Part shown: one piece after another, positions 1 to 64,000 of the stretch
Layout: each line of letters opens with the position of its first letter
Position numbering within the stretch: the stretch's first letter is position 1
DNA from: Fragilariopsis cylindrus CCMP1102
Lineage: Eukaryota; Bacillariophyta; Bacillariophyceae; Bacillariales; Bacillariaceae
Assembly (NCBI GenBank): GCA_900095095.1
Contig: FMBT01000310.1
Location: 248,001 to 312,000, forward strand
DNA: 64,000 bases
Direction: 5' to 3'
Made by a program: the position numbers and the translations under genes
The notes under the pieces: model-generated
The model's database searches: none
Seen by the model: only the letters and a program-made list of their open reading frames with translations
What the model was told of the DNA's origin: nothing

Positions 1-1
1 T

Positions 2-3000
2 TTCATCATTGACAGAGGCTGTTTGGTTGTTTGTTGTATCAAGGAACATTTCACAGCCTTCAAAGTGTTGACGACGACCGATCCCACTGGGGGTAGTAGT
101 ACTGGAACCGAGAAGAAGAACTCATCCAAGCGCTGTTTGTCATTATTGTACTATGATCCAGCCGGTGGGCGGCTCAAATTGATAACCGGAGAGAATGCGA
201 AGAGATTTGCTCTATTTAGATTGATGAAATGCCATTATGGCGATAATCAGAGTCTAATTGATAATCCGAATCAGTACAAGGGAAACGTCAGCGAAACTAA
301 AAAGTTGATATGGAATATCTGGAAAAGTATTAATAGGACAGAAGACATGAGCGTTAATTCGAATTACGTCGACCTAAATTTAGATAAATACGTCTTCTTC
401 AATGAACGTGGCGATCCAGGAAAAATGTCTAGTCAACTCACCGGCTGTACATGCTACTTCCAAGTATTTTTATTTTCAGTTCTGTGCAAAGTAGGAAATC
501 CAATAGTATCAATATCTGGCGATGATATTGGATTACGTTACGGTCGATCGATTAGCTTACGTACTGCAGAAGAATTGGGACCCGTCTCAGAACGAATTTG
601 TACCTTCCTTTTAGATTTTTTTGCTGAAGATCAACCAAACAACGGTGGTACACTTTTGATGCGTCCAATGACAAACAACAACTTTGTATTAGATTTCTTT
701 GGATATCGCCAATCTCCCTATTATGAAAAAATGATTGACTATATGAAAAATTCTAGTAATGGTGGTACCGATTCTTACGAACAACAGTACCGACATGTAC
801 TGCAATATTACCATGAAACCAAATGCTTACATCAGTATGATAGATTTTCGTTGGATGGTACAACAAAATCTACCCCCAATACAAAGACATTGAGTTTTGT
901 TCTTGGAACCGACGGTGCTGTAGGGAAGCTTGCAACATCTGATTATTACAAGTTTCGTGCGGCAAACTTTATGTTTGGTTTCAATGCGGGTATAATGCTG
1001 AACATAAATGACTTTCATCAATTCAATTCACTGAGAAAAAATCAAATGCTACGATTTTATGATGACATTGAACCGATGATTGGAGATTGTAAAGAGGCCA
1101 TCCAAGCAGCAAATGGAACTACAAAATATCGGGACTACTACTTCATGGGGCAATATGAAGTTGGACAGAAAGAGTTAATTGACATACATCACTACACGTT
1201 TATGATTGACCATTGCTCGTTGGAAGAGGCAGATAGTGACTTGGTATCGCGCCTCCATGGCGTGAACCAATTACTCTTGAAGCACGTGTTTTTCTCCACG
1301 AATAATAAAAATAATTACGACAAGATGTTAAGTACCGATCGGTTCATCAGTCACAAAAAGGGTCATCGAGAATATCTTGATCAATTTATGTCCACTGGCT
1401 TTTTCGCTGATTCGATTGGACTTGGCTTTACTGACTACAACCCGAAGGAGAAGGATGTAAATTCAATGACGCAAACTGTGTTCTACAGTGCAGAATTCAT
1501 GCGACGGCAGCAGTTTAGGCTTGAAAATGAGTTTGAGAAAGAATGTCTGAACCAAATGGCACGGACAAATTTGTCAAAGTACGCAAATACAGTTGATGGA
1601 GCACTTGAAGCTTCCAATAAGTACCGAGTTTGTGTGAAGATAGGCTCTGGCTACACTTACTCAAAATACAATACTCTTATGCACTTTCTCAACGTGGTAC
1701 AGTCATATTGGAAGAACCCAGATTTATCCAATATTTCCCTGTTTGGTAAAGATATAAGGTCTCTGCTCTGTTTCTCGTCGCAAAAGATTTTCTTTCAAGA
1801 AGACCATTGTGGTTCGTATCACTATGGTCCATTAGAATCTGCAACAAATGGAGGCTATTATAGCTCAAGAAATTCAGTAGACCTTGCTGTAGCAACATCA
1901 TCAGGGCATGCAGCGGCGAGCGTGAGTCGACCAAAGAGTAATGATATGAATAATCTCATAGTTACAGACCGTGTCTACGAGTTTCAACATCTGAAGACAA
2001 TCCTCGTGAAAATGTTTGATAGCGTTGAAGGGGTACAGTTCAAGTCAGATAATGAAGTTATTAACCTCGGTCTCTTGTCGCTTATGCTAGACTTTGGATT
2101 ATTCGAGCAGTATGTTGATCTTCTGAACTTGCCGTTTCTTCATGACCTGCAGCACAGGTCAGACACACGTGAGCTCCAGGTTGAGGTGGCTAACAAGATA
2201 TACGAGTTTGATCGAAATAATACTTCAAATGCAGTGACTAGAGCTAAAGTCGAGGAACTATTATTCGAAATTTCACATAAGTTTTTAGGTAAGTGAGATA
2301 ACTGGGGAAAATTTGCGTATAATCAATGCATTATCCAAAACAACTGCTGCAACTGTTACACCGGTTCTGGATTAAGTTAAGAAGACTAGATGTCCTTACC
2401 TCAACTTTTACCTTGGTTTCTCCTTCTTTCTTTCTTTCTTTTGTTAAAATAACTATATTCAGTAAACAAAAATTTCAATGTCCAATCTAAACAATTCAAG
2501 GTAATTCGGGAATTGAATTCAGATTCAGACTACCAAAGCTATGTGCTTCTTGTTAAGATATACATGTCATTGTGTCAAATTAATAAATCTGTTGAGGTTG
2601 ACTATTACAAAGTTAGAATCAACGATGAATTCCGGATCGTCATTCCCAACAATTTCTCCAAAGATACAAGTGCGTATCTGGAGGAGACAACAAAGCATTA
2701 CACATTCTCGGAGCGCGATGGAATCATGACATACGACGATTTACCCATCTTTGACTTGCGTCCTCATCAGCCAGAGATAAATCTGTATAGAGTGCGTCTT
2801 GATTCAGCAACCAAAAAACAGGTAAATATGATTTTTAACTAGAGAATAGACGATTCTTTACCACGTTGATTTTTGCATAAGAACTCACAACACTTTACAT
2901 TTTGCGCTTTAAAAAAATACAGTCTATGGTCAAGTACATCGAAGCCACCAATGTTTTTCGCGTCCTAGATGATTCCAAGGAGCAGTATCTCATCTTCATC

Positions 3001-6000
3001 GCAAACAATACCTTGTCACTAGATGTTGTAGATCGCACTGGGATGACCATTTGCGTCAACAGTATCCCAGTTGAAGTTGCAACTATTTTCTTTAACGACG
3101 CTCTTTCGTTCGTTCCGTGCTTTCAGTATAGTGAGGACAGCGAGGATGTTGTACTATTCACGTCTCCACAGCTGAAGTTTCACGTGGATTCTGCCGGTCA
3201 ATATTGCACAGATTACTACGGTATGCGACACGAGTTGATAGTATATATAAGCTCGGAAGAAATAGTACAAGATCTCAACGATGAAACTGGGTTCAAGCTC
3301 TTCAAATTATCTGAGCTACTGACCGAATCGAAGACAGTTTTTTACTATCCCGACTATCTACTTCAGGTAAATAATAGACATGACTCGTATGGACGAGATA
3401 TGTTTTCACTGCCACAAGTCCAATTTGCTCACGACTTTTCTTTTTTCATCTTGTAATAGATTCCAGACCGTTCTCAGCTCATAAATTTGTTGGATTTGGC
3501 GTTGAAGTTGAGAAATATTTCATTCTTCATTCTTGTTCTCATTTATTTGAGACGATGTTCTGTGAGACTCGAGTTTACGGAAGCTGAGGGAAAGACAAAA
3601 TACATATCCGGTCCTTGGAGAGAGGCTATCTTGTATGTTTTATGTAGGTCTGATAATTCTCACTACGATTCGATAATTCAGACCCAATTCTTTGACCTAA
3701 ATCAATATAAAGACCTTCCCCTCGATGGATTTATTGGAGTGTTGTGTGATAACTTTCAAAGATATCAACGATTTGTCGACGGGCAATGTCAAATCAAACC
3801 AACCGAGAAACAAAAATCTTTTCTGAAGAAAATAATATGCGCTGATGAATGTTTCCATTTCAGTGAAGTCGGATCCGGAAAGACTAAAGTCATACTTCCT
3901 CTCCTGTGCCAAGCTTTCCTATCGAACAACAGAGAGGTTCACAAAAATCTTTGTCGTGGTGGAAAAATGAAAGACGTTCTTGTGGTCTTAGTTCCTGAAC
4001 ATCTAGTAACTGACGCTCGCATTCAAGTATTCAGATATTGTCTGAACCTAAACTTCAAAGAGGAATATCGTGTATACGATGATATATTTGCACTCTTAAA
4101 CAAAAGCGTGCAACTGGGTTCAGAAAGTCAAAAAATCCGCAAACACATATTTGTTACATCATTTAATCAATTTAAAAAGGCCCTCACTTCTGATACGATT
4201 TGCCGTAAAGTTATGCCCCATCGTGATCATTTTTTGGTCGTCGCTGACGAGGTTGATGATTTTCTTGGTACGTTTTTGTTTTATATCTGGACGTGGAATT
4301 ATTATATTTTCTCTCTCTATTTTTATCTCTATTTCTCTCACAACTAACCTACTATGTTATGAAAATGCATCTCATAGACCGGAACAAACTTGTTTTCAAC
4401 ATATGTTCGAACAAAAGCAACTCGTTTACTCGTGGTACTCTTGATTTATTCTTCGATATTAGTCGTGCTGCTTACTTTAATTCGGTTTGCCCTGGTCATG
4501 AACTCGAGGCCTCTCCGAATCCTTTGTATTGGAAGCAGCTGTTTGAAAAATTCAGCGCCATCCACGAAGAAATCCAAGACGCTAGTCGCTCAATAAACAA
4601 GTCGTTCGGAATTTTTAACGAGAACACTTTACGGCACTGTAAAACTAATATTGCTCATGATATCGAAGGATACAAGTCTCTCATCGCGCGTCCGTACGAG
4701 TCGGTCAATCGGTATGTATAAGTGAGCGTGGAAGAGAGAGAGAGAGACTCTTTATATCATTGCTGTCATACTAACGCCATTTCTTTTCTCCCTGATCTTA
4801 GTGCAATGCCTGGATCATACTACAGCGACGTTGAACGTACAATATACTTAACCTATGTTATCTTGACAGAAGATATTTCTAAGTACAATGGATTATTTCA
4901 AGGGGAGAGAAAGTTTATCACGTTCGAGTACTGGAATGAACACTTCGCTCATCAACTGGACTTCGACGATCTAGTTTATGGACACGATAGTTTATCTGAA
5001 ATTTGTGAAAAACATCCTGAGACGAGTGACGGGCTTTCAAAATTTCTCTACGAGATCATTTTACGTCGTATGGAGATCAGAGATAAAAGTCGATCATGTA
5101 ACTCTATCGATATCATATTCAATTTTGACTGCATTGGCTTCACAGGAACACCGTTCTTAGATAACTATCCTACAGCTGACTATATTCGTCATGAACGAAG
5201 TGATGGTAAGGAATCCGTTTCGTCTTTCGTCTTCGAGTTTTCTTCTTCTTGACGTGTGTTAAAATTATTTTACGTTTTGTACTTCATTTATTCTTACACA
5301 CACGCACATTGCTCACTTATTTCCTCGCAGACATTCCTAATATGATTAACCGAGACTTTTATGCTTATACTAGTGATAAGTTACCACAGACAGAGTTCGA
5401 GGCTCGATTTGAAAGCTTCCAAGGGCAGAATAACAATGTGATTTGTCGATATGTCTCCTCCGATTTTATGAGAGCATCAACAAATGAAATGGAAACTCTT
5501 GAGGCAATCTTTGCGAAAGAAGAGGAAACGAACGTTGCATTTTCGTCCATGACTATAGCCGACAAAAATATGGATTGCGAACCAATCACCTTCAATGCTA
5601 TTGTGGATTTGTGCGGTATCTTTAAGGTAAGAAAAGAAGAAGAAAAAAAAATCGTTTGTGAATTTGAATTTATCTTTGAGCAAAATTGTGTTTATTTTCG
5701 TATTGTGTAGCCGCTACATGGTAGTTGAAATATTTTATTAACGAACCTGATGCTTCATCTTTGCTCTCAAAAGCGATCATCGATTCAAGACGTTTGCTCT
5801 TGTATTCGCAAGCTTTATGGACCTGATAGATTCCATTATATATACCACATCGACCAATCGGATAACAGCGATCGTGTACTCTGTATCAAAACAGGCAACG
5901 ATGTTCAATACGACGAGGAATTTTACAAAAAATTAACCAAGACTTATGGTGCGGATGCTCCCAATCACATATTCTTTTTCGTCGACAACCGTAACGTAAT

Positions 6001-7624
6001 TGGGAAAGACATCCCTTTCCAACTTGTGTATCAACGTCAGTATGGCAAAGGTCTTTTCATGAAGAGCATCGTGATTGCGCATGATGTTGACGACTTCAGT
6101 AAGATATGGCAGGCTATGGGTCGTTCTCGCACGATGAATGATACCTTCTTTGCTATTTACAAAAGCGACATACTAGAAGGAATGGAGGGCAAAGGAGAAG
6201 TGGCTCGCAATATTAGAGATTTGGAGTTAACCAAGTTGCTTTACGTTACGAATTGCGATCGTAAGATGGCGGGCAATATCTCGTCCATCTACCTGACGCT
6301 TATTGCCCTATTCAACTTGAACGAAGAGTCTTTCTATTACAGAGATAATATCGTCAACACATTTCTTGAGAAGATGGAAATGACAATTTCGAAGAGTGTT
6401 TCAAGTCTCGAGGAGCAACTCGTGCAGAATGTCCTCGGAACACCTGTCCTCTCGCATATTCTGCAGAATATCCTCACTGACAAGTTCAAAAGAAGCCCAG
6501 ATAAAGTCGTGTCCGATTTTAGTAGTGGAGGACTCACAGATGACGTTCTTACAGAAACCTTATGCCAAATTGTACAACAGAAGTTCGAGCAACGAATGCC
6601 CACACGTGATATATTTGATCAACTTATTCTACTTCTCTCTGGTGAGCAACAAAGCCTAATGGAGATCAGCTACACTAAACAACAGCAAAAACAAAAACAA
6701 AGGCAACAGAATAAGAACCAAGATAGCGATGCTATGGGGATATTCAACGTAAAGCATCAACTTTCTCTTTGTTTTATTACCTCGGACTACTTTCGTGATA
6801 CTCATGCCTCTCAGAAGGACAAGACAAAGTTTATTTTGTCTCAGCCTATATCTGTGCCCATACTGACGATTGCGTACACTGTGGGTACCCGCCAGGGCAC
6901 TATTAATGTATACCCAACAGTCCAGTTCCTCTACTCACATCACATCCAACAAGATTACATCACTGAAGAAGTCAAGATAGAAGCTAAAGGGTTCAAAGAA
7001 TCTAATGCCAAGGAGTGTTTCAAGAAATTCCTTGCGAAAGCTGAAGAAACATACAACAATTGTAATTCTGATGACTCTAGTAAAAATCAAGTTGCGTCGA
7101 GGTCATACGAAAAGTGCGACCTTGATGTAAAAACAAATTTTGTTGGTCAGAGTCCACAATACACGATTGCTGCACTCAGAGAAGGAGTATATGTAATTGG
7201 GATGAAGGATCAATTCAACATTCACGACCTTGATTTGAGTGTGATGAAAAAGCGTGTCCAATATATAATGGATGACATGGGTTTCGTTCTATTTGATAAC
7301 ACAGGAAGTAGGAACGTCGATACCTTCGGTCCGTACTTCATTGAACAGTACATTATAATGGACGTCCTATCGAAACAAGAAGTTGCTCAAAATGTAATTG
7401 ATTATTACAGTGAAAATAAGGAGACGATTCAACGTGGACTTGACAGCTACACCGAGAAACAAGGGAAGGGCTTTGTATGCTGGCGATTCTTGATAAACGA
7501 GACTGCCAAGGCTATGGCAAAAGAATTAGACATGAACATCAGCGATGACGAAATTACAAATGGTTCGAGTGGCAGTAAGAGACGGCGTTCAGACAGCAGT
7601 GACGTCGATGCTGCTTCTTTGTAG
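2..7624 (+). CDS. Giant SF2 helicase-like ATPase, 5' partial, 8 exons
   Basis: The frame is open from the window edge, so the start lies upstream. Exons that join in frame are 2-2288, 2523-2821, 2923-3366, 3460-4267, 4378-4711, 4802-5205, 5331-5626 and 5774-7624, giving 2240 codons plus stop. The last acceptor (5773) was chosen because the one at 5710 leads straight to a stop. Superfamily 2 motifs are visible in order: Walker A (EVGSGKT, about 3865-3885), a DExD-like Walker B (ADEVDD, about 4243-4260), TGTP like motif III (about 5140) and QAMGRSRT like motif VI (about 6109-6132). The roughly 1150 residues before Walker A match nothing I can name. The C-terminus ends in a basic KRRR patch followed by Ser/Asp. 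Size and motif order recall the large eukaryotic DUF3638/DUF3645 proteins, but I cannot confirm that family. An ATP-driven nucleic-acid or protein remodelling role is inference. Confidence 0.8.
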
Positions 7625-8093
7625 CATAAATTGACGTGGGAGGAAGGTGAAGATATCAATACGTATATGGGTCAAAATTTGCTCTGAATCGAACGTGAGT
7701 GGTTTGGTAGTAGTATAGTATCCTAAAAGTAGTAGCGTATAATACACAATTCAAGTAACACAAGTTTAACTAAGAAAAAGTTATGACTTCCTTTTATGTG
7801 TTAAATGATACTTTGGGTGTCCTACCTTTCAGCAAATTTTTAGAAATGCAGTCCCATTTTACAACAAGAACAAGTACGTCGCTTAAATATAATATAAAGC
7901 AAAGTTTAATACATGGCATTATTTGCTGAGTTAGTAAATGCCTTCTAGTAATTTCTAGAGTTTGCTTAATATGATTTTTCATTGATTTTTAGTTGGTTTT
8001 TAACACTAACTTGATGGTTAAAAAAAGAAACGCGTAACACCACTAAACTCCAGTACGTTGTACGCCCGCACGATAATATTTCAGTCAAATAAT
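7625..8093. other. Convergent 3' intergenic region
   Basis: AT-rich spacer between the 3' ends of the giant ATPase gene and the epsilon-COP gene. I see no ORF or RNA signal that stands out. Confidence 0.5.
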
Positions 8094-9124
8094 CTATACC
8101 CGATACTTGATTGCTTCCCGATCAAATGCACCACCGACGGTATCTAGTCCAATTGATAAAAAGTGATCAGGATAATGTGTTTCAATCGGCTGCAAGATCT
8201 CCGATAGGCTTGTGCTGGTACTGTGAAACTACGATCGAGTTGACGAGTGTATCAGCATCGTTGGCACCAAATTCCTCCCGAGCCTGTGTAAGTTTACCCT
8301 CTGCCTCGCTGTAATTGCCCGCTTGCATATGGGCACATGCCGACAAATTGAGTAACATAGGAGAAGGTCCGTATTGTTCCGAAATCTGATTCAATGTATG
8401 AACAGCTTCTCCTGCCACACTAGAACCGGTAGCAAGTGCAACGTGAACCGAGGCGAGTTGTGTTAACATGGAATCTTCATCAGTTTTTCGCAGCAGTTGT
8501 AACGTCTTTTGGGCAAGATCTAAACGATCTAAAAGGATGTAAATTTGAACACAAAGACTGATGTGTTCCAACGTCGATCCTTGGTGAACGCACTGAAGAG
8601 CTTCCTTTTTCATACCGGCCTGTAAGAAAACATGAGCGGCTGTCAATTGAACACTAGGTGAAGCACCGTCGCCTAGCATACTTTGCAATTGTTGGATCAC
8701 TGTTTGAGTTTGGGACGCATCACCGGTCGAAGCTAGTGTTGCGTATTGTGAGTGTAACGCTAGGGCGTTAAGACCGGGAGCTGTTAAAGTAGTTTGTTGA
8801 TTTGCAGAAAATAATTGTTAGTAATCAAAAAAGAGAAGGGAAACATAGCGATCAATTGACTTTCAAATTATTCTAGAGTGTAATGTATTGTACTTTATTA
8901 ATAAAAGTTACACTACGCTACGATTGAAACGTACAATCGCCCGCAATGACCTTATCGTAGTCCTTCATCGCAATCTGACATCTAGTGACAAATTCTTCTC
9001 GTTCTTGTTTCAATTCCGGACTCATCGGACGTCTCATTATACTTTTGGCCTCATCCAATGCCATTTGATAGTGGCCCAACCAATACTGGGCCCTCAACGT
9101 GTAAAGTTCATCAGGTTCCGACAT
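8094..9124 (-). CDS. COPE: Coatomer subunit epsilon (epsilon-COP)
   Basis: Epsilon-COP is the TPR-like solenoid subunit of the COPI coat that mediates Golgi-to-ER and intra-Golgi transport in the cytosol. Exon 1 is 9124-8935 and exon 2 starts at 8780; the intron has a GTACGT donor and a CAG acceptor, phase 1. The N-terminus has the family's LxxLRxxYxLGxYQxAxxEA pattern. The middle has the very typical IYxLLDRLDLAxKxL, then LTQLASVHVALA, then EQYGPSPMLLNLSA and EAEGKLTQAREEFGANDADTL segments. The open frame ends early at 8182. A different frame from about 8201 down to 8094 encodes a convincing family C-terminus (EILQPIETHYPDHF ... FDREAIKY), so the reading frame changes near 8201-8210. With it the protein reaches about 290 residues, the normal length. 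The break is more likely a sequence error than decay, because this gene is usually single-copy and essential. Confidence 0.9.
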
Positions 9125-9572
9125 CGTTGATTTTGTTTGTTGTTGTTGTTGTTATTTATCTTGGATTTTTTTGTGTCTCGATGTTTACGTTCCTTCGTGA
9201 CTTTCGTTTAGGGGGAGGGGTACTATACAGAAAATGTGGGTTCATTTTCAGGGGGCGAGGGATGGGGGAAAAGCAAAATCATTTTTGATAGTAGTACAGT
9301 ATGCTCATAACCTTGAGAGATACGGTAATCGCAGAAAGCTGCTGTTGAATAGGGCTTATCAATTCCGGGTGCAATTTGATGTCAGGGGGGTGTTTATCTC
9401 CCAATCACAAAACATTCTCTTGCGTTCCGCTTTGCAAGCTGCTGTTTCCATCACACGTAAAAAATACGCATTAAGTACGAAAATCTGGTGATGATGTCGT
9501 TGCGTCGTTCTTGGCTGTGCTGAGTGAAACCGATGTGAATGAGCAGATCTGATGATCCGATCAATGTGAAAT
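9125..9572. promoter_or_regulatory. Divergent promoter region
   Basis: This 450-bp gap separates the head-to-head epsilon-COP and DUF6824 genes, so it should carry both promoters. It holds a TTG-repeat stretch near 9136-9152 and a G-rich patch at 9210-9270. I see no TATA box or motif I would commit to. Confidence 0.35.
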
Positions 9573-10751
9573 ATGAAATATGTGAATTCCATGACACGAA
9601 ACGTGAACTTTGACCTACCGGTATTATTGCACTGTACGCATAATCTTTTTCGAAAGGCAAGACACATCACCACCTCAATAGAAACTATGCAGCAAGCAGA
9701 CGAGACGAATCACCCCCATTACATACCCGATAATATGGTTAAAATGGTCTCAAGTCGTCGTGGAAGTAACTTCCTCTTGCATAATCTCGGCGAGAATGAC
9801 GTTGTTTTCGGGACGAAGGGTAATGGTCGCAATGAAGTCTTCCTGAAGGTCCTAGAAAGAAATTCCGAACAATACATACAGCTTTCGAAGTTTCAAAAGA
9901 TGGGACTTATCCAACAGATCATTCGAGAATGGAAGGGCAACTTTTATATTCTCAATTCCAAGACGAATGATTTGTGTCTCGCAAAGAAAAATAATCACGA
10001 ATTGTCAACAACAGATCCATCCGCCAGGAAACTTTACACGAGTGTTCGAAGAATGATGAACTACGTGAATTCAAAGAACCAACGTCAGCACCAACCACCA
10101 CCATCACAACAACAACAACACGAAACTCTGACTACTGCTGTTCCTACTACAACTGTCTCATCAAGTACATCATCAACATCAACAAACAGCATTCCTCAAG
10201 TCAGAAATGTGCGCATCAAGAAGGAGAAGAACAAGAACAAGAAAAGGAAGACTGTCCCTGCTACAAGTACGAATCCAGGATATACTCAGAACAAGCATGG
10301 GATAATGATGAATACTACTACAGCTTACATCAACCACGATCATCATTGTATACTTCCTCGTTCTGATAGTGACTTTCTTCACTCCTCTACCTCTACTAAT
10401 AACAACATGAATATTGCAGCGCCTCAACGATCTACACCAATGGTTACACCCGAACCATCCCCAAGAACGACATTTTCATTTCTACCACCACCACCACCAC
10501 AGACATCGTCTTGTTCTCCGTTTACAAGACACGATGCTCATCCCTCTATTGGTATTCCAATATCGCAGGATACTTCAGTGTTGACGCCATCGTCATCATC
10601 TTTGCCACCATCTAAGGAAACTGCAAATGCTTTTACCGCTAAATATCGAAATTCTAACAACAGCACCGCCGATAACATTATTGGCCACATGGAAGAGTCT
10701 GCAATTCTTGCATTAGCTTATTTGGCATCGTCATCATCAACAGGTTTCTAA
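9573..10751 (+). CDS. DUF6824 domain protein
   Basis: An intact 392-residue frame. Residues about 73-165 fit the DUF6824 domain that is abundant in diatoms: ENDVVFGTKGNGRNEVFL, then a Tyr-rich helix, KFQKMGLIQQIIREWKG, and a closing ARKLYTSVRRMM helix. The N-terminal FG-x-KG-x-G motif corresponds to the family's 'VLFGRGGGTNNH-x-GN' signature in a divergent form. The rest is a disordered Gln/Pro/Ser/Thr-rich tail with a lysine-rich, NLS-like block around residues 209-227. A nuclear role is plausible but unproven. The ATG at 9573 opens the frame; an internal ATG at 9687 (residue 39) is an equally good start, since nothing upstream of it looks conserved. Confidence 0.75.
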   Translation: MKYVNSMTRNVNFDLPVLLHCTHNLFRKARHITTSIETMQQADETNHPHYIPDNMVKMVSSRRGSNFLLHNLGENDVVFGTKGNGRNEVFLKVLERNSEQYIQLSKFQKMGLIQQIIREWKGNFYILNSKTNDLCLAKKNNHELSTTDPSARKLYTSVRRMMNYVNSKNQRQHQPPPSQQQQHETLTTAVPTTTVSSSTSSTSTNSIPQVRNVRIKKEKNKNKKRKTVPATSTNPGYTQNKHGIMMNTTTAYINHDHHCILPRSDSDFLHSSTSTNNNMNIAAPQRSTPMVTPEPSPRTTFSFLPPPPPQTSSCSPFTRHDAHPSIGIPISQDTSVLTPSSSSLPPSKETANAFTAKYRNSNNSTADNIIGHMEESAILALAYLASSSSTGF

Positions 10752-10939
10752 TAAGATCATAACTGAATCGAATCCCGCTATATATATACATTTCGCTACT
10801 CATGACTATTGAATAGTCTACTACTGCTACCAATAGAAAATTAAAACAGTACTACTAATAATAAAACATTACTACGTAACTATCTACTTTTGTATATATA
10901 CATTTCCATAAGGCTTATACGCAATTTGGAGTTTATTCA

Positions 10940-11750
10940 GTCTTCACCACTACTACTTCCAGCACAATCTGAGCGGCCTTATCCATGCCCCCTGATTCTC
11001 GAAGCTGAATGAATACAGACTTTGCTTTGGCAAGAAACCCCTATGCGAGGGTCCCATCACCTGTTTATTGCATCCACCACTGCCTTCTCATATAACGCAG
11101 CAGTCATGCTTCTTCCTTTTCACTATCTGCACTACTTACAGCCACGCTATCGGCGTTACTAGTAGTATTTTGGCTTTTGCGGCCTGTCTACCTTGACCCC
11201 ATACTCCGAGAGAAATCTTCCACCGTTCGCTGCTTAGTCTCCAAACTCTAGACATACGATGATGGGTGGCCAACTGACAGTGCCTCCATGAACGAATTCT
11301 GATCACCATGAGTGATGACAGCTGCAAGTGAAGTATCACTATGTGCATGCACCTTCTTAAGCCAACGAACTTGTGGTATGCTAGGAAGACAAATTGCATT
11401 GGTTAGAACGGTGAGTCCAGAAAGGGCGTCAGGCTGCGGTCCAGTCGAGACAACAATCAACGGCTGTGAGGACTTGTAAAATAGGATCTCATCCTCCAGA
11501 AGTGCAAACACAGCCCTGAACACAGCCTGCCATAGCTCCTTGCAACTGATACTGCTTTCCTTAGGAGTCGTGACGATATACATGTCTGTGTAGTAGTCAC
11601 AAATAACAGGTTTCTCTACATCCGTATTGAGTGTAAGATCCTTTCCTTTCTCCTCACCAATCTGTGCGAACTTGGTGTGTTTGGCTCACATCCTTTGACG
11701 GTTGTCATGAGGGAACACGAAGGCTGCTTCGTGCTGCTACATTACTGTGA
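10940..11750 (-). pseudogene. Decayed UDP-glycosyltransferase (GT1-type)
   Basis: Several frames on the minus strand carry pieces of one glycosyltransferase C-terminal domain. About 11745-11255 reads into PLIVVSTGPQPDAL, then NAICLPSIPQVRWL, then ITHGDQNSFMEALSVGHP. That last piece is the family's 'ITHGGxNSxxEALSVGxP' sugar-nucleotide-binding signature. The next frame (about 11260-11150) continues with IVCLEFGD, a stop where family members have Gln, then AANGGRFLSEYGVKVDRP. A third piece near 11080-10940 gives a plausible C-terminus ending LEVVVVKTE. The conserved order over about 800 bp makes the identification firm. At least one stop and two frame changes separate the pieces, and the N-terminal acceptor domain is not visible. 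Given the indels elsewhere in this window, part of the damage could be sequence error, but the in-frame stop favours a real pseudogene. Confidence 0.7.
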
Positions 11751-12555
11751 TCCTTCTCTCGATTCGCCATCAAATTGATGAGAGACAGGAAACGCACGAA
11801 TCTATGTAAATCAGATTTAGCGAATTGCGGGTGTTACAATTGCAATGAATATCTATGTTTACCACTACACTGTCCTTCAAGTCAAGACAAAAGAAAAGGA
11901 AGAATAAAAATTTTATCAGCATTCTCATACTGCATCATTCGCTTTTTTAAGCATCAATCGAACAATCAACAATCGAAAAAAAGTCTATGATTCAAAATTC
12001 GATTGATTCACATTTCGATACACTAGTAGTTACTTTCGTCGTGACTACTTACGGACGTCGTCTTTCCTGCTCCTCATTATTCTTCGTGATTGAATTTTAA
12101 ATTACTATGTGAAGTTCAAAGTAAGACTGAATTTGATGACTTTTTCTGTTTAGAATGATTTTTTGAATTTATCATTTCTTCTGGCCGCGACTTGTTCTTT
12201 CTTACAATATTCAAATATGATAGGTCGATATCATCATAATAATATTATAATGTTAGTAGGGTACCAACTTTTAAAAAATAACAAAAAAAAGGATCTGAAG
12301 CACCCAATGACAAGCTTTCACGTGATGGATCCAGCCGTTAGCAACACATGCATTTGGTTCTCCTGTTTCGAAAGTTTTGTGTTAGATGCACACTCCAAAT
12401 TCCTCATATCCATCGTTCCTACAGCACGGTAGACCACATATAATATTTACTTCAACAACAGGAATACACTTGTTGGATACTGTACTATACTGTACACAGA
12501 GCTTAAGCAATACTACGCTGTTTTAACCCTTATACTTTCCATTATTCTATTCTAT
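11751..12555. other. Intergenic, AT-rich, nothing recognised
   Basis: Short open frames near 11775-11990 and 12163-12432 lack compositional or family support, so I treat the stretch as non-coding. Confidence 0.4.
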
Positions 12556-12935
12556 TTGCGTTTCGAGACCATGATGAATCTATTGAAGATTGTCTTCGTC
12601 GCTCTTTCAATCTTTGTTGCCTTTGATGACGAAAGTAGTCAAGGAGTTGGTGCTGCATTTATCGTACCATCTTCCTCTACTGCTCCTCCCGGTGAAAGTT
12701 TGTCTTTTGCTTCATCGTTGTTTCAAAAGCAGCAACGAATGTCCGAAGCGAATTTCCGTTTGGATTATATCCAGGGGATAAATAGGTCATCATACAATAA
12801 GAATAAGAAGACATCACCATCGATCGTTCCAATGGAAGACGACCATAAGAATGGGCACACCAATAAGGAAGGTACGTTATTATACATCGCGTGTGTACTG
12901 AATGAGAACGCACCGAAAAAAGTGACTGCGATTGT

Positions 12936-12971
<36 letters not shown>

Positions 12972-14553
12972 CATAAAATGCAATCCAATGCCATATCATA
13001 TTATTTCATACATGATATTTTCTAATATAGTTTTTAATACTTTGTTTCTTTGCTTTTTTTTCTATCGTTCGGTATTATATCATCGTGTGCTGGGGAAAAA
13101 AAGAAAACTTCGTGTACGGCCGTGATAGTACTTGTTATAGTAGTTTGACCCACCCAACCAAAGCGTTCTTAGCATTGGGTGCAGTCATAGCAGGGGGTAT
13201 GGTTGCGACCAATCCTGAGTTACAACATATGATGTCTTTATCATCCATGTCATCACTTTTGGACAGCACAAAACATTTACTTGGAGATGATACAACTACT
13301 ACGTTAAGCGCACTTGCTGAGCGCTTAGCCTTCCGATGGGACATGTCAGGATTTCCGGAGTTGCCTACCGCCCTCCAAGTATCGGACCAATGGCACGAAG
13401 GATTGGTATCCCTATCAAGTCGATTCGATGGCTTGTCCTATCAAATTGATCTCCAAGCCGAAACTATGAAGGAAGAATTTGTTGGGAAAATGGCAGAAAC
13501 ACAGGTTATGGTGGATCAGGTTTTTGTCAATAGCAAAGAAGCTATCTCACAACAGAGTGATGTATGGCAGCAAAAACTAGCAGGTATTAATACTGCTGCT
13601 AAAATTGAGCAGTGGCAACAAGACCTTGTACAATCGATTGATTATGTCCTAGGAGAAACGAATCAACTTCTAACCAAGGGAAAGGAGGTTGTTGAGGAAA
13701 GTTCATCAAAATTCCAATTTGCGACTCAGGTCAAAATGAGTCATTTGCAGGATGAATTTTTACAAGGCAGCAGTCAGCTTCGCTTACTAGCTAATGAGGC
13801 TATTGCTCGAGGCAACGACGCTGCTATATTAAAGTCGTCGGAATTTCTAAAAGCAAGTCAAATGCAGATGGTTCAAATGAAACATGAAATGCTCCAAATG
13901 AACAGCCATGCTCAGACAGGTGCTACTCAGCTCTCTACACAGGCAAAAGATATTGCTATACAAACATACGCTTCTGTACAGAGAAAGATGAATGATATGG
14001 AACAAGAAGTACTACCCAAATCCATCGCCTTTCAGGAAAATTTGGGTATCTTATTCCCACAAAAGTATTCCGAATTTCAACAGCTCAGTCAAGCAAAAAT
14101 GAGTGAGGCTGGTGATGAAGCGATTCGAGTAACTAATGATGTTCGAGGATTGTTTGCCAATGTTTGGAATGATGTTGGAATAAAACGAAAAGAGATTGGT
14201 GATGATTTTGTACCGATGATTCAAGATTCGAGTCGATTGTTCCATGATAAGACTAATGCATTCCAAGAAGCGAGTGTGATTAATGTGAACAAAGTACAGG
14301 ACCATTTGGCAAACCAACTTACTGATGTTGGAATGAAACGAAAAGAGATTGGTGATGGTTTCGGTCCGATGATTCAAGATTCAAGTCGATTGCTCCATGA
14401 TAAGACTAATGCAATCCAAGAAGCGAGTGTGATAATGTGAACAAAGTACAGGACCATTTGGCAAAAATTGCTTCCATCAGTCGCGAGGACTCGGCATCGG
14501 CAACAACAGAATCAGTTTTCTTGAAGAGTATTCTTATCAATATTGTCGACTAA
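12556..14553 (+). CDS. Plastid-type helical protein with 51-residue tandem repeat
   Basis: Exon 1 (12556-12871) begins with a hydrophobic signal segment followed by GAAFIVPSS, which resembles the diatom plastid import motif (cleavage before an aromatic residue, then a Ser/Thr/Pro-rich transit stretch). The donor GTACGT is at 12872; the best in-phase acceptor is AAG at 13103. Exon 2 has one hydrophobic stretch (AFLALGAVIAGGMVA), then about 300 residues of Gln/Lys/Glu-rich amphipathic helix without recognised domains, like apolipoprotein- or LEA-type helices. Two tandem copies of a 51-residue unit (DVG-x-KRKEIGD ... FQEASVINVNKVQDHLANQ) start at about 14171 and 14324. In the second copy one base is missing relative to the first near 14431-14436, which creates the stop at 14438. 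The other frame continues to a stop at 14553 and would restore about 38 residues. Function unknown; a membrane-associated scaffold in the plastid is a guess. Confidence 0.6.
12939..12967. repeat. (TG)n microsatellite
   Basis: About 14 TG units within intron 1 of the plastid-type helical protein gene; likely length-variable. Confidence 0.9.
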
Positions 14554-15217
14554 TAGAGACATTTCATACAGAACTTCCTCATGAAGTGAGAAACAAGGAA
14601 AAACAACTTATAGGAAGTACAAAATTTCAATCCATCAAGGGAGAGCACAAAGGTGCCTCTCGATTTAACGTGCTGAACTTAGTACTAGAAAAAATAATGA
14701 AAATAGTCGTACATAATGCCGTACGACACGGGGAACTCAACAGCACAAACTGCATACATAAATTATCTATCGAAAGTGGAATCGATTTTCTTCCACCATT
14801 CAATACATATCAATATTCGAATATACTACTATAGTAGAGGAATAATCAATAACAAATCTACTAAAATCTTTACTTTTTCAGTAAGCATAATTTTTACAGT
14901 GAACAATCTGAAACAATTCTCAGATATTTTTTTGAGTCCCGGATGACGTCATCGGCATGTTCTAGTCGGGAAAAGCAAATCGCAAAGAATTCACAAAACA
15001 CAAAACCAGCAAAGCAATGAAAATGGAAATCGAGATCGAGTCAATATGAGCGATCAATACTTAAAAAGCGTGTGCAATATTGTAGTGGGGATTCATGACA
15101 TTAAACATTAATACTTTGATTGAGTCGCATTAGATCGAAGGTATACAACAGGTGAAATGAAAGGGTGGACAAAAACGCAAAAGGTATTTCCAACGAACTC
15201 CTCTGCGACCGAGACTG
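14554..15217. other. Intergenic, nothing recognised
   Basis: AT-rich spacer. A TGACGTCA bZIP/CRE-type palindrome lies at 14945-14952, about 390 bp before the monooxygenase start, and could be regulatory. Confidence 0.35.
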
Positions 15218-15330
15218 ATGTTTCGTTCCTACCCCCGTTTATGGTTGTCATTCCTCCCAAACTCAATCGCCGCTGGACGAAGATCAACATTTCCGTCACG
15301 GTTACTGTTAGGTAGACGTTCTACACATGA

Positions 15331-17905
15331 ATGTATCACCGAAAGAACCACAATCACGCTGCTGCGGTCAGCATCAGGGATAAGATTGATGGCAAAAATA
15401 TTGAAACATGCAGCCGCGTATTGATCGTAGGTGGAGGGCCGTCGGGGTTGTTTTTGGCTCATTTGTTACGATCCTACGATGTACCATTTATTCTTATCGA
15501 GGCACAGACACCGGAACAACGATTTAAACACCCACAGGCTCATTTTCTCAACACTCGGACGATGGAAATCCTCAAACACGGGTTGTCATATTGCAACATT
15601 AACAACAACGATAACAATGACAGCCCGTATTCGAAAGCGAAAAATACCAACGACGTTTACCAGAAGCTGCGAGAAGCGATGCCACCGGTAGAAGAATGGA
15701 AATCATTTAGGTTTGGTCCCGATATGATTGGTACTAATAGTAATGGAGAAGAAAATCTTATGGCAGAGGTTATCCATCCTGTAGAGAGACCTCTCATGGC
15801 AGAGGAGGACGCTAATGGGCGGTTGGTGATGGGACCGATGAGAAAACAAGGATTCAAAAATGACAACGTCAAAACCGTCAACAAGAACGACTTTTCGATA
15901 CCAACCAACGATCACGACGGCATTCCACTCAGCTCAGAATCAGTAGGTCACCTCGCTCAACACACATTCTGTCGAATCCTATACGATGCTTTGGTAGAAC
16001 CACACAAACGACAATTACAACACCGAACAGAACACTTAATAGCAGCCAAAATAACGAAGATGTACAACACGATGGTAACATATTATACGGTCAACGCGCA
16101 ACTGAATTTAATTGGAACGAAAAGATTAGTCGATGGACTGTAAGAACTGACCAAGGGGAGATCTTCAGGGTAAATTCGATTGTTGCGGCAGATGGAGCTA
16201 ATTCAACGATTCGTAGGAATCTATTTTCCGACATGATACCACCAATATTAAGTAGTGACGACAGCGACACTTCTAATGATCCGACAATGATCGGGACACC
16301 AGTCCTCCAACGATTGATGAATGTCCATTTTACTGTTTCAGGGGATGCAACAGTCGAAACAATTGACAAGGAAGACACAACAGAAGAACAAATAAAAATC
16401 CCACCAGCGATGCTGTATACCGTCTTTCATCCCGATGTTTTAGCTATGGTTGTTCGTCATGGGCCTGGGGATTATGTATTGCAGATCCCATATTTTACAC
16501 CGTACCAAACCCCTGAAGAAGATTTTACCGTTGATAAGGTCCACAAAATGGTTCAATCAGCACTAGGAGGAAGAGATAACTTCACAATTAAATCGATTCG
16601 ACCCTGGACGATGGGGTCGTTGGTAGCTCGTAAGTATTACTCAGACAACGGAGTGTTTTTAGTGGGCGATGCGGCTCATGTTTTCCCTCCCGCCGGTGGA
16701 TTTGGAATGAACACGGGCCTTCAAGACGTGTATTCGTTGGCGTGGCGCTTAGCCTCCTCCTTTCGACAACAGCAACAAGAAGAACAACAACAACAAAGTC
16801 AACAAAAGGAGCAATCAAACGATGACGAAGCAACTACTACGTCTACTTACGATCCATCGTTTCTGCATTTGCTGTCAACAGTGGGACGTATGTACGAACG
16901 AGAACGGCAACCAGTTGCTCGTCGAAATGCTGCATTATCTGTTCGAAACTACCGACGGGTCTTGAACGTAATGCGGTCTTGTTATCTCGACGATCGACAT
17001 CCAGCTCTTCTCATCCAAGCGTTAAATGCCACTGCGTCTTTTGTGCCACTTAAAATACGACGAAACACGTTTCGTGCGTTGTTACGAACCGCATTGTCAC
17101 CGTTATCGCAACTCCAAACGTCACCTAACGGCATATACGCACGAAAAATCAAAGCTAATCTCCGTTCGTTGTTAGGTTCAGGGCAAGGTTTACCTCTCCT
17201 CTTTCCCAAACACGAACTTGACTTTTCGTATCGGCACGAATCCATCAAAGACGAAGGAGAAAAAGTAAACGCTGAACAGATTGGTCTAAAGACTCCGTTG
17301 CTTCATCTCCGCGACTTGCTGTGGGAGCTTTGTTCCCCCATGTGGTTGCGTCAGTTTCTCCCGAAACTTTTCGACAATTTCCTCGTTTGCTACCAATCGA
17401 TGGCGCGAACATCAATGGTAATGTCGATGATGACGATCGAACTTTCGCAACCGCCGCAGAGCCATCAAGGAAAGTGTCAACTAGAGATCTAGCCCTCCAA
17501 TTAGCAACAGAAAAAATGCCATGTGCATTTTGTCTACTAGAAATTGTTAATGAAAAGACGGCTTCTATGAATACCAGGAGTCAGAGTGGTGATGACCCAC
17601 TCTTGTCCTTACAACAGACCCTAGAAAGAAGTATTGGTCTTCCATTCTTCTTGCCTTGCAGAGTTATTGTGTTAGCAGCCAACAAAAACAATAATAACAT
17701 ACCACTTAAAGAGATACATCACGAACCGATTTGTACTATGCATGTAGACAATCCCCAATGGGAGTCTCTGAATCTATTACCAGAAAAAATAATAGATCAA
17801 CAACGTATTTTCGTTGTGATTCGACCAGATGGACATGTTGCTGCAATATCAGATGAAGATAATCTCGATGACTTGATTATAGACACTCAATCAGTCTTGA
17901 TATAG
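15331..17905 (+). CDS. FAD-dependent aromatic-ring monooxygenase (PHBH/TfdB-like)
   Basis: A flavoprotein hydroxylase that would use NAD(P)H and O2 on an unknown aromatic or polyketide substrate. Visible parts are the N-terminal Rossmann motif LIVGGGPSGLFLAHLL, the second-sheet Glu in FILIEAQ, AADGANSTIRR (DG motif), and the FAD ribityl-binding motif FLVGDAAHVFPPAGGFGMN followed by TGLQDVYSLAWRLA. The C-terminus has FPHVVA and RIFVVIRPDGHVAA, which match the thioredoxin-like tail of the phenol hydroxylase subgroup. The protein is spread over three frames: 15331 to about 16100, about 16010-17320, and about 17310-17905. Each switch is what a single missing base would give. An upstream frame (15218 onward) encodes an Arg/Ser-rich stretch resembling a mitochondrial presequence that may belong to the gene if another base is missing near 15331. 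Either a pseudogene or a sound gene with two sequence errors; the conserved ends favour the latter. Confidence 0.8.
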
Positions 17906-18439
17906 GAAATTAAATAATAAGACGAATTATTCTTTTTCAAATCTATCTTTAATTAAAGTTTTCAAATTATTTTATGTCTAAGGAAAAGTTTACACACTGA
18001 ATGATGATTTTTACTTATTATGTTATGCTTAATTATTGTATGTACCGTACTCCTAAATTAATTATTATTATTACTATACATTTAGTCTTTGACTTTCCGC
18101 TATACTTATCTGTACCTTTTCCTTAGAACGAGGAGAGTAATTCTCACTCACTACTCAAAGTCAATTAGTCGGTATCATCGGAGTCATAGTTTTACCATTA
18201 TTATTATTATGATCTTACTGAAAAAGAAAATGAAATGTCCTTTTAACTAGGGTTTTTCAAAACAAATGTTGTTTGTTGCCGTACCTTCTAACACTATAGC
18301 TGGACTATGTATGATGGTGTGTGTGTAGGCTACTGCTTTAAACAAGCGTCCTTTGCGGTCTTTGTTTTTCGGTTCATCCGATTATATTATATTATATTAT
18401 ATTATATAAATTCCACATTTGCAGTACCAGTATTCGACA
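17906..18439. other. Intergenic, AT-rich
   Basis: Convergent 3' flanks. It holds a run of ATTAT units near 18381-18406. I see no gene. Confidence 0.4.
18381..18406. repeat. (ATTAT)n microsatellite
   Basis: About five tandem ATTAT units just downstream of the low-complexity ORF's stop. Confidence 0.85.
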
Positions 18440-19150
18440 TTATTCGTTCATTGCTATTTCTATTTCGTCAGTAGTTGGATCATCATCATCATCATCATCA
18501 TCTTCTTCTTCTCCAACTCCACCACCCCCTCGACTACCAACACTTCGAACAACAGATTCTTCATCAAATAGAAATTCTTGATAATGTCGTTCGATTTCTA
18601 TCCGTTCACTGTTGTTGTTGTTGTTGTTGTTGTTGGTAGTATTATTATTTTCTGATGATGCTGGAGTATGACAAATAAAATTGTCCTCCTCCATGGTTTC
18701 GGTGTCATCGACATCGTTGTCGCTATTATGATGATGATGATGATGATGTTTCGTCATAGTATGTATATTTATATGGTTGCTATCATTGTTATTGTTATTG
18801 TTATTATGATTCGTTGTTGAATTTAATTGTGAATATAAATGTCCCATAGAACCAGTACTAACTTCATATTGTTGTTGTATCCAAGAATCTTTATTATAGG
18901 CGGAACTACTATTTTCTTCATATTGTACTTGCTTATCACAATAGACAGTACATAATCCACAATTTTCCAGTAATATTTTATTACATATCGATGCAGCTTT
19001 CACAACTGATTGCATCAGACCTTCACCTCTTCTTCTATTATTTCGTTCCACAACAACACTAACACTAACACCGCCACCAGCAACAACCATATTATTATTA
19101 TTAATATTATTATTGGATCTTCTATTAATTTTAATTCCCACCGCAACCAC
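18440..19150 (-). CDS. Low-complexity Asn/His/Asp-rich hypothetical protein
   Basis: A 236-residue frame with runs of Asn, His and Asp encoded by trinucleotide repeats (AAC/AAT, CAT, GAT). A less biased part at residues about 45-100 contains several Cys (AASICNKILLENCGLCTVYC), which argues for real coding. I recognise no family. The start used is the first codon of the frame; an internal ATG at residue 21 or 46 is possible. Low-complexity frames can arise by chance in this AT-rich, repeat-rich DNA, so the call is weak. Confidence 0.35.
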   Translation of the reverse strand: MVAVGIKINRRSNNNINNNNMVVAGGGVSVSVVVERNNRRRGEGLMQSVVKAASICNKILLENCGLCTVYCDKQVQYEENSSSAYNKDSWIQQQYEVSTGSMGHLYSQLNSTTNHNNNNNNNDSNHINIHTMTKHHHHHHHNSDNDVDDTETMEEDNFICHTPASSENNNTTNNNNNNNNSERIEIERHYQEFLFDEESVVRSVGSRGGGGVGEEEDDDDDDDDPTTDEIEIAMNE

Positions 19151-19885
19151 TGTTTTCCTTTTCGGATGCTGGTATTGCGAATTCCTCGTTGTTCCGATAT
19201 CGATTCATCCTGGAAAGTTTACTATTTTTTCTATTTTTTTTTTTTTGCAGTGCTGTAATAGCGACGTCGTTTTTTTACTATTTCGTGTGATGAGTTGATA
19301 TCAATTTCAATATTTCAATTTCAATTTGGAATTGTCGATAATTTATTTGATGCTTTCTCCTATTTATTTTTATTGTTCTATATTCTTTATTATGGGTATT
19401 AGGAGTGATCGAGAGGAGAGTTGTGTGTAATTAATTAATTAGTTGTTATGAGCTGTTCATCCAGCCGCTACCGTAGGAGAGGAAACGACTAAACGACTAT
19501 TGTAGTATGTGTATTAGAGGAGTTGTTTTGAAGTAAAAAGTGTCGTGCAAATTGATAAAGAATAACGACAATTATTTTATTTATAACGGCAATCCGATCC
19601 ACGACTAGATTTTTTTTTCAAGTCTGTCCTTCACACTTCGTCATTGTTAAAAAAAAATACTGTATTTTGCGCGCCAAGTTGTGATACACTACAGACTGTA
19701 GTAGTAGTACAACAAAGCAACACTACTTACACAGCAACATTGAAACAACAAACCAACCTAAACAAACCGTTCGTAGTACAGTACAGTAAGTTAGTTGGTC
19801 TTGTCATTGTATTAAATATATACTAATAGTCCTACAGTAGCTAGGTCCTATTACGGTAATCGTCGAATACAGTACAAGCAAGTCC
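19151..19885. promoter_or_regulatory. Divergent promoter region with E2F-like site
   Basis: This 730-bp gap lies between the low-complexity ORF (-) and the DCC1-like gene (+). Its one striking element is the E2F-like palindrome listed separately. Confidence 0.35.
19665..19677. promoter_or_regulatory. E2F/DP-like binding site
   Basis: The sequence TTTTGCGCGCCAA reads as a TTTTGCGC E2F core on one strand and TTGGCGCGC on the other. It lies about 210 bp upstream of the start of a DCC1-like replication and cohesion gene. E2F control of S-phase genes is conserved across plants and stramenopiles, so context and motif agree. Binding is inferred from sequence only. Confidence 0.5.
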
Positions 19886-21513
19886 ATGTCCATTATGTCA
19901 TCAACTACTAGTGCATCTAGCCGCAAAAATAATAATGACGACGACGTTAATAATGACGTTGGTGGTATCCTTCTTTCCTTACCACAATGCGATATGGAAC
20001 GACCAGATTCTTCAGATAATAATAATACAAATATAAATTTCGGTGAAACGAACAAAAAAAAATCCATGAAGACTACTACAAAGAAAACAGATTTAGTATT
20101 GTTCCAACTTCCAACATCGAGCAATAGTACCAATAATAATAGCACTAGCACTGTTGCAACTGATTTATGGGAAGGCCGATGTCAGATATATGCGAATAAT
20201 TCATCCGCTTGTCTTGTGACACCATCCACGTCATTGCAATTAGTAACAGTTGGTTCCTCCAATGCTATGGTATTATGGGAAAAAAGGCAAAAGAGAAATG
20301 TGTGAAAAAGAAGAAAAACAACGACGACGAAGAAGAAGAAGAAGAAGGAAAAGAATCTCCAATGAAAAGATTAAAAAAATCAGGAGAGGGACGACAAGTT
20401 AACGGTAATAATAATGACAATACTACTACTACTACTACTACTTCTACTACAAGTAATAAAATTACAAATTGTCGATTAGTACAACCAGGTGGAAGTGGTT
20501 CATCTTTTTTAGTTGGACAATCCAATGAACTTGATCCGAATGAATTGTCACAATTTTTTGCTACTACTGTTGAAACAAAAACTTCTACTACCAGTAAAAA
20601 AACGATGAGTGCTGCACGTACAAGTACAAGTACAAATGAATTATGTAATTTATTTCAAGTGGCACCTGGACAAATCCGATATGCGATGCTATATGTTCCA
20701 ACTGTTGTATCGTACTATAATAATAACGAAAACAAAAATAAAAACACAGATGAAGATGAAGAGGAACACGAGGATGATGATGATAAAGTGATAGAATATT
20801 GGCAATTGGTACCAGAAGAAGAAGTATTATTTGGACAACAAGCATTGGTAGAAACCTTATGTGAAGAAGACGAGGATAATGATAATGATGATGATAATGA
20901 TAATGAAATGACCATAGAAACTATGACGACCAAAGTCAGTCAGCGTTTGTTACCTTTATTAATGGATATGGAAACTAATAATATGAAAAGTGATAACGAT
21001 GATGATAATAACTACAGCAATATTAACAATAATAAAGAAAAACGATCACTGGCAATCGCTCGAAAAACTTTATTACTTGCATCGTCGTCACTACTATCAC
21101 ATCAACATACGAAAAAGAAGAAAAATCGAAAATATAAACCAAATACATCAAAAATTGCTTTTTATGTATTGCGTGATTTATTTATGAAATATCCAAGTTA
21201 CGCTTGGTCCGATTTAGTGGATCGATGGTCCACACGATTACCAATTGGTGAACAATATGAACGTATCACATCCACCACAGAATGGATTGAAGATACAAAA
21301 GTTTGTGGTTTAATACCAAATCAATTAACTTTTACACCTTCATCATCATCGTCATCCGATAACAACAACATTGATGAGTCCAACACCAACAATAACAGTA
21401 ATAAAAATAATAGTAATAGCAGTAATAACAGTACTAACAGTAAAGGTGTTATTCGATTGGTAAATCCTCATTCGGTTTTGATTTGGATGGGTGATGATAA
21501 AAAGAAGAAATAA
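19886..21513 (+). CDS. Sister chromatid cohesion protein DCC1-like
   Basis: DCC1 is part of the alternative clamp loader Ctf18-Dcc1-Ctf8-RFC, which loads PCNA and supports cohesion in S phase. The N-terminal part fits the family: DLVLFQLP, then LWEGRCQIYANNSSACLVTP and LQLVTVGSSNAMVLW, like human 'AVLCSKDKTYDLK..TSNMLL'. The middle has LCNLFQVAPGQIRYAML and VIEYWQLVPEE, matching the conserved 'QIQASEEEI..GGYWRIL' area. The end has a winged-helix-like stretch, IAFYVLRDLFMKYPSYAW and DLVDRWSTRLPIGEQ. Between these are species-specific Asp/Glu/Asn/Lys tracts. The frame starting at 19886 ends at 20305, and the rest continues in a frame overlapping it. One extra A in the six-A run at 20280-20285 would join them, so I treat them as one gene. 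The identification rests on motif order recalled from memory, not a search. Confidence 0.65.
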
Positions 21514-22145
21514 GAAATAAGCAAAAACTCAAATGATAATAATAATAATAATATTAATAAATAAACAAATAAAAATACACCTAGATACAGCAGCAATAGG
21601 TTTAAGTACAGTCAGTATGTACGATAAATATTGCATGTATCAATAATATGTCGATCTATTTACTTACTATACGCGTGAGGACCTAGTAAGTTAACATATA
21701 CAAATACAAATATTGAGTGCAGGGTATATAGTACAACATTATAATAAATGGGATAGGGTAAAACAATTAAATCTTTTAATTTCAATTCAAATCACAAGAC
21801 AAATCGTATTAGTGCACTATACATGTACAGTACTTTAGTATGTCATCGATATGGTATAGTTATAAATCGAATACAGTACCGGCAAAGAAAGTAGATAATT
21901 TACGTTGTTGTGTGATCTCGGAATATGACCAGTCTGGTGTTTTTATTGGGTATATTTTTGTCCTGGCACCAACCATACCACATCCATCCCCAAGGATATA
22001 TTACTCTACTAATATTCACCTGCATTGTTCCAATCTTACAAACACTGTAGTATGACGAGATTTTATCTCCTATCATAGAATATTGTCTGAGGTAATTGAT
22101 AATCCCATTGTGAATATCGTTGGGAAGGAATCGAAAGAAACATCA
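21514..22145. other. Convergent 3' intergenic region
   Basis: AT-rich spacer with AAT repeats near 21535-21560. Short open frames in it have no support. Confidence 0.4.
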
Positions 22146-25100
22146 TTATCTTCCATGCCTACTGATAGACACACCTGCCGACGACGAACAAGGCAAATCA
22201 GAATATTCACCATGATGATCACCACCATCTGATTTGGAGTCACTTTTCTCTTCCGATATAGTGTTGCTGGATTGATCAGCCTGCCGAGTTTCGCTACCAT
22301 TATCGGCATCGTTTTTCTCGTCGCCATTTTCAATTTCATTTTCATTGTCGTTGTCGTCGATATCTCCCTTCTTCTCTTCCGTCGTAGTATCATCATCATG
22401 GTCATGATCGGTATACTTTTTCTCGCCGTCGCTGTTTACTGTCTTGTCTCCCGTCATAGCCCCCTCACTATTATCAACAACGATACCAGAATCATCACAA
22501 CGATGTGAGTCAATCTCTGTGTCTTCTTTTCTGTCATCTTTTCCCGGCGTATCATCTTCTGACTCAGCATTACGATGCGAATTGGTCTCTGTGTCCTCCT
22601 TTACCTTATTGCTGTGATCACTGAGTTGAAGAGTGTCGTCGTCATGATTCGGAGAGGAGGAAGTTGATTGATCGTCGTCAAAGTCGCCCGTAAGAGCGCT
22701 GACAACATCAATTCTAAAAGATGGAGCCTCCTCACAAAACAAAACAGGGATCGGTAAGGGTTCATTCCAAGAGTTTCGAACACTTTTGTCAGGTCTATGC
22801 TGCTGATGCCGAGGCTTCTGAGGTGCAGGAAAACAGGAGAGATAAGCTTCATCCGATGATGACGTTTCCGCCAAATATGACTGACTGAAGCAATTTAGAA
22901 GAGCAAAGCCGCGGTTTGAAAAAGAAGTATACGTCAGGTCTTCTTCTTCTTTATACGCCAGATTTTGTCGCTGTCCATCGGAAGGTATCGTCTCCTTTTG
23001 TTCCATACTCCTGGAACTATCGACACTTTCGGGATTCGAGACTGCATTAAATATGGGGGTGACCTTATCAGGAATAGAGGTGAGTTTAGAATGAGCATTC
23101 TCAGTTAAATAGCCTTTTAAATTCTTGAATTCAGATGCAATCGACCGTGCCCCGGTAGTCTGATCGAATGAGATATCGCAATCTTTTGTTTGGCTCATAG
23201 TTTCGTTAACATTCAAAATTATGTCAGCGATAGGCTCCATTCCTTTCATATTCACTACAGTCCCATTTTTATCATCCGCAACCTCTTCAAGCCCGGAAGT
23301 AACTAGGATATTTGTGTATATTGTTTGTCCAAGGCTTTCGTTGTTTTCAGTGTCATTTTCCACATCCTCTTTGATCCCGCTTTCTCCGTAGATGGATGAG
23401 CTTGTTGAACTCCTTTCTTCGCCCTCTTTTATAGCACTGGGTACGACAAGTTTCCTGAGCTGAACATTTTTCTTTCTGTAACGTTTTGAAATCTTTTTTC
23501 TTCTTGGTCTAAGTGTAGCTCTCGAAATAGTAGAAGCCAATCGTTTCCTACTTTTATTATTCTGATTGTTGGGCATTATATCGACTGAAATCACATCACA
23601 TTTTTCCAATAGATCGGCTGAATTTCCACTACTTGGTTCGATAATAATGTTGTTATCGGATCCGACATCATTTTTCAAAGACAAAGAGTACTCTATCAAA
23701 GGCACCTCAATTTCTTCAAGGAGGTCGACTAGTTTTTCGTCCGTAACTTCTTCTTCCAAGTGTTCGATTGAACTTTCGATATTTGGTTTGATACAGGTTT
23801 CTTTATCGGTTCCATCACAATTGTCTAGTTCATCATCCGTGTTGTTTTGTGTAAAAACAGTTGCCGTTGTCGAATAAGCTGCTGCAGCGGAAGTTGTAGC
23901 AGCAGAAGCCATCCTGGAGAAATCGTCACTAAACGTGTTGAAGGTTGGTGGGAATTCATTGCTTAGGGAGTTTCCGCTTATCGATTCCTTCGCCTGAACG
24001 ACTTGTGTGGCTGGTAGAAAGTTCGACACCCATTTGACAACATCATCAATCTGTTGCTCGGATGAAGATTGATCACCAACTTTTTGCGACTCTTTTTGGG
24101 TATCACCCAGCTCAATGTCATCGTTTACCTGTACACAATCGATGAAGCTCGACAGAAGATCTGACGATTTCGCCTCAAGTGATTCTATGGTTTCTTCCTC
24201 GTCGTCGGTCAGATGGCGATTAGAGTTTTCATCGCCATAGCATATAATCTTTGACGTTCTAACATTACCACCATTCAACCCAATAGCAAATCCTTCTCCA
24301 AGACTGGAATCGCTATCAACGTGATGGCTCTCGTCGGTGAAATCTTGATCATGACCACCTTTACTCCCGAGCTCTCCATCGTGTTCCTCAGCAAGTAATG
24401 AAATGATCAAGTTATGTGCGAAAAACGCCGTCATCAGCGCCGTGTATCCGAAGATGATGGGAGCAATCTTTTTGGTGGCACTTTCCTGTGGGTTTTCGTC
24501 GTAAGTGCCTTTGCTAAATACCAGTAACAGTATTCGTAGAGCTGCTTCTATCAGTTGTAGTATGATCATAGCTGCGGCAGCAAGTGAATTTGGTAGTCCC
24601 ATGACAAACACAGTATCTTGTTTCGCTAAGGACCCCAGAACAGTTGCCACAGAAAGTATAACCAATATATAGGATAGATTCCAGAGTCCTTGTCCAAATC
24701 TAAGGAGTCGATACGGATCTTCTGACATCGCGCCGGTATCCAAAGTGTTGTCCTCAGATTGGGATGTTACCTCTAACACGCAAATAAGAACGACATATAT
24801 AGTAGCCGCAATGTTCAACACGACGAAGACGATCGACTCTATTCTACAGCAACGGTATCTCACACCGATCATCTTATTTGAAGCGATACGAGACAATCCA
24901 AGGAAAATAATCGAGGAAATTCCCATCAGTATGTAGGACACAACCGTCGATACGTAATATACCTTGTTGTTATTTAAATCGTCCGACCCTTTGCTACTTT
25001 CAAAGAATACATAGCTAACACCATTGGAAATAAAGGCGAGCGATATACAAGCCAACGCTGCAGCACCAAATGACGTGGCTCTAGTTCCTTTCAAGGATGA

Positions 25101-25226
25101 ATCGCCACTGCGACAGTACTGAACTACCAATAAATGGAGAGACAAACACCCCACGATGCTGGCATTAAAAAAGTGAGTCGACCATATCAAAACCAAATTG
25201 TCTACTCTATCTGTCTGACATTCCAT
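22146..25226 (-). CDS. Seven-helix membrane protein with long acidic cytoplasmic tail
   Basis: About 1026 residues from the first ATG in frame (25226); the frame is open a little further but only from a TTG. The first 290 residues contain seven well-spaced hydrophobic helices (for example FFNASIVGCLSLHLLVV, FGAAALACISLAFIS, YYVSTVVSYILMGISSIIF, and last IFGYTALMTAFFAHNLII). The helices are followed by about 730 residues without membrane segments that are rich in Ser, Asp and Glu. The tail holds a basic patch near the middle (RPRRKKISKRYRKK) and an acidic Asp/Glu/Asn end. The topology is GPCR-like, but I see none of the class-defining motifs (DRY, NPxxY) and cannot assign a family. A transporter or an unknown sensor is equally possible. 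The frame is uninterrupted over 3 kb, so it is certainly coding. Confidence 0.75.
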   Translation of the reverse strand: MECQTDRVDNLVLIWSTHFFNASIVGCLSLHLLVVQYCRSGDSSLKGTRATSFGAAALACISLAFISNGVSYVFFESSKGSDDLNNNKVYYVSTVVSYILMGISSIIFLGLSRIASNKMIGVRYRCCRIESIVFVVLNIAATIYVVLICVLEVTSQSEDNTLDTGAMSEDPYRLLRFGQGLWNLSYILVILSVATVLGSLAKQDTVFVMGLPNSLAAAAMIILQLIEAALRILLLVFSKGTYDENPQESATKKIAPIIFGYTALMTAFFAHNLIISLLAEEHDGELGSKGGHDQDFTDESHHVDSDSSLGEGFAIGLNGGNVRTSKIICYGDENSNRHLTDDEEETIESLEAKSSDLLSSFIDCVQVNDDIELGDTQKESQKVGDQSSSEQQIDDVVKWVSNFLPATQVVQAKESISGNSLSNEFPPTFNTFSDDFSRMASAATTSAAAAYSTTATVFTQNNTDDELDNCDGTDKETCIKPNIESSIEHLEEEVTDEKLVDLLEEIEVPLIEYSLSLKNDVGSDNNIIIEPSSGNSADLLEKCDVISVDIMPNNQNNKSRKRLASTISRATLRPRRKKISKRYRKKNVQLRKLVVPSAIKEGEERSSTSSSIYGESGIKEDVENDTENNESLGQTIYTNILVTSGLEEVADDKNGTVVNMKGMEPIADIILNVNETMSQTKDCDISFDQTTGARSIASEFKNLKGYLTENAHSKLTSIPDKVTPIFNAVSNPESVDSSRSMEQKETIPSDGQRQNLAYKEEEDLTYTSFSNRGFALLNCFSQSYLAETSSSDEAYLSCFPAPQKPRHQQHRPDKSVRNSWNEPLPIPVLFCEEAPSFRIDVVSALTGDFDDDQSTSSSPNHDDDTLQLSDHSNKVKEDTETNSHRNAESEDDTPGKDDRKEDTEIDSHRCDDSGIVVDNSEGAMTGDKTVNSDGEKKYTDHDHDDDTTTEEKKGDIDDNDNENEIENGDEKNDADNGSETRQADQSSNTISEEKSDSKSDGGDHHGEYSDLPCSSSAGVSISRHGR

Positions 25227-26018
25227 CGTGTTGTTTCTCGACAAACATTCCGGAAGGTATATCCAACTATTATCAGACAAAAACTAGCGTATAACGCCGT
25301 AACCGCATAGGCACCATACGGAAAGAAACAAATCATTAGTTTCAATCGGGCTGGTTCAGTCTTCGATACTTAATCTTCCACTTGAATGATTCCTTGACTT
25401 TGGGAAGTATGCTGAGGACTTTGATTACCTTGTACTGATGATCAAAAAGGACGGCTTTTTTGGATATTTGTGGTATTTGTGTTGGAGCATTGTATCATTT
25501 TCTGGTGCATCTCATTATTAATTGTGAGTTATTTTAAAAAATCCACATTTTTTATTTAATGAAAAAACGAACAAACGGGACAATCAGCGATACGTACGTA
25601 AGAAAGTTCCAGAAAAGACGCAGGATTTTTCTCCCCCTATGTGTGAAACTTTTTTGATCCCCCTAGTTTTTCAGAGCCCCCCCCCCCTCCAAAAATAACA
25701 ATTAGAAGAGGAGGCAGACTACGATCTTAATCACCAGTAACTTATTTTTAAGAGTTGACATACAATGTACGGTAACTTAGTTTCTAATTTGAAATTTGAA
25801 CAATTTATGACAACATCATAAAATTACAATAAACTGAATGATCAGTAAAGTACAATTGTATTTCTCTTCTATTGTATTTATTTCTATTTTTTATACAGAG
25901 ACAGATGTAAGAACCTCTCGGCGGATACATATAAAATGAGCTGCAGAATATGGTAAGATGTTGTAATTATATTACTGTGACAATAATTAATACAATATAT
26001 TGCAACCGCTTAGTCCCA
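25227..26018. other. Upstream region of the seven-helix gene
   Basis: Probable promoter area of the seven-helix protein plus the 3' flank of PGK. It contains an 11-base C run at 25677-25687. No further gene is seen. Confidence 0.4.
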
Positions 26019-27587
26019 TTAATACATATTATTATACTTCAGATAACGCGGCAACACCGGGAAGAACCTTTCCTCCAATAATTCAAGAGAAGCACCTCCT
26101 CCGGTAGATATGTGTGAAACCTTGTCTCCCAAACCTGCTTGATTCACAGCAGCAACGGAGTCACCTCCTCCTACAATCGTAATGGCACCTCGTTCAGTGG
26201 CATCGGCTAACATTTGAGCGACGGCGTTCGTTCCTTCGGCGAAGTTACTCATTTCAAAGACACCCATAGGGCCATTCCATACAATAGTGTTGCATTTTTC
26301 AATTTCTGCTTTGAATTCTAGGATGGAATCAGGACCGATATCGAGTCCCATCCAATCACCAGTAATATCTGTTACCTTAGCAATTGCAGTATTTGCATCA
26401 TTGTCAAATTTGTCTGCCACAATGACATCGGTGGGGAGTAGCATCTTGACACCCTTTTCTTCCGCTTTCTTCATTAATGTCGCCGCCAATTCGACCATAT
26501 CATCTTCTACCAATGAACCACCAATTTCGTACCCTAGGGCCTTATAAAATGTAAAAATCATACCACCACCGACTAAAATTGTGTCACATTTGTCCAATAA
26601 CGATTCAATTACGGGGATCTTCGTCGATACCTTGGCTCCGCCAACAATAGCCATCATGGGTTTTTTAGGATCATCGACGGCACCTTGCAAGTATTTTAAT
26701 TCCTTATCGAGAAGAAACCCAGCAGCGGACTCCTTCATGAAATTAGTAACTCCAGCAGTACTACTGTGTGCTCGATGAGCTGTACCGAATGCATCCATAA
26801 CAAAGTAATCGGCCATCTTTCCCATACCTTCTGCCAATATCATATCATTTGTCGTTTCACCGATATCAAATCGAGTATTTTCTAATAATAAAATTTCTCC
26901 TTTATTGAGTTTACCTGCGGCTTCTTCTGCTTCAGGTCCAATTGTTGTGTCGACCTTTTTAATTGCAATACCGAGGAGTTCTTCTAATGGCTTAACAATG
27001 GGATTTAATCGTCCATTCTTACCCGTTTCGATTATTTCTCCCTTCGGTCGACCAAAGTGACTCATTAAAATGACATTTGCACCTTTATCAAGTAAAAACT
27101 TTGTCGTTGGGACGATGGCACGCAATCGTGTATCATCTGTAACAGTAATACCATCCTAATATAGTATAGACCAAAAATTACGTCATGGCCAGAGACATAA
27201 GATACACACACACACAGAGTGCAAGGTAAAAAAGTTGTTAGGGAGATATATAGCATGGATAAATGGCAAGCAATCATTTCTTTTCTTTTCTGTATTATAC
27301 CTTTTCGACACCTCAATAATTCATGATTTGCACGAAAGAAATAAACAATGATATTTAATTCAAGGGCACACCATGATTAATATGACACAAATCACAATTA
27401 TACATACCTTTGCTAAAGGGACATTCAAATCGACTCGAACTAATACATTCTGCCCATCTAGATCGACCTTCTTAGCGAGACCTTCGACGTTCAATTTTTC
27501 TAAACACGTTGTCGATGCATGAAATGATCGTCGAAAGGCGGTTGCAGAACCGCTTAAAAATTTAGTGCTTACGGAAGAGAGAAGCAT
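26019..27587 (-). CDS. PGK: Phosphoglycerate kinase, probably mitochondrial isoform
   Basis: Converts 1,3-bisphosphoglycerate and ADP to 3-phosphoglycerate and ATP. Exon 1 is 27587-27408 and exon 2 is 27155-26019; the GTATGT-TTAG intron is in phase 0. The chosen ATG begins MLLSSVSTKFLSGSATAFRR, an Arg/Ser-rich amphipathic leader without acids, typical of a mitochondrial presequence rather than a plastid one. Family motifs are VLVRVDLNVPL, VILMSHFGRPKG, LLLENTRF, the substrate-binding AHRAHSST, VGGAKVSTKI, WNGPMGVFE and TIVGGGDSVAA. The last residues (RFFPVLPRY...) are abnormal. Adding one G near 26072 would give the universal PGK ending GKVLPGVAALSE with a stop at 26032-26034, so a base is missing there, most likely from the assembly. 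Total length is about 435 residues, normal for a presequence-bearing PGK. Confidence 0.96.
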
Positions 27588-28072
27588 GTTGATTTTCTTG
27601 CTATGAGCTTGTTGATTAATAGCAATGATGGTTATGATATGATGGAGTCTTTCTTGAAACAAATAATGAGTGGATTGAAAACAACTTTCTCTAGAGTTTC
27701 TCTGTGAATTCTAGGATTCAGCCGGCATCATAACTACACGCCAGTAACGGTAAGAAACCGCTCGCCGAATGAAAATTGAGGTATGCAACAATGGCGAACT
27801 AAAATGTGTTAAAGCCTAAGTCAGTCCTATACGACTCGATCGACCCAATTGCTCTTCATCCAAACGCGTACGTAAGTTTGCGTTAATAAATGCAAGTGAC
27901 GACATCTGAGTAAACAACAACGTCAACGGGCGAAAACCGATTTATTCATGCTTTTTCTGAAGACCCACCAACTCAATTAGCATTCATTAACCCTACTAGT
28001 AGCATCATAATAATCCGCATCAACCACAACATTAAATAAATAATATCTACCGATATACACACAAAAAATACA
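27588..28072. promoter_or_regulatory. Divergent promoter region PGK / Psb31-like
   Basis: About 485 bp between two head-to-head energy-metabolism genes, so both promoters should lie here. I see no motif I can name with confidence. Confidence 0.4.
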
Positions 28073-29201
28073 ATGAAATTCTGCCTTGCCTCAATCCTTG
28101 CTCTTGCTGGTTCCGCCGCTGCGTTCTCACCGTCCTCGTTGAAGCAATCATCATCAAGTGAGTAGTCCTACTGAATACTGAATATAACACACCTTACCAC
28201 CATGACGTCATCCTCAAAGGAAGTTGCTGAAAGAAAGCCTCGTGTCCTGTGAAGTACAATCGAATAGTAAAAACATTTCATTTACATTAAATATTGAAAT
28301 CAGAACCGTACAAGTAAATTTTCGCAAGACGTGACACAAGTGGGAACGTTATTTATTTGTTCTATTTTATTTTTCGTCGAAATACAACTCTCACACACAT
28401 TTCTTTCCTTGATTGTTATCTAATTTCTTATCCAATATCTATCGACAAATCAATCGTTTCCGACCGATAAATTATTTTTATCTAATATTGATAAATATTC
28501 CTCATCACAAAAATTATGAATCATTTTCTAATTGTGACTGCAATAATTATTAATCGTATCTACCGTACATACTCATACCAGCCTCTTTGCATAGCACCAG
28601 CACACGAGGTGATTTTTTAAACAAAATTGCTACAACATTTGTCGTTGTTGGTGGTGTCACAGCATTCGGAGTTCCTGCACCTGCCAACGCAGGATGGGCC
28701 AATGGACCAGGAAGTGGCGTCCTTGATCCAAAGGATGCTATTATCGATGAAGATGTTTTTAAAACTGCTGCTGTACAAAAAGCATTGAAATGTGTTCAAT
28801 CATTTTCGTCAGCCGTTACTGATATGAAGAAGTCATTAGCAGCCAATTCACAAGTCGATTTGAAACCTGTTATTAGAAAGGAATTTGAAGCTTCTAAATT
28901 ACGTGCCGAATTGAATACATTAAACAGTGCCTTCGATGAAGAAACTCAACGAGGAACCGATCGATTGATCCGAGTTATTTTACAAGATTTGAATGAGTTG
29001 GAAGTTACTAATGCACAAAAAGATGGTGTCCCACGAAGTGATGTCCGTGTGTCCAAAATGAATGGCAAAATCGATAAGTTACAAGTTGCATTCGATTCAC
29101 TCCTTAAATTTTCTCCACCTGCGTTAAAAGCACCAAAAGTTGAACCAAAGGTTGAAGTAGTAGAAGAAGCTCCCCCTGCCGCAGTAGAAGAAGCTGTATA
29201 G
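28073..29201 (+). CDS. psb31: Photosystem II extrinsic protein, Psb31/PsbQ type
   Basis: A lumenal protein that would stabilise the oxygen-evolving side of photosystem II in diatoms. Exon 1 (28073-28157) encodes the ER-type signal MKFCLASILALAGSAAAFSP, whose AAF is the diatom plastid import motif. The 424-bp intron (GTGAGT to CAG at 28581) separates it from exon 2 (28582-29201). Exon 2 starts with a stroma-exposed stretch and a second hydrophobic signal ending APANA before GWANGPG, which is thylakoid lumen targeting. The mature part is about 170 residues of helices with the conserved segment EETQRGTDRLIRVILQDL, which I associate with Psb31 (a four-helix bundle related to PsbQ). The C-terminus ends in a Pro/Glu/Ala-rich tail. 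Both joins are in phase. PsbQ' is the alternative name if the subfamily call is wrong. Confidence 0.8.
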
Positions 29202-29972
29202 AGAAAGAAACACTACTATCTTTTTCTTTCTTGGTTGTCAGAGATATTACCATACAAAACACATGGTTGAACTATTTTGCTATTAGAATGGAAACAACTT
29301 TTTATTTTACCTACAATATTTATCTATACCATGTTAGTTTTCTTTGATAGCATTTGACTCTCTCTTTTATCTGTCATAGATTGTGTTGTTTGCGTAATGA
29401 TTTGTTATTCATTTCGATGAATGCCGCTTGAGTCGGGGGAAATTTTGGATGAGTCGATTCCATCCGTTTAAATGAGAAGAATGGCGTTTGATTGTTGCTG
29501 CAAAAATTAGTAAATTTAGGTATCTACGGTATCAACGATCATGGAAATGCCGCTAGTGAGTTTCACGGGATGCTTCTATCAGAATTATTCAAAATTATCG
29601 CACTGAATTACACGTAAATACCAGCGTTGTGATAACTTCACCAGGGATTAGACATTATAATATCATACATCTGAAGGTATGCGTATATAATAACTTGCTT
29701 TGGTTGTGCAAAACAAAATGATACGATGAATAATACAATGGAACAGCATTTTAAGTAAGATTTAATTATATTTTTGTACAGTTAGGTAATGTGTATTTTG
29801 GTAGAAATAAGTATAGATACATAGCGTGTGCGCCGTAGTTGTCGTGAGGCAATCCAGCAGCAGCGTTGTGTTCAACGCAGGTAGAGTATACAATAGAAAA
29901 ATTTGTAGGAAGTTGAATAGTCATGCAGAAACGTAATGATGATTGGGACGAAGGAGGAATTCGTTTACTTCA
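29202..29972. other. Convergent 3' intergenic region
   Basis: 3' flanks of the Psb31-like gene and the Ser/Pro-rich gene. No ORF or RNA seen. Confidence 0.4.
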
Positions 29973-32027
29973 TCAACTCCTGCAGGTCAAAAGGCCTGGC
30001 GAACAGTGTTCATGGTTATGGGCTGCAGCCATTTTAGCAATGGTCAAGTGAACGTTATCAGCATCGGATCTTGAGATACGGACAGAAGATTTTGGTGAAG
30101 GAGTGGAAGGAAAAGTACTTATTAGGGAATCATCTTCCATGATTGGTAGGGTATAAGGTCTTACGTTGATATCCATTGATGCTGTTCCACTCTTTCTTCC
30201 CTTGCTCAAGTCATTGGGCGAAGACAAGGTCGACCCCAAATCAAGTCCGTCCATCGAGGAATAACTCTTAACAGATTTGAGCCAATCGAAGTATTTGCGA
30301 TCATAATTGCCGACACTCTTCTTTAAATCAGTGACCTTTTGAGGGCAAGACGAATCGTCTTCGATGTTGCCATCCATTGTCAGCTTCTTCGGTGATACCA
30401 TGTCTTCATCTACCCCGGAAGTAGTAGAGCTTTTGTCTTCATCATCATCGTCACCAGGAGGTGACATTCTTCGGCGTCGACTAGGACGAGGAGGTGGCAT
30501 GCTCACAGTATCTCGTTCCTGTGCAATAATAACAGGATTTACTAACAAGAACGATACGTCACTTTCATCATCCGATAAAGATCCAACATCGTCACAATCT
30601 AAGGCAGCAGCACGGGCATTGGCAGCAGCCATGAAGTCTAAGGTGGTGTTGTTCGAATCATCCTGAGTTCCCAAAAGTGACCGTGTCTCTACTCTTAGAC
30701 TTCTTCCTAAATTTCTTGAGTCTGCGGGCGGTGTCAGGTCCATCCTTGACCTTGGCGTCATAGACGATCTCGAACAGGAAAATGGTGATGGTATATACGA
30801 AGAAGGTCTCGAAACCGTTGGCTGCCTCTTCTTCTTCTTGTGCAGAGACCCGATCCCTCCTACTCCTTCGAACGAGAAAATCTTATCACCAATAATGCCG
30901 CCATCGTTTCTTCTTGATGAGTCGTTCTGACTAGTATCATTCGGCGAAAGGAACATGGTGGTTTCACTGGACACACTTCCTTGATCGAGGCCTCGTTGAT
31001 GTGAACGTCGAGGAGTAAGTCGCATCGATCGAGGTAATGGAGTGCCGTATGGAGATGGTAACGTTCTAACGCTAGCCGGAGTACCAGGAGTGTAACAACC
31101 AGGTGTATTGTAACAAGTCTTTGCTGTTCTCTGAGAACGTGGTGTAGAAAGAAGCATCGAATCATTGTTGTTACCACGTCCACCAATCTTCAACATGGGT
31201 CCAGGGGTAGAAGGCGTAAACGCGCTAGATCCTCCTATTGCTGCTTTCGCTGGAGTTTTCTTTCCTTCCTCCGTTTGGTGATTTACACCCTTTAACGAAG
31301 TGATTGTCTTCCGCTGCGGAGTCGAAGAAGAGTCCAATGAAGCAAAACTCTCACTTCTCATACGTGATCGGTACGAAGAGGAGATTGTTGATGACGGTGG
31401 TGATAACAGTCCAAACGAAGATGATTCTCTGCTGTCACCTCTTCTTCCTGGAGTTTGCATTGCAGGGGTACATGGCGTTCTGATGGACATGGATTGCATT
31501 GCATGATGTATCGGGATTGGTGATGCGATACAAGTAGTTAAACCTTCATTACTGTTTGATTCGAACTGAGATAAATGCCTTGGAGGTAATACGTTAAAGT
31601 TGGAACGATCACTCGGAAAATTGACAGGTGAAAATAGAGCTCTTGGTGGTACGGAATAGTAAGGACTTAGTGCTGGCGAAGAAGCCAATGATTGAGAACA
31701 TCGTTTCCGTCCTCTACCTCCGTTATTGTTCCTCAACGATGATGTATGCCTAGATGGAGAAGGCCTTGTTAGATTAGGAACATTCTTTCTCGGTTGAAGA
31801 GAAAAACCACCCATAGATGATGGTAATGGTAGAGCAGATCGATCGGGCGATGATAAGTTCATGTAGGGTCTTGTTGATGATATTCTCTTGCTGCTACCCT
31901 CAACTTCATCATCTTCTTTCATCGGTAATGAACTATTATTGTCTCGAACTAAGATAACTCCTACTGGAGGGAGTGTGGAAACTTCTAATGGTTTCATGTC
32001 AGATATACTCATATTATTACTTGTCAT
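29973..32027 (-). CDS. Ser/Pro/Arg-rich disordered protein, hypothetical
   Basis: An uninterrupted 684-residue frame starting at an ATG. Composition is dominated by Ser, Pro, Arg and Thr with many SP/TP sites and RS-type pairs (for example SPSRHTSSLRNN, TPRSRMDLTPP), which suggests a phosphorylated, mainly disordered nuclear or cytoskeletal protein. The only segment that looks folded is near the C-terminus, YDRKYFDWLKSVKSYSSMDG, plus a helical HLTIAKMAAAHNHEH at the end. I recognise no domain. The long open frame on this strand makes coding secure; the function is unknown. Confidence 0.7.
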   Translation of the reverse strand: MTSNNMSISDMKPLEVSTLPPVGVILVRDNNSSLPMKEDDEVEGSSKRISSTRPYMNLSSPDRSALPLPSSMGGFSLQPRKNVPNLTRPSPSRHTSSLRNNNGGRGRKRCSQSLASSPALSPYYSVPPRALFSPVNFPSDRSNFNVLPPRHLSQFESNSNEGLTTCIASPIPIHHAMQSMSIRTPCTPAMQTPGRRGDSRESSSFGLLSPPSSTISSSYRSRMRSESFASLDSSSTPQRKTITSLKGVNHQTEEGKKTPAKAAIGGSSAFTPSTPGPMLKIGGRGNNNDSMLLSTPRSQRTAKTCYNTPGCYTPGTPASVRTLPSPYGTPLPRSMRLTPRRSHQRGLDQGSVSSETTMFLSPNDTSQNDSSRRNDGGIIGDKIFSFEGVGGIGSLHKKKKRQPTVSRPSSYIPSPFSCSRSSMTPRSRMDLTPPADSRNLGRSLRVETRSLLGTQDDSNNTTLDFMAAANARAAALDCDDVGSLSDDESDVSFLLVNPVIIAQERDTVSMPPPRPSRRRRMSPPGDDDDEDKSSTTSGVDEDMVSPKKLTMDGNIEDDSSCPQKVTDLKKSVGNYDRKYFDWLKSVKSYSSMDGLDLGSTLSSPNDLSKGRKSGTASMDINVRPYTLPIMEDDSLISTFPSTPSPKSSVRISRSDADNVHLTIAKMAAAHNHEHCSPGLLTCRS

Positions 32028-33195
32028 CTTGCAATCAATGCACCTCTACGGTATTGTATTCTAAAGAAAGAGAAATTTGCGTTCCGATACTGAAGTTGCG
32101 TCGTTAATAACCGTAGGGCAATGCGATATGGGGACTTTGGCTACCGATAGAAGGTATCTGTAGTATGTGTATTTTAAAGTATTCTACAGTTGTTTAAAGT
32201 AGTCTACAGTTACGTATTGTTAGTGCTGTATGTGTTAACAGTACTGTATGTGACAGTGAAGATGTAAACCTAGATTGATTCTAAAGGAACATTGCTTTAG
32301 AATGTCATATTTACGTACTAGAGGTACAATAGAAATAAAAAATTCCGCGCCGGATGCTAAGGACACTAAGTGATGCAACTGATGCTAAAATACGCCAGAT
32401 GTACACACATACAGCAGCTTCACGTAAAATTTACACATAAGGTAATAGTCGCGTTAACAAATTGTGGTGACGGGTCTATAAGGTACGTGATAACAGGAAA
32501 AAGGAATCATGAATTCTTATCGTAAAATAGTAAAATAATACGGTATATCGAAGCGTTTCTAATACTTAACGAACAATGACAGGAACTGACTCAGAAATAG
32601 AAACTGCAATATGCGTGCCAATGCCGAAGAAAGGTTGGATTAAAAAAATAGCACTTCATATTCGACGTCAACCAATAATGAGCAATTAGATAGAATTTAA
32701 TACTAGCTATGATTGATGAAAGATGTTTATTCGACAATAAAGAAGAATTAAAAGGACATCATGCTGGAAAGACATCTGCTTCAATCTGATGTTTAATCCT
32801 TCAGTAAGTACGTACGGAACGCTAAATGAGAATTTTACTACAGTAGGACGCATTGCTGTTCACGTTGCCACTTGTACAGTATTCACGTTGCTGTTCACAT
32901 GCTGTTCGCATTGCTATTGCTGTTCGAATTTCTGTTTACCATGCCTAATACAGTACTAAATATTATACGTGAATATGTATTATATATATATATAGTACAG
33001 TCTGCAATGCGGGACTAAAACACTAGTGAATGATCGAAAACTATCAAAGATTACCTACTTCTATCAGTTGACAACAACATCCTCATGTCAATTTATGAGT
33101 ATCTCTAGTTTAAGTCAAGCTCATAATTTTCATATTATATCAAATATAAAGCCTTTACTCTGATATACTAGTCTAGACAATATCTTGGTGATGGC
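32028..33195. other. Gene-poor region with short degenerate repeats
   Basis: About 1.2 kb without a supported gene. Degenerate direct copies of a TTGCTGTTC-like word occur between about 32846 and 32935, and a TA run follows at 32979-32994. Confidence 0.4.
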
Positions 33196-33543
33196 ATGCC
33201 TGTCTGTGATGCTGTGCTTGGCATCTGTTCTGGTGACACTAAATTGTTGTCCAACCAAGCTGTTCACTCACCATGTTTATTTGCTGATAGGCAATTTCAA
33301 ACACAGGTTGGTCAATACTCGAGTGTAGGAATATTTGTTAATAGTCTTAATGGACGTCTACATAATGGTGCTATCATTTTTGATGATGGGGATAAGATCA
33401 ATTTACAGGAAAATTCAACAGAGAAGAGGAAGCAACTTTGTTCAATTTGGGTGATTATACTTACATACTTATTATCTACTTATCTACTTACATGGCAGAA
33501 GCCCCCCCCCCCCCTTGTGCTGCTAGGGTGTGCTTTGAATTAG
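33196..33543 (+). CDS. Orphan ORF fragment, unrecognised
   Basis: The first 85 residues look like real protein (DAVLGICSGDTKLLSN, VGIFVNSLNGRLHNGAI), and the frame is open a short way upstream of the first ATG. The C-terminus runs into a homopolymeric C stretch and is probably non-coding. It may be an exon of an undetected gene or a relic of a mobile element; no family is recognised. Confidence 0.25.
   Translation: MPVCDAVLGICSGDTKLLSNQAVHSPCLFADRQFQTQVGQYSSVGIFVNSLNGRLHNGAIIFDDGDKINLQENSTEKRKQLCSIWVIILTYLLSTYLLTWQKPPPPLVLLGCALN
33502..33514. repeat. C13 homopolymer
   Basis: A 13-base C run; its length is unreliable in most sequencing chemistries. Confidence 0.85.
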
Positions 33544-34339
33544 ATCTGAAGAGTTCCATTTGAAACTTAATATCAAAAGTTAGCCTAGCAAATGAACTAA
33601 AGTAAGCAGTGAACTTATAGTTTTCGAATGTCTAAAACTATTATCATGCAAATTATATAAAGCAAAACCTAACGCTAATTATGGGTTGCACATATGTTCT
33701 TCCAGTCAATTGTACCATTCATAAAGATATCTGGACAGATTGATGTTGATAAGTTTCACAAACAATCAATGATTGTTGAAACAGGATTGGTATCAAATAG
33801 GATTTGATATTCTGATAATCTTACTCTTCGGTCTTGTAAGATTCTATTATGACGGTAGGGTTGTTACTTGCGTTCCCTATAGTAAATTTAGATATTTCTA
33901 TTATCTTTTCAGATAACGATATGTTCAAACGCAAAAGTTGTTATTAACACACTTGTTTAATTAGTTTATGGTTATTACAATTTCTCAACAATAAAAGATA
34001 GAGATAGTTTATTTCTTGTGATCGAGGTAATTCTGCTCTTTTCTTTGTATTTTAGTATTGCGTTATCCGGTAACCTTGTATACAACTTTCTGTTCATAAC
34101 TCACTTTGCCTAATACATATATCTTGGTATTAGCGGTTCAAAAGGACATCGGCATTCTGCTTCCACTCCATATGTATAACACTTCTCTTATTCGTGTTCT
34201 ATTTATTCGGACACTTCTCTTATTCGTATTCCGGTTCCTTATATATAACTAAGCACTTCTCTTGTTGTGCTTGGCTACGATTGACTTCGACTAGTCACCT
34301 TCAACTCCCTTTAGTCCCACAACAATTACTTTTACGTTA
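33544..34339. other. AT-rich intergenic region
   Basis: No gene seen. Near 34188-34265 a phrase like 'CACTTCTCTTATTCGT' recurs with variation (about 34181, 34214, 34255), a short degenerate direct repeat. Confidence 0.4.
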
Positions 34340-34792
34340 ATGCTGCATAGAGCCAGTTTTATAGTATGGCTCGATAGCTATGTAAAATTTAACAGATGTA
34401 TTGACAGAAACACTCCAGTAGTGGGAGGCAGGATAGTTGCGGAATATGACACACTATCAAAGAAAGTACCACAACAACTATACACATTGAAAGAAATGGT
34501 ACTACCGGAAGAGGAAATGAGGATATTTAACAAGACGCTAGAAGACAGATTGGAAGACACAAATCAACAACTAAAGAAATGACTATTAAGATGGCATCCT
34601 ATTGTTGACCACAGCTTGAAAAGGGTCAAAGAGTTAGCAAAAGAAAACAGCAAACGAATCTGGAGGCATTTACAGCAACCAGCAAGGACCAAAATATTGA
34701 TGAAAGCATCATATAGACAACACAAAACACCAACAAGAATGAATCCACAAGCAGATTACAACCAATACAAGAGGTGGAAAGCAACTAATTGA
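34340..34792 (+). pseudogene. Orphan coding relic with an in-frame TGA
   Basis: An open frame of 80 codons ends at a TGA at 34580-34582. The same frame then continues for about 70 codons with the same Lys/Arg/Gln-rich helical character (LLRWHPIVDHSLKRVKELAK, then RIWRHLQQPARTKIL) to a stop near 34792. The combined piece looks like one basic helical protein fragment, such as part of a mobile-element or DNA-binding protein. I cannot place it in a family. Confidence 0.35.
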
Positions 34793-35369
34793 AGATAGAT
34801 AAGCAATGCACCGAGTTGGATATCATTAATATAGAATTAATGGGCGGGTTGACCACTGACTTACTAGCCTTTCTAAGGCGGTGAGGGATGGCGTGACAGC
34901 TTTTAAATAACAGGTTATATATTTAATTATGTGTTGCAGGAGCAAGTATTCATCACAAAGTTTCCTATGATTAATTTGTTTAGATTAGTGCAATATTTGT
35001 CTAACACTCATAGTACGCACAAGGTGTGGATATTAATCCTAAAAATCATTAAAGAAATCAACCATGATCTACAATTACAAAAAATACTCAAGAAAAATCC
35101 GGCCACCGAAAATAGAAAGATGTTTCTTCGTAGAATTTATAGTCTCATAATTTAATGTTTTCTAATAGCTAAAAGTAATCTAGATCGTTACTCTTATTAT
35201 TTATCCTACAGTACATATATATTGTATGTAATTTGACTGGGTCAAATCAACATTTTTATATGGTAGGTCGAAATTATGTAAAATCAAAAAAATGTCATGA
35301 AGATCAAAAAAGGAATACTGCACGCAAGCAATCGGCTTATTCAAACTCTCTCCTTCTTTTTTCTCCACT
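34793..35369. other. AT-rich intergenic region
   Basis: 3' flank of the Gfo/Idh/MocA gene. Short frames near 34931-35155 are Lys/Ile/Asn-rich and not convincing. Confidence 0.4.
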
Positions 35370-36736
35370 TTACAACAATTGTTTTGTCAGAGTTGGGGTC
35401 AAGTATTCCGCAACACGTAAAGTTTGTACTGCAACGTCAATAGTTGCGATTCCGGTAGGTTCGGTTCCATTGGCGCAGAAGCTTGCAACTCGTTCCTTTA
35501 CGGTGATATAATCAGGATCTTGAGAGAAAAAGTATGGCATAGCTCCGGGGTATTCCTTTTGTAATACACTAACGTTGGCCTTGTCATCCTCATCAGGCAT
35601 AGAGTGTCTGAAGGCTTCCTTCCCACTAGCATCAGCAACGGCAGCATACGAAACGTCTCCACCGCATCGATCGGCTTGGACACTAACACTATTCCCATTC
35701 TTTGTGGTGATAGTGAATTTGATTTTATCAAAATCAGTGAAATCAGTACCGGATGGACCCTTCAAAGTTTGACATGAAGAAAATTCCTTATCGGCTTCAC
35801 ACTTTTCGATAGTTTCAACACTAACGTCAAAAAATGAAACCAACAAAGCCAATTCGTGGATTGCCATATTTTTTAACATACCCTCTCGGTTACGTTCAAA
35901 GCATTCACCTAACGATGCAGGTGTATTCTCGTATGCGTTATTGGAAACGAATGTAACGTGAGAACCCGTGTTGGCGGCAGCAAAATCACGTGCTTTCGAA
36001 ACGTATTTGCATACATTTTTGTTGTATCCCATAAGGACTGTAACACCAGCAGCCTTTGCTTCGTCTCTCATGGCAGAAAGTTCAGCAACAGTTGGTGCAC
36101 CAGGTTTTTCAAGATAAATTGTATTACAACCATTGGCGATACATTCTGTAAGCAAACGTGGATTATCTGCGGTACGGCCAGAAATCAAAGCCAGTCTTTT
36201 TTTACCGTCAGCGACTGGCGGTAAATCTCCCATACTCATAAAGAATCCAATTCCCTCCTTTTCTTCTGATTCCTTTTGGAATTCTTTGAAGTCTGCACCT
36301 CCTGGACCACTACCACCTATCAACAGACATAGTAGTAATAATAACAAGCAATACAATATATGAGAAATGCAGGAGAGATATACAAAATTTAATTAGACAA
36401 AATCCATTCAAAGTTGTCGAAAAAACCCTTTTGTGCCGTCGTTCACAACAATAACAATCCCGAATAGAAGTTAAAGATTCGTAGAATGCCCATGACGACT
36501 TCATTAAAGATAAAATAAACAACAACCACAACCATAAAAAGACCCAAAAGAGAACAAAGAAAAGGAGTACGTACCAGGACCCATAAACCACGGTTCGACG
36601 ACGAAGCATAATTTAGCTGATTCGCATTTATTCTTGATCATTTGGACAGCGTGATACCATCCCATACCAGCTTTGGGGGCACCACACCCACTAGGACAAC
36701 TTCACATTGATTTTCTCCGGCAGCAGCAGTAACCAT
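35370..36736 (-). CDS. Gfo/Idh/MocA-family NAD(P)-dependent oxidoreductase
   Basis: A sugar or polyol dehydrogenase-like enzyme; the substrate is unknown. Exon 1 is 36736-36575 and exon 2 is 36316-35370; the intron has a GTACGT donor and a TAG acceptor. Exon 1 should carry the Rossmann nucleotide-binding start. As read from the ATG, the frame turns to nonsense after EVVLVG. With one extra T near 36685 it reads CGAPKAGMGWYHAVQMI then CFVVEPWFMG, a proper G-x-G-x-x-x-x-G core, and the exon gains the one base needed for the phase-1 junction. Exon 2 has the family's EKPGAP (the Lys of the EKP motif is catalytic or cofactor-binding in this family), GYNKNVCKY and a two-domain C-terminal sheet region. 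The 36356 start of the longest open frame is inside the intron. The total is about 370 residues, normal for the family. Confidence 0.85.
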
Positions 36737-38310
36737 GATTTGATAATATTATATATTTAGTAGTAAAGAGTAGTAAAGAGTTTAGGAAAGAGATATTTTA
36801 AGTTTATGAAGACATAACTTTACAAAATGTAGTAGAATTCAGAATGACGAGATCGATGTCGATAACAAATAACCGGAAAGCAAAAAAGCAAGCGTTAAAG
36901 CGAAAAAAGACTGTGGTGTGAATCTTTGCTGTTATCGTGCGTACCGGCAGTAGCGGTGTTCTCATTATGAAACGCGCATGAAATACCCACGTGTATCATA
37001 CTGCCGGTATTGACACCAACAATCTGCTTGAACTAGCATCCGTGAATCATATTTATCAATTTCCACGACTAAACGAACGGTGTTGTTGTAAAAATGGAAT
37101 GGTTATTTTTCCTTAACCTCCGGAATTGAAATCGAATATCGAATCGAATCGAATCATCGAATTAATCGTTTAAGGTCACAGATGAGTCAGCAGTCAGAGG
37201 AAATACAGCACGACAGCAAAAGCAGACAAATCGAAAAACACGTACTGCTACCGGTAGTAAGGAAAGGGAATGAATGAATCGAATCAATCGAATCGGAAAC
37301 TTCTTTTTTTTTTAAACCACTATTTACTTCGGATAAGTCACACCAGTATTTGTTAATATTTTTATTAGGTACACTCCACACTAACCTATAAGATATTGCT
37401 AATTTTCAGACAGACACTCTACTCAGAGTATCTTCAAAAATTTCCGGAACGGACACTCAGCGAAGATACTAGGTCCTAGTACTAATTCTACATACACAGG
37501 TCTGTCCAATGTCCATTGATATCTACAAGAAATTAGCTTTTGAGTGTCGTAGTATCTTATAGGCCAATATCTTATACATTAGTGTTGGATGTACAGTACT
37601 ACAGTATGACAGTAGAGTACATTAATTGCATTCTATATCATAATCAATCCAATAATCAACAAGTAACCACTATTCTACAGTAACATATAAATATACAGAG
37701 TATCTCTAATATCTGTTTTCAGGTACTTCTACTCCTCGCCTCACTTTTGCTCAAATAACACAAGAAACCTGTTGTTGTTGTTGTTGTTGTTGTTATTAAT
37801 TGCTGTTTTTAAAAGTAAATGAGAATTGTACACTGAAAATGGTTGAAGTGTTAGTGAAAATGTTGTTGAATACAGTAGAACAAATAATAATAGTTATGGG
37901 ATGTTAAAATCATTGATCATAGGAGATAGGAGATAGAAGGGGCGGGGGGTTCCAGGAATTCTCTCCACCTTCATTAATTCTTGTAGGGCCTAAATTATAC
38001 GACTGTGTAGGCTTTTGATTTATTCCGCGAACAAAAACGAAAACTGCGTGCATGCCATCACAATTAATTGAGAAAGTGTCAATCACGTGAAAAGCACGAG
38101 ACAAACAAATTTGGAATGAACGTCGCAGAGATACTGCTACCGGCCACCATTAGAAATAGTTCGGCTCCGGCTACAGAGAATACATATAGTTCACGTATAG
38201 ATACCCATTGTATCAATCGTTTTGGAGTAGATGTGAAGCAAGCACAATAATGTAGTCAGTATGATACACTTGATAATGGAACGGAAGTCATAAAAATAAA
38301 ATCCAAACAC
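36737..38310. other. Long intergenic region
   Basis: About 1.57 kb between divergently oriented genes. It holds GAATC repeats near 37136-37165 and 37270-37295 and a TTG run at 37770-37795. No gene seen. Confidence 0.4.
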
Positions 38311-39483
38311 ATGACGACTTCGAAGCGGGGAAAACGAACACACGACGATACCATGTCCCATGTAATAACACCATCATCATCCCGATTGCAATTATTGTAC
38401 GACCATAACATTCTACGAAACGTGATACTTTTCCTAGACGAAACAGGTCTATTTCAACTTGAAAAATCTAATTCCGATATAGTTGGAAGGTTACCATTAT
38501 TTGCCCAACACTGGTCGTACTTGTCCGTTTGTGACAAAAACAAGACGACTTTCGCTCATCGAAGGTGGCGATCTTTGAATGCACAAGATATCGACGCAGT
38601 TCAGAACATTATCGAAAAGACTAAAGTTGACACTAAGAGTGATGATAATAATACTACTAGTAATAACAATAACAATAACATTAAAAATCGTGATTGTCCA
38701 TCGAAAGAGGAGTTACTGTCTCGTTGTCTTGGCCAAAACTTCGCCAAGGAAGCACTCTTTGTACAAAACCGAGAGAAAGAAGCATCCGTCATGTACAATT
38801 TTGATCAAAGTCCATCAGATAAAGATAACATACCGATAGCATCTATGGATCGTATTTCCCCCACCACCGAGCCATTATCACCATCATCGTCTTCACGACT
38901 TACGAAAGACCAAGAGAAGCACTGGCAGGAATGGTACGATTACCGTGTCAATAATGTTAACGAGAAATATGCATTCGTTCGATTATCATTGCGAGATGGC
39001 AGTGGCCGTTTTTGGCATGGCTTCCGACGTTTGACAACTAATCACAATCGAACATTCTTTCGACTACAATTTAATATGAAGGAGCTTATAAAAGATATGT
39101 CCTGGACAGAATTGGAGTCCTATTTAAAGTTTAAAGATACGAGCTATACCTCGATGCAGAATCGTTTGAAAGCGATGGAGCCTTTGATGAAAAATACCCA
39201 GTTGACTATATCCTTAGACGAAAAATTATTGATGGCAACCGGTGGTTATTCCCCTTCCTCCTTTGGTACTGGAAACAATCGGTGTTACTTCCATCCTCGA
39301 CATTATCGTTTTCCTTTGGCGGACACTACCAGAAATGAATTGAAATGGAATCCATACCGTATTTGCATGGTCGATAATTCTGCACAGAATGAGCTTGTAA
39401 TAGAATTTGATTGTGATCATACCGATCTCCCATTCATGAGAGCTGAAGACATCGGGAACCCCAATGCTTATGCTCACTGGTGA
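38311..39483 (+). CDS. Unrecognised intact protein, possibly F-box-like
   Basis: A 390-residue frame starting at an ATG and uninterrupted. Residues about 30-70 (LRNVILFLDETGLFQLEKSN, then a helix ending HWSYLS) have the Leu-rich three-helix look of a divergent F-box, which would suggest a ubiquitin-ligase adaptor, but the match is weak. An Asn run and a Ser run separate it from a compact C-terminal half of about 170 residues with many aromatics (SGRFWHGFRRLT, NRTFFRLQFNMKELI, CYFHPRHYRFPLADTTRN), which looks like a folded beta-rich domain I do not know. Confidence 0.65.
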   Translation: MTTSKRGKRTHDDTMSHVITPSSSRLQLLYDHNILRNVILFLDETGLFQLEKSNSDIVGRLPLFAQHWSYLSVCDKNKTTFAHRRWRSLNAQDIDAVQNIIEKTKVDTKSDDNNTTSNNNNNNIKNRDCPSKEELLSRCLGQNFAKEALFVQNREKEASVMYNFDQSPSDKDNIPIASMDRISPTTEPLSPSSSSRLTKDQEKHWQEWYDYRVNNVNEKYAFVRLSLRDGSGRFWHGFRRLTTNHNRTFFRLQFNMKELIKDMSWTELESYLKFKDTSYTSMQNRLKAMEPLMKNTQLTISLDEKLLMATGGYSPSSFGTGNNRCYFHPRHYRFPLADTTRNELKWNPYRICMVDNSAQNELVIEFDCDHTDLPFMRAEDIGNPNAYAHW

Positions 39484-39800
39484 CACTACATATACCGTTC
39501 TTCATTTATGTCTACACTTTGCTGTTGTACTGTGGCATTTATTCGTTTGCATCTTTACTAAATGGTTTGGTTTTTCTTTGATAACGCTTGCATTTGAAAT
39601 GTTGATCGGAATAATAATGTATAGTAAACATAATTAACTATCTACAATATATTACTTACTGCGGTACAGTACAGTCTACTTAATTTGTGAGAAGCTGTGA
39701 CTGAATTTTAATTCAAAATTTATGGATCCACCCACAAATTCATAATCAAAAATAAAGAACTTTCGATTGAACATACTGTAGCTAGCTAGCTAGCATGCTA
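39484..39800. other. Intergenic with CTAG tandem repeat
   Basis: AT-rich 3' flank of the preceding gene. A short CTAG tandem (GCTAGCTAGCTAGC) at about 39781-39794 marks the left side of the GC-richer island. Confidence 0.5.
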
Positions 39801-39814
39801 TGCTTCTGTTGGAG

Positions 39815-40401
39815 ATAAAGGAACCATCAAACTGGCCCCATTGAAGCCACTGAACCTGGAGGCGGCCCTGCTTCCCGGCGTCGACTATCGCCACGTCGGG
39901 ATGGCCTTGTTTCTCCGCGAGGGGTGGGTGGGTTTAGCTTTGATTACCCCCGCCTCACAAACCACTACTTCAAAAGCTGTTGCGACGATCTGTACAAATA
40001 GAGCCTCAACTACATATCCCTATGCATTATCTGCTTTGACCAGTTGAGCGGCAAGCAATCGCCGTCACAGATTGGGGACCACCACGGCTACGCCAAGTAC
40101 ATGCACCGGCTTAAGATGAACCGCGACAAACTTCGCGAACTCGACCTGGACGAACTGTACCAAACTGCATGGGAGAGACGGGTGCCATTTCATTTCCTCC
40201 CATGCTGCTTCCCACCGCCTGATAACAAAAATTGCGAGATGTATCTTCACTACTTCTAGCAGCCATGGCCTGAAAGAATCGATACCCGAATTAAGGAATG
40301 TGTATGGATTGGGGAAGGTCGACAAGGTGTGCTTGTTCGTGGCGAAGCTCGATCGAGGGGTATTTTTCGTCGTGAAAGAAAATAATTTTACTAATTTGTA
40401 A
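39815..40401 (+). CDS. GC-richer coding-like block, unrecognised small gene or relic
   Basis: Composition changes abruptly here to about 50% G+C with C/G-ending codons. Three open pieces look protein-like: about 39815-40048 (KLAPLKPLNLEAALLPGVDY ... HVGMALFLREGWVGLALITP), 40044-40190 (YAKYMHRLKMNRDKLRELDL ... DELYQTAWERR) and about 40270-40401 (ESIPELRNVYGLGKVDKVCL ... VAKLDRGVFFVVKENNF then a stop). They lie in different frames and could be exons with short introns or a broken gene. No family is recognised. The shared composition with the 919-aa gene downstream suggests one origin. Confidence 0.3.
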
Positions 40402-40439
40402 ATTACTAATTAGTACTAAAACTAGCAATTTTACAAAGA

Positions 40440-40539
40440 CCGATGTTATTAACATCGGACCGATGTTAAATAACATCGGCCGATGTTAAATAACATCGGC
40501 CGATGTTAAATAACATCGGCCGATGTTAAATAACATCGG
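40440..40539. repeat. Tandem array of five palindromic 19-20-bp units
   Basis: One 19-bp unit (40440-40458) with arms CCGATGTTA/TAACATCGG is followed by four identical 20-bp units starting at 40460, 40480, 40500 and 40520. Each of these has arms CCGATGTT and AACATCGG around AAAT. Each unit can form a hairpin, and adjacent units join as CGGCCG. It lies about 260 bp upstream of the 919-aa gene. Confidence 0.95.
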
Positions 40540-40544
40540 TCCAA

Positions 40545-40571
40545 TTGGCGCGCTGACAGGCCCGCGCAAAA
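40545..40571. promoter_or_regulatory. Pair of E2F-like sites next to the palindrome array
   Basis: TTGGCGCGC at 40545-40553 and, opposed, CCCGCGCAAAA at 40561-40571 (TTTTGCGCGGG on the other strand) lie eight bases apart, directly after the palindromic array. Both fit the E2F/DP core. Role inferred. Confidence 0.4.
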
Positions 40572-40796
40572 TTAGTTTTTTTTAAAAGCTCACCAACGGC
40601 TGTTTTGTTTTTATGTTGGACTGCACCTAAGCATCAAAATCAAAATCAACAATCATCGATGATAGTCTCATTCTCTCTATCACCATCGACAGTATCAAAG
40701 CAGTATTACAGTACGTCAGTGACCGATATAAGAAATAGATTTGCCACCACTCACCGTACTGTACGTTTTGAAAGGACCGTTCACTAGTGGAAGAGC

Positions 40797-43657
40797 ATGT
40801 GCGATTCTCACTCCACAGACACAGTCGCGGCGACTACGCAAGCCGCTCCAGCAATGGCTGCTCCAGCAACGGCCGCTGCATTTAGTGGTGAACCCACAGC
40901 TGGAGTTCCTCCCGCAGCAGCCATCAACGGTGAAACCCCAGTTACTGCCGAAGTGTTCCTGCGCACAGTAGAGCAGCAGCAAGTACTACCCCGAGGACTC
41001 CACTCTGCTGCTGTTTGCAATGCTATTTTGCAAGTGAAACAGAAGATGGACAGTGACGGAGATGGTCATGGTGCTTGGACCCTCCACATCAAGCTCAAGG
41101 ACAAATTTCCTACACTGCCAATATACTGTGACATTGGAGTGCATGTCACCATTGACAAAAGCCTTAAGTCGAATCTCAAATGGCGAGGCAAAGAAATCCT
41201 CACCAAAGAGGAATACTACAGCACTGCTATTGCCATGGTTCAAGAAGCCCAAAATGGTGAAATGTCTCTTGCTGCTCTCAAGAAAGCCATGGGCAAGAAG
41301 TACCACTTGAATGCTTCGATCCTCAGGTACCTATTACAATCATCTGTTGCCATTGTCGCGGATGCCATGGATGCTGTTGCAGGACCATCACCCAATGTCG
41401 AAACCGTTGTCGAGGGTGATGTTTCTGTTGATGCCAGCAGCAACAACAACACCAATACCAATCTTGTGAGTAGTTTGGGCAATGCTAATATTAGCATGGA
41501 GTCATTTGCTCTGTCCTGTGCAAAGACAGCCTCCACCAATGGCGCTCCAATTTCGTTCCAGTTCCACCAGCACAACAGTTCCACCAGCACAACAAATGAC
41601 CACAGCACAACCACAACAAATGATATCCATGGGGACTACATTGCATCAACAGCGGTAAGTGATAGAAATGCCAAACCACCCCTCACCAAAGAAGACGTGG
41701 TTGATGTTGTGGAAACCGTTGTGGCTGCCGAGCACAATGCTACCCGGAAGGAACTTGGAAAGTCAATCCAACAATCTGCTAGGAAACCTCCTCGCCAAGC
41801 CACCAATGGCAATCCGTATGAGTCTCCAATACCCAACACTTCTACACCTGCACATGCACCAGACTTGTTATCTCCAGCTCCTCCACCTGCACCTGCTCCA
41901 TCAACCCCGTCGATCGCAGATCCTCCCGTCCAAGCTCAAGTGGCTTTCAGTCATGGGACCACTCCCAGTGTTGTTGGCGCTGGTGCACAGACTGAGCTTT
42001 TCCCCGCTAGCCCTTCTCGAAGTGTCGGTTTGCCATCCCTGGTGGAAATGCCTTCCGAGGCTGCTGTTTTTGTTGCCCAAACAGACATGCTTCCCAAACA
42101 AATTCTACCAGCTCCTGCTTGGGTTGTTGGTGAGGCCTCCGAGTCCCACTTTGCTGCGATTTTATCCAGCATTCTTGATATGGCTAAACTCAAGTTTGAA
42201 TCAATGACATCTGAGCAGAGAGATGCCTTGGGGCTTGATTCTTCCAAGTTTGCAGAGTCGCACATTGCTGCCATCGACGATTCTAACCAACGGAACATGG
42301 TTGAGAATTTGGTACTGTTGCTGAAGGAAAAGGATCGACAATACAAGCTTCCTCTGGCTATTCTCAACTGTAGCAACATGGATGAAGTTCTCAAGCGAAG
42401 CTGGACTGGTATTGGGCTTGGAAATATGGTTCTTGTGCATGGCCTCGCTCTTATATTTTTGACTCAGTCAGATCATGATGAGAATGCTAGTGACATGAGT
42501 GACTTTAATTCCACTGGAGCGCCTGCCTTGGGCTATCTTGCAGGCTTTGAGGTGGAAGTCACCCTAAACGATGAGGATGAGAGCTTCATTTCTATTTGTG
42601 TTGCTGCCTTTGATGTGGTATCTGCAGCTGAGGCCTTCTCCAAAGTGGTGCAGTCCATTGCAACTTTGGGCAGTGTCAGCACAGTTTCCTTTTGTGGAGC
42701 TTCATCCAAGTGGGCAACGTTGATTCCATCTAGCACAACAGCCATGACATCACTATTGGGAAGTGCTAGTATTGTTGCCTTTTCCCGTGTCAACGTCATG
42801 GAAGACCTGCAGGAACGCCTCTGCAAAAGCACTGCTCAATTGCAATTTGACAATTGCAAGTTTGAATCCAATGGTAGAATCATGTTTTGTGATGAGCCGC
42901 GCTTCAATGGATCATTCACACCACCTTTGCAAGCCACATTCCAGTCTGATGAGTTGCCATCCTTCGGTTTCCTCACAAAAGCTGTCCGGAGAGGAAGATT
43001 CAATTCCATTGTGCTAGACGGGTGCATTGGCACCCAGACTGAGCTCGTTGACCTCAAAATCCTGCAAGGTGCTTGCACTATCAACGGATGCACGCTCCGA
43101 TTGAAAATTGATGGATTCGGCCTTAAATTTGACAATGGTCATGTGGCTAACTTGGGATCGGCTGATGTCCGCAAGGTGGCAACAGGGGAATATACGATTG
43201 ATCGCTGGCTTGGTCATGCTGTTGGTGGTACAGCCTTGGAGGCTACCACTAGCAAAGTTGTCAAAGATGTTACAACTGAAACTGGGAGCATCCTGGCGGC
43301 TACAAAGAATAGATCCAACCAATCCAACAAGGGAGTAAGTTTTGTTGTGTTCTCTTTAGTATTTGTATTTGCTTTTCATTGGCTCTCTTTATTTGCTGCT
43401 ATTCAATTCACTCATCCATGACATATTGTCTCTAGACGGTACTCCCTTTCACAGGAAAAGATGCGGCGGGTGCTGCTGCCATTGGTGGCTCGACGGGACA
43501 TGAGAACATCAAGCCAGTGTTGGACACTGGTAAGGTCGTCTTTCCTCCGACAAGGAAGGGTACTGACTGCAAGAGATGCATACGCGCATTCAATTCGAAT
43601 GGGGAGTGGTGTCACCTTCACAAGGGAGTTGTCCCGCTTCCCAATGAAGTGGCTTGA
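40797..43657 (+). CDS. Unrecognised 919-aa protein, GC-rich, C-terminal Cys/His cluster
   Basis: Exon 1 is 40797-43334 and exon 2 is 43436-43657, joined in phase 0 by a GTAAGT-TCTAG intron. The ATG at 40797 is followed by an Ala/Pro/Thr-rich leader, then a folded domain at residues about 50-190 (VLPRGLHSAAVCNAILQVKQ, then LPIYCDIGVHVTIDKSLKSN, then a helical ILRYLLQSS). A long Pro/Ala/Thr/Ser linker and Ala/Gly-rich region follow. Residues about 570-800 look like repeated short beta strands with turns (GTQTELVDLKILQGACTING). The end carries CKRC then ten residues then CHLH, a plausible zinc-binding knuckle not seen elsewhere in the protein. G+C and codon use are clearly higher than in neighbouring genes. 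No family is recognised. It may be horizontally acquired or derived from a mobile element. Confidence 0.7.
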
Positions 43658-45032
43658 ATGGGTCTCATCAATGGCAAGAAATCAAGATTCGAAGGTGAGA
43701 TAGAGTTCGCCATATTGTTCCTGTGCTCTGCGTGTAGCTTTGACAGTATTGTATCGCCATCAAAGACGACGATAGCAGCAGCAACAAACGTGAATACATA
43801 TTGGATGCGTGACAATCCAAGTCATTCCCATCGGAACCGTATTTTTCACCTTGATCAAAAATTTATGGGGCAATAACACTGATTCGGGAATCATGCCTTG
43901 TCTGGAAATGATTGAACGAATGTTGATGAGAGTCAACAGGCCGAATAAAACATTCAAACAAAATAGACATAAATATTAAAATATATGACACAAACATGAT
44001 AGTTTTCTTATACTTTCAATATTACATACAGCTTTGACATTGCTCGTTTAATGACAAATCGCAGTCGCGATCTAAATAATGTTCTTCGTTGTCTATCATT
44101 TTTAGACATTTGAATTAATCGCATCCAAAACAATTAGGATGCGTGAGAAGAACATTATCGTGGATTGGTATTGTCTCTACTAAGCACGATTCTTTCCTCT
44201 ACAATCCGCCCTCCATAAACCAATGCTCGTCACACTCGAACACCAGATGGAATAATTTATTGGCATAGGAGTAGCAGCAAAGCAGCTCCACCGAGGACGG
44301 CCGAAACAAATACCCCTTGTGTCATTGCTCCAGATGGTGGTGCAGTTGGGGCTATCGCGGGCAAATTTGTTGGGCTCACATTCCCAAACTGATGGAAGAG
44401 GGTCGTGAACAACAACAACAACAACAACAGCTACAATACCAGCACCAATATCTGTCCGATACTATATATCGAAGGAACCCTACACATGAGCACTTTAAAG
44501 AATTTTGGTCTTGAGTGAAACCGTGATACATCTATTCTGTGGCAAGATGCGCATGCTGAAAACTTGACATGCCAATACACACAAAATTTCTGCATTTCAG
44601 CAGACGAGTGATCCTTGACAATCACAAGAAGAGCTAAGAATGAACTTAAATAAAGTGATTAGCCCCTATATGATCTCAACGAATTTCAAATGACATTGTC
44701 GTGTAGATGAAAAAGGAATGAAATACATACTGAGTGGTCAAAATAGACATTGATACATCAGGACTATTCAGAGCGGTTATCTATATATATATATAGTTTT
44801 ACTAATTATTACATAATGCATAAATATATATATTCGGATAAAAACATTTTTTTAAATGATCTATTTATTGTTGTTTTATTTTGTATGTATATAGTTCATG
44901 CACGTTTTACTTCGAAGAGACAAAAAATACATATGGTACAAGTGCTACAGATATCGGTCAATCTAAGTATTTCTAATATTCGTCACCTTGCGAGGCGCGG
45001 GAGGTATATATAGTAGTACTGTATCAAGTCTA
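43658..45032. other. Intergenic with a short C-terminal relic
   Basis: About 1.4 kb. Composition returns to AT-rich after about 43900. Apart from the 44257-44410 piece there is nothing I recognise. An imperfect inverted pair of AT-rich words occurs near 44065-44165 (AAATAATGTTCTTC against GAAGAACATTAT). Confidence 0.4.
44257..44410 (-). pseudogene. Possible 3' end of a membrane-anchored protein
   Basis: The minus strand reads a Pro/Ala/Thr stretch (NLPAIAPTAPPSGA) followed by a hydrophobic helix (GVFVSAVLGGAALLLLCQ) and a stop at 44259-44257. This is the typical end of a diatom surface protein with a C-terminal anchor. Upstream only CAA-repeat-derived sequence follows, so the rest of the gene is absent. 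Confidence 0.3.
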
Positions 45033-48000
45033 TTACAACCCTTTTTCCTCTTTTTCCATCATATTGTCGAGACTACGTTGGATGGCCCACGCGGCGGCGG
45101 CGGCGGCAGCCGTATCGGGATCCACTCTCGTTGCGTTTTCAAAGGATCCGACGTATTCCTTGCCCGAATCATACCCAGTTTCGACTGTTTCTTCATCGTT
45201 ATCGGTAGTTACTGAAGAGCTACCTTCGGGCATCGAATCATTATCGTTACTACTGCTACTTGCAAGTATATTTTCAGAATGCTCCTCTGCTTCGGTGTCC
45301 TCGTTGACTAAACGACCAACAGCGGGCGTTGTCGATGGGGTGGAAGTAACAGTAGAAGGGAATCCTTCTTTTCTATCTCGCGATCGAGTATTCCTCCTGG
45401 CGATCTTCTGAGATTCTACTCGGGCTTTTTTGGCAACGTTCCTTTCTTTCATAGTGCGGAGTGTCTCCAAAAGCTCTTCTTCCTTTCCTTTGAACTGATT
45501 CATCATTTCGTCGACGTTGTCTACCTCATCTGGCACTGTGTCAAGGACAAGTTTTGTTACTTGCTCGCGAATCTCTTGAATGCGTTCCTTTTGAGAAGCA
45601 GATGTCGCTACTGATCGGCCCATGCTAATAGAATAATCCATGTTCGAAGTGTAGCTGCTCGTATCATTTGCATCGGAGCCTTGTGTGCTCGTCCTGGATC
45701 GGCAGGACCGACTAGCGTCTTCCCCTCCAATTGTAGAACCTCCTTCGGCATCGTATCGAGCAGCCGCGACTACGACGGCTTGCCAATCACCTGCATCGAT
45801 CAGTAGATCCAGTTCGGTAGCCTTCTGAGAAAAGTCACTTAATGTGACCGACGACGCCGATTTGCGCCGAGAGTTTGGTGATGGTGTGCCGTAAATCGAG
45901 GTAGCCATGAGGGCGGCGGTGGCTCCTACGGCTGCCCAATTACCATTAGCAATAGATGTATCCAATTCACTCAGTGAACGAATGGATTCCATTCCCACAG
46001 TGCTACCACCATCGGACGACAAGCTCGACGAGGATGGGAATGACGTAGAATCTGATAGTTTCGGAGGATTGCTAAGATCTCCCGCACGAAGTAGAGTATT
46101 ATTTGAAGGATCAATAGTCTCCTTTCTCGTTTCGGGTGAAACAATTGAGTCAGTAGCAGCTGCTATACCTGTTGTTGTTATTGCTACTACCGCTGCTGCT
46201 CCTTCAGTCACCGCTGTTGTTGTAGCTGGGTCCAGATTATTTAATTCCGAGCTTATGGAGGCTGCTATACATAGTTCAGAACTCCTACTCGCGCTCAATA
46301 ATTGTTCGCCTACAGAGCTGTGGCTATCATCATCCTCGCCGACTACGTAATCGTTGATTCCGTCCTCGTCGTAGCCGTTCTCGTGTACCTCCTTCTTTAC
46401 GTCATCTGGAGCTTCGTCAAATGAGATGAGATCGTCGCTCGCCACAACAGCTTCAGAAAGCAAATTATCTACAACCTCTCCTTCTTCTTCGCATTGTATT
46501 CCATAATTGGTTGCATATTGTGCCCACTGTGGCTAATGCTTCGACTTGGACTAGCACAGTCACTGTCAGTACTACTTTCTGTACCAATACTGAAACTACT
46601 AGAACTGGTGGCAGCAACAGGGATCAAAATTTCATGACATTCCATGGTTAAAGCCCTCAAGTCATGTGAGTTTGCGGTGTTAGTGGTCGATCCCGACACA
46701 GCGGTCCGCATCGTCCTACCCGTAATGTCCTCTATGTCACCATCATTGTTGTAGTTATCGTCGCTGTCGTAAGCGTTTCGTAATAGGTTCTTTTGGCTTA
46801 AATCAAAACCACCACTACCATCACGACAATCATCATCATTGCCATTCACACGTCGTTTATCATTACTTTTTGTCTTTTTATTTTTTCCATGCCAACCACC
46901 GTGTCGATCATTGCGTGTCCTTCGTCGAACCACCGCGAGAATGGCGACGACTGAAACCAGCAACAAACTCACCATCGCGGTACCAACAATCCCTCCTGTA
47001 CTCAGACTTATATCACGATTGATATTACCTTCGCCTGTTGCTTCCGCAGCTATGGATGAAGTAGGGTCCATTGCCGCAGAAGGTTTATCTACAGCATCGG
47101 GCAAGCCGGTATCAGTAGTGATTTCGGTTCCGATATTCGCCTCATCACCGACACCAATGATATTGCTACTGTTTTCGTCCTCAACACCAATATTGTTGTT
47201 GTTGTTGCTGCTGCTATCGTTACCTTCGTTATCATTGTCGACGGCGTTATCGCTGTTATTGTTGCTGTAGCCACCATTGCCTTCGTTATTCTCGTTGTCA
47301 ACAACGGTCTCGGTATCAACACCATTAATGTTGTTACTGTTACTGCTACTGTTACCATCATTATTAGCGTCATTACCTTCATTATCGTCATTTCCACTAT
47401 TATCAGTATCTATAATAACGGCTGGAGGGATTGTTTCAAGTCCATTCACCGTTACGATCATAACAGGTGGACCAGCCGATGAGGTTTGATCATCATTATT
47501 GTTTTTCTGACGATAATCTTCTCGTATTGCATCTTGTAATTCATTATTTGCAATAGCAGTTTCAAATGAATTTTGAAAGGCAATTAGTTCTTCTGTCATA
47601 GTACTTGGATCAACAACAACATTATTCGTTGTTGTTTTGTTGTCCTTATTACCATCACTATCATCATTGTTGTTGTTACTAACGTTGATGTCGAAGGAGC
47701 CTGTCATTTCGGTCGACGACGACGACGGTAACGCGTTCAAGTATATTCCAATCGAGGCTGTCACATCTTGACAGTTTTGATATTTTTCAGAAGGACAAGC
47801 TATACAATAAAAGAACGAATTGATAATAATAGGACGTGTGTGTGGTGTGCGATAAAGTATAATTAAAAATCAGAGAGAGAAAGAGATAGGTAAGAAGACG
47901 GATTACAACTAACTTACAACACCGATAGCAGCAACCTTGTTTTAAAAGAAAAATTCTTCTAAAATAGAAAACTTACCAGCGGGGAAGTATCCATCAACTT

Positions 48001-48591
48001 GTGTAGTAATATCACGAATAATAGTTCCTGGAAAGTATTCAGGTGCTAATCGTGTTGCTAACAAGGCCATACCACCTTGTAAATCTTGTAGGTAATCACC
48101 ATCTGAATCAGGATTAACAATAGATGCGACATATGAAACTCTTGCAACCTGATCAGGAAAATAGGATACACCAGCTGTATACCAAGATGCATTGACTTCA
48201 TCAGGATTTTCATTATGTTGTGCTGTGATGATCCCGTTGTTACTGTGATGTCATTCTTTGTTCCTCCTTCTGCAGCAGATGTAGCATCAATAGCAGCAGC
48301 AGCAGTACTGCCAATACCTATTCCAATACCATTACTACCATCTGCTGCTGCTGCTCGGAAGATTTCCGCCAGTCGTTCTTCTCCATCCTTTCCTGGTTTT
48401 AATGGATTCTTATTGAAATTACTACCGTTACCTGCTGTGTACGAATATGTTTTCATGACAATCGGCGGTGAATGATTCACATCGTCACTGTATTTACTGG
48501 AAGGTGAAACTGGAATTGCAGCTACAGTAGCTGTTGATTCAATTTCAACTTCCGAGTCTAGTACCGCTCGACGGCGAAGATGTGTCGTCAT
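45033..48591 (-). CDS. Receptor-like single-pass membrane protein with GDW repeats (member A)
   Basis: Read as one gene in two main exons: 48591 to about 47990, and about 47800-45033. The intron has a GTAAGT donor and a TAG acceptor, and the junction gives CPSEKYQNCQDV. The outer part contains ASWYTAGVSYFPDQVARVSY, a Cys pair and long Asn/Asp/Ser/Thr stretches. One membrane helix (GIVGTAMVSLLLVSVVAILAV) is followed by basic RRRTRN. The cytoplasmic tail holds two copies of an L-x-x-GxW-x-AV-x-AAA motif (SIANGNWAAVGATAA and LIDAGDWQAVVVAAARYDAE). A helical block follows (TVPDEVDNVDEMMNQFKGKE, then ELLETLRTMKERN), then a terminal AAAAWAIQRSLDNM. The frame changes near 48232 and near 46495-46510, each as if one base were missing. 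No N-terminal signal is visible, so a first exon may be missing. Function unknown; a sensor or adhesion role is inference from topology. Confidence 0.6.
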
Positions 48592-50459
48592 TTATGTCTT
48601 ACTTCTATTGTGATCCAAGTCAAAATTTTCGGGATTAGGATAGGTAAATCGTTCTTTTTCAGTTTCTATTACCGATAGCGTACAAGTCAAGTACTATAAT
48701 ATACAGTAGTATCGATGCTTTAAGATTGTTACTATTACGGTTCAACGAAATTTCGAACAGATGAAATGGAATGGAATGCGGAATAAAGCTTTTGTTTCCT
48801 CTCAGGACATCCCAAATACTAGTAGTACCGGTACGTAGGTTGTAAATAGTATATATATTATACAGTATGGATCTTGGATCGTGCTTTGTATTTTGAAAAG
48901 ACCGAACCCGCAAATAGCCAACAGAAGTCAAAGAAAACACTTATTTTATTAAATAAAATAATAGAGCGGAAGAATCTATTCGGCCGTGGGATTACTTATT
49001 ATCTGTAACTTCGTCGAATCAATGATAGTAAAATTGGTTGACACAGTCTTATTGTTAATTTAGGTATGGAAGGTTAACCGTAGTTGTTACTACTTTTATA
49101 CACTATTTTTGAAGTAGTATCGTTTCTATTTTGTTATTGGACATGGACGGTGGCCAAAGAATAACATGTGGTGTCTTTTTGTGCTTTTTTTTTTGCATTT
49201 GATCAATCTTCAGTTTGAAATAGTTACAGTTAATGCAACGCATATATGCACGCACCTTGGTGGAAAGAACGGAAGCAAGCATTAAATGAAAAATACTGGG
49301 CATAATTTATTGACGCGTATTGTATTGAAAATATTGTAAAGGCCTTCGTCATAAGCTCATTCTAACGGTCGATTATATTACAGTCGTGCTAATGGTTATT
49401 CTATAAATGTGATTCAAAAAAAGGGCTATTCACCACAAATAAAATGTATAATACGTAATACGGTATCTGATATAATCCAATGCATATTATACTATTTTTG
49501 TCTCAACAACTAGCTAGCTTCTTGATTTAACACAGTAATTATGTTGTGCCTTTGGAGTCTAATAGCAGCTTTTGACATGAGGTGTAGAACTCTACTACTA
49601 TTGAGAGGATGCATCTTGCTAGAATAGTGATACTAATATTATATTGTCTCTTATTGGGTGGTACTATAATATTATTAAATACAGTACTGCTGCTTACAGT
49701 TTAGTTGGTGGTTTTATCTTTATAGCTTTAGAAGGGGTCCCATTATCAAGGGTCTCATTATCAAGGGGTTTATCTGGTGTATTTTTTATGATACAAAGTG
49801 CAGTATCATCAGTGCCGCATAGGAATAACTTCTACTACAGTACCTACCTCTGAGCTACTGCTGCTACTGCTGCTGGAGACCTTATACTATCTTTCCTCTC
49901 ATATTATTTTGAATGGTAACAATGATTTATTTTAGTCTATTGTTGATCAATTGATTGATTAATCAGTGTTGTTTTTGTTCGAAAGAAGGTGCAAAAGGAA
50001 CAATACCATCACAAACTTACGCATTGTTTTTCTCGTTGAATTTTTGATGAGACACTATTTTGTAGAAATATTAATTTGAAGGGAAGCTTGTGAAACCCAC
50101 ACTGCAATGCACTGCACCACCTACCCATGCCATGCATGCCATGCATGGATACCAGTGCATATTCATAGAGCACGAGGAACATGCTGACACGGTATGCATA
50201 GGTGGTGATAGACACTACTTGTTTACAGGCTTTTCCATCACCTTGAATTAAAATTCGGACTACATTGTATGTACGATTAATTATTTATTGTATCACTGAT
50301 ACTTTACAACATATTATACACAGTAATAATATAACATGACATGCATTATTTATTTACATACTTGTACCGTATATTATCTGCTTCCGAGCCAAATCGGAAG
50401 GAGACAATCGATACAAACAATTTAGAAATTTTCCACGAAATTGTGCTTGGGCACGCGCC
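48592..50459. other. Long AT-rich intergenic region
   Basis: About 1.9 kb. It contains degenerate short repeats, including overlapping CATGCATG palindromes near 50128-50147. No gene recognised. Confidence 0.4.
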
Positions 50460-51106
50460 ATGCATCCAGTCTATAGCCTAACTGACGTGGAAGTTACTCC
50501 TAGCGACTTTGTGGTATTCAATATCAAGGAAGGTGTACCATATCAATTGCGGGGTGCGTTAGAATCAAAGTGGATGGTTCCTCTAAGAACCCCTGAACAG
50601 AAGAAAGCAACAAAATATGAATGGTATCACCGTGGTGGGGGCAAGGAGAGAAGATTTGCAAGGTATCACAATGGCGGGGTAAGGAGTATCAAGCTAAATA
50701 CAAGGTCAGTGAAAACGGCCGGAAGTCGCAGGATAAACGTAACGCAACGAAAAGAGCCAAAACGGCTGCTGCAAGTTTACCTGTCCCTACCTCCCAGCCT
50801 AGAAGGAATCATACGTCGGTTCCACTGGTTTTTAAGAACAATACTGCTACATCTCATTGCAAGTACCACAAGTGTCCTGGTAAGAATACAGGAGCAAAGA
50901 GAAAAAGAACTTATAAAACAGTCTTTCAGTGTGAGGTGTGTACTGTGGAAAATGGATTCCCTTTTTTCCTTTGTAATTCTACCAAGAATGTGGGTGGAAA
51001 TTTGGTAGTGGTCGATTGTCACACAGCATATCATGCAGAAATGTGTTATGATACAAGTGCTGCTACTGAATGTAGTGTTGTTTCTGATCTAACAAATAAT
51101 AAATAG
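50460..51106 (+). mobile_element. piggyBac-like DNA transposase remnant (C-terminal part)
   Basis: Two overlapping frames (50460 to about 50640, then about 50621-51106) form one piece. The end has the Cys/His pattern of piggyBac-type transposase C-termini: CKYHKCPG, then a basic KRKRTYKTVFQCEVC, then FFLCNS and CHTAYH. The first part (VEVTPSDFVVFNIKEGVPYQ, then LRTPEQKKATKYEWYH) would be the region just before this zinc domain. The catalytic Asp residues are not present, so this is at best a 3' fragment. A single missing base near 50630 would join the frames. Terminal repeats and TTAA target duplications were not identified. Confidence 0.45.
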
Positions 51107-51789
51107 ATACTTAATCTCTAATCATTAGTTTCTGTGGCGTATATTTCACTCAGAAACTTGTTCAAATTGTTCAAACGGAAAAAAATGTCAAAACGACTAC
51201 GCACGACTGGAGCCATTATATGTGTATTTGACAGGAATTCGCCGCTCTTTCTTCATACAGTGTATTTCAAATTGATGGCGAAGGATACCGTAAAAGAGAG
51301 TTATAACCATAATATGTTTTGTTACCAGTATTACTGTACAACTGCACAGCCATCACATCAATACTCTGTAAAGTAAGGATTTCTTTTCTCTCGGAAGTAC
51401 GAGACCGTCACAACTGCACCTCTATACGTTTTTATAGTAATAGGGACAAAATATATTCAGCGGGTATTCATTATTACAAGCACTGTATATACTACATACG
51501 ATTTTGTGTGGAGATAATCTTTTCCCATAACAGTACTGTAGGCAGCGACGATAACAACGACGATATGACGACAATTGCATCGACACTTCAACAAATACTA
51601 ATCATACTACAATTGCCAAAGGAGGAGACTACGCGTCGAGGACATACAACGATAGAACTGAATTCGATTCATCACAAAGTACATCCACGGAAAAATTATT
51701 GTCATCGTCGTTGTCGTCATCGTCCGTCTTCTATTAGAACAAGAACTACTGTAACAACAAAGACAACGTCAAGAAATTCAACAATAATA
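51107..51789. other. Upstream region of receptor-like member B
   Basis: The frame of member B is open back to 51319, but that stretch is basic, Thr/His-rich and lacks a leader, so I take it as 5' untranslated or promoter sequence. Confidence 0.35.
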
Positions 51790-53954
51790 ATGACGAAGTC
51801 GTCGTTTCATATAATAAATTTATTATTTGTATTTTTTGCTGCGAGTAGTATGTTATTTTGTCAGGCTCAAGAATCATCACAAAATAATAATAATAATAAT
51901 AATAATAGTAATGATTGTTATGATGATATGTATACATCGGACGAAAACGGTGATGGGAAAATTGATTCAGAAGAGTATGTAGAATTTTCACGTCGACGAT
52001 TACAATCATCATTAAGAACAATGTATTATGATGATAGGGATGATGATGAATATGTACAGGACGAATTAGATTTGCTATTATCGTCAGACTATGAAAGTTT
52101 TACTCAATTACCATCTATATTACAGCAGAATTGGTTTATTCTAGCCTGTTTATGTTCACGGTATCAATTCAACAACAACGTTGACGACGATGATAATAAT
52201 AATATTGATAATGGATTTTGTTGTGTTGGTGATAATGCTCATTTATATGTAACAACCGCTGCTGATGGTGGTATTGAAACTGTAACGAATGATAAAGAAC
52301 TTATGTATATCAATCTGGTGTGTGAATTCACTCAACGAGCAGTGGATGATGTTATATCTAATACAATTACTATAGAAGAACCTTCTTCTACGCCGTCTAC
52401 TATAACAATTACACCAACAACATCTTCTCCCACAAAGAGTCCAACACTTTCTCCAACAACATCCTCTCCTACAAAGAGTCCAACACTTTCTCCAACGTCA
52501 TCCTCTCCCACAAAGAGTCCAACATTATCTCCAACTCGAAATCCTCAGACAATAGCACCAACGCCATCACCAACACCAACACCTACTTCTACTGGTTCCC
52601 GTCCTAGCATAGAGCCAACGACAATAGAAACTAACACAACGACAATGCCAACGACAATAGAAACTAACAAAACAACAATACCAACGACAACGGTAATGCC
52701 AACGATAGCGCCAACGATATTCCCCGTCCCGTCGTTATTGCAGCCACCATCGCCATCACAGTCGTCGTCATCGCCGTCGTCATCAACAACACTTTTCGGA
52801 TTAAGTATAGGAATAATTGTAGTAATTATAGCCGGAGGTCTTCTTCTTATAATGATTCTCATTCAGGCATTAGTTTTGGTAACAACCCGTGATCATCGTC
52901 GAAGACGGAAATACCCAGTAGGTTTAGATAATGATGATGATAATGATAATAAAGAAGATGATCCGGAAGCTGGATTACCTTTACCTTCATCAAAATCGAG
53001 TGGAAAGAAGAAGGAGAGCACGACGAACGAAGAGGAGGATATCGGCACAGTAGTAACCACACCCTCCACGATAAACACTGGACTGTTAACAGCAGAAGAA
53101 GAAGCCGGAACACCACCACATTCGTCTTCTTCTTCATCTATCGTGCAACAGTCGAATCTTGGACAGCAACAGCAACAGCAAAATGAGATAAATCAACAGC
53201 AGGTGGAGGTGGAGGTGGAGGTGGAGATGGAGATGGAGTGGAGATGAACGATCAACAGAGCGATAATGAATATTTTGGTAACCAATTCTATGCCATACAT
53301 ACCACACGCGGATACGAATACATCGATTATTTCAGACGATGCAAGATCTACAGGATGTGTTTCACATGAATCCGATGCTGGTTGGTCTGAGGCTTACACA
53401 TCAAGTATGGGAAGTGTAAGTGAAACGACGACGAAATATCATTTAAATCGAATCATAATGATCATGATCTGAGTGAAGGACCTGTTCCTGCCATCACAGC
53501 AACTACAACACCGATGAGGAAGGAGACAACAATAACCTCGGATTGTCATCGATAATAGCAACCACTGCAATGGATAATACTGAAAATACTACACCCCCTG
53601 ATGAATCGATCACCGCAACCACCACCACTGCAATTCCAAATCGCCGATTGGACTGTTGGAAGATGTATTCGATAACGACGAGATAGTTATCCACGAAGAT
53701 TTTTCCGACGAAGACAACGACGATTATGACATTGATAATAACAACAACAATAACAGTAACAATAATAATGTACGATCACCGGAAGAGTTCCGTGCTGAAG
53801 TTTACGCTTTAATCGAGCGTGTTATTCCAGAAGAAATTGATCAGGCTGATGATATGATAGCACAATTACCGACCGTGAAGATGAACTGCTACAAACATTA
53901 GTAGCAATGGGAAAACGAGCATCGGCACAACATCAACTACAACAACAAGAATAA
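51790..53954 (+). CDS. Receptor-like membrane protein with EF-hand and SPT stalk (member B)
   Basis: The ATG at 51790 begins a clear signal peptide (FHIINLLFVFFAASSMLFCQ, cleaved near QA/QE). Next come an EF-hand loop DENGDGKIDSEE with all ligand positions, a Cys-containing domain (ILACLCSRYQF, GFCCVGD), and a Pro/Thr/Ser stalk with three near-identical SPTKSPTLSPT units. One membrane helix follows (LSIGIIVVIIAGGLLLIMIL), then a DHRRRRK stop-transfer. The tail has an AYTSSMGSVS piece similar to member A, and VIPEEIDQADDMIAQ then REDELLQTLVAMGKR, matching A's helical block. The tail is scattered over several frames from about 53240 to 53954, with switches near 53240, 53450, 53544, 53645 and 53866. 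All but one junction fit single missing bases. Calcium-responsive surface sensing is a plausible inference. Confidence 0.65.
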
Positions 53955-54211
53955 GATCAAACGTAAAACGAAAGCGTTATAAATAAATAATAATTGTCTT
54001 CTAAAATTACATACTGAATGTAGCGCTATTTTGTGTAGAAAATATTTTGGCTAAACAAATAATATTATAGTTAGTTAAATACATATATAAGAGCGATAAC
54101 ATCAGCTAATTCCATCGAATAGATTTCCAATTTTCAAAGTCCAAAAACACAAATAGATTCGGAACAAAGTTTGGGTTTGATCTCCATTAAAATAATTTTT
54201 TCCTTTTTTTC

Positions 54212-55970
54212 CTAATTTTTCTTTTTTGTATTATAAAGTTGTTTTGCAACATGATGTCCCATTAAATAAGCCGTCATTTGAGTACTAACGCGAGGTAAAG
54301 GGACGGCGGACAAGTCGGCGACATGAATATTATCGGAACCAAATACCTTACCCGTGAAGCACTATCATTAAGGCCTTTGTCGATGACATCACCAAAAATG
54401 CACCCCCCAGCGAGATGTTGTTCCGAGAGCAAAGTTTTGCCAGCAAAATGTTTAACGAATTCCTTAACCTGACGCCCTTTTTTATAGGGTATTTTGGTGA
54501 CAAATTGGATAAGAAAACGAACCAAAAATGGGGGTTTACTCCATTCGATTCTAAAAGATCGAGATTATCGTTGATCGCCTTTTCAGCAGTAATGGTGTCC
54601 TGTTCGTCGTCAAAGAATTGAAGAATAATCTTATTATCCTTCATTTCGTAGTACCCCTCACGAGTAGCATTGAATTTCACAAGCGAGGTTGTAATCTTGA
54701 TATCAGCAATCTTATCACCGATGGATTTCCAGCCCTTCAATGTAATTATGTCGACAATTACGAACAACACAGTAAAGATATACAGTAGTGTTTGTAGAAG
54801 CACTCGAATGGTGTTTGAAAGAAAAGTGTATACGATAGGGTATCTTCCCATGAAACGCTTGAAGTGTTGAAGGGTAAGAAGCAAAGATACAGGCTCGATA
54901 TCAAAAACAGCAACCTTAACACCTCTCCGCTAAAATAGTCAATATTAACGAATTAGCATCCCCTACGCCATTTGTGCTGCCAGGGATGATCTCGGTACTG
55001 AAGAGAGACTGGTAATTGTCAGTTGGACCAACGACTGATTTTTTCTTTTATCAACTAGGTAGATCCCAAGGGCATGCAGATGTGATCGTTCACACGCTTT
55101 CCAATCTTATCGTTACTTTTCGCGAGTACCTCTGTATGCATCAGAATCGAGGGCTCTGTGATCCTCCGCACAAAATGACCTTTCCAGTTCCCTTCTTAAC
55201 TTGATACGTGATCTCTTTGCCGGTATCGATATTCAACACCTTAACACCGGTGCACGTTGACTTTTCCATCTGCAGTTCTGTAACACGTCTATTCCAACGA
55301 AGGTCAACCTTGTTCCATTCTACCAACGAAACGCCACTATGGGTCCGCTGCCCAAATTGATTAAATTGTGTGGGAAAAATATACACCTGCTTGGAGTTTT
55401 TGTCACCAAAAGGAGATTCGGTCAAACTTGGAATGTTTTTGTCATGTGTTTTTCGGTTGGAGGCGCGTATCCCGCATTTACGTTATTCTCTATGATATAT
55501 TTCGCAAATGGCGTTTGATAACCCACTTCAAAGGGGTTAGGACGTTCGAATAATCCATTCAACTCAACCTTGCATGTGTTCCAATATCCAATGTCATGTC
55601 CAACTTGCTTTGTTAACCATTCCGAACTTTCATGGATCATGGTGTAGTTAATTGAACCACCACCACCCATCGTGCGGGCACGTCCAGCAAGTATAGAACG
55701 TCCATCGGGTGTAACAGCATTATGTAGCTTGAATATGTCACCCGATGCGTATGTTTTAGACCAACCATTTTGATGCGTAACATCAGATGTATAAAAATAA
55801 TTATGACCCTCTTCAAGCACTAATATTTTTAAATTATCATTGTGTTTGTATTTCTGTATCTCTGATAGGAATCCACAAGCTCCATTTCCGCTACCCACAA
55901 CGATAATATCAAACTCAGTATCATCAGGGATGGGGTCCTGGATATTCACCGCATTCTCATTGCGAAACAT
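54212..55970 (-). CDS. GMC-family flavin oxidoreductase, heavily frame-interrupted
   Basis: Glucose-methanol-choline family oxidases and dehydrogenases bind FAD and oxidise alcohols. The N-terminal dinucleotide fold (FDIIVVGSGNGACGFLSEI, with ILVLEEG), GMC signature 1 (AGRARTMGGGGSINYTMIHE) and a signature-2-like VILCGGSQSPR are all visible. A likely membrane helix (LYIFTVLFVIVDIITL) lies about two thirds along, as in long-chain alcohol oxidases. The C-terminus has AGGCIFGDVID, then GKVFGSDNIHVADLSAVPLP and MGHHVAKQL before a stop at 54214-54212. The pieces lie in at least six alternating frames (switches near 55425, 55155, 55070, 55000, 54890 and 54360). No intron is obvious. This is either a pseudogene or a poorly sequenced good gene; the conserved order and composition of every piece favour the latter. 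Confidence 0.75.
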
Positions 55971-56758
55971 GATTATTACACTGTTTCTTTCGTTAATACT
56001 CTTTGCTTATCTATTTTCTTTTTAGATCTATTATCTCTTATTGAATCAGATGATGACGAATCGAATCGATTTTTGTGAGATGCCGTATATTAAACGCTTG
56101 CACAGTACTGCTTTGTTTCGATGCAAAAGAATTTCGATGTGCTATGCCGGCAAAATTAACACGAATAAACTGTGCATGTACGGGTTGAATGAACAATACG
56201 TTATTCGAGTACATTGCAGTAATGAATGTTGTTCGTAGTGCAATTGTAACTATTTTCGCATACTTTTTACTGTCAATATCGGTCTACGAAATAGGAATGA
56301 GAAGATTTGAAAGAGAAGAAGTGAAAAATGAATTTTGTCCGAACTTCTCAGGCCTTTATGTGCGTTAGTCTATTGTATTAGTGAAAAGAACAATTATTGA
56401 TCAAAAACAATTCGATCATTGGAGCTTTCTTGGTTCGCCATTGCCAAAAGAATTTTCTCTTTTTTGTTTGTGCAAACTGGATTAATTATTATGAAGTAGG
56501 TTGAAGCTACTATGATGCGTCTTTTTGAGTCGCCAAGGCGAGGAAGGAATTCGCGTCAAAAGAGGGAAAGCATAAAATAATAGGGGGCCGTGAGCAGATG
56601 ATTCGAGATCCAGAGTTAGTACCCCCAAATAAAAGGATAAATGATTTTTTTTTTAGAAAAAAAATATATATATTAGCATTCGACCATCACGACAGCTCAC
56701 AGCTCATCTCGTCGACAGTTCATTGCGTGATGATTTTGTCCTCCCTCAGCATTACAAT
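55971..56758. promoter_or_regulatory. Divergent promoter region GMC / HAD
   Basis: About 790 bp between head-to-head genes. Short frames here are not convincing. No motif recognised. Confidence 0.35.
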
Positions 56759-57874
56759 ATGCTGCTACAGTATCATCATCTAACGAAGACAATATCTTAT
56801 TTCTTGGTAGCCACAGGTAGACATTATTATCGGGACAATCAGTATAATTGCATGACAAGCGCAAATACAAGAAGTGCAAACAGAATCACTAAGACAACAA
56901 CTAGTAGCATCATCAGCATGACATCGGCGGCGGCGGCGACAACCACCGCAGATTCTTCTTCGGAAGAACCATCATCATCAATAATAAGTAACAACATCAA
57001 AGCAATATTATTTGATATGGATGGAACTCTCTTGGATACTGAAAGTCTCGCCGACAAAGCAATATTAATGGCTTTGTTTGGTGGGACACACAACGTCAAT
57101 AACGCCAGTAGTAGTAGTAGTAGTAGTTCAGAAATCAATGACGATCGTTCTTTTTTGCCTGAATCGATCCGGTCTAAATCTCCCATGTCGGAATGGAGAT
57201 TACCATGGGAATTGAAGAAACAAATTCTTGGATTACGTGGAAAAGAATGGGCACCGATCTGTTTGAAATGGGCCGCCGAACAGCATTGTTGTGGTGATCC
57301 TGATGATTCGTCTTTTCAACTTCCCACAGTTCAGGAATTGATTGATTCATGGGAAGATAATTTGAATGGTATGTGCACACAAATCGAGGCCTGTTCAGGC
57401 TCTAAAGCCTTAATCGGTGCTATGATAACATCGTCATTATCGTCATCAAAGAACAAGAAAATCCCTATGGCAATTGCTACCTCTAGTAGAATGTCAGGTG
57501 TTGATAAGAAACGGATTCGACATGAACGTAATCTATTCGAGCATATTGATGTAATCGTTACTGGTGACGATGAGGCAGTTACGAATGGAAAACCAGCACC
57601 CGATATCTACATAGAGGCTGCTCGTCGTCTTAACGTCCATCCTACAGAATGTTTGGTATTTGAAGATGCACTTTCTGGTGTAAAATCTGGCAAAGCTGCA
57701 GGTTGTTACGTCGTTGCTGTTCCTGATTCAAGATTTACAGACGAAGAACGAATAAGTTTGTTCCAAAACGAGGGTGGAGCTGACGTCGTTTTAAAGAGTT
57801 TGTGGGAATTTAATGGACGACCATTTTCTATGGATTTTGATATGAAAGATATTGTACAACGAGACGACCAATAA
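56759..57874 (+). CDS. HAD-superfamily phosphatase (beta-phosphoglucomutase/GS1-like)
   Basis: An uninterrupted frame of about 371 residues from the ATG at 56759; a second ATG at 56852 is also possible. Motif I ILFDMDGTLLDTE has the nucleophile and general acid Asp pair, followed by the helical cap typical of subclass IA. Motif II is IATSSRMSG, motif III the Lys in NGKPAPDIY, and motif IV the acidic EDALSGVKSGKAAGC. The pattern resembles pseudouridine-5'-phosphatase/HDHD1, glycerol-3-phosphatase (GPP) and riboflavin-pathway phosphatases; the substrate cannot be chosen from sequence. The first 70 residues are Ser/Thr/Ala-rich and could be an organelle transit peptide. A Ser run and a WAPICLKWAAEQHCC insertion enlarge the cap. 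Confidence 0.88.
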   Translation: MLLQYHHLTKTISYFLVATGRHYYRDNQYNCMTSANTRSANRITKTTTSSIISMTSAAAATTTADSSSEEPSSSIISNNIKAILFDMDGTLLDTESLADKAILMALFGGTHNVNNASSSSSSSSEINDDRSFLPESIRSKSPMSEWRLPWELKKQILGLRGKEWAPICLKWAAEQHCCGDPDDSSFQLPTVQELIDSWEDNLNGMCTQIEACSGSKALIGAMITSSLSSSKNKKIPMAIATSSRMSGVDKKRIRHERNLFEHIDVIVTGDDEAVTNGKPAPDIYIEAARRLNVHPTECLVFEDALSGVKSGKAAGCYVVAVPDSRFTDEERISLFQNEGGADVVLKSLWEFNGRPFSMDFDMKDIVQRDDQ

Positions 57875-59569
57875 GATATCAATAAAGTTAATCAAAACAT
57901 CAATAGATTAAGATGACATTCAATATAGGATGGCGGCGACGACTGCGAAAAACGGTACCTCTGATGATGACATAAATATAGAAAAACAATCGGGACTGAC
58001 TGAATTTTTTATGATTATCAAACGATATAGGGGTATATTTTTGTACTTGTCGACATGTTTGGAAATTATTCATTCATTCATTCATTCATTCACGGGGGCT
58101 AATTTTTAAAAAGCTTCGAATCATTCCGGAGGATACTGCAAGAGGTAACTCTTTCGATTTACTCACAATGATTAGGGTTTACTTACAATGATGATTCTTA
58201 GGGGTGCACGGATTACGACGATGATGCAGATAATGATGATTATGATAATAGTCAATCTTTCCAATTCAATCCGACATCCACCAAATTTGTCATCTTTTGG
58301 ATCCCAAAATCTTCATCGTAAACTTTGCATGTTAAATACCATATCATCAAGATCATTATAATTTGCAAACCAAAAATTTACATCTCCAAATTGGATTGAT
58401 GATTCCGATTGTTGTTATTTTTTTTGTGCTAACTTTACATTCAAATTATTTATTATGGAAAACGTTATTTTGTTTCGATTCAACTTTAACGTTTATACAT
58501 ATATATGAATCTGCTCCTCCAATCAAATCCTATCAGACAATTCTATGCACTTTATACAAGTCTTACAAAAAGTTTCCCCATGTTTTTTTGTTGCTGTTGT
58601 TGACGATGTTTGCTTTTACTTATTACTGTCGATATCGTTGTCGATGCAGATTTCTTCGAATTGACTCGTGTAAATAGATTATAATTGTGAGCATGCATTT
58701 ATCAATCGAATACAGTGCAGGTGAGGGGAGTGACGAAAAATTTGATTGATTCGAGAATATAGAAATCAATCCTTTACTTTATGGTTCACCCACCCCCTCT
58801 GCTAGCTAGTTCGCTCACTTTCTATGCATACGGGTACCGGATAATTTGGCGCTGTTATATTGGACATTCTGCTCGGTTTCGCTTGGGATGTTAACGTTAC
58901 ACCGTACGTCGGTAGTAGTTTTTGAGAGCTTGCATACGACTAGATGGCTACTGTAGGTTCTGCTTCGCCGATTGGAGGCGAACAGAAAAACAAAATGAAA
59001 TGAAAAATTAAGCTTTATCATCAAAACCCGAAAATTGTAGAAAACGTGCGCGTGACGGACAAAGAAATATTTGAGAGCGTCGATATTTTTGGTGTCACCC
59101 CAATTCTGATTGGAAACAGCTTTTTCTTGATGACGCGTGTAAGGGCTTACTTTAAGTGAACGATACATTTTCAATTTGGCTTATATTCCTACGTCCTCCG
59201 GTAGTTGAAATTGATTCTAGTTCAATTTCGTAGGAGAGATTCATTCGCGATAAGATTCGATTAAATGTTGGCTATGCAATTACGTATGAGCTGTTCGAGA
59301 ATGCAGAGAAAACGTATTTTCTTTGACACTCAATGATAAAAAAAATTGTGAACGGTTTCATCTGTTTTCTGTCATGTACTTCGAAGTATAATGATGCATG
59401 CAATAATATAAGCAATAAGCCAACGAAAGAAGAAAAGAAGACACGACCAACGTTCTTTACTAACGTTAGTCTGCTCATGGGTGTATCAATATCGAAAGAA
59501 CTCTGAATAGAACTGTCTACGGATTCATAATAAAAAGCAAGACGACTAACACAAAACACAAGAAATAAT
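57875..59569. other. Long intergenic region
   Basis: About 1.7 kb. It holds an ATTC tandem at 58068-58092. A 104-codon frame at 58363-58677 is hydrophobic and Phe/Leu/Tyr-rich without a recognisable family, and I do not call it. Confidence 0.4.
58068..58092. repeat. (ATTC)n microsatellite
   Basis: Six tandem ATTC units in intergenic DNA. Confidence 0.9.
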
Positions 59570-61176
59570 ATGGTACAACCAATAGTAAATCATCATGATA
59601 GAATTAGAAGAAGCACCGGTAGTATTAAGAAACGCTATAGAACTGCTAGGAGGAGGACAAGAATAATACTCAGAACCTCCTACTTGGCTTTGTGCGCTTG
59701 TTCTCTTATTCCCTTTACTATTTGTTTCCCTGTCGATGTATCGAGATCAAAATCAATGTTGAAGACAATGCCCGTTCAGTCTTCATTACAACAGGTAATG
59801 TTACCCTCATCGTCATCTACGTCTCAGTCACTATCACAATCGCAGTCACAATCCCCAAAGAAGAAGAACAAGAACAAGATCAATAGTGATACAAATATAA
59901 CTATCACAAACGTACAGCAGCAGCAGCAGCAGCAAAGGCAGCAAGAAAGACAATTACTACCACTTCGAACGATAGAATATCGTCGTAGGAAACATGAATG
60001 GGCCAAACGATATACTAGTCAACAGGGTTTACGTGAAGCATTTGGTTCGAATCGAAATAAATTTTGGGGTGATCTGGATGCAAAAACAGCACGACGTCTC
60101 TATAAAAAATTACTCTTTCCAACAGCACTGTCAGAGCTTATTTTAGAATTGGGGGATGATGTGATTCGACCAGAAGAATTATCACCATTGGCCTATGAGG
60201 CACGTAAGGCAGCAAAGCTGTATGTGAGAGAACGATGTCGAGTTCCATCACGTGTTGGTGCATATTTATTTGATGGTATACGTCAATTTCGTAAGCATGG
60301 CAAATTTCAAATGGATGGTGTTACGTATGAACAATTATGGATTCGTTATTATCACGATCATGATATTGATGATCCTGATGACGATGGTGGATTCGGTTCT
60401 TTGTTGTTTGGTCACGATGATGATGATATTGATGTCGATGATGATGTCGATGATGATGTCGATGATGCGGTGACTGAAGAACAGATCATTATGCGTACCT
60501 GTCAAAAAATACTTGAAAAGTCGTATACAACAAATGAAGCAATTGATCGATTTTATCTGAAGAAATACAATGAGACGAAAGAACAACAAGGCGAATATAA
60601 CAACAATAGCAATAGCAATATTAGCATCAACGACGATGACAATGATGACAATTACAAAATCACCATCAAAGATCGTATCGTACGAGGAGGACGAACACAA
60701 CAAAGATGGAGGAGAAGGAGAGGACGTGTTGATCGTTACAATGATCTTCTTTTAGAGAGGATAACAAATACCCTCGAGAGGGATGTGCGTAAATTATTAC
60801 TGTCCTACTCTTCGCCATCTGAAAATGAAGATGATATTGTGAACCATCGTCTTCGTGATGGAGAGGGAATTGGAATTGACAACGAATATGATAAACGAAA
60901 TAACATCAATTACAACAACAGTAACAACACAAAGACAATGAGATGTTGTCATCTCGAAGAATGACACAACAAGAATATCATTCTTTAAAATTATTTGCAA
61001 AGGCTAGAAAATATTCCCAACAACAACAAAAACTTTCGATTGATGCAACGAAAGCTGTACATTTTAGCGATGATAATGATGATGATGATGATGATGATAG
61101 TAGCAAGAAAGACATTATCTCGTTGCGAGGTGGAGAGATAATAACAATGCAATATTCAACATCAGTTTCAAGATGA
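59570..61176 (+). CDS. Unrecognised protein with leader and conserved helical core
   Basis: The ATG at 59570 is followed by a basic N-terminus and a hydrophobic signal-like segment (TSYLALCACSLIPFTICFPV). A Ser/Gln-rich spacer then leads to a compact helical domain at residues about 145-265 (LREAFGSNRNKFWGDLDAKT, LYKKLLFPTALSELILELGD, ARKAAKLYVRERCRVPSRVG and FDGIRQFRKHGKFQMDGVTY). After that come Asp/Asn tracts and further helices (CQKILEKSYTTNEAIDRFYL). The first frame stops at 60964. A second, overlapping frame from 60943 to 61176 continues in the same style (MTQQEYHSLKLFAKARKYSQ ... ISLRGGE), so one missing base near 60940-60960 probably splits one gene. Secretion or plastid import is inferred from the leader. 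No family recognised. Confidence 0.6.
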
Positions 61177-63265
61177 AACTATAAGGTTAACATCAAGTCC
61201 ACAATCATTCCACCGCTGGGAGGTTTCCGTACACGAGAAGGTTCATTTGTGTCACAAACGACTATGACAATGCTATTGTAAATGGCCTATGAATACTTTT
61301 TGTATCGTATACGTTAACGTTGGTGTTGTTGGGACTTGACCCTGGTTATTCCTACTACCACTCATTGCAACCATGCCTCTTTGTTGCTTGCATTTGCATT
61401 GCTATTTGCTGCAAGACCACCAATAATAAACTCTGCTTTAATTTGCAGTCGTCGAATCGATTCTAAACGTTTTTTTTCATTCGTACTATTGCAACGTCAT
61501 TCATTCTTATTCCAGCATTCTGAAGTTATTGTTGTTGCTGATCCTGCTGTTGCTGTTGCTGATGCTGATGATGCAGTTTTTGACCTTGACGTTGTTGTTG
61601 ACGTGTATAGTATCTCATACATTTTGAGATATCAGACAATAGATCTCCTGGTCTTAGATGGATGAAAAAAACATACTATTGCAGAGGATCAGAAACAACG
61701 AAGTGTAATGAAGTGTAATGAAACATCGATTTTTCTCTACCACTAAGTCAAGTATGGATGTTAAATCAAACGAATGGAAACTGGAAACGCTAGCTAGCAG
61801 TACGAATTCTTCGACCCAAATAGGATGACTGTTGCTACCTTTATATTAACTAATTACAACCTTTTCACATGCCATTTTGAACCTTTGACTACTATTATTA
61901 CTCAATCACACCCATATTATAGATATTTATCAGACCAGAAATCACTCTAAATCTAATGGATGGGTAGCTTCAGAAGATAGACAGGAAAGAAGAACAGTAT
62001 AGTATGATGAGAAGAGGTCGTTGCAACATTGAGTAGTAAACAAAAAATTCAAGCAGGAAGATAAGTCACACTGATGTAATAATTGCATAGCTAGTTGCTA
62101 ATGACAGCTCCAATAGCAAACGTTACTTTGATGGTAATATCCACATAAATCTAGCCATGCATTGTATGTGTCAAATGCATTTAAAGCAATTGATTTTCTG
62201 TGAAGAGCTGAATAACTTATTCACGTACTTACCTAATACTATTTTATTCATATTGGTGATGATGTTGGTATTAGTAGAGAAGATTTCTGTGTTCTATTTG
62301 GCAGGCATTTTTTGACTATTCCTCCTGAGAATATAATGTGATTCAACTCACCTTGCTTTTTTCTCATGGAAACTTTTAGATGGAATGATCAAACACGACT
62401 CTTTTGAGAGGGCAGAGAAGATAGTTTTATCAGCTGACAATGACTTTAATCTTGTCACGCATGCCATTGGTGTTCCAAACACAAGTGGGTTTCTTCAATT
62501 TGCTGTAATCCTGGCAAGTTTTGTAATTACGAAACCAAGCACTCTTCGATTTGACATTAAGAAAAGTTTTCGCTGGATCTACAAGATTGTTCAGGATCAG
62601 ATTTGTTCAGGATCGTCTAAGCATAAAAACACCATTAACATTTTCAGATAATGAGCCACCCACATTTTGGAATGTCGGAATTCCGGGTAAAACTCATATG
62701 CGAATGGTTGGGGCGCAAACATGTTTGCTTACGGCTTTGATGAACGATTCTTGAAGCATATTGTCTACTATACCACAAATGTGTCGCATATCACTGGTGG
62801 ATGTTATCCTGTACCTGTTTATAGTACATCCATTTAATTTTGTTAGTATTCTCTTGGAGCTACAGCATACAGATACTTTCACAGAATATTGATCTTACTA
62901 ATACGTGTCTTTTCTTTTTTACTCTGTGAACGGGATTGGCAAGCATCAATTTGAGATCAAATAGATATAAGCAATAATAAATCGCCAATAATCCCAGACA
63001 GCAACAATATTCATCACTCAAGGAGTGTGCTCCAAACATATTCTAGCTAGTGCAGACGGGAAAGGAAAAGTAAGGATCAAATTAGCCTACAAAGTACTTT
63101 CACGATGATCATTCTCAATTTTTTTATCTATGAAGTACATATTTAACGGGTGGAATTTCTTTCTTTTAGACAAAGTATTAAGTAATATTAGATAATATAC
63201 ATATAGACTAATTACTAGCGTGGTGTTGCTAACATCTGGCATAACTTGAAAGTGAAGTAGATATT
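61177..63265. other. Gene-poor region with ORF scraps
   Basis: About 2.1 kb. Frames at 62385-62651 and 62551-62754 overlap and have protein-like segments (FVITKPSTLRFDIKKSFRWI; DNEPPTFWNVGIPGKTHMRM). They may be two parts of one small gene or relic split by a frame change near 62600. No family recognised. Confidence 0.3.
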
Positions 63266-64000
63266 TTATAGACTTTCACCATCACCGTCGTCTTTATCTC
63301 TCTCTTCGTTCGTATCAGCACTATCTTGATCATTATCTTCCTCTGCTTTTTGTAACGCCGCGAGACTTTGATCAATAGCCCAGTCCGCAGCTAGAGACGC
63401 ACCTTCTTCTTTCCCTTGGTCTTCTACCTTGGTTTGGTCGGCAATGGCACCCCATATCTCGGCCTGCTCGAGGGCTTCCTCCTCTTCTTTTAGCCGTTCC
63501 TCTCGTCTTTTCCTTCGTTCTTCTATTGTAGCATCATCTACGATCTCTTCTTCCGTATTATCGGGTGTACTACTTTCATTGGAACCGACTTCCGCATACC
63601 GACTAGCAGCTGCGATGACACCATCCCAGTCACCCTTGTCAACTAAAGTATTGATTTCCAAACTACGCGTCGATGATGATGCGATGGACTCACTGTCTGT
63701 ATTTTGCTCTTTGGTATTGTCACCTTCTTCGTGACCGTATGCGTGTCCAGAAAGACCAGCAGCAGCTTCCGCAACGTTCTCCCAATCTTCATTATTTATT
63801 GCCTCCTTGAGCTGAGCTTCATGGTCTTAGCTTCCTCTTCTTCATCCACTTCCATCGGGGTCTCGAGTACTAGTCCGCTAGTGGCAGCAGCAGCAGCATC
63901 ATCAAGGGCGGTAGTTTCAGAATTCTCGATCTCTTCCATCCACATATCATCAGCCGGATGGCCCGTGTTGTCAACTGCTCCAAACGCTTCTTTGTTCGAT
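63266..64000 (-). CDS. Receptor-like family member C, cytoplasmic tail (partial)
   Basis: The gene enters from beyond the right edge. The tail carries two copies of the family repeat (AINNEDWENVAEAAAGLSG and LVDKGDWDGVIAAASRYAE), then a Lys/Glu/Arg helix (ERRKRREERLKEEEEALEQA), and ends with AADWAIDQSLAALQKAEE and an Asp/Glu-rich end. These match members A and B in order. From the right edge to about 63824 the frame reads DMWMEEIEN and VLETPMEVDEEEE, then switches near 63820-63824 as if one base were missing. The membrane and outer parts are not in the window. Confidence 0.65.

What the first reader, a model, noticed from the sequence alone, without database searches (positions are those of the whole stretch)
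45033..64000. Cluster of a receptor-like protein family with GDW repeats and a WAI-x-x-SL end
Three genes within 19 kb (members A, B and C) share a cytoplasmic architecture. All or some have repeats of the form L-x-x-GDW-x-x-V-x-AAA-x-x-Y (seen twice in A and twice in C), a PDE(V/I)D-x-(V/A)D-(E/D)M(M/I) helical block (A and B), and a terminal AA-x-WAI-x-x-SL (A and C). Outside the membrane the members differ: B has an EF-hand and SPT stalk, A an Asn/Asp-rich domain. A variable outside with a conserved inside suggests a signalling or adhesion family that has expanded in diatoms. I know of no described function.
Basis: partly seen in the sequence, partly recalled or inferred. Interest (0 to 1): 0.8.

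Follow-up and report, generated by a model that had tools for sequence, protein, structure and literature searches.

The report
Diatom receptor family with GDW tails
Three neighbouring diatom genes belong to a small, apparently undescribed family of probable cell-surface proteins whose inner tails carry repeated helical "GDW" units, and traces of the same units occur in the tails of other kinds of membrane protein in the same genome.

Summary
Genes A, B and C are paralogues in a diatom genome (silicon transporters present). Their inner tails share GDW repeats (A and C), a 49-residue helical block (A, B, C) and a WAI end (A and C), all above shuffled controls. Corrections: C's helical block lies just past the window end. 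The EF-hand-like ectodomain is not peculiar to B: C and two more paralogues, D and E, have it; in A none is seen. Five receptor loci carry the block, so no expansion was seen. Beyond the window, GDW repeats sit in a second single-pass protein with another ectodomain (two clear repeats, two weak) and, degenerate, in the tail of a class C GPCR gene. A related helical block occurs twice in a PDZ protein. Pieces of D's tail DNA also recur in unrelated genes. No Pfam family above its cut-off and no convincing solved structure matches the tail units. Predicted fold, at modest confidence: a helical hairpin per repeat. Best reading: single-pass, probably Ca2+-binding receptors whose tail, with no recognised enzyme domain, is a docking platform. 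Function is inferred; distribution in other diatoms could not be tested here.

The parts
45033..48591 (-). Gene A: exon 1 about 48591-47977, intron about 47976-47800 (GT..AG), exon 2 about 47799-45033; single-pass membrane protein, no EF-hand domain seen and no signal peptide seen by eye
   Evidence: intron ends read from the sequence, no transcript
47738..48187 (-). A: presumed membrane-near ectodomain with Cys pair (CP..NCQDVTASI), across the intron
   Evidence: by eye; A scored 9.2, best of 2,000 shuffles 10.7, so not passed; coordinates
46928..46996 (-). A: transmembrane helix followed by an Arg/Lys-rich stretch (C-terminal side inside)
   Evidence: read from sequence
45894..45971 (-). A: GDW-type repeat 1 (GNW)
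45741..45818 (-). A: GDW repeat 2
45420..45566 (-). A: helical block (VPDEVDNVDEMM..GKEEELLETL)
45036..45110 (-). A: terminal WAI..SL helix
   Evidence: not found by the search with D's end
51790..53951 (+). Gene B, in reading pieces: signal-peptide-like start 51790-51870, EF-hand-like domain 51910-52359, SPT stalk from about 52429, TM 52789-52881, tail in several frames
53347..53406 (+). B: Ser-rich GWS motif also seen in the tails of C and D
   Evidence: not tested against chance
53794..53951 (+). B: helical block, split by a frame change in the window copy, open in C177
63269..64000 (-). Gene C, part inside the window (gene runs to about 67,700 in coordinates continued along the contig)
63740..63817 (-). 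C: GDW-type repeat 3 (EDW)
63584..63661 (-). C: GDW repeat 4
63422..63472 (-). C: AEIW.AIA helix
63338..63394 (-). C: terminal WAI..SL helix

Best explanation
A, B, C and their paralogues D and E are single-pass surface proteins of a diatom. Outside, B, C, D and E carry one or (E) four EF-hand-like Cys domains, probably Ca2+-binding, in B and C on a long Ser/Pro/Thr-rich stalk; C, D and E (A by eye only) have a membrane-near domain with a Cys pair. Inside, no known enzyme domain was found: GDW repeats form helical hairpins, probably with the Asp capping the second helix, and a separate helical block relates to a module in a PDZ protein. The tail most likely works as a docking platform, so that binding or Ca2+ outside is passed to adaptors inside. 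Shown: shared architecture, paralogy, no match to known tail domains, recurrence of GDW repeats in another membrane protein. Inferred: surface location, Ca2+ binding, adaptor docking, signalling.
For: Leave-one-gene-out tests: GDW repeats, helical block, WAI end of A, EF-hand-like domain in B, C, D and four copies in E at 28.0-77.1 bits against at most 11.6 in shuffles. D shows the whole order on another contig, read over three frame pieces. C796/C248: another ectodomain, a TM, and GDW-type repeats in the tail (two repeats at 21.2 and 9.6 bits with 0 of 5,000 shuffles reaching; ordered pair 16.0 bits, 0 of 20,000; E 1.6e-5 to D). Class C GPCR gene C80 (7tm_3, E 8.1e-25) with a degenerate ordered GDW pair in the tail (6.5 bits, 0 of 20,000 shuffles; E 3.8e-5 to D). 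PDZ protein C398 with two stretches related to the helical block (12.9 and 12.0 bits, 0 of 5,000 shuffles). Two AlphaFold2 models give helix-turn-helix for each of the four repeats modelled.
Against: No ligand, partner or localisation data. EF-hand matches are below Pfam cut-offs. Models are weak (mean pLDDT 65.8 and 63.6, pTM 0.30 and 0.34) and no fold matched at E <= 0.001. A shows no signal peptide by eye (no predictor was run). The membrane-near domain of C, used as a query, found only itself below E 0.5, and A's copy fails its shuffle test. In the GPCR gene single repeats are weak (8 and 36 of 20,000 shuffles reach them), another piece of the same tail shows no pair, Ser-rich linkers may feed the BLAST values, and that the 7TM exon and the tail are one gene is inferred from strand and order. 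In C796 the third and fourth repeats are reached by 7 and 520 of 5,000 shuffles. Single-repeat genome searches found neither C796 nor C80. GDW copies in C307/C146 look like recent DNA copies from D and are not independent. C changes frame in both copies.
Confidence: 0.5

Rival explanations
1. Wall or silica-vesicle linkers: the ectodomain and stalk face the silica wall or the silica deposition vesicle and the tail ties the membrane to the cytoskeleton; no signalling.
For: Ser/Pro/Thr-rich stalks and acidic Ser-rich regions are usual in diatom wall proteins (recalled); silicalemma-spanning proteins are thought to link vesicle and cytoskeleton (PMC10503012, passages seen).
Against: The SAPs of Cyclotella cryptica have SG-rich luminal parts and tails of only 58-68 residues (PMC10503012); here tails are several hundred residues with repeats (about 590 in D), and a degenerate GDW pair recurs in a class C GPCR gene.
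Confidence: 0.25
2. The tail repeats are exon fragments of little function that spread by DNA copying, and the cluster genes are decaying copies.
For: Pieces of D's tail recur in C108 (397 bp, 99.0%), C714/C395 (about 92%) and C307/C146 (72-83 bp, 84.6-90.3%); frame changes in A and B (window copy) and in C (both copies).
Against: A, C and D diverge widely in protein yet keep repeat order, helical block and WAI end; D's tail lies in an open frame of 701 residues. Gene A lies in an open frame of 895 residues in C177, so its breaks in the window copy could be sequencing or assembly error.
Confidence: 0.15
3. The GDW repeats are a divergent form of a known helical repeat (TPR-like or other) and the family is an ordinary scaffold.
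For: Predicted helix-turn-helix units of about 26 residues; TPR units also turn after helix A (recalled).
Against: No TPR or ankyrin model in Pfam matched at E <= 1 for A, C's last part, D and E pieces nor at E <= 10 for the D pair alone; no significant fold match.
Confidence: 0.1

Closest known systems
Putative diatom class C (GABA-B-like) GPCRs (Port et al. 2013, PMC3727952; passages and section 9 read)
   Same: One such gene here (C80, 7tm_3) carries a degenerate GDW pair in its tail.
   Different: A, B and C are single-pass proteins. [quoted passage not shown]
Silicalemma Associated Proteins (SAPs; PMC10503012, passages seen)
   Same: Single-pass, Ser-rich outer part, cytoplasmic C-terminus.
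   Different: C. cryptica SAP tails are 58-68 residues; here they are several hundred. No SAP sequence was compared.
MRP2/MRM2 transmembrane LRR proteins of Pseudo-nitzschia multistriata (PMC6261938, passages seen)
   Same: Diatom receptor-like proteins with a TM and no recognisable kinase domain.
   Different: Their ectodomain is LRR; no LRR matched the pieces of A, B and C scanned.
EF-hand proteins (PF00036, PF13202, PF13833)
   Same: B has a canonical-looking loop DENGDGKIDSEEY; E has four related domains.
   Different: All matches are below the curated cut-offs.

Membership tests
EF-hand Ca2+-binding proteins | Match to an EF-hand profile above its cut-off | tested here: inconclusive
   B: PF13202 15.9 bits (cut-off 25.9); E: PF00036 18.2 bits (cut-off 25.4) and PF13833 17.1 (28); D: PF00036 9.6 bits; C: none listed at E <= 0.1
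EF-hand Ca2+-binding proteins | Ca2+ binding | not testable with these tools
   needs protein
Tetratricopeptide or ankyrin repeat proteins | Match to a TPR or ankyrin profile | tested here: not met
   no such family at E <= 1, at E <= 0.1 for C's main tail, or at E <= 10 for the D pair
Receptor-like kinases or LRR receptors | Kinase or LRR domain | tested here: not met
   no such Pfam match in the scanned pieces of A, B, C, D and E; B's tail pieces after 53247 were not scanned
Class C GPCR | Seven-helix 7tm_3 domain | tested here: not met
   absent from the scanned pieces of A to E; present in C80 (E 8.1e-25), a different gene
Silicalemma Associated Proteins | Short cytoplasmic tail (58-68 residues in C. 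cryptica) after the TM | tested here: not met
   tail lengths read; definition from PMC10503012
Silicanin | Sequence similarity to Silicanin-1 | not tested
   no Silicanin sequence was compared

The most novel reading that the evidence does not exclude
The GDW pair is a diatom intracellular receptor module: different receptor types (single-pass EF-hand receptors, a second single-pass protein, and a class C GPCR) use it to reach one common set of cytosolic partners, which would give the unexplained C-termini of diatom GPCRs a shared function.
Probability: 0.3. Interest if true: 0.75.

Novelty: new variant of a known kind. Interest (0 to 1): 0.5.

Why it matters
How diatoms pass signals across the membrane is poorly known, and the C-termini of their putative class C GPCRs were reported to resemble no known proteins (PMC3727952). 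A tail module shared by several receptor types would give a handle on their signalling partners. The recurrence of exon pieces of one such gene in other genes also suggests a route by which modules could spread.

Tried and rejected
Fold search of the A model: 66 matches at E <= 10, none at E <= 0.001; among the 50 listed the highest TM-score is 0.32 and many are helical bundles; not used. A CUE/UBA-like fold for the helical block, an idea from memory: no Pfam support, and the weak model gives one long helix; dropped. PDB sequence matches of the GDW profile (AF_0060 E 0.28, a CaMKII-type chain E 0.33) and of the helical block (a cytochrome trimer E 0.003, summed over three copies; cytohesins from about 0.3) are over 14-18 residues and read as chance. 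Relatives in viral contigs: 86 and 121 pattern stretches, none confirmed; in prokaryote genomes, helical block only: 129 stretches, none confirmed. Relation of the C796 ectodomain to the EF-hand-like domain: 2.7 bits, reached by 54 of 5,000 shuffles; not taken as related, a distant tie is not excluded. Paper searches: GDW motif, repeat(s) or domain, 0 papers; six GRE hexapeptides, 1 paper on conotoxins by its listing; receptor term sets listed 11 papers in all. Only PMC3727952, PMC6261938, PMC10503012 and PMC5634323 were opened, in passages or one section; others, such as PMC11085791 and PMC8027222, were seen as listings. So 'apparently undescribed' rests on these searches of one open-access library. 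Species: diatom is shown; size and contig count are near the F. cylindrus FALCON assembly (745 contigs 59.7 Mb plus 288 contigs 9.1 Mb, PMC5634323, passages) but the species was not established.
Full report
Setting. The window is bases 248001-312000 of contig C79 in a 67.9 Mb, 818-contig genome. The Pfam silicon transporter family gives 27 matched stretches, all over the cut-off, on 11 contigs; of 14 control genomes one gives a match and none is over the cut-off. So this is a diatom. A second contig, C177 (21 kb), aligns to 45174-66586: 99.2% over 45174-50322, 93.2% over 51197-51496, 99.6% over 51499-66586, with 50323-51196 unaligned. It is a second haplotype or a duplicate.

The observation. 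Gene A (minus strand) has a GNW and a GDW repeat, the helical block and the WAI end. B (plus strand) has an EF-hand-like domain, an SPT stalk, a membrane helix and the helical block. C (minus strand) leaves the window; read along the contig, over several frame pieces, it has a hydrophobic start like a signal peptide, an EF-hand-like domain, a PT-rich stalk (PF04886, 33.0 and 37.5 bits, cut-off 26.2), a membrane-near domain with a Cys pair, a membrane helix, GDW1 and GDW2, the helical block, GDW3 and GDW4, an AEIW helix and the WAI end. D on contig C463 has the same order, over three frame pieces and with a short stalk. E, on contigs C454 and C457, has four EF-hand-like domains, one GDW and the helical block.

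More than chance. With models built without the gene under test, A's repeats score 28.7 and 16.9 bits (best of 5,000 shuffles 6.6); C's four 16.1-29.5 (best of 10,000, 14.2); D's four 20.4-29.1 (best of 5,000, 11.4); E's one 12.0 (best of 5,000, 7.1). Those models held rows of C307, which are near-copies of D; with only A, C, D and E rows the result stands: A 37.0 and 19.1 (best shuffle 6.0), C 13.7-40.2 (9.4), D 24.4-30.2 (12.4). The rows were chosen by me by reading. The helical blocks of A to E score 54.1-85.5 bits, with no shuffle of 5,000 each above 8.5 (the B row is from C177, the C row from beyond the window). The WAI end of A scores 13.7 with a two-row C+D model, best of 5,000 shuffles 7.8; a genome search with D's end found C (E 1.4e-8) but not A. 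The EF-hand-like domain: B 40.8, C 77.1, D 76.9, E 28.0-39.1 bits, best score 11.6 over 14,000 shuffles in all. The membrane-near domain is weaker: C 12.6, D 14.8 and E 18.2 against best shuffles of 10.8, 8.0 and 11.1 (2,000 each), and A 9.2 against 10.7, which does not pass; as a query C's copy found only itself below E 0.5.

Size of the family. A helical-block query matches 12 places at E <= 10: A (two contigs), C (two), D, E (two), B (C177 copy), a partial copy of E on C293, the piece on C108, and the PDZ protein C398/C405 at E 0.31. A GDW2-type query finds A, C and D only (8 places); a GDW1-type query finds A, C, D and C307/C146 (10 places). Such single-sequence searches give lower bounds. 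The EF-hand-like domain has further matches on C679 (E 2.7e-9) and C68 (E 4.9e-8) that I could not read. So the family looks small here; no expansion was seen.

The tail elsewhere. C796/C248 is a single-pass protein with another ectodomain (2.7 bits to the EF-hand-like model, reached by 54 of 5,000 shuffles) and four GDW-type repeats by eye: two are clear (21.2 and 9.6 bits, 0 of 5,000), one weak (7 of 5,000) and one no better than chance (520 of 5,000) (with a model that included other rows, only the first was clear, 2 and 19 of 5,000 shuffles reached the next two, and the fourth was missed). C80 is a class C GPCR gene (7tm_3, E 8.1e-25). Its tail matched D at E 8.7e-5 and, as query, at 3.8e-5 and 0.0017. 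Ser-rich linkers may add to those values; with linkers left out, the ordered pair of type-1 and type-2 repeats reached 6.5 bits, against at most 0.6 in 20,000 shuffles, although each repeat alone is reached by 8 and 36 of them; a control piece of the same tail further up showed no pair (372 of 20,000 shuffles reach it). With the general model the two repeats were reached by 10 and 165 of 10,000 shuffles. That the 7TM exon and the tail form one gene is inferred from order and strand. Port et al. [quoted passage not shown] The PDZ protein C398 (PF00595, 26.4 bits, cut-off 23.2) has two stretches related to the helical block (12.9 and 12.0 bits, 0 of 5,000 shuffles). I recall similar P-E-K-V...K-Y-x-G-R-E stretches in other eukaryotic proteins, but no call shows it.

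Copies of exon pieces. DNA of D's tail recurs at 99.0% over 397 bp on C108, in a 480-residue open frame with a weak MATH match (27.0 bits, cut-off 32); at about 92% over 224 columns plus 47 identical bases on C714 and C395, in coiled-coil-like frames; and at 84.6-90.3% over 72-83 bp, twice each, on C307 and C146, in a frame with RING-like Cys pairs seen by eye. That D is the donor is inferred from its complete architecture. At the ends of the C108 piece I looked only for short direct repeats; the longest was 7 bases and is not counted as a target-site duplication. These copies are not independent evidence that the module is shared.

Fold. Two AlphaFold2 models, each from two aligned window sequences, give helix-turn-helix at all four repeats modelled, with 10-residue mean pLDDT of 54-83 over the helices (a last few residues fall in blocks below that) and disordered linkers; the helical block came out in one long helix. 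Overall confidence is low. No fold match is significant. Pfam, NCBIfam and PDB sequence searches gave nothing convincing for the tail.

Reading. The best-supported account is a small family of single-pass receptors with probable Ca2+-binding ectodomains and a docking tail without a recognised enzyme domain. Architecture and paralogy are shown; location, Ca2+ binding and signalling are inferred. The main rival is a wall or silica-vesicle linker.

Noticed in passing
L021:5210-5606 (C108), L052/L053 (C714, C395), L054/L055 (C307, C146): Pieces of gene D's tail exon recur in unrelated genes at 84.6-100% DNA identity; the C108 piece is 397 bp at 99.0% inside a 480-residue open frame.
   Followed up: partly
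L059:4701-6500 and 2829-4001 (C80): Class C GPCR gene with a degenerate GDW pair in the tail.
   Followed up: partly
L060:2171-4693 (C398, also matched on C405): PDZ protein with two stretches related to the helical block (PEKV..KYRGRE).
   Followed up: partly
tails of B (53347-53406), C (64984-65031, past the window end), D (L018): A Ser-rich GWS motif shared by three tails; not tested against chance.
   Followed up: no
window 46493, 47098, 47327, 48225: Single-base length differences between the window and contig C177 inside gene A, as sequencing or assembly error or allelic damage would give.
   Followed up: partly
window 56723-57874: HAD-family hydrolase gene (PF00702, E 5.3e-22) between B and C.
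   Followed up: no
C679:277177-277566, C68:209982-210401: Further matches to the EF-hand-like ectodomain whose tails could not be read.
   Followed up: no
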